Origin: a virus
Length of the DNA stretch: 34,404 bases
IMG/VR virus record: IMGVR_UViG_3300022413_000006
Location: 1 to 34,404 of that record
Reading direction: 5' to 3' (one strand)
In this document: one piece after another, positions 1 to 34,404 of the stretch
Layout of the letters: every line of letters starts with the position of its first letter
How positions within the stretch are numbered: the stretch's first letter is position 1
Made by a program: the position numbers and the translations under genes
Notes under the pieces: model-generated
Databases searched by the model: none
The model's input: the letters and a program-made list of their open reading frames with translations, nothing else
What the model was told of the DNA's origin: nothing

Positions 1-127
1 CTATTTTCTTCATCTTAAGGTCCTCCCAATGAATGATGTGTTGTTGCTGATTGTTTGTGTCGTATTTACTTGTCTCTGTCTTTTAAGCATAATCCTTTGC
101 CAGCTAGCATCTTGACAGAAAAGAGCG
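1..127. repeat. Left copy of 127-bp terminal direct repeat
   Basis: Identical base for base to 34278-34404. A length of exactly 127 equals a k-mer size commonly used by short-read assemblers, so this is most likely the assembly overlap of a circular or circularly permuted genome rather than a biological terminal repeat. It contains the first 13 bases of the Rz1-like gene described at 34144-34290 (its start codon is at 11-13 in this copy) and the 3' end of the 66-aa gene. Confidence 0.95.
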
Positions 128-266
128 AGCTGTAGACTTTAAATAGTCTATTATACAAATCAGGATGGTCAATGTGTTCTATTGTTTCTCCGTCTACTAT
201 TTCCATGATATTGTATAGCTCCAGGTGTATGTCTTCAAGCATTTGCATGCATATCTTTTGGCTCAT
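66..266 (-). CDS. Small hypothetical protein (66 aa)
   Basis: I do not recognise a family. It is a 66-residue soluble protein, acidic in the first half and with a basic C-terminal tail (KDRDK). The start is supported by an AAGGGAT ribosome site about nine bases upstream, the same SD type used by several neighbours. It lies 13 bp downstream of the 102-aa gene and is the second-last gene of the leftward operon. The Rz1-like lipoprotein follows 52 bp further on, across the circle junction. Its last residues read through the terminal repeat. Confidence 0.7.
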   Translation of the reverse strand: MSQKICMQMLEDIHLELYNIMEIVDGETIEHIDHPDLYNRLFKVYSSLFSVKMLAGKGLCLKDRDK

Positions 267-279
267 TTTGCTATCCCTT

Positions 280-588
280 TTATTTTCTCATATCCTTGAT
301 TTTCTTAAGTAGAAGCTCAGCGTTTGCAGCCCAAACATTGGTCACGTCGTGAATGACCTCATCTTTGTGCCACCAAAATTCTTGGTCATTACCTATTGAG
401 TGGAACCATGACACAGCGTCTCTTTTCATCACGTAGTCAGCATGAGCTATGATCACATCGATAACCTCATTTGGTATTCGTTCGTCAATTATCTCGTAGT
501 ACTCATAGATGTTCTTGATCTGAATGAGGCTTGAGAGCTCAAGATTGACTTGGTTGACTTGATTGATGAGTTCTTTAGTGATGCTCAT
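280..588 (-). CDS. Hypothetical protein (102 aa)
   Basis: No family recognised. The protein is mostly helical-looking and acidic. Around residues 59-78 is a patch rich in Trp and His (SWFHS, EFWWHKDE), and it ends in a Lys-rich helix. A comparable layout, ending with Trp-x-x-Asn-Ala-x-x-Leu, is seen in the upstream 112-aa protein (VWAANAELLLKK here, IWEDNARKLISD there), so the two may be diverged paralogues. Its start codon overlaps the stop of the 112-aa gene by four bases (ATGA), which implies translational coupling. Confidence 0.72.
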   Translation of the reverse strand: MSITKELINQVNQVNLELSSLIQIKNIYEYYEIIDERIPNEVIDVIIAHADYVMKRDAVSWFHSIGNDQEFWWHKDEVIHDVTNVWAANAELLLKKIKDMRK

Positions 589-923
589 GTCTCAACCTCA
601 TCTATGCAGTCAGATATAAGCTTCCTGGCATTGTCCTCCCAGATCTTCACCAAGCCATCAAGTACCCTGTACTCATCCTCCCATATCATCTTGTTGTAAC
701 AGGGAAAGGAATCAGCCCACTTGTTAAGGTGACGTCCTGCAACTACGTCAGCAAGAGCAGAGACTTCTTCAATAAACTCATCTGATATACATGGCATGTA
801 TCTCCCAGAGTGAGTGTCTTCCTTCTTCCTCTTCTCGTACATTTCCTTGACTTTAAGGATGCACTTGAACTGGTATCTGAGCTCGTTTGATAAGATATCT
901 ATTTGAGGTATTGTTCCAGTCAT
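585..923 (-). CDS. Hypothetical protein (112 aa), possible paralogue of its neighbour
   Basis: No family recognised. Both this protein and the next one downstream have a central segment of the form I-x-E-V-x-x-(hydrophobic)-A-D-x-V, then a Trp-containing segment, then a C-terminal W-x-x-N-A-(R/E)-x-L helix. That suggests duplication and divergence. A good SD (AAGGAG) precedes the ATG at 923. The stop overlaps the next start in ATGA. It lies 11 bp downstream of the 125-aa gene in the same leftward operon. Confidence 0.72.
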   Translation of the reverse strand: MTGTIPQIDILSNELRYQFKCILKVKEMYEKRKKEDTHSGRYMPCISDEFIEEVSALADVVAGRHLNKWADSFPCYNKMIWEDEYRVLDGLVKIWEDNARKLISDCIDEVET

Positions 924-934
924 TTGAATTCTCC

Positions 935-1312
935 TTAATCATCATAGACTTTGGCTTTGTTTAGCTTCTCTGGAAGTCCAGCAAGGTCTATCAACTCGTC
1001 TAGTCCAAGGTAAGATTGGGACATAAAGTGTCTGTAGCATTTTACCCACCAACGTGCGTCTTCCTGGTAAATCATAACGTCCTGGTCTTCGCAGTCGTGT
1101 CTATAGCCGTACTGGAGCTCGATCGTGTACTTATAGTATTTCCAAAGTTTTGATCTTTTGGTTGGATCTGGGCCAGTGACCTTCTTTTCCATATTCAACA
1201 GCTTCCTTGTGAGCTCTGGAAGTGATGTCGTATTTCTCCTCTTGTCAGCCTTTACTCTCTGATCCCTGTAATGAACCCCTACTTTCACACTTTTATATTC
1301 TTCTTCTTCCAT
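935..1312 (-). CDS. Hypothetical protein (125 aa)
   Basis: No family recognised. The N-terminal 45 residues are rich in Lys and Arg (KADKRRN, KKVTGPDPTKRSK), which could suit nucleic-acid contact. The centre is aromatic (WKYYKYTIELQYGYRHD) and the end is helical. The start at 1312 has a GAGGG ribosome site. The gene sits one base from the stop of the 58-aa gene upstream, in the leftward early operon that starts with the DUF3127 protein. Confidence 0.72.
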   Translation of the reverse strand: MEEEEYKSVKVGVHYRDQRVKADKRRNTTSLPELTRKLLNMEKKVTGPDPTKRSKLWKYYKYTIELQYGYRHDCEDQDVMIYQEDARWWVKCYRHFMSQSYLGLDELIDLAGLPEKLNKAKVYDD

Positions 1313-1313
1313 A

Positions 1314-1490
1314 TTATTTTCCCTCTTTCTTTTTAATGTTATTGTCTGTTATTTTCTTGTCATGAAATTCTTCTGTATTCTTCTTTTGTATGTCTGTCAC
1401 CAATTCCATGACCTCGTGGACCTGTTCGTCAGTTATGCTGGAGTCATAGCTTAAGATTGATCGCACGAGGCGCATGGTAAATGGTGTCAT
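1314..1490 (-). CDS. Small hypothetical protein (58 aa)
   Basis: A short gene that is easy to miss. It starts with ATG at 1490 after an AAGGGAT ribosome site and ends one base before the next gene's start. The N-terminal half is a predicted helix (MTPFTMRLVRSILSYDSSIT), followed by an acidic/hydrophobic helix with DEQVHEVMELVTD. The tail is very Lys-rich (KKNTEE to KKKEGK). No family recognised. It fills the interval between the 71-aa reading frame and the 125-aa gene exactly, with an SD, which is the main reason to believe it. Confidence 0.62.
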   Translation of the reverse strand: MTPFTMRLVRSILSYDSSITDEQVHEVMELVTDIQKKNTEEFHDKKITDNNIKKKEGK

Positions 1491-1495
1491 ATTTG

Positions 1496-1699
1496 TTAAT
1501 CCCTTGGTGGTATAAGTGCTATCTTAATATTTATTTCTACTGATGCAGCTCCGTAATAATCTTCTTGAGACGTGACTGAAAAATGCTCCTTGGTTATCAC
1601 AAATTCTTTCCCGAGGTCTCCTATCTCAGAAATAAATATGTCAAACAAAGATGCTACATCTTTAAAACGTTCTGCTGTTTGAGAAGAGTTTAACGGCAT
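1496..1699 (-). CDS. Hypothetical protein (67 aa)
   Basis: Starts at the ATG at 1697-1699, which shares one base with the stop of the DUF3127 gene (TGATG), so it is likely coupled to it. A GTG four codons further upstream is an alternative start. The sequence shows an N-terminal helix (AERFKDVASLFDIFISEIGDL) and then an alternating beta-like segment ending in Pro-Pro-Arg-Asp. No family recognised. Being directly coupled to an SSB-like gene, a role in replication or recombination is possible but is inference only. Confidence 0.6.
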   Translation of the reverse strand: MPLNSSQTAERFKDVASLFDIFISEIGDLGKEFVITKEHFSVTSQEDYYGAASVEINIKIALIPPRD

Positions 1700-2070
1700 C
1701 AGAACGGGCACTCCTCAGTATCTTCAAATGCTTCTTCAGCACGTGTCTTTGGTTTTGAGTCAACAGCAGCAAAGCTTGGTTCAGACCTATCATCAACTGA
1801 TAGCTTGTTAACTCTCCATGCTTGCAGGTTGGTGAAGTAAACACCCTTCTGTGACTTGTTGCATCTTATGTTGAAGCTAACGTCCACACTGTCACCAACA
1901 GCCATAGAATCTAACATCTTGCAATCTTCTCTATGGCACTCGAACTTATAGATCTTCGGGTATTGGCCTGGAGACTCTATAAGAAATGACTGTTTGTAGA
2001 ATTGGTTGCTTATGTTCTCCACCTTGCCAATTCTCTTAATCTCTCCGCTTACTTCGAATCTATCACTCAT
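1699..2070 (-). CDS. DUF3127-family OB-fold, SSB-like protein
   Basis: A 123-aa protein resembling DUF3127, a phage and plasmid family with an OB-fold thought to bind single-stranded DNA. Visible hallmarks are the N-terminal SGEIKRIGKVENIS strand region, the YKFECHREDCKMLD segment, the VGDSVDVSFNIR strand and the conserved YFTNLQAWRV motif near residues 79-88. The C-terminal tail is acidic and ends in Cys-Pro-Phe (DTEECPF). It recalls the acidic tip by which bacterial SSB proteins recruit partners. I chose the ATG at 2070 because an AAGGAT SD precedes it; the reading frame stays open 17 codons further but lacks an SD. It is the first gene of a leftward operon and likely works with the Bet, nuclease and resolvase genes. 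Confidence 0.78.
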   Translation of the reverse strand: MSDRFEVSGEIKRIGKVENISNQFYKQSFLIESPGQYPKIYKFECHREDCKMLDSMAVGDSVDVSFNIRCNKSQKGVYFTNLQAWRVNKLSVDDRSEPSFAAVDSKPKTRAEEAFEDTEECPF

Positions 2071-2109
2071 GTTATGTATCCTTGTTTTGTTGTTTCTTTT
2101 GTTAGTTAA

Positions 2110-2137
2110 ATGATACCACATGTATATCTAGTATCAA
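2110..2137 (-). promoter_or_regulatory. Leftward promoter for the DUF3127 operon
   Basis: Read on the minus strand: TTGATA (2137-2132), a 16-base spacer, then TATCAT (2115-2110). The spacer contains GATATACAT (2128-2120), a box shared with other promoters of this genome. TGATAC (2111-2116) and GTATCA (2131-2136) also form an inverted repeat around it. The start codon of the DUF3127 gene is 40 bases downstream. Confidence 0.6.
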
Positions 2138-2154
2138 GAATAAAAGTTATTTTA

Positions 2155-2189
2155 ATTAGTTACAAGCATTGACTCATATAGTAACTAAT
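2155..2189 (+). promoter_or_regulatory. Inverted repeat and rightward promoter for the RecU-like island
   Basis: A perfect 9-bp inverted repeat, ATTAGTTAC (2155-2163) and GTAACTAAT (2181-2189), separated by 17 bases. TTGACT lies inside it (2169-2174) and TATAGT at 2177-2182. A -10 of GATTAT at 2192-2197 would fit the TTGACT with a 17-base spacer. Either way transcription would begin within 0-15 bases of the ATG at 2204, which has no clear SD. The dyad overlapping the promoter looks like an operator. Confidence 0.5.
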
Positions 2190-2203
2190 GAGATTATCCA
2201 TCT

Positions 2204-2449
2204 ATGAAACGCAAGAAAAAACTCGAATATCCGAGGAACCTCAAAGTTCTTGTGGATGAAGAGACCGGTGTGAAGTTAGACGAATTGTGTGATCACTACT
2301 TAATCAGTCGTCCGTTGGTTATGGTTCATTGTGTCAATGCTATGCATGATGCTTTGAGAGCGGTTGCTAATGGTCAGATATGTGATGAAGTAATGAAAAT
2401 GGAGCTACCAGAAGGTATGCATGGAACAGAAGAAGAAAACGCTGACTGA
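2204..2449 (+). CDS. Small helical, possibly ribbon-helix-helix-like protein (81 aa)
   Basis: The first residues are basic (MKRKKKLEYPR). They are followed by a short beta-like stretch (NLKVLVDEE) and helices (VKLDELCDHYLISRPLVMVHCVNAMHDAL). That is the order of a ribbon-helix-helix DNA-binding domain, but the match is loose. The acidic end reads GMHGTEEENAD. It is the first gene of a two-gene rightward island and overlaps the RecU-like gene by 29 bases. No clear SD precedes the ATG. It could be a local regulator acting on the dyad at 2155-2189, which is inference. Confidence 0.65.
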   Translation: MKRKKKLEYPRNLKVLVDEETGVKLDELCDHYLISRPLVMVHCVNAMHDALRAVANGQICDEVMKMELPEGMHGTEEENAD

Positions 2450-3053
2450 GTCAGACGGGAAATACACCTGGGATAGGTTTGAAAAGCTTGTCTTAGCCAG
2501 AGGGAGGTCTGATGAGGCTGCTGGCATGTACTGTATTGATCCTATGGGTGTCCAGGTGTCTCGACGTTACGTTAAAGGACAGAAGCCAGAGCACATACCA
2601 ATCTCAAGCTACCCTGACTTCTTTGGAAGCTTTGATGATGGCAGGGGATTTGTTTTTGATGCAAAGACATGCTCTGGTGCTTCATGGCCTTTGAATGAGG
2701 ATAAGCTGAAGAAAAGGCAGTATGACTTCATGATTAAGAGAGCCATGTTCGGAGAAGTGTGCGGCATACTCCTTCATTTCAACCCTCGCATTCTTAAGAC
2801 TAAGATAACTGATCCTAGTACTTGGTGGATACCTGTGTTCTATTCTCATCCTATTTGGAAAGACTACGATTCAGGCCTCAAAAGGAACATCACTTTAGGT
2901 GACTGCCAGATGTATGGTATCAGCGTTGAGTGGAACCTTCGGTCTAAAGGTGCACGTGTTCCTACTCCAGACATAGGAGCAGTGTTTAGTGTCCTTAGAA
3001 GGTCTTCTTCAAAGAGAGTAAGGAATCACTTGCTATCACCAACTGCAAGATAA
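2421..3053 (+). CDS. RecU-like Holliday junction resolvase (PD-(D/E)xK)
   Basis: A 210-aa protein resembling RecU resolvases, which cut four-way DNA junctions. The nuclease signature is in the expected order: Pro-Asp in YPDFFGSF (Asp66), Asp-Ala-Lys in FVFDAKTC (Asp80, Lys82), SWPL at 88-91, then the helix with Arg-Gln (Gln100) and the strand GEVCGILLHFN. In RecU the equivalents are the D-x-x-G, E-A-K, FPL and H-Q elements. The C-terminal 40 residues look less conserved and very basic. Its 3' end overlaps the 3' end of the opposing leftward gene by 28 bp. It would resolve recombination or replication intermediates before packaging. Confidence in the fold is good; in the exact family, moderate. 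Confidence 0.68.
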   Translation: MEQKKKTLTESDGKYTWDRFEKLVLARGRSDEAAGMYCIDPMGVQVSRRYVKGQKPEHIPISSYPDFFGSFDDGRGFVFDAKTCSGASWPLNEDKLKKRQYDFMIKRAMFGEVCGILLHFNPRILKTKITDPSTWWIPVFYSHPIWKDYDSGLKRNITLGDCQMYGISVEWNLRSKGARVPTPDIGAVFSVLRRSSSKRVRNHLLSPTAR

Positions 3054-3400
3054 TCGTTGCATGATTCAAGTTTCTTTCCAGACTTCCAGTAGTCCTTGAT
3101 CTTTTTTGTCATCTTGAATAGACGGTACTTAAACAGGTCGTCACGACTTCTCACTATCTTGTAAACGCTTTTCCATCTCTTGTAGACCTTGACAAGGTGA
3201 TCCTTGCTGTTTGGGTCTGGAACAAGTCCAGCTTCTGATGTCTTAACCTCTAATCCAAGACAGTATCCGCTCTTGTAAGTGTCTTTGACTATGTACAGGA
3301 CTTTTCCGGAAGGCGTCTGTATGATGTTCCCACCCATCTCGTCACCCTGTTCAGAGAAATCAATCTCTTTTACTGCAATAGCAAATGAATGTTGTTTCAT
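3026..3400 (-). CDS. Hypothetical protein (124 aa)
   Basis: No family recognised. The first half looks like beta strands (SFAIAVKEIDFSEQ, KVLYIVKDTYKSGYCLGLEVKT). The second half is strongly basic with aromatic residues (LVKVYKRWKSVYKIVRSRDD, FKMTKKIKDYWKSGKK), which would suit nucleic-acid binding. An AAGGGAT SD precedes the ATG at 3400, and the start overlaps the upstream 65-aa gene by four bases. The C-terminus runs 28 bp into the opposite-strand resolvase gene. Confidence 0.7.
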   Translation of the reverse strand: MKQHSFAIAVKEIDFSEQGDEMGGNIIQTPSGKVLYIVKDTYKSGYCLGLEVKTSEAGLVPDPNSKDHLVKVYKRWKSVYKIVRSRDDLFKYRLFKMTKKIKDYWKSGKKLESCNDYLAVGDSK

Positions 3401-3594
3401 ATCGATCCCTTTGTTCGTTGGTTCAGGATCTGATCTTTAACATTCTCATCTGATCCTATGCTGATTGAAAGACCGGTTCGCATGGTTGCTGTCCACTCTC
3501 CGAATCTCTTATTGACGCTAATGACTGTTGTGTCTTCAAGCATCCACTTTATGTACTTCTCAACTTCTTCATTTGTGATATCTTCTTTGCTCAT
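3397..3594 (-). CDS. Small hypothetical protein (65 aa)
   Basis: No family recognised. The acidic N-terminal helix (MSKEDITNEEVEKYIKWMLED) is followed by beta-like alternation (TTVISVNKRFGEWTATMRTGLSISIG). This layout resembles the 69-aa protein at 8573-8782, which also opens with an acidic helix ending in W or Y-M and continues with a Thr/Ile strand segment. The two could be distant relatives. The ATG at 3594 has an AAGGAT SD, and the stop overlaps the next start (ATGA). Confidence 0.65.
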   Translation of the reverse strand: MSKEDITNEEVEKYIKWMLEDTTVISVNKRFGEWTATMRTGLSISIGSDENVKDQILNQRTKGSI

Positions 3595-3637
3595 TATCTT
3601 ATCCTTTTCATGTTATGTGTTATCGTGTTACCAGGTA

Positions 3638-3666
3638 AATGTAGCATAATGCGTGCCGTTTGTCAT
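3638..3666 (-). promoter_or_regulatory. Possible weak leftward promoter
   Basis: On the minus strand: ATGACA (3666-3661), 17-base spacer, TACATT (3643-3638), about 44 bases before the 65-aa gene. Next to it lies TTACCAGGTAA (3628-3638), an 11-bp palindrome that belongs to the GTTAC/GTAAC type seen in other promoter regions. It matches the sigma70 consensus only partly. Confidence 0.3.
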
Positions 3667-3676
3667 ATTAATTCAA

Positions 3677-4834
3677 TTATTTCTTCACCTGCAATGTTGG
3701 CCTGTTCCTTTTTATGCTCATTATTCCGTTATCAAGAAGAATTCTCATCACCTTTTCTTTGCTTTTGCTATCCGTCAGCCCATCACGTGCAGCAAGATTC
3801 TCAGATGCCTGGTCGATCAGAGCTTTGATATTTGGCCTGCACTGCTCATCGAATTGATCCATAGTTATTAACTCAGCAGAGTACAGGACTCGGTATATCT
3901 CAGATTTGCTAATGTCCTTATTCTCAACCTTTCTCTTGTTTCCTTCTCTCATAGATACATATCCGTGGAATGCGTTTTCGTCATATCCTAGCTGATCCCT
4001 CATCCAGTCACCGAGGGCTGTCTTGGCTTTCTCAGCAAGTTTTAGCTTATTGTATGTGTCTTTGATCTCTTCTGCTATCTTTGGTGTTATGGTTAGCTTC
4101 TTCAATTTCTCTACATCCTTCATATTGACATCGCATTTTAGTGATTCTTGGCATTTGTTTGGGTTTCCAAAAGCTTTGCAGTACTTGCATGCTTCTACTG
4201 ATGGTATTCTCTTAGCTCCAGGACGACTCGACTCGGTCACTATGTCTTCAAGACGAGATGAAATAGCTGCAAAGTCTGATCTCTTGTACACAGTCATTGT
4301 TTCGACAGGTGTTTCCTTGTTGCCTGCTGAGAACATGTAAGCATGGATTTCCATGATGTCTTGATTCTTCCAGAACACGTTGTGAACATATGTCATCATC
4401 TGAAGATTGTTCCATGCAGGAGAATGCTCACCCCAAAAGGTTTTGTAATCAAAGATTAAAGCAAGACCACAATTGCCCATAAACTCAACCAAAAGATCTA
4501 TAGTTCCACCGTGAACTGGATGGTCAATGTTGATCTCTGGATGTATGGATGGCGTGCGAACGTAACCTTTAATCACCTCTTCAACACGATTAGAGAATCT
4601 CTGATAGACTCCTGTTTCTCTCTCATCAAGACATGTTATTTCGTCATGCCCGTATTCTGTATTGAATGAACTGAAATGGCATTTTAAAGCGTCATGGACT
4701 CTGTCTCCGCTTAGCGCCGCCTCAGTTTTCTTCTCTTCAATACCTTTCTCAGCCTCTGCTGATCCTGGGCATGCAGCTCTTCTTGAAATGTTGCTTGGCC
4801 TGTATAGGAGCTCCTCTGTCATTTCATCATACAT
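3677..4834 (-). CDS. DUF2800/RecB-like PD-(D/E)xK exonuclease with probable Fe-S cluster
   Basis: A 385-aa protein resembling the phage DUF2800 family, related to RecB/Cas4-type nucleases. Visible core: His47 in GDRVHDAL, Asp113 in GGTIDLLVEF, Asp129-Tyr-Lys131 in IFDYKT, and Gln145 and Tyr149 in NNLQMMTYV. Cys22 in AACPGS plus Cys216, Cys219 and Cys228 (EACKYCKAFGNPNKC) are spaced like the four Cys of AddB/Cas4-type iron-sulphur nucleases. The C-terminal 150 residues are helical and charged. The start overlaps the Bet gene stop by eight bases and has GGAG seven bases upstream. Paired with a Bet annealase, it most likely resects double-stranded ends to make the 3' strand that Bet anneals. Confidence 0.78.
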   Translation of the reverse strand: MYDEMTEELLYRPSNISRRAACPGSAEAEKGIEEKKTEAALSGDRVHDALKCHFSSFNTEYGHDEITCLDERETGVYQRFSNRVEEVIKGYVRTPSIHPEINIDHPVHGGTIDLLVEFMGNCGLALIFDYKTFWGEHSPAWNNLQMMTYVHNVFWKNQDIMEIHAYMFSAGNKETPVETMTVYKRSDFAAISSRLEDIVTESSRPGAKRIPSVEACKYCKAFGNPNKCQESLKCDVNMKDVEKLKKLTITPKIAEEIKDTYNKLKLAEKAKTALGDWMRDQLGYDENAFHGYVSMREGNKRKVENKDISKSEIYRVLYSAELITMDQFDEQCRPNIKALIDQASENLAARDGLTDSKSKEKVMRILLDNGIMSIKRNRPTLQVKK

Positions 4835-5480
4835 TGATCAGCTCCGACTTCTTTTTAGATACCCCGATGGGAGCATTTGGCTTACTTGTGAACATCTCAG
4901 ACCTTATGTAACATCCACCACACACGGACGGGAACATGGCTCTATACAGAGCAGCTTCACAGCATTTGATGATCATTCCTCCAGGGTCTTTCTTCCAAAA
5001 CATAGTGTCCTGGATTCTACTTGCCAATCTCATGGATATCTTACGAGGCTTCTTCCAGCTCTTCCTGTATCCGTTAGCCCAAGCTCCTACAATTCTGTAA
5101 TGCTCTTCAATGTAAATCGATCCTTCCGTATAGTCCAGAAGTCCAGTGTTTGAGTCTTTCAATGTAGTTATTAGACCAGACCGAATACCTTGAAAGTCTT
5201 CATGTAGATCAGCTCTTACAGCTAAAGCATGATACGTGACACATGGCTGAAGCCTGCCGTTGTCGAATATCCAGTAGACGTCACCAGCGTATGGGTCAAG
5301 GAGGCGTGAGGCGCATAGTCCAAACATCTGCTTCACTTCCCTTCTTGTAGGCTGCCTTGAATGGTGGCCTTTAGGAGACAGGTGTTCACACATTTCTCTT
5401 GCGTCAAGTAATATCTCTACTTCGCTACCTATTGGTGTGTACGATACTGGTTCTAAAGCTCCTTTATCGTCCTCACTCAT
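4827..5480 (-). CDS. bet: Bet/RecT-family single-strand annealing recombinase
   Basis: A 217-aa protein with the conserved blocks of the phage Bet (Red-beta) family. These are LCASRLLDPYAGDVYWIFDN at about 55-74 (usual form: a P-F-x-x-D-V-Y block), a VTYHALAVRADLH block, GAWANGYRKSW, then the block MFWKKDPGGMIIKC at 160-173, LYRAMFPSVCGGCY and the SEM end. The family anneals complementary single strands during phage recombination and concatemer formation. It is slightly shorter than lambda Bet. The ATG at 5480 has an AAGGGTAG SD and overlaps the upstream membrane-protein gene by eight bases. Its stop overlaps the nuclease start, making a coupled annealase-nuclease pair as in lambda red. Confidence 0.82.
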   Translation of the reverse strand: MSEDDKGALEPVSYTPIGSEVEILLDAREMCEHLSPKGHHSRQPTRREVKQMFGLCASRLLDPYAGDVYWIFDNGRLQPCVTYHALAVRADLHEDFQGIRSGLITTLKDSNTGLLDYTEGSIYIEEHYRIVGAWANGYRKSWKKPRKISMRLASRIQDTMFWKKDPGGMIIKCCEAALYRAMFPSVCGGCYIRSEMFTSKPNAPIGVSKKKSELINV

Positions 5481-5685
5481 TGTCGCTACCCTTTTCTTGT
5501 TTTGTATCTGATTCGTATTCGAAGAACTCCCATGAGTTGCTCTGGCGGTGCTTGTTCTCCATATCTTCCCATCTATCTATCAGGCTTCGTTCTTTCCCAA
5601 GGCCAAACATTACCTTTGCCAGAAGCAAACATACGGGTATGTAGATTGCAAAGAACACTAGTAGTATTACGTCATTTGGATTCAT
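5473..5685 (-). CDS. Small single-pass membrane protein (70 aa)
   Basis: Residues 6-28 form one strong membrane segment (ILLVFFAIYIPVCLLLAKVM). A charged, polar C-terminal tail of about 40 residues follows, with WEDMENKHRQSNSWEFFEYE and ending in acidic residues. With few positive charges before the helix and several after it, the tail is probably cytoplasmic. GAGGATAAA precedes the ATG. It is the first gene of the leftward annealase-nuclease operon and overlaps bet by eight bases. Function unknown; early small membrane proteins in phages often interfere with host processes. Confidence 0.7.
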   Translation of the reverse strand: MNPNDVILLVFFAIYIPVCLLLAKVMFGLGKERSLIDRWEDMENKHRQSNSWEFFEYESDTKQEKGSDNE

Positions 5686-5717
5686 TTTATCCTCTTTCTG
5701 TTAGGTTTTTCGTTCAT

Positions 5718-5754
5718 CTTGTAACCAATATATATCCAATATCACTTTCTTCAA
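5718..5754 (-). promoter_or_regulatory. Leftward promoter for the recombination operon
   Basis: Two overlapping readings on the minus strand. By alignment with the 2110-2137 promoter: GTGATA (5745-5740), 16-base spacer containing GATATATAT (5736-5728), TACAAG (5723-5718). By consensus: TTGAAG (5754-5749), 16-base spacer, TATATT (5732-5727). The region 5721-5746 matches the 2111-2137 element at about 20 of 25 positions with one gap. The gene starts 32 bases downstream. Confidence 0.55.
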
Positions 5755-5771
5755 GAAAAAAGTTTTTTTAT

Positions 5772-5804
5772 TTGCAATATCCTGTGTATAGGTTACTATA
5801 TAGT
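5772..5804 (+). promoter_or_regulatory. Rightward promoter for the 5845-6286 island
   Basis: TTGCAA (5772-5777), 16-base spacer, TACTAT (5794-5799), overlapping TATAGT (5799-5804). A GTTAC box (5792-5796) sits over the -10, and a GTAAC box (5721-5725) lies in the divergent leftward promoter. The first gene starts at 5845 behind a GAGG ribosome site. Confidence 0.4.
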
Positions 5805-5844
5805 AGTGATAGGAACAATAACTAACTAACAAGAGGATATTAAG

Positions 5845-6081
5845 ATGAAAAAATGGGAAGCCAGAAAGGAAATCGGCGGGCTGCTGAGGGAGCAGGGGAT
5901 CTTTGAACCTGGGGACAGTTTAGAGTCTGCAGCAAAAGAGTACTTCATGAGCCCAGAGGCATACATCAACGAAAGCAATGACGTTGTGTTTAAGGCTGGA
6001 ACAGGAGAGTGGATGACATCAGACACAGAGCTTCTGTGGAGCTTCATCGAGTGGGTGTCCATCAACAAGATAATCGATTGA
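5845..6081 (+). CDS. Hypothetical protein (78 aa)
   Basis: No family recognised. It begins with a basic helix (MKKWEARKEIGGLLREQGIF). The rest is acidic and mixed, with SLESAAKEYFMSPEAYINES and a C-terminal helix LLWSFIEWVSINKIID. An SD of GAGG lies eight bases before the ATG. It is the first gene of the second rightward island in the leftward region, seven bases ahead of the zinc-finger-like gene. Confidence 0.68.
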   Translation: MKKWEARKEIGGLLREQGIFEPGDSLESAAKEYFMSPEAYINESNDVVFKAGTGEWMTSDTELLWSFIEWVSINKIID

Positions 6082-6088
6082 GGTAGAC

Positions 6089-6286
6089 ATGGGTAATTCG
6101 AGTATAGATCTATATAGGGACAGGACGTCTAAGTGGTATTGCAACCATTGCGGGAAGACTGTGAGCAACAAAAAGGGCCGGCCACAATTCAAGTACGTTC
6201 CAGGTTCTGGCTGGAATCACTACCATCCATTCATTGGCTGGGTTCCGTGCCGGCTTCTCGTAGAGCGCAACACCCCCACGGGATAG
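6089..6286 (+). CDS. Small zinc-ribbon-like protein (65 aa)
   Basis: A 65-aa basic protein with Cys-x2-Cys in WYCNHCGKTV (Cys18 and Cys21). Possible further ligands are His44 or His46 in NHYHPF and Cys54 in WVPCRLL, consistent with one zinc site. Basic residues cluster around KKGRPQFK. Such small zinc-binding proteins are common in phages and often bind nucleic acids or host proteins. The last 56 bases overlap the end of the opposite-strand 89-aa gene. An AGGT SD precedes the ATG. Confidence 0.6.
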   Translation: MGNSSIDLYRDRTSKWYCNHCGKTVSNKKGRPQFKYVPGSGWNHYHPFIGWVPCRLLVERNTPTG

Positions 6287-6500
6287 GACGTTGCTTTATC
6301 TGGTTGTAAAGAGCTATCAGACGACCTTTGCTTAGACATAGACGTTCACAGCATCTGTCTATTTCGAAATCTATAACGCCGAGAAAATGCCTTGGTCTCA
6401 ATGGATCGCTGCTATAGAAGTCAATGTATCCTTCAAGGTCATCAAATGAATCCATCATCTCTTCAAATGGTGGATAATATCCTTTAGGAATCGTTTTCAT
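6231..6500 (-). CDS. Hypothetical protein (89 aa)
   Basis: No family recognised. Residues 1-40 are acidic and aromatic (PPFEEMMDSFDDLEGYIDFYSSD). Residues 42-70 form a helix with two Cys (FEIDRCCERLCLSKGRLIALYNQI). The last 19 residues are encoded opposite the zinc-ribbon gene and look less protein-like (GCCALREAGTEPSQ). The start shares one base with the stop of the ribbon-helix-helix gene (TAATG), so it is coupled to it. Confidence 0.62.
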   Translation of the reverse strand: MKTIPKGYYPPFEEMMDSFDDLEGYIDFYSSDPLRPRHFLGVIDFEIDRCCERLCLSKGRLIALYNQIKQRPIPWGCCALREAGTEPSQ

Positions 6501-6859
6501 TATTCAACCTCTTCTTTTTTAGCTTCTTCTTCTGCTTTCTTAGCGAACCAAGGGTGTTGCTGAATCATTGCTCGAACAACTGATGACCTTGAGTAGATAC
6601 CTCTCTCAATAGAGATCTCTTTTAACCTTTTCCACATCGTATCGTTGATGTACATGCATCGACCCTTGTACTTCTTATCGTCATCTACACGACGCCTGTC
6701 GATCTTCTTTGCATCATTCTTGGCTGGAGCGTTCTTTAGAGACGTAGGTCTGGCGTTGCCAAGTACAAACTTCTTGATTTGGTCAATAATCTCTTCTTTA
6801 CTCAGCTCTTCATTTTCTTTGCTTACATCTTCTCTAGCATTAGTGTCGGCTTGTTCCAT
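6500..6859 (-). CDS. Ribbon-helix-helix DNA-binding protein (119 aa)
   Basis: The core at about residues 68-98 (GRCMYINDTMWKRLKEISIE, then RGIYSRSSVVRAMI) has the strand-helix-helix pattern of CopG/Arc-type regulators: a short hydrophobic strand, an amphipathic helix, a Gly-x-(S/T) turn and a second helix with SSVVR. Long charged arms flank it, with many Lys and Glu at the C-terminus. I chose the ATG at 6859 because AAGGGC lies just upstream; the frame is open 14 codons more. It overlaps the thymidylate kinase end by 37 bases. It is a candidate regulator of the shared promoter boxes, which is inference. Confidence 0.7.
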   Translation of the reverse strand: MEQADTNAREDVSKENEELSKEEIIDQIKKFVLGNARPTSLKNAPAKNDAKKIDRRRVDDDKKYKGRCMYINDTMWKRLKEISIERGIYSRSSVVRAMIQQHPWFAKKAEEEAKKEEVE

Positions 6860-7503
6860 TGTATTGCCCTTCCGTTGTGTTTTTGCAAGAAAACGTCGCA
6901 TATCTGCTGCGCTACATCATCTCGACTTGCAGTAGCATCTATTTTCTCAATATTGTCATTGGTTGATGCTAAATATGCATAGTTTTCTCTTACTTTTTTA
7001 AAGAATGTATTTGATTTAGACTCAAAAATATCCTCTTTACCCATTTGCTCATCCATTCTCATCCCTAACCTTCTTCGCATCTCGTCTTCAGGAATATCTA
7101 AAAGGAACGTTATGTCTGGGATCATGTTCATTGATGCGTGTCTGTTCACGTTCTCAACAAACATTTCATATCCAAAATCCTCTTCAGCATCTGCTACTTG
7201 GTATGCAAAAGATGAATCAGTATACCTGTCGCAAATAACGATCTTCCCCTCATCAAGAGCTGGTTTAATTCGCCTCTTACACAAGTCATTAAGCGCAGCT
7301 GCGAACAGAAACATACGAGATGTGGGCTGCATATGATCATGCTTCACCATGTGCCTTACTTTACAACCAAGATTTGTGTCTCCAGGATTTCTAACCAGTA
7401 GACATGGTACGTTTGCGTCACGAAGCAATGTGTACAGACGGTTAGCCTGTGTGCTTTTCCCAGCACAGTCGATGCCCTCAAATGTTACAAGAAATCCATT
7501 CAT
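6823..7503 (-). CDS. tmk: Thymidylate kinase
   Basis: A 226-aa enzyme that phosphorylates dTMP to dTDP and so raises the dTTP supply for phage replication. It has the P-loop FEGIDCAGKST (residues 8-18), RNPGDTNLG as the dTMP-binding R-x-P-G-x-T variant, the ICDRYTDSSFAYQ motif (Asp92, Arg93, Tyr94), LDIPEDEMRRRL, and a basic lid segment GMRMDEQMGKED. Length fits the family. The ATG at 7503 overlaps the stop of the upstream 56-aa membrane gene in ATGA, which settles the start against a longer open frame. The C-terminal 12 codons overlap the next gene. Confidence 0.9.
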   Translation of the reverse strand: MNGFLVTFEGIDCAGKSTQANRLYTLLRDANVPCLLVRNPGDTNLGCKVRHMVKHDHMQPTSRMFLFAAALNDLCKRRIKPALDEGKIVICDRYTDSSFAYQVADAEEDFGYEMFVENVNRHASMNMIPDITFLLDIPEDEMRRRLGMRMDEQMGKEDIFESKSNTFFKKVRENYAYLASTNDNIEKIDATASRDDVAQQICDVFLQKHNGRAIQWNKPTLMLEKM

Positions 7504-7670
7504 ATCCGTATGCACGCCATTCCGATTAGGACTACAGCAGCGATCAATGTTACCGGTAATAGAACCGGGCACGCTATAGTGATTAAGACCAGGCCAACAA
7601 GTCCGCCAATTATTGTTGCAGCTACTAACAGCTTCCAGAAGAAGCCTATTGATTTGAATATGAAGTTCAT
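7500..7670 (-). CDS. Two-helix membrane protein, holin-like (56 aa)
   Basis: A short gene between the 90-aa gene and tmk. After MNFIFKSIGFFWK come two hydrophobic stretches: LLVAATIIGGLVGLVLITIA (residues 14-33), then a Cys-Pro turn and VLLPVTLIAAVVLIGMACI (36-54). It is almost all membrane. GGAG lies six bases before the ATG at 7670, and the stop overlaps the tmk start (ATGA). Two helices and this size match class II holins. However, the gene is in the early leftward operon rather than with the lysis genes, so another membrane role is possible. Confidence 0.68.
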   Translation of the reverse strand: MNFIFKSIGFFWKLLVAATIIGGLVGLVLITIACPVLLPVTLIAAVVLIGMACIRI

Positions 7671-7671
7671 A

Positions 7672-7944
7672 TCATTCTCCTATTTGTTCTTCGTATAGTT
7701 CACTGGACACTTTGAAATCGTGGAGAGTGTCGTCATCTCCGCATTGGACTATGTTCCATCTGGCTTGATACCTAACGCCGTCAGGAGCCTGCACATTAGC
7801 TTCATAGACGTGTTGCCCTTCTGAATACGTGGCAACTATCTTTTTCTCAGATGTCAATGTGTATTCCCGGCCATTAATCTCAACTGTTCCGTATGTCATC
7901 TCGCCTCCCATGTATAAACCTTGAACTCGCTCTTTCTCTTTCAT
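7672..7944 (-). CDS. Hypothetical protein (90 aa)
   Basis: No family recognised. The sequence looks all-beta: short strands separated by turns (TYGTVEINGREYTLTSEKKI, VYEANVQAPDGVRYQARWNIV) and an acidic end (SSELYEEQIGE). Soluble, with one Cys. GGAG precedes the ATG at 7944. It is one base from the upstream 86-aa gene. Confidence 0.68.
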   Translation of the reverse strand: MKEKERVQGLYMGGEMTYGTVEINGREYTLTSEKKIVATYSEGQHVYEANVQAPDGVRYQARWNIVQCGDDDTLHDFKVSSELYEEQIGE

Positions 7945-7945
7945 G

Positions 7946-8206
7946 TTAATTTTCTCCTGTTTCGTATTTTTCGTTGAAATATTTTATGAATTCCTTGACA
8001 TCTTCAACTGTCCAAACACAGCTCCCTCTTAGGCCAGGATATGACTGGATCACTTGCCCTGCTTGATCAAAGTGAGCAAAAACATTTGGCCTTGGGAGCT
8101 TTCGTTTCTCAGATATGTATTTGCTGATCTCATATTCCATCCTATTGATAGACCAGCCTCTATCATGAGCCATCTTAACTAAGGTGTATTGCAGTGGATT
8201 TTCCAT
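7946..8206 (-). CDS. Hypothetical protein (86 aa)
   Basis: No family recognised. The first 30 residues are helical (YTLVKMAHDRGWSINRMEYE). A Pro-rich basic link (EKRKLPRPN) and a C-terminal helix (TVEDVKEFIKYFNEKYE) follow. A helix-turn-helix-like reading of the N-terminus is possible but weak. The ATG at 8206 has an AAGGGAT SD and overlaps the upstream gene by 28 bases. Confidence 0.65.
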   Translation of the reverse strand: MENPLQYTLVKMAHDRGWSINRMEYEISKYISEKRKLPRPNVFAHFDQAGQVIQSYPGLRGSCVWTVEDVKEFIKYFNEKYETGEN

Positions 8207-8583
8207 GGTTCGTAATCCCTTTCAGGTATCTCGTTTTCAGCTCTCACGCATAGGTGAGAAAGTCTTAACTCATTAACAAAAGGAATGAAAACAGCCTTTA
8301 CTGACATATTTTTTGGCAGGTTTTTGTCAAGAAAAGTCAACTCGTCTATCCATTCGTTGTACTTGACGCCAGCCTTTGTCACTCTTCTAAGGTCTGTCAT
8401 GCAGTAACCTCTCTTCTTGAGTACATTCCTGAACCTGTTTCTTGAGTAGCGTCTATTCTGTGACTCTCTAAGTCTGTGACGCTTTTCAGGGACCTCCTCC
8501 AGTGAGGGGAATGGCCTTATATTGAAGAACAGTTCAACAGTACCAAACAGTCGAGTGCAATCGATATTGATATCATTCTTCAC
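8179..8583 (-). CDS. Hypothetical protein (about 134 aa, GTG start)
   Basis: No family recognised. The protein is basic, with a Lys/Arg-rich centre (EKRHRLRESQNRRYSRNRFR) and a beta-like end containing SVKAVFIPFVNELRLSHLCV. The frame is open up to 8694, but that part lies opposite the upstream gene's coding sense and has no SD. The GTG at 8583 (or 8589) follows GGAGG and overlaps the upstream stop by 11 bases, which fits the packing of this operon. The start is therefore uncertain by two codons. Confidence 0.6.
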   Translation of the reverse strand: MKNDINIDCTRLFGTVELFFNIRPFPSLEEVPEKRHRLRESQNRRYSRNRFRNVLKKRGYCMTDLRRVTKAGVKYNEWIDELTFLDKNLPKNMSVKAVFIPFVNELRLSHLCVRAENEIPERDYEPWKIHCNTP

Positions 8584-8782
8584 CTTCACGCTCCTCCTTC
8601 CACTTGGACACAAGATTTGCAAAGTGATTGCTTTCATAGATCGTGAACTGAATTCCAGTGTTTGTGGAAATATCCCATCCAGCAGTCTTCTCATCTATAT
8701 CATCTACATTATCCATCATGTAGCGTATGAAATCCTCGAAATCTTCTCTGCTCGGATACGGAAGTCCGTTAGTCGTTCTCAT
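8573..8782 (-). CDS. Small hypothetical protein (69 aa)
   Basis: First gene of the leftward operon from the 8814-8841 promoter. No family recognised. The acidic helix SREDFEDFIRYMMDNVDD is followed by a Thr/Ile strand region (WDISTNTGIQFTIYESNHFA) and a charged helix (LVSKWKEEREGEE). It shares its general layout with the 65-aa protein at 3397-3594. AGGAG precedes the ATG. Confidence 0.7.
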   Translation of the reverse strand: MRTTNGLPYPSREDFEDFIRYMMDNVDDIDEKTAGWDISTNTGIQFTIYESNHFANLVSKWKEEREGEE

Positions 8783-8813
8783 TATGCTCTCCTATTCTCA
8801 CTTTCATATACCC

Positions 8814-8841
8814 ATCATATCATATATATCACGTATATCAA
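8814..8841 (-). promoter_or_regulatory. Leftward promoter of the tmk operon
   Basis: Minus strand: TTGATA (8841-8836), 16-base spacer, TATGAT (8819-8814), a close sigma70 match. The spacer carries GATATATAT (8830-8822), the same box as in the other two main leftward promoters. It would start transcription about 25 bases before the ATG at 8782. Confidence 0.62.
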
Positions 8842-8876
8842 GGAGTAGAGTGAAAAAGATTGAGAAAAGTGTCCCT

Positions 8877-9160
8877 CGCGCGCGCGTCATTAATTAAGTT
8901 AGAGTCAGGCTGCGTCTTTGACGCTACGCCTGCGAGAACATGCAGGCTGCTCAATTCGTTGGGTTGACGCCGGCAACGCGGAAGTCGGCCGTAAGTTGAG
9001 GTCAACCCGTTCTATGAGAACACTTACGTGTTGAGAGTAAAAAAGAAGAGTAACTCGGCTCGCCGCTATGGCGTCTCGCTTGAGGGTAATAACCTCGAAA
9101 ACCTCTGTCAACGCTAAACTATAACATTGCTCATAAGCTGTGTCTCTGGAGAGACAAATT
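8877..9160. other. Hairpin-rich non-coding region: candidate replication origin or structured RNA
   Basis: No believable gene is present. Features in order: (CG)5 at 8877-8886; AT-rich 8888-8900; hairpin GCGTC-TTT-GACGC (8912-8924); GCCTGC/GCAGGC stem (8928-8933, 8942-8947); an 8-bp stem GGGTTGAC/GTCAACCC (8961-8968, 9001-9008) enclosing a smaller GCCG/CGGC stem; GTTCT-ATG-AGAAC (9009-9021), overlapping the alternative AACAC-TTAC-GTGTT (9019-9032); CGCC/GGCG (9061-9073); GAGG/CCTC (9082-9096). Four TTGAC/GTCAA boxes occur (8918, 8964, 9001, 9107). The region looks richer in G+C than its flanks. Its position just ahead of the primase-helicase fits an origin; a structured RNA is the main alternative. 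Confidence 0.5.
9141..9156. repeat. 16-bp near-perfect dyad
   Basis: TGTCTCT-GG-AGAGACA, seven-base arms around a two-base centre. Such a short centre fits a protein-binding site better than an RNA hairpin. It lies between the hairpin cluster and the rightward promoter of the primase gene. Confidence 0.5.
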
Positions 9161-9181
9161 CAGGCCATATCATATAGGTGT

Positions 9182-9246
9182 GTTACAAGTGATATCTACT
9201 TATCTAGTAACTTCTTCTTTACATCATGAGTAAGTCAATGTAGAGT
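9182..9246 (+). promoter_or_regulatory. Rightward promoter and operator-like region for primase-helicase
   Basis: TTTACA (9218-9223), 17-base spacer, TAGAGT (9241-9246) is the better sigma70 match. Just upstream, GTTAC (9182-9186) and GTAAC (9207-9211) form an inverted pair around AGTGATATCTACTTATC, which again contains GATAT. The leader to the ATG at 9318 is about 65 bases. Confidence 0.4.
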
Positions 9247-9317
9247 ATGAATCTAAACAGTTGGTTTGAAGAGTTTGGTTGAAATTAAAGCCGGTGCCCC
9301 GGCGACAGGAGAAATTT

Positions 9318-11114
9318 ATGGATGCAGAGCAGCTGAAGCTCATCCTTTGTGGTCATATTGATAGCTTATGCTCGTCATTATTGCCTGGAGGATCTGTCAA
9401 AGGCCATGAATGGGTGTGTGGAGGAGTTGACGGTGGTGGCGGAAGCTCAATGCGAGTTGTTCTCAGAGGGAATCGTGTAGGTGTATGGTCTGATTTTGCT
9501 ACAGGTCAGTCAGGAGATGTTCTTGAGCTCGTAAAGGAGTGCAACTCTATCTCTTTCAAGGAAGCTGTAGACTGGGCGAAGGATTTCTGTGGAATCAGAG
9601 ACTCTCACATAGATCCGGTCATGTTTAAGCCGGTACCTACACCATCAAAGCCTATGAAGCAGGCTCCTGAAGCCAAACCTCCAGAGAGTACACCTATTCA
9701 AGACTGGTTGAACTCACGTGGGATACCTCTCAAGACAATAGAGGCTTATGACGTAGGGTATGACGACAAAACCGGTATGTGCCTATTCCGTTATGAGAAG
9801 CAGGGCAAGCTATGGATGGTCAAGTACAAGGATCCGGAAGGCAAGAGGAACCCATACACAAACAAGGGACCCACCCCAATATTATTTGGCTGGCAGACAA
9901 TTCCCAAGGACGCTGATGAAATAGTCATCACTGAAGGTGAGATAGATGCCATGTCGTACCACGCATCAGGGATCAACGCCGTATCTCTGCCATTCGGTGG
10001 TGGAAAGGGAGGAAAACACAACTGGATCAAGAATGACTTCGATGCTCTCAAGCAGTTCAAGCGCATATACCTGTCAATGGATATGGATGAGCCTGGTGAG
10101 GAGGCAAAGAAAGAGTTGATTCAAAGGCTTGGCAGACACAGATGTTACATCGTCAAGCTCCCTCACAAGGATGCGAACGAATGCCTTCAGAAAGATGTCG
10201 ATCTGATCAGTTATATCAAGAAGGCTGACACTGAAGACATAGAGAACCTCACAGCAGCAGAGACATACCACGAAAAGGTTGTTGAGAGGATAAGAGGGCT
10301 GTCTGATGAACCAGAAGGGATGAAGCTTCCATGGTATACGACACACCAGCAAGTCAGGTTCAGAGAAGGCGAAGTGTCAATATGGACAGGAATCAATGGA
10401 CACGGCAAGTCAATGCTGCTTGATCACGTCATGGTTGATGGCCTGTCTCAAGGATACTCTTGGTGCGTGTTCTCAGGAGAGATGCAGCCAGTTACACACC
10501 TCACAAGAGTCTACAGACAGATAGCCGGAGCATCAGAAATGTCCAACAAGACATTGGATGGAATCTTAGAATGGATTACAGGTGGTATATTCCTGTTCGA
10601 TGTCCGTGGATCATCCAAGTCAAAAGACATATGGGACGCTTTCGAATACGCATATATGAGATACGGTTGTAAGCAATTCATAGTAGATTCTCTCGCAAAA
10701 TGTGGAATGAGAGAAGATGATTACAACAGACAGAAGTTTTTTATTGATAAAGCATCAGACTTTGCAAAAGACACCAATTCTCACGTGCATATTGTTGCAC
10801 ATGCGCGTAAAGGTGAGTCAGAAAAAGGAATTCCTGGCAAGTTAGACGTAAAAGGCACGGGAGCTGCTACGGACATGGTCGACAACGTTTTCTCAGTTTG
10901 GCGAAATAAAGTGAAGGAAGAAGCAATACAGGAATGCAACTTCAGGGGTGTAGCTCCACCTGAGGAAATATTAGAGCAGTCTGATGCTGTTGTCAAATGC
11001 AGCAAGCAAAGAAACGGTGACTGGGAGGGCTCAATACGGCTGTGGTTTGATCTGGATTCGTATCAGTATAGGGATAGTCGTTTAGATGGTAGTTCAGTGT
11101 ATGTTAGAGAATAA
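9318..11114 (+). CDS. Primase-helicase (Twinkle/T7 gp4-like)
   Basis: A 598-aa bifunctional replication enzyme. The N-terminus resembles the degenerate zinc-finger/primase domain, with GHEWVCGG and GVWSDFATGQSGDVLELV. A TOPRIM domain follows: IVITEGEIDAMSYHASG near residue 205 (Glu of E-G-E-I-D) and YLSMDMDEPGEEA near 251. The C-terminal DnaB/RecA-type helicase shows Walker A GINGHGKS near 357-364, Walker B FIVDSL near 453 and the HIVAHARKG segment near 490. I chose the ATG at 9318 for its AGGAG SD; a TTG at 9279 is in frame but has no SD. No complete Cys4 zinc finger is visible. It would unwind and prime the phage genome for a host polymerase. Confidence 0.88.
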   Translation: MDAEQLKLILCGHIDSLCSSLLPGGSVKGHEWVCGGVDGGGGSSMRVVLRGNRVGVWSDFATGQSGDVLELVKECNSISFKEAVDWAKDFCGIRDSHIDPVMFKPVPTPSKPMKQAPEAKPPESTPIQDWLNSRGIPLKTIEAYDVGYDDKTGMCLFRYEKQGKLWMVKYKDPEGKRNPYTNKGPTPILFGWQTIPKDADEIVITEGEIDAMSYHASGINAVSLPFGGGKGGKHNWIKNDFDALKQFKRIYLSMDMDEPGEEAKKELIQRLGRHRCYIVKLPHKDANECLQKDVDLISYIKKADTEDIENLTAAETYHEKVVERIRGLSDEPEGMKLPWYTTHQQVRFREGEVSIWTGINGHGKSMLLDHVMVDGLSQGYSWCVFSGEMQPVTHLTRVYRQIAGASEMSNKTLDGILEWITGGIFLFDVRGSSKSKDIWDAFEYAYMRYGCKQFIVDSLAKCGMREDDYNRQKFFIDKASDFAKDTNSHVHIVAHARKGESEKGIPGKLDVKGTGAATDMVDNVFSVWRNKVKEEAIQECNFRGVAPPEEILEQSDAVVKCSKQRNGDWEGSIRLWFDLDSYQYRDSRLDGSSVYVRE

Positions 11115-11127
11115 AGTGATTAAGTTG

Positions 11128-11155
11128 TTGACTATCAGATATCATATGTTATGTT
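11128..11155 (+). promoter_or_regulatory. Rightward promoter after the primase gene
   Basis: TTGACT (11128-11133), 16-base spacer, TATGTT (11150-11155). The spacer holds GATATCAT (11138-11145), close to the GATAT box of the leftward promoters. It would serve the small genes from 11267. Confidence 0.45.
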
Positions 11156-11266
11156 TAGCGTGTGAGTGGGAAGTACTACTAGGCAGCCCGTGTATCAGAA
11201 AATTAACATAACCAAGTGGCAGGTTTGTTTCGGTTTCGGTACGCGGGTTGCCAAGATTTTAATATA

Positions 11267-11515
11267 ATGCCTGGAAATTGGACATCTCCACCTGAATACG
11301 AGAATCTCCTAAAAGAAGAGATAGATGATCATGTATTCAGCCTCATGTACGGAGCAGTTGTGGAAGATATGTATTCAACAATATCTGCATGGGTTGTTCG
11401 GTTCGACAATGGGTTAGCAGTAAGGCTTTATGACTCAAAGTTGTTAAGAGAGCTTGTGTGTGACATGGAAATGAGAAAGAAGGAGAATGATGAGTACAAA
11501 AAGCAAGTGGATTGA
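11267..11515 (+). CDS. Hypothetical protein (82 aa)
   Basis: No family recognised. Starts at MPGNWTSPPEYENLLKEEID; a GTG at 11216 in the same frame would add 17 residues that look untranslated. Neither start has a clear SD. The middle is hydrophobic and strand-like (SAWVVRFDNGLAVRLYDSK) and the C-terminus is a charged helix (RKKENDEYKKQVD). It overlaps the next gene by 26 bases. Confidence 0.58.
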   Translation: MPGNWTSPPEYENLLKEEIDDHVFSLMYGAVVEDMYSTISAWVVRFDNGLAVRLYDSKLLRELVCDMEMRKKENDEYKKQVD

Positions 11516-11693
11516 TGTAGAGAAAGAATATCCTGAGCCATTGATGGACAGGTGGATAGTGGTCAAGGATCGCTCTCTTGATAGGCCAGTTACGGCAAAG
11601 CCTATAGATGGAGTGTGGATGGTTAAGCCTTCAATGGTGTGGAGGCAGTCAAAGTTCACTCATTGGATGCCTATGCCTGATGAAATTGAATAA
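11490..11693 (+). CDS. DUF551-like small protein (67 aa)
   Basis: Resembles the phage DUF551 family: an N-terminal W-I-x-V-E with Pro (KWIDVEKEYPEP), an internal WIVVKDR strand, W-x-V, and the diagnostic THWMPMPDE ending. Function of the family is unknown; it is common in phage accessory clusters. Two ATG codons in a row (11487, 11490) follow AAGGAG; the second has the better spacing. Confidence 0.66.
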   Translation: MSTKSKWIDVEKEYPEPLMDRWIVVKDRSLDRPVTAKPIDGVWMVKPSMVWRQSKFTHWMPMPDEIE

Positions 11694-11704
11694 AGATACT
11701 TAAC

Positions 11705-11732
11705 TTGACAGATATGTAATCTCTGGTATAGT
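11705..11732 (+). promoter_or_regulatory. Strong rightward promoter ahead of the packaging and head genes
   Basis: A perfect TTGACA (11705-11710), 16-base spacer, TATAGT (11727-11732). The spacer begins GATATGTAAT, sharing GATAT with four other promoters. Transcription should begin near 11738-11740, at or next to the ATG of the 64-aa reading frame. It is the best consensus match in the window and the likely late promoter. Confidence 0.65.
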
Positions 11733-11739
11733 TAGAAAT

Positions 11740-11934
11740 ATGGAGAAAGAATTTACAGACAAGTTTGGCATGGGCACGAATCGCGCGAAAATAGGTAATC
11801 CTCTTGGCCTAGACATTCGCGCTACTAAGGAGAGGGATGAAGCTTTAATTCTCCGGTGGATTCCCTCTCGTAGATTTATACATCGTCTAAAGTCGCTGTT
11901 AACACCAACGTATGGAGTATGGAATGATTGCTAA
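11740..11934 (+). CDS. Uncertain small protein (64 aa), possibly leaderless
   Basis: MEKEFTDKFGMGTNRAKIGN onward; basic, ends YGVWNDC. No family recognised. If real, its ATG coincides with the predicted transcription start, so it would be read as a leaderless message. Its end overlaps the small terminase start by 11 bases. The alternative is that 11740-11923 is an untranslated leader of about 185 bases. Confidence 0.4.
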   Translation: MEKEFTDKFGMGTNRAKIGNPLGLDIRATKERDEALILRWIPSRRFIHRLKSLLTPTYGVWNDC

Positions 11935-12358
11935 CGAAGTAGATCAAGGGACGTTAGACGCTCAGAAGCAGTCCGAGCACAGTAAGCTCGTGGACAGGAA
12001 TCCTGACGGCACATGGAAGAAGGGTCATAAGCCTATGGGTACTGGGCGACCTAAGAGGCAGGTATTCAAAAACATATTGGCCAGTCTTCCAGAGAAGCAG
12101 AGGACATTCTACCTTGATGACGGTACTAAGGTAACAGCTGAGCAGTACGCTGTATGCCGTCATCTTGACTTGATTGCTGATGCTTATTGGCCTGCCATAA
12201 AAGACTTTCATGACAGGGTGTTCGGTAAGCCTGTTGAGTCTGTTCATATGACTTCTAATGACGACCACATCACAAATGATCCTGAGTACCGTGAGAAGCT
12301 TCTTGCTGAGTTAAAGAAACTTCGTGCTGCTACAATGGGAGAAGATGGTGAAGATTGA
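11924..12358 (+). CDS. terS: Putative terminase small subunit
   Basis: A 144-aa protein. It opens with a polar segment including NPDGTWKKGHKPMGTGRPKR, like the short K-G-x(n)-G-R-P-K motif (DUF5681 style) often found at the N-terminus of small terminase-type proteins. Helices follow (YAVCRHLDLIADAYWPAIKD, YREKLLAELKKLRAATM). Its place just upstream of the large terminase, behind the strongest promoter, supports the role: recognising phage DNA and delivering it to the packaging motor. The ATG at 11924 has GGAG six bases before it; the ATG at 11912 has none. Confidence 0.6.
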   Translation: MIANEVDQGTLDAQKQSEHSKLVDRNPDGTWKKGHKPMGTGRPKRQVFKNILASLPEKQRTFYLDDGTKVTAEQYAVCRHLDLIADAYWPAIKDFHDRVFGKPVESVHMTSNDDHITNDPEYREKLLAELKKLRAATMGEDGED

Positions 12359-12542
12359 TAATAAGTTTAAGGCTAAATTTGAGCCAGGGCAAGAAGTGTG
12401 GATGAAAACTGGTTCAGGAGAATATCCTGAAGATTATGGTCCATGCGTTGTAGATAGAGTTTTTTGGGATGAGCATCATGGATGCTTCTATTATCTTCTT
12501 TTGGGCGGATCGGGCTGTTTGCCTGAGTCAAGGTTGAGATGA
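12345..12542 (+). CDS. Small hypothetical protein (65 aa)
   Basis: No family recognised. The sequence looks like a compact beta barrel: KAKFEPGQEVWMKTGSGE, then CVVDRVFWDEHHGCFYYLLL and GGSGCLPESRLR. The opening resembles small SH3- or KOW-like domains, which is only an impression. GGAG lies close to the ATG at 12345, and the gene overlaps the small terminase end by 14 bases. Confidence 0.6.
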   Translation: MVKIDNKFKAKFEPGQEVWMKTGSGEYPEDYGPCVVDRVFWDEHHGCFYYLLLGGSGCLPESRLR

Positions 12543-12566
12543 GTCTTGATATAGGATAGTGATTAT

Positions 12567-12917
12567 ATGGCATGCATCCCATTCGGAGACACGGTAAAAC
12601 AGTTCAGAAAGGAAAAGCGCATTCTTCTGCGTTATTTTTGCGAGGAGCTTAAAATCCCTGCTCAATACTGGTCTAAGGTTGAACTAAATATTAACCCTCC
12701 ACCTTGTGATTTACTTCTCCTGTTGAAGGTGGCAAAAGTTCTACAGCTTACATCAGACGAGCGTAGCAAGCTTTTTAAGTCGTCTCAGCAGTGGGTATCA
12801 AAACCAGATAAAGACATAGCATCTCGTCTTCCAGCTTTCTATCACGGAAATATTGATGATGTTAACCTTGACAGATTGATAGCCGATATCAAATCACTCA
12901 CTACACAAGATGCATAA
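12567..12917 (+). CDS. XRE-type helix-turn-helix regulator (116 aa)
   Basis: Residues 9-62 fit a Cro/CI (XRE) helix-turn-helix: VKQFRKEKRILLRYFCEELK, then IPAQYWSKVELNINPP and LLKVAKVLQLTSDERSKLF. In this family the second and third helices read operator DNA. The C-terminal half is short and has no peptidase motif, so it is Cro-like rather than a LexA-type repressor. It lies between the terminase subunits, an unusual place for a regulator, and could act on the paired GTTAC boxes (inference). Confidence 0.7.
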   Translation: MACIPFGDTVKQFRKEKRILLRYFCEELKIPAQYWSKVELNINPPPCDLLLLLKVAKVLQLTSDERSKLFKSSQQWVSKPDKDIASRLPAFYHGNIDDVNLDRLIADIKSLTTQDA

Positions 12918-12934
12918 CTATATGGAGTGCAACT

Positions 12935-13279
12935 ATGAAGGTAGTATCAGATCTTGAGATTCTATACCAATGCACAGGGATTAGATTCCTGATTCTTAAG
13001 AGGGACGTATACTCTGGCGAAGATGCTGGATATCAAATAGGCATAACTCCTGTAGAAGATATCACAGGAGTTAAAAAGGATTTCTGGATATGGTATCAGA
13101 GCAGGGGTGTCTTACCGGTCAAAAATGCAAGACATCTTGTTCTTGATGTTATTGGCGCTTATCTCGTGTGGATTGAAGACAATTATTCAGAATGTATTGA
13201 TGGAATCATGAATCAGTTAAACATAGGCAATGATGTTGACAGACTTCAGACCATCGATGTTGTCATAGACGGACAGTAA
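12935..13279 (+). CDS. Hypothetical protein (114 aa)
   Basis: No family recognised. An alternating strand and helix pattern (IRFLILKRDVYSGEDAGYQI, HLVLDVIGAYLVWIEDNYSE). GGAG precedes the ATG. It sits between the XRE regulator and the large terminase in a tight rightward operon. Confidence 0.68.
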   Translation: MKVVSDLEILYQCTGIRFLILKRDVYSGEDAGYQIGITPVEDITGVKKDFWIWYQSRGVLPVKNARHLVLDVIGAYLVWIEDNYSECIDGIMNQLNIGNDVDRLQTIDVVIDGQ

Positions 13280-13285
13280 TGCGTA

Positions 13286-14761
13286 GTGAATCATGGTGTA
13301 CAGTTGTCTGGAAATGCTGAAGATGTTCTCAGTCAAGTAGACAGTTTGATTGAGAGGCTCGAATACGACTCCGCCAAAGATGAGTCACGAGCAAAGCTGT
13401 TCGAATTCCTTAGCTGGGTATGGTGGTATCCAGAAGTTCTCAAAGTTGGACGTCATACAAGAGAGATATGTGAGAGAATCACTCAGGCAGTAGATGATTT
13501 TCAAGAAGGCAAGTCCACTTATCTGCTTATTCAAGTGCCGTTCAGACATGGTAAGTCTGACATAGTAAGCCGCGCCCTTCCTCCTTACTTCCTTGGCAGG
13601 ACAAAGAATGATGATGTCAATGTTCTGATGACAGCTTACGGAGGCGGTCTTTCAGAGGGATTCTCAAAGGACTGTAAGAGGATTATCCGTTCTGATGAGT
13701 ATCAAGAGCTTTACCCTGGTCTCTTGCCAGCTAAAGGAAAAGATAACATCTCTGAATGGTCTGTAGGAGAAAGCACTGGCAGTCTCAACTTTGTTGGCCT
13801 GGGTGGTACCGCAGTAGGAAAGGGTGCACACCTCCTTGTTATTGACGACTACTGTAAGAATCGTGCAGAGGCTCGAAGTCGTACCATAAGGAACAAGGTA
13901 TGGGATGCTTTCAGTGTGGACCTGATGTCTCGTCTTGCCAATAGACATATCGTAATCATCACAGCAACGCCGTGGCATGTAGATGATCTGGCTGGACGTC
14001 TGACAAAGCTTATGGCTGAAGAGCCAGACTTTCCAAGGTTTGAAGTAGTGAAATTCCCAGCTGGAGGGGTAGATGGGCCATATTTGTTCCCTGAGTTGTA
14101 CCCTGAGAGCTGGTATCGTATGCAGTATGCATCTCAAGGCAAGCTTGCAGCAGCGAATCTTGACTGTAACCCAACCATAGAGGGTGGAAACAGGTTCTCG
14201 GTAGACGATATTGTGGTGCACGACGACTTAAGCAAGTTCCCAGCAGGGCGATACGTGAGAGTGTGGGATCTAGCGTCAAGCTCTAAGGATAGGTCTGGTG
14301 ATGACCCGGATTACACAGTAGGGACTCTAGGGTTGGCAGTAAAAAAAGAGACAGGAAACGAATTCTGGATTAAAGACGTTGTGTATTGTCAAGAGGAAGC
14401 TCCTAAGAGAGACAAATTAATTATTGACACAATGAAAAAGGATGGACAGCATGTGCCGATTGGGATCGAAGGCTTTGGATCTCAGAAGGACACGTACAAC
14501 AATTTGAAGGCATTGATAGCTGGCAGGCGTATTGTCAAGAAGCTAACTCCTCCAGGTGACAAGGAAGAGAAGGCTTCTGTGATGGAGGCTCCTATGGAAT
14601 ACGGCAATTTCCATATACTGAAAGCCCCATGGAATACAGAGTTTGTCAAGTGGTTTTCTGAATTTCCTGATGGAAATCATGATGATTTTGTTGACAGCGC
14701 TGCCTTAGTTTGGTACATGTCTTATGGAAAGGGGACAGGATCAGCAGCTATAATGCGCTAA
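13286..14761 (+). CDS. terL: Terminase large subunit
   Basis: A 491-aa packaging motor, ATPase plus nuclease. The ATPase shows Walker A QVPFRHGKS (83-91), Walker B LLVIDD (183-188) and coupling motif TATPW (226-230). The C-terminal RNase H-like nuclease shows Asp328 in RVWDLAS, Asp342 in DDPDYTVG, Glu395 in GIEGFGSQ and the acidic cluster NHDDFVDSAALVWY (Asp466, 467, 470). All catalytic elements are present. The start is a GTG at 13286, seven bases after the previous stop, with a weak SD. It docks on the portal and fills the head using ATP. Confidence 0.92.
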   Translation: MNHGVQLSGNAEDVLSQVDSLIERLEYDSAKDESRAKLFEFLSWVWWYPEVLKVGRHTREICERITQAVDDFQEGKSTYLLIQVPFRHGKSDIVSRALPPYFLGRTKNDDVNVLMTAYGGGLSEGFSKDCKRIIRSDEYQELYPGLLPAKGKDNISEWSVGESTGSLNFVGLGGTAVGKGAHLLVIDDYCKNRAEARSRTIRNKVWDAFSVDLMSRLANRHIVIITATPWHVDDLAGRLTKLMAEEPDFPRFEVVKFPAGGVDGPYLFPELYPESWYRMQYASQGKLAAANLDCNPTIEGGNRFSVDDIVVHDDLSKFPAGRYVRVWDLASSSKDRSGDDPDYTVGTLGLAVKKETGNEFWIKDVVYCQEEAPKRDKLIIDTMKKDGQHVPIGIEGFGSQKDTYNNLKALIAGRRIVKKLTPPGDKEEKASVMEAPMEYGNFHILKAPWNTEFVKWFSEFPDGNHDDFVDSAALVWYMSYGKGTGSAAIMR

Positions 14762-14774
14762 ATAGGATGGCGAC

Positions 14775-16388
14775 ATGCCAGAACGAACTCTAAGAGAGCT
14801 GTTAGCTCAGAGAAAACACCCTACTCTGAAAAAGAGGGAGTGTCAAATATTCATCAACATGCTTGCTGCAAGGGGTGGGAGGGAGTACGTCTTAGAGAGG
14901 TTGTCGCGGTTCCCTGCTGAGGCAAGCATAGCTTTCTTTGGTCGATCCAAAAAGGCCATTGGTAGTGGATCAGCATCATTTGTCAAAGTGTCATCTGCTG
15001 AAGGTGACAAAGATTTCTTCGCTCCTGAAAGTCAATTTGTACAGCACAACGTTACTGGTCGTGTTGATCGAGCTCACCTTATCAACCATTGTGGTAGAGC
15101 GATCGAGAAGAAGAAGGAGTTTGTGTTTGGAACTCCTCCTGTCAGGGAAGGGATAGACGTAGACTTTGCTCTTGATGTCACAAGGTCTCGTGTAGGCATC
15201 AATCAGTTCTGGGGTGGAGTCTCTAAGGCAATAGACTGTTGTGGATGGACATGGGTGAGTGTTGATGGGCCAGCTCCACCTGTAGATGCAAATGGCCGGC
15301 CTATTGTCTTATCTGTATCCGACAAGATGGGGTTGAATATACGCCCATACTGGAGCCATTATCACCCAAACCAGGTTGTTGATTGGTGCTTTGATGCAAA
15401 CGGTGATGTGGCTTGGCTCATTACAGAGCATTGTGATTTCGTAAATGACGATCCAAGAGGTGAACCAAGACACGTAAAGACTCGTGTTCTTTGGGAGCCA
15501 GGCGTTGTAACCCAGTATGTGTTTGACGGTGAGGATGAAATAGTTGCTGAGAACTTGGCATTAAATGCTCCTCCTATGGTTCCATTCATCCCGGTTGGCA
15601 ATGTGTCTCCAGAAGCAATAGCATTTGATGACTTGGAGAGTATCCAAAGATCAATCCTTGACTTAACTAGTGCGAATCACGAGTCACTGTTCAAGCAGGT
15701 ATATCCTCAGCTGATTCTTCCTTCAGGGACTCTGCAAGAGACTGCAAGCAAAGCGAACATGAGTTTTGATGAAGCTGCTGATCGTATTCTTGGGTTGGAA
15801 TATCCAATTGAAGAAGATTCTGACACTAAGATGATCACAAGGTACATAACGCCTACGGCTGCTGATCTAAAGATACTCCGTGAAGACATCGATGCTATGA
15901 AGAGGGATTTCTGGCAAGTGTTGGGTGATGCCCTTGAGCGTGAATCCAGGCAAGTAGAGAGTGCAGAGGCTAAAAAGATAGAGCGTATTGATATTGAGTC
16001 TGTTCTTAGATCTCGTGCTGACATGCTTGAGGAAGCTGAAACAAAACTAGTGCAGATGACTAAGGTAATTGACCCTAACTTTAAAGATTACCAGCCAATT
16101 TACTCAAGGTCATTTGACACCCAAGACTTTGAGTCTGAGATGAAGTCTTACATTGGCCTGTCTGGATTGGAAGCTCCTCGTGAAGCAGTAAGAGAGCTTG
16201 GTAGATCTGCATATGCGAAGGCGCGTGAAGTAGGGCTTCTGAAGGTAGATGATGATGTTTGGCAAGATATATCTACAGCTTTTGACGAGATGGCAGAGGA
16301 GGCTCTTCCTCCACCTATCATATTGTCTGCTGAAGAGATTGAAGACGCCGAAGTAATAGATTTAACAGAAGATTCAGAAGATCAATAA
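14775..16388 (+). CDS. Portal protein
   Basis: A 537-aa protein directly after the large terminase. Twelve copies would form the ring through which DNA enters the head and to which the neck attaches. The middle has AIDCCGWTWVSVDGPAPP and a long stem/clip region. An alpha-helical wing follows (ILREDIDAMKRDFWQVLGDA, MLEEAETKLVQM) and the tail is acidic. The layout resembles DUF4055-type portals. Length and position are the strongest support; I cannot see a single diagnostic motif. It ends with a very acidic segment (EEIEDAEVIDLTEDSED). Confidence 0.8.
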   Translation: MPERTLRELLAQRKHPTLKKRECQIFINMLAARGGREYVLERLSRFPAEASIAFFGRSKKAIGSGSASFVKVSSAEGDKDFFAPESQFVQHNVTGRVDRAHLINHCGRAIEKKKEFVFGTPPVREGIDVDFALDVTRSRVGINQFWGGVSKAIDCCGWTWVSVDGPAPPVDANGRPIVLSVSDKMGLNIRPYWSHYHPNQVVDWCFDANGDVAWLITEHCDFVNDDPRGEPRHVKTRVLWEPGVVTQYVFDGEDEIVAENLALNAPPMVPFIPVGNVSPEAIAFDDLESIQRSILDLTSANHESLFKQVYPQLILPSGTLQETASKANMSFDEAADRILGLEYPIEEDSDTKMITRYITPTAADLKILREDIDAMKRDFWQVLGDALERESRQVESAEAKKIERIDIESVLRSRADMLEEAETKLVQMTKVIDPNFKDYQPIYSRSFDTQDFESEMKSYIGLSGLEAPREAVRELGRSAYAKAREVGLLKVDDDVWQDISTAFDEMAEEALPPPIILSAEEIEDAEVIDLTEDSEDQ

Positions 16389-16403
16389 AGAAAGGCTTGA
16401 CAG

Positions 16404-16649
16404 ATGACCAAGGAAGAAAGAAGAGACAAGGTTAAAAAGATTGAAGCGTACATCAAGAGCAACGGTCTTACTGAAGGTGCTATCAACGATATCAACTCAT
16501 TGTTTCCAATGAACAAGGAAACGATTGAGACAGAGTCGGCAAAGAATCAGCCAGCAAAGAAGAAGCGTGGCCGTCCTCCTAAGAGCGCTGTTGTTGAAGC
16601 CGCTGAAGTGGTTGTTGAGAACGATCTTTCACAAGAGGAGACAGATTAA
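16404..16649 (+). CDS. Small AT-hook protein (81 aa)
   Basis: A charged 81-aa protein with a clear AT-hook, KKKRGRPPKS, at residues 52-61. This short motif binds the minor groove of AT-rich DNA around its Arg-Gly-Arg-Pro core. The flanking parts are helical and acidic (EAAEVVVENDLSQEETD). It lies between portal and scaffold, where a DNA-binding protein is unexpected. It might be a packaged DNA-binding protein or an assembly factor; function unknown. Confidence 0.65.
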   Translation: MTKEERRDKVKKIEAYIKSNGLTEGAINDINSLFPMNKETIETESAKNQPAKKKRGRPPKSAVVEAAEVVVENDLSQEETD

Positions 16650-16657
16650 ACATTTTA

Positions 16658-16707
16658 CTCCGGGACTAGCCCGAGACGCCTAAACCCACACGGCGAAAAA
16701 GCAGTGG
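16658..16707 (+). promoter_or_regulatory. Structured leader with possible H-type pseudoknot before the scaffold gene
   Basis: Hairpin CGGG-ACTAG-CCCG (16661-16673), extendable with one bulge. CGCC (16677-16680) can then pair with GGCG (16692-16695), while CCAC in that loop (16686-16689) can pair with GTGG (16704-16707) past an A-rich linker. The scaffold SD and ATG follow at 16717-16731. This could control translation of scaffold and capsid; no known riboswitch class is recognised. Confidence 0.4.
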
Positions 16708-16728
16708 AGACGAACAAAGGATGAGTGG

Positions 16729-17409
16729 ATGAAGATAAAAGACATATTAGCGAAAGTTGTATCAGGTGAAGAGTTATCAGAAGAGGAAACTTCTTTTCTG
16801 AGTGACTACAATGAGCCTGATGTTTCCAAGGCTAAAAGTGAAGCTGCTGCTCTTGCACGCAAGGCTGAGAAAGAAGCGACCAGAGCAAGTGCTGCTAAGG
16901 TTGAAGAAATGGAAGCAGAGCTGGAAGAGCTTAGAGAGCAGCTTGAAGACACTAGTACTGGAAAGAAGAGTGAAGCTCAGAAGCTTGAGCGACAATTGGC
17001 TAAGTTTTCCAAGAAATTGGAAGCAGCTGAGGCTAAAGCACAGTCACTTGAAGCTGAAAAGAATAAGATCCAAAGAGACTACGCTTACGAGTCATTACTA
17101 AGTAAAGTTGATTTCGTAGACCAAGAGGCTCGTGAGATTGGATATCTTGCGCTTCAAAGGAGCGTTGCGGATCTGGATGACTTGTCAGGTGAAGAAGCTT
17201 TGTCTGCTGTTGAAGATCTCAAGTCAAGCTTCCCAAAGCTGGTAAGAGCAGAAGGTGGCAGTGGTACTGGTTTGAAGCCTGGAAATAATGTGTCAGAACC
17301 AACTGAAAACTCATCTGAAGTGGTGAACCAAATAGTTAGCAAACCAAAAGAACAACGTACTGTAGAAGACATCGATAAGATGTGGGCTGCAGCAGAACAA
17401 ATAGAATAA
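16729..17409 (+). CDS. Scaffold protein
   Basis: A 226-aa protein, mostly a long coiled coil: Ala/Glu/Lys heptads from about residue 35 to 125 (ALARKAEKEATRASAAKVEE, AQKLERQLAKFSKKLEAAEA). Then comes a small helical domain, a flexible Gly/Ser/Asn link near residue 180 (GGSGTGLKPGNNVS) and a short C-terminal helix (TVEDIDKMWAAAEQIE) that typically contacts the capsid protein. This is the form of phage GP20-type scaffolds, which guide capsid assembly and then leave. It sits 16 bp before the first capsid gene. Confidence 0.82.
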   Translation: MKIKDILAKVVSGEELSEEETSFLSDYNEPDVSKAKSEAAALARKAEKEATRASAAKVEEMEAELEELREQLEDTSTGKKSEAQKLERQLAKFSKKLEAAEAKAQSLEAEKNKIQRDYAYESLLSKVDFVDQEAREIGYLALQRSVADLDDLSGEEALSAVEDLKSSFPKLVRAEGGSGTGLKPGNNVSEPTENSSEVVNQIVSKPKEQRTVEDIDKMWAAAEQIE

Positions 17410-17425
17410 CCGAAAGGGCTAGATC

Positions 17426-18262
17426 ATGGCAGTCGTAAATCTAAAACAAGAACTATGGATGGCGACTATTGTCACCTTGCTTGAAAAAGCGAGTACGGCA
17501 ATGGCTACCTCCAACACAAATATTGTTCGTGGCAAAGGTGCGGATACATACCACATCATTGGCACGGCAGAAGTGACAACCCAGGATACTCCTGCAGTTG
17601 GAACAGCAATCACATACTCCGAAGTTAGTGACACGAATACTGACTTCCTTCACAACTTGGACAAGACGTTCGGGATTGTGATTCCAGACCGAGACAAGTT
17701 AGAGTCTATGTCTGGCTGGGAAGCGTTGTATTCTCAACGTGGCGGTTACCAGTTGCGCAATGACTTTGATGTCGCTGCTCTTGGTGATCATGCAACGTGG
17801 ACTGACGCTACTGGCGTACCTACGACCGTTGGAACTGATGCTTCTGGAATTCCAGACTTCTACTCCTCGATCGCAGAGCAGCTGGACAGCGCAGACCTTC
17901 CTCCTGAAGGACGTTATGTCATCGTTAATCCTAACGTAATCCAGGCCACTCGTCTGTGGCTTGCTGCTAAGGGCACTGTCCTTGGTGATCAGGTTAGCAT
18001 TAATGGTTTCGTGACCAGGATCTTCGGAATGGACGTTCTGATGTCCCGAAATCTAACGACAGTTACTACTACTGTTCACGGTCGTGCAGGCGTGTATGGT
18101 GAAGGTGTAGCTGCAAATGTACTTGGTGTTCAGGAAATTGAAATGCTCCGAGACAAGGATGAGTGGAATAGTTATATCCGTGGTCGTTTGATTGCTGGAT
18201 ACAAGACTTATGCCGCTGCTCGTGTCTTTGACGTTTCGTTCGAAGATCAAGTGCTTGCGTAA
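17426..18262 (+). CDS. Major capsid protein, copy 1
   Basis: A 278-aa HK97-type capsid protein candidate. It opens with MAVVNLKQELWMATIVTLLE and has the V-T-T-Q-D-T-P-A-V-G-T-A strand motif near residue 50 and the GWEALYSQRGGYQLRND helix region near 97. SGIPDF at 140-145, the RYVIVNPN strand near 163 and the IRGRLIAGYKTYAAARVF end (251-268) complete it. This order is common in major capsid proteins that follow a GP20-like scaffold. A near-identical-length paralogue follows. By hand, 191 of 278 positions match without gaps (about 69%). Confidence 0.85.
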   Translation: MAVVNLKQELWMATIVTLLEKASTAMATSNTNIVRGKGADTYHIIGTAEVTTQDTPAVGTAITYSEVSDTNTDFLHNLDKTFGIVIPDRDKLESMSGWEALYSQRGGYQLRNDFDVAALGDHATWTDATGVPTTVGTDASGIPDFYSSIAEQLDSADLPPEGRYVIVNPNVIQATRLWLAAKGTVLGDQVSINGFVTRIFGMDVLMSRNLTTVTTTVHGRAGVYGEGVAANVLGVQEIEMLRDKDEWNSYIRGRLIAGYKTYAAARVFDVSFEDQVLA

Positions 18263-18273
18263 GTGTTTTGGTT

Positions 18274-18331
18274 GGGCTCTACGAGCTGTGCCTGTTCCCA
18301 TACAGGTTGAATCCCTCCAGCTCTAGAGCCC
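18274..18331 (+). promoter_or_regulatory. Branched stem-loop between the two capsid genes
   Basis: GGGCTCT (18274-18280) pairs with AGAGCCC (18325-18331). GAGCT (18283-18287) pairs with AGCTC (18319-18323). Inside, CCTGT (18291-18295) pairs with ACAGG (18302-18306) around a six-base loop. There is no U-run after it, so it is not a standard terminator. It could set the ratio of the two capsid proteins as a partial attenuator, RNase site or 3'-end stabiliser. The AAAGGAG SD of copy 2 follows at 18341-18347. Confidence 0.6.
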
Positions 18332-18353
18332 GGCTGAAAGAAAGGAGTAAGTC

Positions 18354-19190
18354 ATGGCTGTTGTAAACCTAAAACAAGAGTTGTGGGCTGCCACAATAGT
18401 AACGCTTCTTGAGAAGACGAGTACTATTGTTGGTGTCTCCAACAGAGATATAATTGAAACTGATGGTGCAGATACTTACCGAATAGTTGGAATTGGTGAA
18501 GTCACTACTCAAGATACTCCTGCCGTTGGCACTGCAATTACATATTCACAAGTTACAGACACGAATCAGAGCTTCACGCATAACGTGGACAAGACATTTG
18601 GGATAATCATCCCAGATAGAGACGTCTTAGAGTCTATGGAGGGATGGGAGGCTTTGTATTCTCAACGTGGTGGGTATCAGTTAAGGAATGAGTTTGACGC
18701 TGCTGCGTTAGGTGATTTTATCAACTGGTCCAGTACTACTGGAGTTCCTACAACAGTGGGAGCGGATGCGTCTGGGATTCCAGACTTCTTCTCTTCCTTG
18801 GCTGAGAATATGGATAGCGCAGATCTTCCTGGAGGAGGAAGGTATATTATCGTCAATCCAAGTATGGTTCAAGCATTGCGGATATGGTTCGCTGATAAAG
18901 GAACTGATATTGGTGATGACGTTAGTGTTAATGGTGCTGTAGCAAATGTGTTTGGAATCGATGTATTCATGTCTAGGAACCTCACTAATCTAACTGGTAT
19001 AGATCAAGGTCTTGCTGGGGTGAAGGGGCAGGGTATAGCGATTAACGTGCTAACGCCAGATCTAATTGAGACGCTAAGAGATAAAGATGGTTGGGAAAAC
19101 TATGTTCGTGGACGCTTGATTGCTGGTTACAAAACGTATCAGTCAGATCGAGTATTCAGAGTTGCTCATGGTGACAACGTATTACAGTAA
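18354..19190 (+). CDS. Major capsid protein, copy 2 (paralogue)
   Basis: A second 278-aa capsid protein, aligning end to end with copy 1 without gaps. Conserved blocks include the first 20 residues but one, VTTQDTPAVGTAITY, LYSQRGGYQLRN, SGIPDF and RGRLIAGYKTY. Differences concentrate in residues 22-40, 122-129, 210-220 and 234-240, likely exposed loops. DNA identity is clearly lower than protein identity, so the duplication is not recent. Both keep all blocks, so both are probably functional: a mixed capsid, a pentamer/hexamer split, or a decoration role. It has its own strong SD. Confidence 0.85.
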   Translation: MAVVNLKQELWAATIVTLLEKTSTIVGVSNRDIIETDGADTYRIVGIGEVTTQDTPAVGTAITYSQVTDTNQSFTHNVDKTFGIIIPDRDVLESMEGWEALYSQRGGYQLRNEFDAAALGDFINWSSTTGVPTTVGADASGIPDFFSSLAENMDSADLPGGGRYIIVNPSMVQALRIWFADKGTDIGDDVSVNGAVANVFGIDVFMSRNLTNLTGIDQGLAGVKGQGIAINVLTPDLIETLRDKDGWENYVRGRLIAGYKTYQSDRVFRVAHGDNVLQ

Positions 19191-19201
19191 CAGGTGATGC
19201 T

Positions 19202-19636
19202 ATGGCGATTACAAGACAGTTAGCAGATGATTACTTCGAGCCTCGGAATCATGTCTTGGGAGGCCTTTGGGCCGCTTTTGACACTGAGGACCGTGAAGGA
19301 GCCATACAGCATTCCATACGAAGACTTGGGCAGGAGAGAGCGCATGTAAGGAGAACATCCACCGGTGACTCTCCTGCCGCACAGTCTGACTTGATTGATG
19401 AAGATACAACCACCCCTTCCGACTGGCCCAGAGAAGACCTGGCTGTTTACGAGCAGGCATTGCATATGTTGATTCATAGCGATGCGGTAGCTGATAGTAC
19501 GAAGACCGCACCCAAATGGGCAGGGAAAAGGATTAAAGAGCTTCGTGAAGAAGGTGGAGATCCTAACTTTATAAGCACAGAAGCACGTCGGTACATGGGG
19601 TGGTCGTCTCGTGGAAGACATGTAATTAGAGGTTAA
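19202..19636 (+). CDS. Putative head-tail connector (144 aa)
   Basis: A helical, charged protein following the capsid genes: LADDYFEPRNHVLGGLWAAF, AVYEQALHMLIHSDAVADST, a C-terminal KWAGKRIKELREEGGDPNFI segment and basic SRGRHVIRG. The position and size (about 140 aa) fit the head-tail adaptor that binds below the portal, as in the HK97 gp6 and SPP1 gp15 groups. The assignment is mainly from gene order; no diagnostic motif is visible. Confidence 0.55.
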   Translation: MAITRQLADDYFEPRNHVLGGLWAAFDTEDREGAIQHSIRRLGQERAHVRRTSTGDSPAAQSDLIDEDTTTPSDWPREDLAVYEQALHMLIHSDAVADSTKTAPKWAGKRIKELREEGGDPNFISTEARRYMGWSSRGRHVIRG

Positions 19637-19637
19637 A

Positions 19638-20750
19638 ATGGAAGAACCTTTGAAAGATTTAAGGGAGGAAGTAAACTGGCATAAGTCAAGTTTTATTCCT
19701 GTCTTATTGAAGTCGAGGGATAAAATACAAGCAGCTATTGCTGATGCAGCTAAGAAAAGATCTTTTGCTGCAAGCAGGAGTGAGCAGAGAAAGCTTTATG
19801 ATCGTATAATCCGAGAATACGAGATCATGGCGGAACAAATAGACAAAATAATTAAGCGCGGTGTTGTAAGGACATCTACTTCCTTTCGTAAGGTTGCGAA
19901 GAATGACCTTAAACAGTCGTCCTTACCTAGTTCCAGCGCATTGATACCCAAGTTCAGCGATGATCTTGTCTCGGATTGGTTTCGTGAGATAGGAATAGTT
20001 GATGGAGGTCGCAAAGGCGTTAATGCTACTCCATTGGCAGCTGTGAAAACAACAAATATGGCCAGGTCTGATATACGTCAAATCCGAACAGTCGTATCAA
20101 GCGTATTGGCTGAAGCGGCTCTTACCGGATTAACATCTGCGCAGATCTCAAAAGCTATGAGAGAGGCTGTATCTCCTCTTTCAGATACAAAAGCCTTGGA
20201 TTCCTGGAAATTCATTGACAAGTCAGGCAAGAGATGGACCAAGAACAACTATTTCAACATGGTTGCTCGAACTGTACCGGCCACAATCTCCAGGGAGGCA
20301 TACAAGGAGAGTATGATCTCTGCAGGTGTAGAGTTGTTTGAACAGACAGGGAAGAAGGAAGATTTGATAAGGTTTGATTTGGCAGAGATTACGGGTGGAA
20401 GTCAGCCTTGCCCTATATGTGCTCGTTGGAGGGGCGTTATCATCTCTATCTCTGGTGCGAATAAAGACTTCCCAAGTTTACAGGACGCGCTTGATGCAGG
20501 CGTGTGGCACCCAAACTGTGTATGTTCACACGCATATGTGGATATGGATCTGGAGAAGTCACGGGTTGAGTCTCAATCCAAGTTAAAGAATCCATCAAAG
20601 CCTACTCCTGAAGAGTGGAATAGGTATGCTGATGAAGTCCAAGCTCGTGCCAAGGATGATGTGAAGACTGATGCTGATCAAGGCGTGATCAAGAGTGCAG
20701 GGAAGAAAGACTCTTCAATAAAAGCTCAGGCAACAGTGAAGAGGAAATAA
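19638..20750 (+). CDS. Minor capsid/head morphogenesis protein (Mu gpF/SPP1 gp7-like)
   Basis: A 370-aa protein. The C-terminal half contains the Phage_min_cap2/Mu F-like signature: ARTVPATISREAYKESM near 210-226, then QPCPICARWRGVIISIS (Cys-x2-Cys) near 256-272 and GVWHPNCVCSHAYVD (His-Pro-Asn-Cys) near 289-303. The C-P-I-C and H-P-N-C pairs probably bind a metal. The N-terminal 130 residues are helical and basic. In related phages this protein is present in few copies per virion and may travel with DNA. The stop shares a base with the next start (TAATG). Confidence 0.78.
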   Translation: MEEPLKDLREEVNWHKSSFIPVLLKSRDKIQAAIADAAKKRSFAASRSEQRKLYDRIIREYEIMAEQIDKIIKRGVVRTSTSFRKVAKNDLKQSSLPSSSALIPKFSDDLVSDWFREIGIVDGGRKGVNATPLAAVKTTNMARSDIRQIRTVVSSVLAEAALTGLTSAQISKAMREAVSPLSDTKALDSWKFIDKSGKRWTKNNYFNMVARTVPATISREAYKESMISAGVELFEQTGKKEDLIRFDLAEITGGSQPCPICARWRGVIISISGANKDFPSLQDALDAGVWHPNCVCSHAYVDMDLEKSRVESQSKLKNPSKPTPEEWNRYADEVQARAKDDVKTDADQGVIKSAGKKDSSIKAQATVKRK

Positions 20751-21232
20751 TGACCACATACATTATGGACACATCTATAGCTGATGAAAAAGTTAAGACT
20801 GACATTGCAAGGCTTCGTCGTCTAACTCCAGCAGGAGTTCGTGTTGCCAACTTTAGAATAGGGCAGATAGTAAAATCAGAAGCCAGGAACAACGCGCCTA
20901 TATCTCCTAAGCAATCTCAAATAGCACAGAGAAATAAAAGTGGTAAAACAAAGCAGAAGGTTACTCCTGGTGGATTGCAGAGATCTATAAGAGTTATGGA
21001 AGTGAACGAAAAGTATGTAGATATTGGAGTTCCAAGTAATTCAGAAGCTGGATCTTATGCAAGGAAAATACATGACTTTAAAGGGGTTGATTGGCATAAT
21101 AGGGGTGTAGGAACAGTGGCGAAAGGTCCTCAAGCTGATGAGAAGTTTATATCGAGAGCAATTCAAACCAAGCTGTCAGCAATCAGGAAGGTCTTTGAGT
21201 CAGAGATTAGAAGAGTACTGGACAAATTGTAA
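20750..21232 (+). CDS. HK97 gp10-like tail completion/neck protein (160 aa)
   Basis: Resembles the HK97 gp10 family: an N-terminal helix (RVANFRIGQIVKSEARNNAP) leading to A-P-I-S-P, a Lys-rich link, then GGLQRSIRV and VDIGVPSNSEAGSYARKIHD. Near the end FISRAIQTKLSAIRKVFESE matches the usual F-x-x-x-A-x-(x)-x-K pattern. Family members join head and tail. It starts in TAATG overlap with the upstream gene and ends in the same way with the next, a coupled block. Confidence 0.68.
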   Translation: MTTYIMDTSIADEKVKTDIARLRRLTPAGVRVANFRIGQIVKSEARNNAPISPKQSQIAQRNKSGKTKQKVTPGGLQRSIRVMEVNEKYVDIGVPSNSEAGSYARKIHDFKGVDWHNRGVGTVAKGPQADEKFISRAIQTKLSAIRKVFESEIRRVLDKL

Positions 21233-21660
21233 TGGTTGATCATTCCAATGGTTTTATTATGGCTGAACAGACGGTGTACAATCGTCTAGCTACAGCTACA
21301 GGATGCATAGATGGTCAGGATTGTTTTCTTGGCGGAGAGCCTGACGGATGTGTTTCCTATTGGGCGATGCTCACAGCTCCTGCTGATGCCGGCCTTGTTC
21401 CGAATAGGTGTTACTCTCATGGGGAAGCGTTGTACAATATAACAGGCATCTATGGAGAATATGCAGATGCACAAAATATCGTAGGGCAGATGCTGAAACT
21501 ATTTGCAGACACAAATGGCCTGCACACCCTTTCAGGCACGAATGTAGAATGGTTTGCAAATGTTCAGACACCACAGTTTTTCAATTTGGCTCCTGGTGAG
21601 TCAGAAATACAAATAAGCATGCAATGCATGTTGATATACGACAACACACAACTATTCTGA
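21232..21660 (+). CDS. Putative tail terminator protein (142 aa)
   Basis: A single-domain protein with the order helix (QTVYNRLATATG), strands with Cys, and a C-terminal strand region ending SEIQISMQCMLIYDN. That matches the general form of tail terminator proteins, which cap the tail tube below the neck. Gene order (after gp10-like, before the major tail protein) supports it. A second in-frame ATG is at codon 10. It has six Cys residues, unusual for this phage. Confidence 0.58.
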   Translation: MVDHSNGFIMAEQTVYNRLATATGCIDGQDCFLGGEPDGCVSYWAMLTAPADAGLVPNRCYSHGEALYNITGIYGEYADAQNIVGQMLKLFADTNGLHTLSGTNVEWFANVQTPQFFNLAPGESEIQISMQCMLIYDNTQLF

Positions 21661-21670
21661 GGATAGAAAA

Positions 21671-22375
21671 ATGGCTATTGAAGCAACAGACATACTAAAC
21701 CTCGGTGCCGAGTTCTCATCTCAGAGTAGCTCGACCATCGTGGATCAGAGCACACGTCCAGAAGTAACAGCTGCAGATGGTGATAATGCATGCGTAAGTG
21801 ACCCTAAGAACATTATTACAAGGTATCCTTACAACTATCAGCATTGCGGAACCACAAACGGCATTAAGACTGATCTTGGTGTTGTTCTAACAACGTTTGG
21901 AGAAGTGGTTGATTCGAAATTTATTGACACCTTGTCGCTTGCATTTAGCAATGCTGGGTATCCTGTTCTTTCTGGATCTGCTCACAATCATGCCTCCAAT
22001 CCGCACACGACAGGAAATCTTGCAACATTCAATGTAGCTCCAGCCATACCTGATGGGCAGGGTGTAGGAGTTCCAGTAACAGATATGGCCGCACTGGCCA
22101 CATATGCAATCACATTTGCTGCTACGAGCAAGCCGTCGTCTGCAACGTATGATATTGCTGTGCGGAATCATGTAGACGATTTAGGAGCAGAAGGTGATCA
22201 CTTCCAGGGTCAAAACTCTGGATGTAGAGTGGGAGTATCGATCACTGGTTTTGGAGTCTCTGGAGATGTTACTTTTGGTGCTGCATGGTTTGTAGATTCT
22301 AACGAAAACTCTGACAGCAACACTGAGAGTGATCAATTCACGGTTTCTGCTTACACTTATATTGATAAAATCTAA
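21671..22375 (+). CDS. Major tail protein
   Basis: A 234-aa beta-rich protein in the position of the tail tube subunit, before the tail chaperones and tape measure. It has repeated Thr/Ser/Gly strands, a central HNHASNPHTTGN segment that may be a loop, and an end GVSGDVTFGAAWFVDSNENS followed by SDQFTVSAYTYIDKI. Stacked hexameric rings would form the tube through which DNA leaves. A good GAGGATAG SD precedes it. Assigned by order, size and composition. Confidence 0.68.
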   Translation: MAIEATDILNLGAEFSSQSSSTIVDQSTRPEVTAADGDNACVSDPKNIITRYPYNYQHCGTTNGIKTDLGVVLTTFGEVVDSKFIDTLSLAFSNAGYPVLSGSAHNHASNPHTTGNLATFNVAPAIPDGQGVGVPVTDMAALATYAITFAATSKPSSATYDIAVRNHVDDLGAEGDHFQGQNSGCRVGVSITGFGVSGDVTFGAAWFVDSNENSDSNTESDQFTVSAYTYIDKI

Positions 22376-22389
22376 GAAAGGTTAAGAAG

Positions 22390-22554
22390 ATGGCATCAAA
22401 AGAGAAGAAAGAGCCAGAGCAAGTGTTCTACCACGGCAAGCACAGCTGTATGGAGCAATCAGATCGAAATGTAGAGATAGATAAGGCGGTGTACGAAGAT
22501 GAAGCTGAAGATAGAACCAAAGCCGCTAAACGATCTGGCAAAGCAGACAATTGA
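22390..22554 (+). CDS. Small tail assembly chaperone-like protein (54 aa)
   Basis: A short highly charged protein (MASKEKKEPEQVFYHGKHSC, then EQSDRNVEIDKAVYEDEAED and a Lys/Arg tail), with an AAAGG SD eight bases upstream. It sits between the major tail protein and the 240-aa protein and overlaps the latter by 56 bases. Phages of this type often encode two overlapping chaperones here, sometimes joined by a frameshift. The downstream frame is -1 relative to this one and open from 22481. No standard slippery heptamer is visible in the shared region. Confidence 0.58.
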   Translation: MASKEKKEPEQVFYHGKHSCMEQSDRNVEIDKAVYEDEAEDRTKAAKRSGKADN

Positions 22555-23221
22555 GAAGTCTAAACTTGACCATGGCTTGACATGGGATCTATACGAGGAC
22601 TTTGAACGGGTATTAGAGCTCCACTTGCTTGGTGAAGAAGTTACATGTCCATCAGATTGTGATGAATGTGCGAAACTATTAGACCTTCCTTTTGTTGTAT
22701 CTGGCATTGAATTCCGCAGGCTCACAGGTGGAGCTCTTCTGTGGCTCCAAGAAGTAGCAGCTGACGCATTTCCAGAAGGATCAGTTATTGGCCAGTATGC
22801 TATAGGGTTCGCTATGGCACATTCCTATGATCAGGAAGTGTTTTACGAACTATGCACAAAAAAACTGGCTGTCAAGGCTGTAAAAAAGTGGATGAGGAAG
22901 AATCCTCTCAGCATGGACCACTTGGCACTTGTTTTTCAAGCTCTACTATCATCGTCATCTGGAGGCGATGAGCCAAAAGGTCTTAATATGATCCCCTTCT
23001 ACGATGGTATTATTTCTCAGTATGGCAAAAGCTTGAACTATTGGAAGTGGCATGTCCCTCATGAAGTGGCGACAATGCTTGTTGATGCCATGTTTATTCG
23101 AAAGGCGAGAGAGCAGGGGATAAAAGATACAGAGAATCCTTACTCTCAATACATGACAGCTGATAGAGCGATGTGGAAAAGAGAGCAGCAAATCATAGCG
23201 GAGAAATGCGATGCCGGATGA
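22499..23221 (+). CDS. Putative tail assembly chaperone (240 aa)
   Basis: A mostly helical 240-aa protein just before the tape measure, the place of the G/GT-type chaperones that hold the tape measure during tail assembly. Notable are a Cys cluster VTCPSDCDECAKLL near 49-62, KAVKKWMRKNPLS near 127-139 and a polar end with MWKREQQIIAEK. The ATG at 22499 has no good SD, so translation probably depends on the overlapping 54-aa gene, by re-initiation or -1 frameshifting. Its stop overlaps the tape measure start by 11 bases. Confidence 0.55.
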   Translation: MKLKIEPKPLNDLAKQTIEKSKLDHGLTWDLYEDFERVLELHLLGEEVTCPSDCDECAKLLDLPFVVSGIEFRRLTGGALLWLQEVAADAFPEGSVIGQYAIGFAMAHSYDQEVFYELCTKKLAVKAVKKWMRKNPLSMDHLALVFQALLSSSSGGDEPKGLNMIPFYDGIISQYGKSLNYWKWHVPHEVATMLVDAMFIRKAREQGIKDTENPYSQYMTADRAMWKREQQIIAEKCDAG

Positions 23222-24626
23222 AGAGCTAAAATACAGGCTTAGAACAGAGGATGAGACTGAAAAAGGTCTCAAAGAATCTGAGAGAAGTCTAAAAGCTTTC
23301 AGTCGCAAGGCTGGGGACATAGCTAAGGGTATTGGCAAGGCATTCGTTGGCGCTTTTGCAGCTGCATCAGCTGGTATTGCTACGTTTGTTGGCTTGTCTA
23401 TCCCAAAATTCCTTAAGCAGCAGCGTGCGATAGGTGATGTTTCAAGGGCTCTCAAGCAAGTAGGTGTTGACGCTTCGTCAAGAGTCCCAGAATTAGAGAA
23501 GTTTGCATCAGCGATACAGGATATAACAGGTATAGGAGATGAGGATTTACTTGGTCTTCAATCAGAGGCTCTGCGCAAAGGTTTAGATCCAGCAGCAATA
23601 GAAGAATTTACAATTGCAGCTGTTGGGCTTGCTTCCCAAATAGGTGTAGAGCTTCCAACAGCTTTCGATTTGCTTACCAAATCAGCGAATGGACAAACTG
23701 AAACACTTAGTAGATATGGCATAGTTGTAGATCAATCTCTCGACACTCAAGGGAAGTTCAATGAGGTCCTTAAGCAGGGCCAGGAAGGTTTTGCGCTAGC
23801 TGCTGAAGACTCTGAAGACCTTGGGAAAAGACTTGAAGCCCTTAAGGGAAGGTGGGGAGATCTTCAAGAAGCTGTGGTAGAGGCTGTCTCAGGTATTACA
23901 GGTGATGGAAGTGACGGGATCACTCTTATTGAGAACCTTATCCTTGATGCTACTGATGCGGTAGGGATATGGGCAGAGGCTTGGGGTGAATGGGCAGACT
24001 TTGCAATGAAGGCCATCGGCTCTGTTGGTGGTGTCCTGCAAAGCTTTGGAGATAGGATAGCAGGCTTCTCCGCTATACTTGGAGCTCTGTCAGCAGGTTC
24101 AAGTTTTTCAGAGGCATTGGAAATTGCAAGAGGACAAGTTGGTGAGAGGATCTCTGCAAGGGAACAAAGAGGGAGTCGTATTGCTGAAGCAAGGGAGAAT
24201 GCTCGTAGGCGTAGAGAGCAGAGATTGGCAGATAGTAACCAAGTGGTAGCTGATGCTTTAGCTCAAGGTGATGTTGTATCTGTCAATGCTATAGCTGCCA
24301 AGAATAAGGACAAGGTAGCCAAGGAAGATAATAAGGCCAAGCAAAAGGAAAGACTCCGCAAAGTTGTGGAGGATATCTCCATACCATCTTTGGTCCGAGA
24401 AGAAATTGCAGCGAGTCCTACTGAGTCAGCTATAGATATTGGAGACATATCTCTATTCAATAGAGGAGCAACTTCGATCAGGAATATAAGCAGGTCTCTT
24501 GGATCCTCAAACCTTGGTCAAACAGTTGAAGAGCTTGCGGCAAAGGAGAACAAGAAGAATATCGCAAAGACTGCTGAAGGTATTCAGGAGCTAAACAAGA
24601 AGATAGGAGCGGCGAGTATAACATAA
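23211..24626 (+). CDS. Tape measure protein
   Basis: A 471-aa protein. Helical N-terminus (LKESERSLKAFSRKAGDIAK), then an Ala/Gly-rich hydrophobic segment (AFVGAFAAASAGIATFVGLS, near 48-67). SRVPELEKFASAIQDITGIG and TAFDLLTKSANGQTETLSRY follow, the latter resembling the conserved tape-measure core found in many siphoviruses. A second hydrophobic stretch and a charged C-terminal coiled coil (ISAREQRGSRIAEARENARR) follow. At roughly 0.15 nm per residue, the usual rule, the tail would be about 70 nm. The stop overlaps the next start (TAATG). Confidence 0.82.
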   Translation: MPDEELKYRLRTEDETEKGLKESERSLKAFSRKAGDIAKGIGKAFVGAFAAASAGIATFVGLSIPKFLKQQRAIGDVSRALKQVGVDASSRVPELEKFASAIQDITGIGDEDLLGLQSEALRKGLDPAAIEEFTIAAVGLASQIGVELPTAFDLLTKSANGQTETLSRYGIVVDQSLDTQGKFNEVLKQGQEGFALAAEDSEDLGKRLEALKGRWGDLQEAVVEAVSGITGDGSDGITLIENLILDATDAVGIWAEAWGEWADFAMKAIGSVGGVLQSFGDRIAGFSAILGALSAGSSFSEALEIARGQVGERISAREQRGSRIAEARENARRRREQRLADSNQVVADALAQGDVVSVNAIAAKNKDKVAKEDNKAKQKERLRKVVEDISIPSLVREEIAASPTESAIDIGDISLFNRGATSIRNISRSLGSSNLGQTVEELAAKENKKNIAKTAEGIQELNKKIGAASIT

Positions 24627-24985
24627 TGGCTGTAACTGGTGGAGAGAGTGATGGTTATAAGCTGGATAGCTGGGCTGAGTCTATCGAGTATAGGGAGGTG
24701 TCTACTGATGGCACTGAAGAGAATACCAAGCAGCAGGAGAGAGAGAATAAGACTTTCAGAAGAACTCAAATTCATTTCTCAAAGAATGCTGCAATAACTG
24801 CAATCTCTGCTGATACAGGCTCTACTATAGTGAGCCCAAGCGCAAAGATATCAGATGGAACTACAGCAACAGCTACAGGAACATGGATTATAGCGTCCCA
24901 TGAGTTTATTGATGGTGCTCCTGGAGAAGGAAAGATAATTGAGAGACAGGTGTTGAAGCTGTTCTCTTCGTGGTCGGATTCGTAA
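24626..24985 (+). CDS. Tail protein of unknown role (119 aa)
   Basis: No family recognised. N-terminal acidic and polar part with coiled-coil-like EENTKQQERENKTF. The C-terminal half is rich in Thr/Ala/Ser strands (GTTATATGTWIIASHEFID). By position after the tape measure it is probably a distal tail or baseplate part. Start and stop both overlap neighbours in TAATG, so it is made as part of a coupled block. Confidence 0.6.
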   Translation: MAVTGGESDGYKLDSWAESIEYREVSTDGTEENTKQQERENKTFRRTQIHFSKNAAITAISADTGSTIVSPSAKISDGTTATATGTWIIASHEFIDGAPGEGKIIERQVLKLFSSWSDS

Positions 24986-25599
24986 TGGGTGATGTATCAA
25001 ATAGTGAGTTTGGGCAGTATTCAGCAGTAGATGATTTTGTCGTTGTCCCTAAGCAGTTTGTAAATGATGTGTCCCGAGTACTTGAGCTCATCAATAATGC
25101 TCGTGGTCAGAACGGCATAAACATCGACACCACTGGTGATGCCATGGTGATCTCTGGCAGAAGAGGCAGCGGACAAGATTTTAGCAAGTATTCTTTCAGT
25201 TGGCTACTAACCCAGCCGACTGTATCAACTGATGCAAAAGTGACTCTAAGAAAGGGTTATGTTGAGCATCATGGATATGACCCTATCACTAGCACAGCAA
25301 AGACCTTGTATACCCCCTCTACTGAGGTCGAGAGAGATATAGATACTACTGGGTACTATGTATTTGTCATCAGGTATACTCTGTCTACGAATGTAGTATC
25401 AGTGCCACTGCCTTTATTCCATGCAACAGATGCAGAAATGGCCTTAGATCTTGCAGTAGATACATCAGCAGCGCTACTAAAGCCGATAATAACAGTTCAT
25501 CTGGATTTAGGTACATCTCCAGGTGTATTAACTTTGGAGCACGTGCATAATGCGCCAGGCAATAATATATTTCTGCCTCCTGTTTTTATTCCAACTTGA
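24985..25599 (+). CDS. Tail/baseplate protein (204 aa)
   Basis: No family recognised. Starts at MGDVSNSEFGQYSAV in TAATG overlap with the previous gene; an upstream GTG would add five residues. It has a helix KQFVNDVSRVLELINNARGQ, then beta-rich sequence with a Gly/Arg segment (SGRRGSG), suggesting a fibre-base or receptor-binding-protein carrier. The last 50 bases overlap the signal-peptide region of the next gene. Confidence 0.6.
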   Translation: MGDVSNSEFGQYSAVDDFVVVPKQFVNDVSRVLELINNARGQNGINIDTTGDAMVISGRRGSGQDFSKYSFSWLLTQPTVSTDAKVTLRKGYVEHHGYDPITSTAKTLYTPSTEVERDIDTTGYYVFVIRYTLSTNVVSVPLPLFHATDAEMALDLAVDTSAALLKPIITVHLDLGTSPGVLTLEHVHNAPGNNIFLPPVFIPT

Positions 25600-26758
25600 T
25601 GTAAACGCACAATGGTCATCCAACTTATGGCCAGCAGCATCTAATTGGTTTGTGAGTGGTCAAAGTGTCTATGAATTGAATCAGGCATTGAGTGAAAGGT
25701 ATGAAATCATCAATGGTGTTGAGTGGACCAACAAGATGACAAATGCTCCATTGTGGGTATCCAGAACCCATCTTATGGATATAGAGGATGAATGTTTCTT
25801 GATGTTTAACTCTTTCATTGACCCTGACAAGGCTGATGCTGGAGGAATCTTCTTTGATGATCATTTTTCAACCAATACATCTATGCCTGTGTACAATTCT
25901 ACAAGACGAGATGAAATAATTGGTGGTGCTACTGGAATAACCAATGGAGAAACCGGTGCTGACGGATGGTGGGTGAGCAGGAAAACTCTAGATGCATTGA
26001 AAGCCATGATTGATGCAATGAAATGGACGGGTGAAGAGGACTCGTATGTTGTAGAGACCAACTATAATACAGTTATTAATGGCAGGACTATCTTTTCATC
26101 AAATGTATGTACATTCACTCATGAAAATGTTTCTCAAACATGGGCTGATGAATTTCCTTCATATCTTGCAACATACACTAATGGGCATGATTCTGTTCAC
26201 ACAAATTTATTCACAGGTATTTTCAATGCAAAATATAGAGTATCTATGACATTTGCTCTTTGCCCAGGAGGTTCTAACGATTTAATAGAGATTAATGATG
26301 GTCAGCCAGCTCTTACAGATAATATTTATGGGATAACATACCAGTCAGTAATTTCTCAGTCAGGGCAAACAAATTATTCTCCAGGGTATATAGTTTATAA
26401 TATGGTTGAGACAGCAAATGTATTCACAGTTTCATCTGATACATGTGTGACCGATGCTCATGGAGCTATAACAAATGTTTGGCCGGAAGGTGACGGAGTG
26501 TTTAATCGATTTACAAATTCATCTCTCGTTGCTACTGTGGATGTAGGGTCTGTTACAAATATGTTGATATCAACTTTACCAATAGAGACATTAGAACCTA
26601 TAGAGCCAAAAATTAATGCAGGGCCAAATGGAGCTAATTGCACATATGCTGTTAAGGCTGGATCTACTTATGTTGCAAATTTTACGTCTGCCGGAAGGCT
26701 GTCAAAATCCATAGTTAAATGGGACGAAGGGCCGACACCATTTCTTTACATCGAATAA
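25550..26758 (+). CDS. Large secreted-like virion or surface protein with signal peptide (402 aa)
   Basis: Begins with a textbook secretion signal: MRQAIIYFCLLFLFQLDVNA, with probable cleavage after Val-Asn-Ala (residue 20). The rest is rich in Asn, Thr and aromatic residues (NLWPAASNWFVSG, WTNKMTNAPLWVS, TGADGWWVSRKTLDALKAM) and looks beta-rich. No enzyme motif is visible. By position it is a tail-tip or adhesin protein, yet the signal peptide implies export through Sec. Alternatives are an exported cell-surface protein, or a start further in at a later Met with the signal read as noise, which is unlikely given how good it is. Confidence 0.62.
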   Translation: MRQAIIYFCLLFLFQLDVNAQWSSNLWPAASNWFVSGQSVYELNQALSERYEIINGVEWTNKMTNAPLWVSRTHLMDIEDECFLMFNSFIDPDKADAGGIFFDDHFSTNTSMPVYNSTRRDEIIGGATGITNGETGADGWWVSRKTLDALKAMIDAMKWTGEEDSYVVETNYNTVINGRTIFSSNVCTFTHENVSQTWADEFPSYLATYTNGHDSVHTNLFTGIFNAKYRVSMTFALCPGGSNDLIEINDGQPALTDNIYGITYQSVISQSGQTNYSPGYIVYNMVETANVFTVSSDTCVTDAHGAITNVWPEGDGVFNRFTNSSLVATVDVGSVTNMLISTLPIETLEPIEPKINAGPNGANCTYAVKAGSTYVANFTSAGRLSKSIVKWDEGPTPFLYIE

Positions 26759-26768
26759 AGGTGACCAC

Positions 26769-29700
26769 ATGAAAAACCTAGCTGCAACAATAATGATACT
26801 GTTAGCATTAGTCGCATTAATGGCTTTTGCCTGCAGTGCTGTTTCTGCCCCAACATTCCAAGTGGATTTGGATTCACAGAAGCCAGAAAAGAAGTGGAAG
26901 ATACCAGCTGCATTTGCTGGATCTACGCCTACCTACCGAACAATCCTTAAGGAAAACGGTATTTTGTTCACAAATCTTACTGGTTGGGATGGTGTGATGC
27001 ATATCTTCACCAATTCTACTGATAATACTTCATGGCAGTTCCCTTCAACTGGATCTGGAACTGGATATTTTGATTTTCGTATAGAGCTAAACCTTGAGCC
27101 GGACAGTTACAGGTCTGAGTTTAGATTCACTAATTCAGTTGATGGGATAGTATGGGGTGCGCAAGGGCGCATAGAGGTAGAAGACTCTCCTTCTGGCGGC
27201 TTGCTGTCAACTAATAGCTTGTTTGGCACTCTCAACTTCGACAACTTTATTCAGTCTGGAACTATTTCAAGCAATGTTAACGTAAATGCGAATCTTGCTG
27301 GTAGTGGTGCATTACTTACAGATCTCAATCTTGGAGCTATTGGTGATGTAATCCAGGTAGGAACCCCTGCTGCTTGGTTGGATTGGAATTGGCCTACTGT
27401 GTATGAGAGAGATTCTCATGTCTATTTCGGATATGTCGGGTACACAAATGACCAGTATGTTGCAAGGTACAGCATAGCCTCTAACACTGTTGATGTGAAG
27501 TTCACAGGTGACAAGTGGGGTCACGATTCCCATAACTCACCTGTTGTGTATCATGACGGAACAAATATTTGGATTGCTCAAACTGGTCATAATGGTGGCC
27601 CAACTGTCCAGATTGGAGTCTTTACAAATTGGGCTGATGTAACAGATCTCGATATTCCGCAATATCGCCTCACAAATGATGATGTTGTAACCTACTGCAA
27701 CATGGCTCCTTTGAAGGACAGGATGTATCTAATGCAGAGGCTTGGAACTAGTAACTACATTTACAGATTTAGTACAGATAGTGGTGCAACATGGAGTGAT
27801 GATAAGTTGTGGCTTCACAACTCTCAAGATAATGGCCGTCCATATCCACAGATGAGAGAAGGCTTGCTGAGGGATGAGATCTTATTCCCTGTCCATGGTC
27901 ATGTTGCAATTACAAACAACAGTGATATCCATGTTGGCGTCATTAAGCATGAGGCTGGTGATCATAGGTTTTACACTAACTCTACTGGTTTCTTTGTTAT
28001 GGATGGAACAGAGCCTGTAATTGAAATGACAAACATATATTCTGCTGTTCAAACAACTTCAACGAACAGCTTATACCTAAATGATATTATCGATATAGAT
28101 ACTACTGACGGGCTTGCTTTGCTTTATACAAGGTTTGACTCAACGTTTGGTGGAGACACAAAAAATCCAAGAACGATGGTAAGTACTGGCTCTATAGATG
28201 GAGCTTGGGTTGAGTTTGATCTAGGATCTCAAGGGGTGCATTTTGGAGATAGCAGGATATCAAACAACGTTCCTTGGGCTGCTTTTGACCGTCGTACTGT
28301 TAATCCACTTCGAGTGTGGTCTTCAAAGAATGATCCAGAAAATGTGGCTCAGATGTTTGAGTTAAAAAATGGATCATGGACTCTTCAATGGCAGGGTCCT
28401 GAAACAGAAAACTTTTGGTGGAAGCCTCGTGGAGTAGCTAATGCTGATCAGTCTGGAGTCATGTATCTAGACAACTCTGATCATATTGAGTTGTACCCAT
28501 ATTTTTCATCATTCAAGCCAACACGTCCTTGGATTGTATTGGACAGAATAACTAATGGGAAAAGAATGCTTCCTGTCGCTTCTAACCCATGGGAGCTTTA
28601 TGGTCAGCACGGGGAACAGGCTGTATTTAATAGCGGATCAAAGGATGGGCCTATAGCAACTATTGGTGGTTTGAGAACAATGACCACTGACGGAGCTATG
28701 CTTCAAATCACTAATAAAGAGAACGGTGTAGTCTTTAGAGTTGCTGAAGACGGCCATACTCAGGTTGGTGATGTGCATAGCACATTTGACCCAACTGATA
28801 GACTTGTTTTCACATCATCTCCTGAAGGAATTAGAATGTTAACTGATGATGTGAGGATGATAGATATTTATTCATCTTCTATTATCATTAATGAGGCTGG
28901 AGAAGATAGAAACTTCCGTGTTGAGACGGATAACGATATATCTGCATTGTATGTAGATGGCGGAACAGATGAAGTTGGTATTGGAACAACAACTCCTGCC
29001 AGCAAGTTGGAAGTTGTGGGCACTGTTACAGCAACAGCATTCGTTGGTGATGGTTCAGGACTGACAGGTCTTCCAGGAGGTTCTGGAAGCTGGGATCATA
29101 CCATGACTCAAACTGTATCTGGAGCAGGATTCAATATTGAAAATCTTGGGTCTCTTACCATAACTAACATTGCAGATGCTTCTATTCTTTTAGCAGCTGA
29201 TTCGAATAATTCTGGCGAAAACGACAACGCTCTATTTGAGCTTTCCCAAGATGGTGGTGGAGTAAGAGCATTAATTGGAACTGTTGGAGATGCAGGTGTT
29301 CAATTCACAGACTCGCTTTCTGATTCATTGTATTTCGAGATTAAAGCAGGAAGTCCTCAAGATATACAATTCGCAACTGGCGCAACTGGAGTTACATCAA
29401 ATGACGGGGCAGCCAGGTTGACCATCCTTGGGACTGGAAACGTTGGTATAGGAACTGTAACTCCTTCAACAGAACTTCATGTTGATGGTGATATAACTGC
29501 GGACAACGTATTAGCCAGACTGCTTAATGTGTCTGATGCAACTGATGATCTGAGATGGACTGGTGTAGATAATTTGGAGATAAGGCACAATGGAGCCATT
29601 AACCATCAATTTAGCGGAGCATCTACCGTTTTTAATCAAGGTGGGCTTGATATTAATTTCAGGGTTGAGTCTGATAATGATATACAAGCTTTATATGTGG

Positions 29701-31433
29701 ACGGTGGGACTGACGAAGTGGGTATTGGCACTACTACACCAGCTTCTAAATTGGAAGTGGTAGGTACTGTTACAGCAACTGCGTTTGTAGGAGATGGTTC
29801 TGGGCTGACTGGTCTACCAGGTGGATCTGGAGGGTGGGACCATGTTATGACAAACAATGTTGATGGTGCAGGTTTCTCGGTCACAAACATATCAAGCTTG
29901 GTTACTACTGGAACAGTTACTGCTGGATTTTTTGTTGGTGATGGATCAGGTCTTACTGGTCTTCCTAGTGGCGGAAGCGCTTCTGGCATTGTCGTTGTTG
30001 CAAAAGCTTCTGATGAGATTGTTAACAATAGTACAACATATCAAGATGATGATGAGCTTGTAATACCTTTAGAGGCTAACACTTCATACGGAATGGATGC
30101 TCATCTATTGATAGCAGCTCATGCTAGTGCTGATATGAAGATTCAGTTTACTGCTCCTTCTGGAGCAACAGTTAGAGGTAATGGTCCATCATCCTCTGTG
30201 CTTACTGAGAACGATTTGACAGCAACACAATTCCAAGCACTTGGAGGGACTGCATCAAGACGGATCAAGTTCTTCAGAGGAACTGTGAACGTTGGTGCTA
30301 CAGCTGGCAACCTTGTTGTTCAATGGGCTCAAAACACAGCTCATGCATCTGACGCTACGATGTTCTCCAACTCATGGGTTTCTATCACAAAACTTGATGG
30401 AAGTAATTTTGTTGCAGTGCCTGGTGGAGTTGAGGCTGATCCTTCTTTCACGGCATGGACAAATACTGAGTCTACTGCTGGAAGGATGCTTCAGAATCCC
30501 GGAGACTCTAATGATGAGATTTCGTGGCTAACTACTGATACTCTTCAAATTCAGCACAACTCTGTTGTCAATCATAGGTTCTTATCCAACTCAACAATTT
30601 TCAATGAGACTGGTGCTGATATCAACTTCAGAATCGAGTCTACAACTAGTCCACATGCTCTCTATATAGATGGATTGAGTGGCCTGGTAGGAATAGGCGC
30701 ATCGTCTCCTGCTTCAGCATTCGAAGTGGTTGGTACTGCAACAGTTACAGCTGTACATGGAGACTTTGAGAATTCAAGTGATGCAACTGATGATGTAAGG
30801 TGGAATGGAGTAGATAATCTAGAAATACGTCATAATGGAGCTCTAACGCATCAGTTCTCAAGCTCTTCTACTGTACTCAATCAAGGAGGGTTGGATATCA
30901 ACTTCCGTGTTGAAACAGATACTGATGCGCAAGCCATCTATGCTGACGGTGGAACTGGGAATGTCGGGATAGGGACTACAAGTCCATCTAACAAGTTGGA
31001 AGTGGCTGGGTCCATAACTGCAACATCATTTGTAGGAGATGGCTCTACGATTACCAACAGGCGTAAGGGTGTTCAGATGATAATTGTTGACTTTACGACA
31101 CAGGTCACTGTGGGTGACGGCAAGATGTACTTTCACATTGATCCGTCTCTGGCGGGTATGAATCTGGTTGATGTGCATGCTGAAGTTATCACTGCAGGAA
31201 CTACTGGAACAACAGATATCCAAGTCCACAACTTGACACAAGCTGCAGACATGTTGACTACAAAGCTGACAATAGATTCAGCAGAGACTGGCTCGGATAC
31301 TGCTGCAACTCCTGCTGTTATAGACACAGCAAATGATGATGTTGCCGAGAATGATCTTATCAGGATTGATTGCGACGCAGTGTCGACATCTGCTCCACAA
31401 GGATTATTGGTTACACTGGGATTTAATGACTGA
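26769..31433 (+). CDS. Giant tail fibre/depolymerase-like protein with signal peptide, BNR-type propeller and repeats (1554 aa)
   Basis: Residues 1-27 form a signal peptide (cleavage probably after SAVSA). About 190-585 resembles a BNR_4-type beta propeller, the fold of several polysaccharide lyases and sialidase-like enzymes. KWGHDSHNSPVVYHDG and IAQTGHNGG (about 248-276) recall the H-x-x-P and H-N-G-G part of that fold. From 690 to 1410 it has repeats centred on V-G-I-G-T-T-x-P-x-x-K-L-E-V-x-G (Val at 736, 892, 984, 1307, 1399) and G-D-G-S-G-L-T-G-L-P linkers, typical of trimeric phage fibres. A distinct beta domain lies near 1075-1225 and another at 1425-1554. The likely role is binding or cutting host surface glycans. 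No S74 chaperone peptidase is seen. Confidence 0.7.
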   Translation: MKNLAATIMILLALVALMAFACSAVSAPTFQVDLDSQKPEKKWKIPAAFAGSTPTYRTILKENGILFTNLTGWDGVMHIFTNSTDNTSWQFPSTGSGTGYFDFRIELNLEPDSYRSEFRFTNSVDGIVWGAQGRIEVEDSPSGGLLSTNSLFGTLNFDNFIQSGTISSNVNVNANLAGSGALLTDLNLGAIGDVIQVGTPAAWLDWNWPTVYERDSHVYFGYVGYTNDQYVARYSIASNTVDVKFTGDKWGHDSHNSPVVYHDGTNIWIAQTGHNGGPTVQIGVFTNWADVTDLDIPQYRLTNDDVVTYCNMAPLKDRMYLMQRLGTSNYIYRFSTDSGATWSDDKLWLHNSQDNGRPYPQMREGLLRDEILFPVHGHVAITNNSDIHVGVIKHEAGDHRFYTNSTGFFVMDGTEPVIEMTNIYSAVQTTSTNSLYLNDIIDIDTTDGLALLYTRFDSTFGGDTKNPRTMVSTGSIDGAWVEFDLGSQGVHFGDSRISNNVPWAAFDRRTVNPLRVWSSKNDPENVAQMFELKNGSWTLQWQGPETENFWWKPRGVANADQSGVMYLDNSDHIELYPYFSSFKPTRPWIVLDRITNGKRMLPVASNPWELYGQHGEQAVFNSGSKDGPIATIGGLRTMTTDGAMLQITNKENGVVFRVAEDGHTQVGDVHSTFDPTDRLVFTSSPEGIRMLTDDVRMIDIYSSSIIINEAGEDRNFRVETDNDISALYVDGGTDEVGIGTTTPASKLEVVGTVTATAFVGDGSGLTGLPGGSGSWDHTMTQTVSGAGFNIENLGSLTITNIADASILLAADSNNSGENDNALFELSQDGGGVRALIGTVGDAGVQFTDSLSDSLYFEIKAGSPQDIQFATGATGVTSNDGAARLTILGTGNVGIGTVTPSTELHVDGDITADNVLARLLNVSDATDDLRWTGVDNLEIRHNGAINHQFSGASTVFNQGGLDINFRVESDNDIQALYVDGGTDEVGIGTTTPASKLEVVGTVTATAFVGDGSGLTGLPGGSGGWDHVMTNNVDGAGFSVTNISSLVTTGTVTAGFFVGDGSGLTGLPSGGSASGIVVVAKASDEIVNNSTTYQDDDELVIPLEANTSYGMDAHLLIAAHASADMKIQFTAPSGATVRGNGPSSSVLTENDLTATQFQALGGTASRRIKFFRGTVNVGATAGNLVVQWAQNTAHASDATMFSNSWVSITKLDGSNFVAVPGGVEADPSFTAWTNTESTAGRMLQNPGDSNDEISWLTTDTLQIQHNSVVNHRFLSNSTIFNETGADINFRIESTTSPHALYIDGLSGLVGIGASSPASAFEVVGTATVTAVHGDFENSSDATDDVRWNGVDNLEIRHNGALTHQFSSSSTVLNQGGLDINFRVETDTDAQAIYADGGTGNVGIGTTSPSNKLEVAGSITATSFVGDGSTITNRRKGVQMIIVDFTTQVTVGDGKMYFHIDPSLAGMNLVDVHAEVITAGTTGTTDIQVHNLTQAADMLTTKLTIDSAETGSDTAATPAVIDTANDDVAENDLIRIDCDAVSTSAPQGLLVTLGFND
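29442..29717 (+). repeat. 92-residue fibre module, copy 1 (partner at 30687-30962)
   Basis: Encodes residues 892-983: V-G-I-G start, then S-D-A-T-D-D-L-R-W, VDNLEIRHNGA, HQFS, NQGGLDINFRVE and YVDGGT. Residues 1307-1398 (30687-30962) repeat the same order at the same length. Partial copies precede residues 736 and 1307. DNA copies differ at many silent positions, so the protein is kept while the DNA has drifted. Confidence 0.75.
30687..30962 (+). repeat. 92-residue fibre module, copy 2
   Basis: Second full copy of the module at 29442-29717, residues 1307-1398. VDNLEIRHNGA and LNQGGLDINFRVET are nearly the same as in copy 1. The region right after V-G-I-G differs most. Confidence 0.75.
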
Positions 31434-33094
31434 TGAAATACTCTAAAGCATTACCGTCATATCTGATTGCTGCTCTGTTATCTTCATGTGAGGCTGTTAC
31501 AGCAGGAACGTTCTTCTGTGAGTTCGACTCCAGGCCAGGGCTGAATGTAGGGGCTCAGCAAGGTGTGTGTACAGATGGTACCAACTTCTGGACTACAGCA
31601 GGAGATGATCCAGACACTGATCCAGCATCAAACAACCATAATATGATGCTAAGGCGTTATGACTCGTCATGGACTATAGTAGCTTCTAATGACGTCATCG
31701 CAGATCTTCCAGGTGATGCCACACAGATTAATGGCCTGGAATACAAAGACGGCGTTGTTTACGTTGGTGTCAATGACCACGTTTCAGGATCTCAGAATGG
31801 GAATGGCGGATGGATAATGGAGTATGATCCTGTCACTCTAACCAATCTTGCTACTCATACAGTTCAGACCAAAGAATGTGAAGGTGGAGCTTGGGGAGGA
31901 GCGGCTGGAACAAACTTTCTTGCTGTCTACCATAACTCTAGAACGGTTAGTGTATATAACTCATCCTTTACATTCATCTCTGATCATTTCCTTGACTACC
32001 CAAACGATGTTGGGCGGTATTATCAGGATGCAGCATGGCATGACGGTCACTTGTTCTGCCCGGTTCACAATAGCGCTCAGTGGCCTCATACTGTTGACGT
32101 GTACAAATGGGAGGGTGAGACCAACTTTGTACGTGCTGGAAGGATGCTACAACCTACATGGGAGAGATCAGCAACTCTGAGAAAGTCTTCTCAAGGTTTA
32201 GATTTTGATCCTGTAGAGAGCGGTGTTATATGGTTTGCTGAACGAAACGCTGGAGGAGGAGAGAGTGAAGGTCCTCATAACGTAGTAAAGGCGACTTTCA
32301 ATGCTACAGCACACCCAGATAATGAAGTGTTTTCGAACGCTGTACAGAATCTGGACAATCTATTGTTCTATCTTCCACTAAGAGAGACTACAGGAACAAA
32401 TTTAGTTGACAATTCAGGCGCTGGTAATGATTTCACATTAAGGGTTAGTGACACGTATGATCTTGATGTGTGTGGAGACATACTTGGTCCTACGTATTGC
32501 GAGAAGGGCCGTGGTGTCGCTCTTAGCGAGAAGGCTTACCTGCACCATCCTAATGAGGCTGAATTCAACTTCACGTCGTCTGACAGCTTCTCATTTGGCA
32601 TGTTTGTCTTTAGGCAGCATGCGATTGACAACAATGAATGGATTCTTAGCAAGGGAATAGGTGGAGACTCTCCGTCAGGGAACAATCACAACTATGCTTT
32701 GCTGATTGATTTGACGACTCCTGTAAATCGGTTTGACTTCCTTATGGAGGAATCTGATGGAACAGACCATGTCTGCAAGTCAAATACCACTGTAGAGGAG
32801 GGTAAGGCATACTTTGTAGTGTGTGTCTATGACGGATCATCTACAAATATGAGCATTTACGTCAACGGAGTTCTTGACGGAACAAACAATGATCAATTTA
32901 CAGTCAATACAAATGTTTATGATCTGACATTCAACGCTGCAAGTAATGGAGATAATGGAGGAATAGATCAGACAGCTGTAGGTCTATTTGAGCCATTTAT
33001 GACATCTGACGTCTTAACCGGTGCTGAGATATCTGCTTTATGGGCTAAGTCTAAGTCAACTAAAGATTTTGTGCAAAGATCCATAGCATATTAG
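31433..33094 (+). CDS. Propeller plus LamG-like lectin protein with lipoprotein-type signal (553 aa)
   Basis: The N-terminus MKYSKALPSYLIAALLSSCE has a lipobox Leu-Ser-Ser-Cys (Cys19), so it could be lipid-anchored; an alternative is signal-peptidase cleavage after AVTA. Residues 25-300 contain repeated short strands with Trp/Tyr (TDGTNFWTTAGDD, YKDGVVYVGVND, TNFLAVYHNS), like a beta propeller. Residues 310-545 resemble a LamG/concanavalin-like jelly roll: LDNLLFYLPLRE, FSFGMFVFRQHAI, AYFVVCVYDGSSTNMSIYVNG, then a final helix. Such domains bind glycans. It starts within the stop of the giant fibre (TGATGA). Function is probably glycan recognition, either on the virion or on the cell surface. 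Confidence 0.62.
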   Translation: MKYSKALPSYLIAALLSSCEAVTAGTFFCEFDSRPGLNVGAQQGVCTDGTNFWTTAGDDPDTDPASNNHNMMLRRYDSSWTIVASNDVIADLPGDATQINGLEYKDGVVYVGVNDHVSGSQNGNGGWIMEYDPVTLTNLATHTVQTKECEGGAWGGAAGTNFLAVYHNSRTVSVYNSSFTFISDHFLDYPNDVGRYYQDAAWHDGHLFCPVHNSAQWPHTVDVYKWEGETNFVRAGRMLQPTWERSATLRKSSQGLDFDPVESGVIWFAERNAGGGESEGPHNVVKATFNATAHPDNEVFSNAVQNLDNLLFYLPLRETTGTNLVDNSGAGNDFTLRVSDTYDLDVCGDILGPTYCEKGRGVALSEKAYLHHPNEAEFNFTSSDSFSFGMFVFRQHAIDNNEWILSKGIGGDSPSGNNHNYALLIDLTTPVNRFDFLMEESDGTDHVCKSNTTVEEGKAYFVVCVYDGSSTNMSIYVNGVLDGTNNDQFTVNTNVYDLTFNAASNGDNGGIDQTAVGLFEPFMTSDVLTGAEISALWAKSKSTKDFVQRSIAY

Positions 33095-33121
33095 TTGACA
33101 AGAGTTACAAAAAAAAGTAAC
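33095..33121 (+). promoter_or_regulatory. Possible promoter/operator before the lysis-like genes
   Basis: TTGACA (33095-33100) directly after the stop of the lectin gene. It is followed by GTTAC-A8-GTAAC (33104-33121), an inverted pair of the box seen at other promoters. A -10 is poor (TAACCT at 33118-33123), so this may be an activator- or repressor-controlled promoter, or only an operator. Confidence 0.35.
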
Positions 33122-33129
33122 CTAAAGAT

Positions 33130-33555
33130 ATGAGCACAACTATATTCGCAGATGAGCCAAAGGGTACTGGGGGCGGTCAATCTGGTAGAAGGCGGAGGAT
33201 TGAAACATCCCTTGGTCCTCCCTTAAAAAAGATTAACCTTGGTGGCCTTACATTCGTAACATCAGCTACTACTTTGATAGCTCTTGTTTCTGGTGGTGTA
33301 TGGATAGGACAGCAAGTTGAACACTACAAGTCATTAACAGCTGACAGATGGACAGGGAAGAATGAGATAGAGGCTGAGTATCTTCGTTCTCTTAAGAATA
33401 GAGATTATGTCCCTATGTCAAAAGCTGAGATACTTGCCATACAAGGTCCAAAAAGAACTCACACTTATCACCAGGTAGATCCAATAATTTTCCCTTCTCT
33501 AGTGCCATCTTCTGTGGCAGCTGAAGTTGACTCTAAGGCAAAAGATGAGGACTAA
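33130..33555 (+). CDS. Single-pass membrane protein, lysis-cluster candidate (141 aa)
   Basis: The basic N-terminus (GRRRRIETSLGPPLKKIN) is followed by one membrane helix at about 37-59 (LGGLTFVTSATTLIALVSGG), then about 80 residues that should face the periplasm, opening with a helical segment (QQVEHYKSLTADRWTGKNEI). The N-in, C-out topology and location beside an Rz1-like gene make it a candidate inner-membrane spanin or holin partner; family not recognised. Its 3' end overlaps the 35-aa gene by 11 bases. Confidence 0.62.
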   Translation: MSTTIFADEPKGTGGGQSGRRRRIETSLGPPLKKINLGGLTFVTSATTLIALVSGGVWIGQQVEHYKSLTADRWTGKNEIEAEYLRSLKNRDYVPMSKAEILAIQGPKRTHTYHQVDPIIFPSLVPSSVAAEVDSKAKDED

Positions 33556-33652
33556 GAGACCAGAGAATCCATTGCTTAAGTGGGGATTCAAACTTCTGCT
33601 CTTCTACGCAGCCTTCGTTCTTTTTCATTCAGTCTTCTCTAGATACCTATGA
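33545..33652 (+). CDS. Tiny single-helix membrane protein (35 aa)
   Basis: MRTKRPENPLLKWGFKLLLF then YAAFVLFHSVFSRYL: a basic cytoplasmic start and one membrane helix (about 13-31). It overlaps the upstream gene by 11 bases, and its stop overlaps the next start in ATGA (33649-33652), so all three genes are coupled. The tight packing is the main evidence that it is real. It may be a holin, pinholin or lysis accessory; this is inference. Confidence 0.58.
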   Translation: MRTKRPENPLLKWGFKLLLFYAAFVLFHSVFSRYL

Positions 33653-34164
33653 CTAAGAGAGCTCCATCGTTAGAAAAGATACAGACACTTAAAACGTTCT
33701 ACGAAGAGTGCGGTTGCTGTGAGGATAGAGATGTAGTCCAAAAGATTTATTCCTTCTCTGAGATGTTTGAATGGCCTAAGTGGATGTCAAACGTGATACT
33801 TACTGCGTACGAGTGTGGTTACCATCATATCAGCGACGGGATATCACATCCATTTGGCTGGCAGTATGGAGCGCAGTTTCTTCATCTAAAGAAGTCTCAC
33901 ATAGGAGTTGGTCATGACCTGCTTTACTACCTATCAAAGGAAGAGAAGGAGAGGCTGGGATTCCCAACAACAAAGGTAGGGGCCGATAAGTGGTTCAGAG
34001 ATGCTTTGGAAGAGAGCGGTGTTGTTGGTGTTCGCGCAGAGATAGCGTACAAGGTATTGATCTTGGTAGGATTCTTTGCGTACGCAGACCACGCGCTACG
34101 TCGCAGAACAGGTTCAGGTTACGGTACTATAGACTATGTCTACTTAATGGTTGAGGAGCTCTAA
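33649..34164 (+). CDS. DUF1353-like protein in the lysis region (171 aa)
   Basis: Contains a patch typical of DUF1353-like phage proteins: HISDGISHPFGWQYGAQF, HIGVGHDLLYYLSKEE (His-Asp), GADKWFRDALEESGV (Ala-Asp) and AYKVLILVGFFAYADHALRR. The conserved His and Asp residues could form a metal or catalytic site. The family's role is not settled, though members are often encoded near holin or endolysin genes. As no standard endolysin is visible elsewhere, this is the best candidate for a lytic enzyme by position, with low certainty. It overlaps the opposite-strand lipoprotein gene by 21 bp. Confidence 0.58.
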   Translation: MTKRAPSLEKIQTLKTFYEECGCCEDRDVVQKIYSFSEMFEWPKWMSNVILTAYECGYHHISDGISHPFGWQYGAQFLHLKKSHIGVGHDLLYYLSKEEKERLGFPTTKVGADKWFRDALEESGVVGVRAEIAYKVLILVGFFAYADHALRRRTGSGYGTIDYVYLMVEEL

Positions 34165-34290
34165 CTGAGCCATGTAAACTACTGTTCCGTCGTCTACAGG
34201 AACTTTATTCAGTATGCTTTCTCTGTATGGTACAGTGCTACATCCACAACAGAAAAATGCCATCGTTAACAGTACAGCTATTTTCTTCAT
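34144..34290 (-). CDS. Rz1-like small lipoprotein (outer-membrane spanin candidate, 48 aa)
   Basis: MKKIAVLLTMAFFCCGCSTV is a lipoprotein signal with Gly-Cys-Ser at 16-18, followed by about 31 residues (VPYRESILNKVPVDDGTVVY and so on). The upstream positions of the lipobox are Cys-Cys, not the usual Leu-Ala, so processing is likely but not certain. Length and form match Rz1-type outer-membrane spanins. A GGGAGG SD precedes the ATG (34288-34290). In the circular genome it is the last gene of the leftward operon and reads into the end of the DUF1353-like gene. The partner spanin may be the 141-aa membrane protein. Confidence 0.66.
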   Translation of the reverse strand: MKKIAVLLTMAFFCCGCSTVPYRESILNKVPVDDGTVVYMAQLELLNH

Positions 34291-34404
34291 CTTAAGGTCC
34301 TCCCAATGAATGATGTGTTGTTGCTGATTGTTTGTGTCGTATTTACTTGTCTCTGTCTTTTAAGCATAATCCTTTGCCAGCTAGCATCTTGACAGAAAAG
34401 AGCG
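34278..34404. repeat. Right copy of 127-bp terminal direct repeat
   Basis: Identical to 1-127. Joining the copies yields a circle in which the leftward operon continues from position 66 into the Rz1-like gene. It should be removed from one end in a circularised record. Confidence 0.95.

Follow-up and report, generated by a model that had tools for sequence, protein, structure and literature searches.

Predicted Sec-type signal peptides on three adjacent proteins, one of tail-fibre type, behind the tail genes of a phage genome from IMG/VR

The DNA analysed here, termed the window, is the whole 34,404-nucleotide stretch of record IMGVR_UViG_3300022413_000006. Positions 34278–34404 are identical to positions 1–127, and this 127-bp direct repeat at the window ends indicates a complete, circularly assembled phage genome of 34,277 bp. 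Three consecutive open reading frames (ORFs), encoding proteins of 402, 1554 and 553 amino acids, lie in an operon-like position behind the tail genes and are referred to as the cassette. The features of this part of the genome are as follows.

23211–24626, plus strand: tape measure protein (phrog_2854, E 3e-5), the last clear tail homologue before the cassette
24970–25599, plus strand: 209-aa protein in tail-tip position, without a signal (ORF list, start check)
25550–26758, plus strand: 402-aa protein, predicted to be exported, fold unmatched (signal; no significant homologue)
25550–25609, plus strand: predicted signal peptide of the 402-aa protein, residues 1–20, with predicted cleavage between VNA and Q
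26769–31433, plus strand: 1554-aa fibre-type protein with an N-terminal signal peptide (signal scoring, PHROG and PDB matches)
26769–26846, plus strand: predicted signal peptide of the 1554-aa protein, residues 1–21 or 1–26 (hydrophobic core; AGGTGA)
28914–29918, plus strand: shaft repeats of the form NFRVE...VGIGTTTPxSKLEVxG...FVGDGSGLT (phrog_9942, phrog_28668, PDB 8ond, alignment)
29994–30395, plus strand: domain at residues 1076–1209 of the 1554-aa protein (Streptomyces phage proteins, minor-tail PHROG)
31059–31418, plus strand: C-terminal tip domain of the 1554-aa protein, residues ~1431–1550, common to signal-less phage proteins
31433–33094, plus strand: 553-aa protein, predicted to be exported, with a C-terminal lectin domain (signal scoring, Laminin_G_3)
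32531–33031, plus strand: Laminin_G_3 (concanavalin-like lectin) domain of the 553-aa protein, E 4.6e-10
33130–33555, plus strand: 141-aa protein with one predicted membrane segment, a holin/lysis candidate, directly 3′ of the cassette
33649–34164, plus strand: 171-aa protein that ends the rightward genes, with a weak DUF1353 match below the curated cut-off
34278–34404, no strand: 127-bp direct terminal repeat, identical to 1–127

Only two genes, for a 119-aa and the 209-aa protein, both signal-less, separate the tape measure gene from the cassette. Over its final 50 bp, the 209-aa ORF overlaps the start and the signal-peptide coding sequence of the 402-aa ORF, and the ATG of the 553-aa ORF overlaps the stop codon of the preceding ORF (TGATG). 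An assembly chimera was rejected on the basis of the terminal repeat and the embedding of the cassette by overlapping or abutting genes; the complete genome and this embedding indicate that the cassette is integral to the phage. A second contig is a 99.97% identical copy over 11,375 bp and ends short of the cassette. Tape measure matches were also found in the genomes G306 (E 1.4e-19) and G309, and the tape measure of G303, a relative described below, could be aligned (z 5.2).

The sequence-only reading proposed that the three ORFs each begin with a strong signal peptide. The N-termini are MRQAIIYFCLLFLFQLDVNA, followed by Q, in the 402-aa protein, MKNLAATIMILLALVALMAFACSAVSAPTF in the 1554-aa protein, and MKYSKALPSYLIAALLSSC, followed by EAVTAG, in the 553-aa protein. 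They were evaluated with a rule-based scorer that looks for a positive n-region, an uncharged hydrophobic 8-mer core, and small residues at −3 and −1 or a lipobox. The window has 18 non-overlapping ORFs of 200 aa or more; the scorer called a signal on exactly three of them, the cassette ORFs. The false-call rate on whole-protein shuffles is 0.56%. As a background, the scorer called 17 of 798 viral ORFs from comparison loci (2.1%; minimum length 200 aa, first start used), and five of the 17 calls represent one family whose N-terminus is unlike a real signal. At 2.1% each, the chance of three adjacent calls among 18 ORFs is about 1.5e-4. Thus the proposal is borne out, and the coordinates given for it are exact.

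The three signals differ in strength. The Kyte-Doolittle value of the hydrophobic core is 3.54 in the 1554-aa protein, 2.92 in the 402-aa protein and 2.24 in the 553-aa protein, levels reached by 1, 8 and 36 of the 798 viral ORFs, respectively. An E. coli-trained scorer clearly passes the 1554-aa protein and places the 553-aa protein just under threshold. The VNA cleavage site that had been proposed for the 402-aa protein satisfies the rule-based scorer and is rejected by the E. coli-trained matrix, and because of this rejection the signal of the 402-aa protein ranks as the weakest prediction, after those of the 1554-aa protein (the most confident) and the 553-aa protein.

Other details of the proposed processing need revision. 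Proline at +1 disfavours cleavage by signal peptidase I, and this makes the SAVSA site that had been assigned to the 1554-aa protein doubtful. Cleavage at AVS/A or at the lipobox-like AFA/C appears more likely than at SAVSA/P, and AFAC22 constitutes a weak lipobox. By rule, all three N-termini have the features of type I Sec signals, provided that AVS/A or AFA/C is used in the 1554-aa protein. The LSSC lipobox proposed for the 553-aa protein fits as LLSSC19, with VTA24/G as a possible type I alternative.

The translation starts are well fixed. None of the three ORFs has an in-frame upstream start, and the next downstream starts are at codon 35 in the 402-aa ORF, codons 9, 18 and 32 in the 1554-aa ORF, and codon 45 in the 553-aa ORF. 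The sequence AGGTGA is found a few bases upstream of the 1554-aa ATG, and GGAG 10 bases upstream of the 402-aa ATG. These findings bear on ordinary cytoplasmic assembly, in which the hydrophobic N-termini would be uncleaved structural or membrane-tethering segments, or translation would start downstream. The ATGs at codons 9 and 18, which are inside the 1554-aa signal, fit such a scheme, as do the domains that the 1554-aa fibre has in common with signal-less phage proteins. However, the ribosome site fits the first ATG of the 1554-aa ORF, in the other two ORFs the first alternative starts come only at codons 35 and 45, three unrelated N-termini independently have n-, h- and c-regions as well as cleavage sites, and a signal recurs in G303. 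Cytoplasmic assembly of this kind is considered quite unlikely.

By its homologies, the 1554-aa protein is of true fibre type. The shaft repeats match the phage families phrog_9942 (annotated tail fibre) and phrog_28668, and Bd2133 of Bdellovibrio (PDB 8ond) matches residues 818–945 (E 8e-7); further copies of the repeat are present at residues ~1290–1430. Residues 1076–1209 match Streptomyces phage proteins (tblastn E 6e-19) and phrog_11699 (E 2.8e-8). Relatives of the C-terminal tip are found in Sphingomonas phage Carli, Planktothrix Pag-Yong1, Rhodobacteraceae LS06 and Polaromonas Tiera, none with a signal, and one tip-sharing phage protein is annotated as a virion structural protein. A search of residues 26–170 yielded no virion-anchor family. 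A BppU_N baseplate-attachment domain at residues 30–140 was rejected, as there was no match and the hhalign probability was 1.6%; a tblastn match of this region at E = 5 fell outside BppU_N. AlphaFold predictions made without alignments gave pLDDT values of 31–32 (two models).

The designation of all three products as tail-end proteins, made in the sequence-only reading, stands for the 1554-aa protein, which has both fibre-repeat homology and a location in the tail module. It does not extend in the same way to the partners. For the 402-aa protein, searches of Pfam, PHROGs, NCBIfam, PDB and phage genomes gave no significant match, and the 553-aa protein is matched only in its C-terminal LamG region, which also has weak matches in three Bacteroidota genomes; its middle region has no family matches and is propeller-like by eye. 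Kinship is not detectable between any two of the three proteins. Close relatives were found neither for any cassette protein in IMG/VR nor for the 1554-aa fibre in cellular genome contigs, and the collections searched contain no full-length homologue of a cassette protein.

The cassette directly precedes the protein with one membrane segment, and there is no endolysin family match among the window genes searched. One of the three proteins could therefore be viewed as an exported lysis or envelope enzyme, i.e. a Sec-dependent wall- or glycan-degrading factor. This is highly improbable, in that no catalytic family match was found for any of the three and the fibre and lectin domains point to binding.

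Proteins that share the shaft repeat are of two types. In IMG/VR, 21 loci with the same NFR/VGIGT repeats (phrog_9942) show a gene neighbourhood similar to that of the cassette. The fibre N-terminus is readable in 17 of these; 16 have no signal, unlike the 1554-aa protein. The one exception, L022, has a signal, whereas its relatives with readable N-termini have different N-terminal sequences and no signal. The sequence-only reading thus appears correct in regarding export signals as atypical of phage fibres. There are also 20 cellular loci with the repeat, mostly from Bacteroidota, where a signal was called by rule in 10 and is apparent by eye in about five more, so the rule-based scorer misses some likely signals. 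The Bacteroidota proteins resemble the 1554-aa protein in having a signal together with the same repeat, but they are products of cellular genes and many end in a C-terminal coiled-coil tail, which is not present in the 1554-aa protein. The repeat serves both signal-less phage fibres and exported cellular proteins, and the phage described here joins the phage context with the exported form.

All mosaic adhesive trimeric (MAT) fibres of Bdellovibrio have a signal peptide; they were localized to the surface of the predator or to vesicles that stay behind in the prey (PMC10769870). The 1554-aa protein is similar to MAT protein Bd2133 (PDB 8ond; PMC10769870) in its signal, its long phage-type and presumably trimeric shaft, and its exchangeable adhesive tip. 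The differences are that MAT fibres are products of a predatory bacterium that equip its own surface, whereas the 1554-aa gene sits among phage late genes, and that MAT fibres have a conserved ~130-aa beta-rich domain after the signal. In the 1554-aa protein the signal is followed by a domain of similar size (residues ~30–145), for which no match to the MAT domain was found.

Perhaps the cassette consists of cargo (moron) genes, that is, captured bacterial surface adhesins that benefit the host or change its surface and do not serve infection. The presence of the repeat in exported bacterial proteins, the LamG domain of the 553-aa protein with its weak Bacteroidota matches, and the lower G+C of the 402-aa gene (38.5%) are in keeping with this origin. 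It is nevertheless improbable: none of the full proteins yielded a cellular homologue, the tip is of phage type, the genes overlap tightly, no integrase or lysogeny module was recognized among the genes searched, and the position is conserved in G303.

Scans with the terminase and capsid gave only the contig copy mentioned above (L002), and a TerL alignment then reached true relatives. G303 (IMGVR_UViG_3300044952_001073) has a TerL that is 45% identical and a portal that is 33% identical, and its tail genes are in synteny with those of the window as far as the tape measure. There follow two small genes, a 276-aa gene, and the gene for a 989-aa protein that begins with a signal (MKTLFFAVALAACSAFAG, followed by ARIE) and shares a motif with tail fibres of Thermus phage and cyanophage (E 3e-3 and weaker). 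Further downstream are genes for a signal-bearing protein of 129 aa, a 165-aa protein that has a hydrophobic stretch, and a predicted lipoprotein. In a whole-protein comparison of the window and G303 cassette proteins no pair was above the reporting threshold. The region of residues 30–140 in the 1554-aa protein gave a score with the 989-aa protein that was reached by 2 of 2000 shuffles, which is suggestive and at best marginal. The tail-end position and the export signal recur in G303 while the fibre differs, in line with the sequence-only reading, and the presence of a signal on a different fibre-like protein in a syntenic genome argues against an artefact. It should be added that this comparison of signal recurrence rests on one relative, other relatives ending before the cassette point. 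Three more distant relatives with readable tail ends, G309, G315 and G316 (TerL 35–43% identical), have tail fibres without a signal.

In the common view, tail fibres are proteins of the cytoplasm, and the virion is their only way out of the cell. For the cassette proteins, the probable site of action is the exterior of the infected cell. We tentatively favour, as a reading that may well prove wrong, a late cassette of Sec-exported fibre and lectin proteins whose site of action is the host envelope; its simplest effect there would be on the availability of receptors. The cassette would comprise a trimer-type fibre plus two partners that are also exported, of which one has a lectin domain and may be a lipoprotein. 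After translation together with the tail genes, the proteins would be threaded and processed by the host Sec pathway and would fold in the periplasm, the 553-aa protein perhaps with a lipid anchor. They would function in or on the host envelope and not in the cytoplasmically assembled tails, binding the glycan or protein receptor of the phage itself. Infected cells and lysis debris would thereby be kept from adsorbing progeny or competitors.

This is based on the three adjacent signals, set against the 2.1% background and with starts that are well fixed, and on the finding that in cellular genomes this shaft repeat is part of exported proteins, including the MAT fibres. The recurrence of a signal-bearing fibre-like protein in G303 points in the same direction, as does the L022 repeat protein, with a signal where its relatives have signal-less N-termini. 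A precedent is provided by T5 Llp and by Rtp45, exported phage proteins that block receptors (PMC9586334, PMC12685063). These alter receptor availability, though by other means than a fibre, and the possible lipoprotein signal of the 553-aa protein is comparable. However, Llp and Rtp45 are small periplasmic lipoproteins, whereas the cassette proteins are 402–1554 aa in length with fibre and lectin domains; the comparison concerns only the proposed mode of action.

Several points weigh against envelope action. The fibre tip is phage-like, the known exclusion lipoproteins are small, and the more distant TerL relatives lack signals on their tail fibres. A fibre of 1554 aa would need to traverse or span the outer membrane, and the protein showed no anchor or secretion domain. 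In addition, the complete genome offers no second large candidate for receptor binding, so the virion may need the 1554-aa fibre.

The last point leads to a scheme in which the fibre and its partners are exported, form trimers in the periplasm or at the cell surface, and join the tails only at or after lysis. The position in the tail operon, the phage-type tip domain, the lack of an alternative large fibre in the complete genome, and the retention by G303 of an exported fibre-like protein in the same slot are all consistent with it. On the other side, no attachment domain was identified, dilution after lysis would make attachment inefficient unless it were very tight, and the signal of L022 stands where relatives have other N-termini. 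We know of no tailed phage that completes its virion fibres outside the cytoplasm. Virion attachment there is somewhat unlikely, and less likely than envelope action. A related proposal, that a tailed phage exports its own fibres via Sec and that these reach its virions only beyond the cytoplasm (in the periplasm, on the surface or at lysis), in a lineage that keeps the route and swaps the fibres, is considered unlikely; to our knowledge such a two-compartment assembly route has not been described for Caudoviricetes.

The literature searched yielded no paper that deals with Sec signals on the tail fibres of tailed phages. A lineage that keeps an export signal despite replacement of the fibre would imply one of two things: its fibres are exported in free form as weapons or to block receptors, or its virions reach completion outside the cytoplasm. 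If either is true, the annotation of receptor-binding genes would change for metagenomic phages, in which a signal peptide may be misread as host contamination, and phage fibres would be linked to the cell-surface fibres with the same repeat in predatory and other bacteria.

As to the host of the phage, a DUF3127 hints at Bacteroidota. Shine-Dalgarno-like motifs are found at 23 of 42 genes, a frequency that argues against a Bacteroidota host.

The minus strand of the window encodes a DUF3127 protein at 1699-2121 (E 1e-18). Matches to this family are found in Bacteroidota genomes, and among the control genomes in only one of 14, that of Bacteroides. No endolysin is recognisable with Pfam and PHROGs among the searched genes of window 1-34404. 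Major-capsid-like genes are present as a tandem pair (window 17426-18262 and 18354-19190), the two proteins being 69% identical.

At window 25550-25599, the sequence encoding the signal peptide of the 402-aa protein overprints the end of the 209-aa open reading frame by 50 bp in a different frame.

Signal-bearing proteins are also seen in other phage loci. Locus L022, from an unrelated phage, has the fibre repeat and a signal combined in one 568-aa protein, which is encoded at 8735-10441 immediately 3′ of the head genes; relatives of this protein have different N-termini and carry no signal. In locus L046 (Rhodobacteraceae phage LS06-2018-MD05), a 97-aa protein with a signal is encoded at 8957-9250, close to the tip-domain protein. 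Locus L131 (IMGVR_UViG_3300005533_000002) has a phage terminase, and downstream of it, at 14018-19849, several signal-bearing open reading frames in a row; the product of one of them is 1219 aa long and contains seven Ig-like stretches (Big_3_5). In G303, a relative of the window phage, a 145-aa protein with a signal is encoded (locus L079, 13508-13945) a short distance downstream of the gene at the major-capsid position.

Follow-up and report, generated by a model that had tools for sequence, protein, structure and literature searches.

The nearest published proposal to the arrangement described here is the patatin cassette of phage WO, in which a phospholipase A2 (PLA2)-type enzyme is encoded beside a small holin-like protein with one transmembrane (TM) segment (PMC9203015). 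The genome of phage WO has no endolysin, and a lytic role for the cassette has been proposed, not proven (PMC9203015). Its enzyme is of the patatin family, which is unrelated to DUF1353, the cassette has an additional ankyrin protein, and the host is Wolbachia, in which no peptidoglycan has been detected (PMC9203015). PLA2 activity within the DUF1353 family is known from TtaP, where it was proven by a fluorescence assay and lipid HPLC and was abolished in a D85A mutant (PMC11525133). TtaP is distantly related to the group XIV enzymes and has a catalytic His and Asp, with a further Asp beside the His; the TtaP islet also encodes a muramidase related to prophage muramidases (PMC11525133). No earlier proposal of DUF1353 in phage lysis was found in the literature searched. 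The phage locus analysed here resembles the phage WO cassette in pairing a PLA2-type enzyme with a small one-TM holin-like protein, and it differs in that the enzyme is a DUF1353-type protein; no patatin-family serine phospholipase was matched by Pfam in the present genome.

The window, 34404 bases long, spans an entire virus record, which is complete and carries a 127-bp direct terminal repeat (copy 1 at 1-127, copy 2 at 34278-34404, no strand). Because this repeat stands at both ends, the record, a circularly complete assembly, may be treated as a 34277-bp circle. The families recognised in the genome were TerL, portal, scaffold, capsid, MuF-like, tape measure (weak) and LamG, together with the replication and nucleotide families primase-helicase, RecT, exonuclease, RecU-like resolvase and thymidylate kinase, one DUF3127 protein and one SSB-type PHROG match. 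The major capsid protein (MCP) genes form a tandem pair (17426-18262 and 18354-19190, 69% identical). Searching with the MCP for related viruses returned nothing beyond one identical fragment. An 11-kb viral contig, L002 (IMGVR_UViG_3300022201_000019), encodes TerL and MCP proteins 100% identical to those of the present phage; it probably represents a separate assembly of this virus and ends short of the lysis region. A LamG-domain tail-end protein with a lipoprotein-type signal peptide (31433-33094, plus strand) lies directly upstream of the cluster under study and adjoins it. Signal peptides open three consecutive tail-end proteins (25550-26758, 26769-31433 and 31433-33094), two of them lipoprotein-like, and are also found in the tail regions of both relatives described below (L188:317-2137 and L190:17213-18004). 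They are unusual on phage tail proteins and hint at export or surface anchoring.

The late operon closes, at its very end, with three plus-strand genes in the order TM protein, TM protein, enzyme, joined by stop/start overlaps. The earlier note had described a one-pass membrane protein followed by a coupled 35-aa one-helix protein, and both ORFs are present where it placed them. The first (33130-33555) encodes a 141-aa protein with an Arg-rich N-terminus, one TM segment (about residues 35-60) and, after it, a predicted periplasmic tail of about 80 aa, a topology predicted to be holin-like or i-spanin-like. This protein had no family match in Pfam, PHROGs or NCBIfam and no close relatives in INPHARED. 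The second (33545-33652) encodes a 35-aa single-TM protein (MRTKRPENPLLKWGFKLLLFYAAFVLFHSVFSRYL), which is a holin-like candidate. Its gene overlaps the 141-aa gene upstream by 11 bp and the 171-aa enzyme gene downstream (33649-34164) by 4 bp (ATGA), and its translation is coupled with that of both neighbours. For the 171-aa gene, which is coupled to the 35-aa gene, no clear separate ribosome site is seen. Such an order, with small membrane proteins overlapping the gene of an enzyme where the late operon ends, is that of a lysis cassette. On an evenly balanced judgement, 33130-34164 could be a late lysis cassette whose enzyme position is taken by a DUF1353-type PLA2 and not by a murein hydrolase. 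Like the holin-endolysin-spanin cassettes of tailed phages, the cluster closes the late region and has one or more small TM proteins whose genes overlap that of the enzyme; unlike them, it has no recognised murein hydrolase and no supported pair of i- and o-spanins.

A 48-aa lipoprotein-like ORF (34144-34290, minus strand), with a hydrophobic leader and a strong ribosome site (GGGAGG), overlaps the 171-aa gene by exactly 21 bp. This ORF had previously been read as an opposite-strand Rz1-like lipoprotein. The ORF, its strand and the 21-bp overlap were confirmed, whereas its identity as a spanin is unsupported. The leader contains FFCCGC, an atypical lipobox, and the best PHROGs matches, to Cor superinfection exclusion (E=0.09) and Rz-like spanin (E=0.23), are both non-significant and limited to the first 34 residues, which are mostly leader peptide. 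No i-spanin partner was found for it, nested or adjacent in the same operon, and the scanned proteins gave no Rz match except its own at E=0.23. The gene starts inside the terminal repeat (34290 equals position 13), so that on the circle a gap of 52 bp separates it from the stop of the minus-strand gene 66-266 that precedes it. Most simply, it is the last gene of a leftward operon that crosses the circular join, which also speaks against a spanin. The terminal repeat masks this continuation of the leftward gene run 66-2121 into the 48-aa gene.

We compared the 171-aa protein with DUF1353 families and profiles. Pfam DUF1353 (PF07087) matched it at E=0.0027, with 17.7-18.3 bits against a gathering score of 22.5 bits, and phrog_1158, which contains DUF1353 proteins, matched at E=0.001. 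A profile made from 60 phage DUF1353 proteins, with the 171-aa protein left out, scored it at 22.7 bits (E=1.8e-6 among the genome's own ORFs), while the best of 5000 shuffled copies of the protein reached 10.3 bits against the same profile. An alignment of 62 sequences has six invariant positions, G57, D63, S66, P68, H89 and D90 (171-aa protein numbering), and a further one, D113, that at least 90% of the sequences share; the 171-aa protein keeps all of them, and the same conserved residues were kept again in a 20-sequence alignment. The previous assignment as DUF1353-like is thereby borne out. Since the Pfam score falls under the gathering cut-off, we use the name divergent DUF1353-like protein. 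It has no signal peptide, and no close relatives of it were found in IMG/VR or INPHARED. Identity as a D-alanyl-D-alanine carboxypeptidase (3mfd, E=0.89) was rejected as a match at chance level. Residues 1-60 (33649-33830) are predicted at low confidence to be helical and include a Cys-rich stretch, CGCC; the canonical DUF1353 model, unlike this one, has a beta-strand N-terminus.

The relation of DUF1353 to PLA2s was also recovered independently of the data in the TtaP paper. When the DUF1353 profile was searched against all PDB sequences there were six matches, four of which were PLA2s: 8k1w (E=0.031), 1faz (E=0.063), 7ygk (E=0.58) and 4aup (E=4.1). In the alignments listed, the HD pair and the later Asp of the profile aligned with the catalytic residues of these enzymes, which include the group XIV secreted PLA2s (1faz/1lwb and 4aup). 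An AlphaFold model of the 171-aa protein, made with DUF1353 sequences only as input, had pLDDT 76-92 in the block of residues 81-150. VIA-align ranked 8k1w, 7ygk, 4aup and 1faz, all PLA2s, first to fourth of 599 for this model, with modest Z scores (5.8, 5.5, 5.4 and 4.6, respectively) over 91-98 residues at rmsd 4.4-5.1 Å. Foldseek gave no significant match for the model against PDB or BFVD, and VIA-align listed no PLA2s for a canonical DUF1353 protein, whose model is of higher confidence. Given the modest Z scores and the Foldseek result, the structure backs the sequence evidence but cannot stand alone. The spacing from His to Asp is 24 in the 171-aa protein, similar to that of its best structural neighbours (about 22; 22 in 8k1w), and 15 in TtaP. 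The protein differs from the group XIV PLA2s in having no signal peptide and no match to PF09056 (group XIV PLA2) at E<=10. With TtaP it shares the DUF1353 domain, the His/Asp dyad with an adjacent Asp and the lack of a signal peptide (PMC11525133). It differs from TtaP in length (171 aa versus 125 aa), with a helical N-terminal part added in the model, and in that its gene belongs to a phage late operon.

H89 and D113 are predicted to be the catalytic dyad, and D90 and D63 Ca2+ ligands. The conserved residues that are kept and the top structural ranks of PLA2s indicate that the His-Asp and Ala-Asp motifs form a PLA2-type site and not one of a murein hydrolase. The 171-aa protein very probably belongs to the PLA2 superfamily, and sequence and model together suggest that it would be active as such. 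The earlier note had proposed it as an undescribed lytic enzyme built on these two motifs. The core of that idea holds, as does the lack of a recognised standard endolysin; the enzyme type is not undescribed, as PLA2 activity in DUF1353 is already published (PMC11525133). With a DUF1353 member of proven PLA2 activity, the predicted substrate is the membrane and not the cell wall.

Public annotation of DUF1353 (phrog_1158 / PF07087) is widely 'tail assembly chaperone' and otherwise mostly without a name. Read by its label, the phrog_1158 match at E=0.001 would make the 171-aa protein such a chaperone. Tail chaperone genes usually stand immediately before the gene of the tape measure. The 171-aa gene lies 9 kb downstream of the tape measure, and the usual chaperone slot is taken by 22499-23221. 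The label thus conflicts with the gene position in the present phage, and it conflicts with the PLA2 activity proven for a member of the family (PMC11525133), whose catalytic residue set is intact in the 171-aa protein; we consider a chaperone function highly improbable.

We searched the genome for a cell-wall enzyme by comparing 52 called proteins with Pfam, 50 of them with PHROGs and ten late proteins with NCBIfam; two proteins at 19638-21232 were compared with Pfam only. No peptidoglycan hydrolase was found in the 52 proteins by Pfam, in the 50 proteins by PHROGs among the matches listed (25 of 32 families in one tally), or in the ten late proteins by NCBIfam. The same scan found lysozyme, GH108, M15 peptidase and holin families beside DUF1353 in other phages, which shows that the method works. 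Within these scans, the earlier statement that the genome has no lysozyme, amidase, transglycosylase or peptidase motif was upheld. A standard endolysin domain in the tape measure or tail proteins, which had been named as the observation that would overturn it, was sought and none matched; a murein hydrolase concealed in these proteins was accordingly rejected, there being no Pfam, PHROG or NCBIfam match. That the genome is without any murein hydrolase at all is quite conceivable, although we lean towards doubting it. An older claim holds that some Verrucomicrobia and Planctomycetota are without peptidoglycan, and it is contested (PMC5303756). The host is not established here, and we dropped a peptidoglycan-free host as an argument.

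These null results bear on a different reading, in which the DUF1353 PLA2 is an auxiliary, spanin-like outer-membrane factor and the true endolysin is a divergent protein encoded elsewhere, for example at 24626-26758. Several late proteins of the present phage have no family match and could hold such an enzyme, and DUF1353 stands beside an annotated murein hydrolase or PGRP protein in FNU1, Bjorn, phiPMW, Carin1, Dulem virus 31 and NrS-1. Against a hidden endolysin are the absence of murein hydrolases from the Pfam, PHROGs (matches listed) and NCBIfam scans and the position of the DUF1353 gene, which itself follows directly on those of the small membrane proteins. We regard this reading as a serious possibility that nevertheless falls short of being probable.

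Relatives of the phage were sought with TerL among genome contigs. The scan gave, with TerL identities in brackets, a Verrucomicrobia MAG (48%) and a 34-kb contig in an Alphaproteobacteria MAG (47%), with further relatives in two Planctomycetota MAGs (39% and 38%). The 34-kb contig (G002:C68; loci L188/L189) encodes a 141-aa basic membrane protein (7272-7697), and its gene overlaps that of a 250-aa DUF1353 protein (7687-8439) by 11 bp. This DUF1353 protein matched our 60-sequence profile, which excludes it, at E=3.2e-7 and retains the residues at the positions of D63, H89, D90 and D113. Pfam recognised no murein hydrolase among the 23 proteins scanned from this contig, which is without the capsid region. 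The arrangement of a membrane protein and DUF1353 with no recognised endolysin is repeated in this one relative. A membrane-protein/lipoprotein cluster is present in the Verrucomicrobia prophage (G001:C117), and neither DUF1353 nor a recognised endolysin was found among 20 of the prophage's proteins; the latter result would fit an unrecognised cell-wall enzyme shared by these phages, as a hidden endolysin would require. Single-sequence searches of the four cluster proteins gave no match in the two related contigs, and their comparison with the fetched loci gave nothing except weak DUF1353 matches. Next to its holin-like gene, at L190:14858-15295 (minus strand), the Verrucomicrobia prophage also has a gene for an exosortase-like membrane protein (PF09721, E=9e-7, above cut-off).

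DUF1353 is widespread in phages, with at least 558 confirmed loci in the IMG/VR scan. An annotated murein hydrolase, PGRP protein or 'peptidase' lies at most two genes from DUF1353 in 7 of 21 GenBank phages (FNU1, Funu2, NrS-1, Carin1, Bjorn, phiPMW and Dulem virus 31), a sample made up of matches to one query that is itself near an amidase, and in which many neighbours carry no annotation. No annotated endolysin was near DUF1353 in the other 14 of the 21 phages inspected. Among 55 IMG/VR neighbourhoods, murein hydrolases and a holin were present in a small minority, which suggests that the association with lysis is confined to some DUF1353 sub-lineages. With an association this weak, DUF1353 is not exclusively a lysis gene.

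The neighbourhoods also bear on a role at the start of infection, in which the PLA2, associated with the virion or a fibre, would breach the host envelope. The 171-aa gene stands shortly after the tail-fibre genes, and DUF1353 is near tail-fibre-type genes in several Campylobacter and Vibrio phages. Parvovirus capsids are known to carry viral PLA2s that are used in entry. However, lysis cassettes typically show the kind of coupling to two small membrane proteins that is seen here, and the 171-aa protein has neither a tail-protein domain nor a signal peptide. An entry function appears improbable to us, and a role of the 171-aa protein in lysis, not entry, is reasonably likely.

If the cluster does act in lysis, the 171-aa enzyme, having no signal peptide, would build up in the cytoplasm, where low free Ca2+ would hold it inactive. 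At the time of lysis the 35-aa membrane protein, the 141-aa membrane protein or both would permeabilise the inner membrane, and the opened membrane would let the enzyme reach Ca2+ and the envelope. There it would cleave inner- and outer-membrane phospholipids to lysophospholipids, and the envelope would collapse. The peptidoglycan step might be supplied by an undetected divergent enzyme or by host autolysins, or there may be little stress-bearing wall. Group XIV PLA2s are Ca2+-dependent, and from this and the conserved D63 and D90 we infer Ca2+ dependence of the 171-aa enzyme. The PLA2 activity, the gating by Ca2+ and the holin function are all things that we infer. In its strict form, lysis would be endolysin-free, with a tiny holin releasing a Ca2+-gated DUF1353 PLA2 that destroys both membranes; we put this forward tentatively, as an unlikely but explicit model.

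If true, endolysin-free lysis of this kind would be a second, independently evolved type of phospholipase-based lysis beside the one proposed for phage WO, and it would be shared by a phage group with Verrucomicrobia and Planctomycetota contigs among its nearest TerL relatives. If DUF1353 proteins are lysis phospholipases, a widespread phage family would gain a function, and phages without spanins would have a candidate for their outer-membrane step; the question raised for phage WO, a phospholipase in place of an endolysin, would also be open to direct test in laboratory E. coli. A DUF1353 PLA2 could provide the outer-membrane step in phages that have an endolysin as well. A lysis role of DUF1353 would also offer a reason for TtaP adjoining a prophage-type muramidase.
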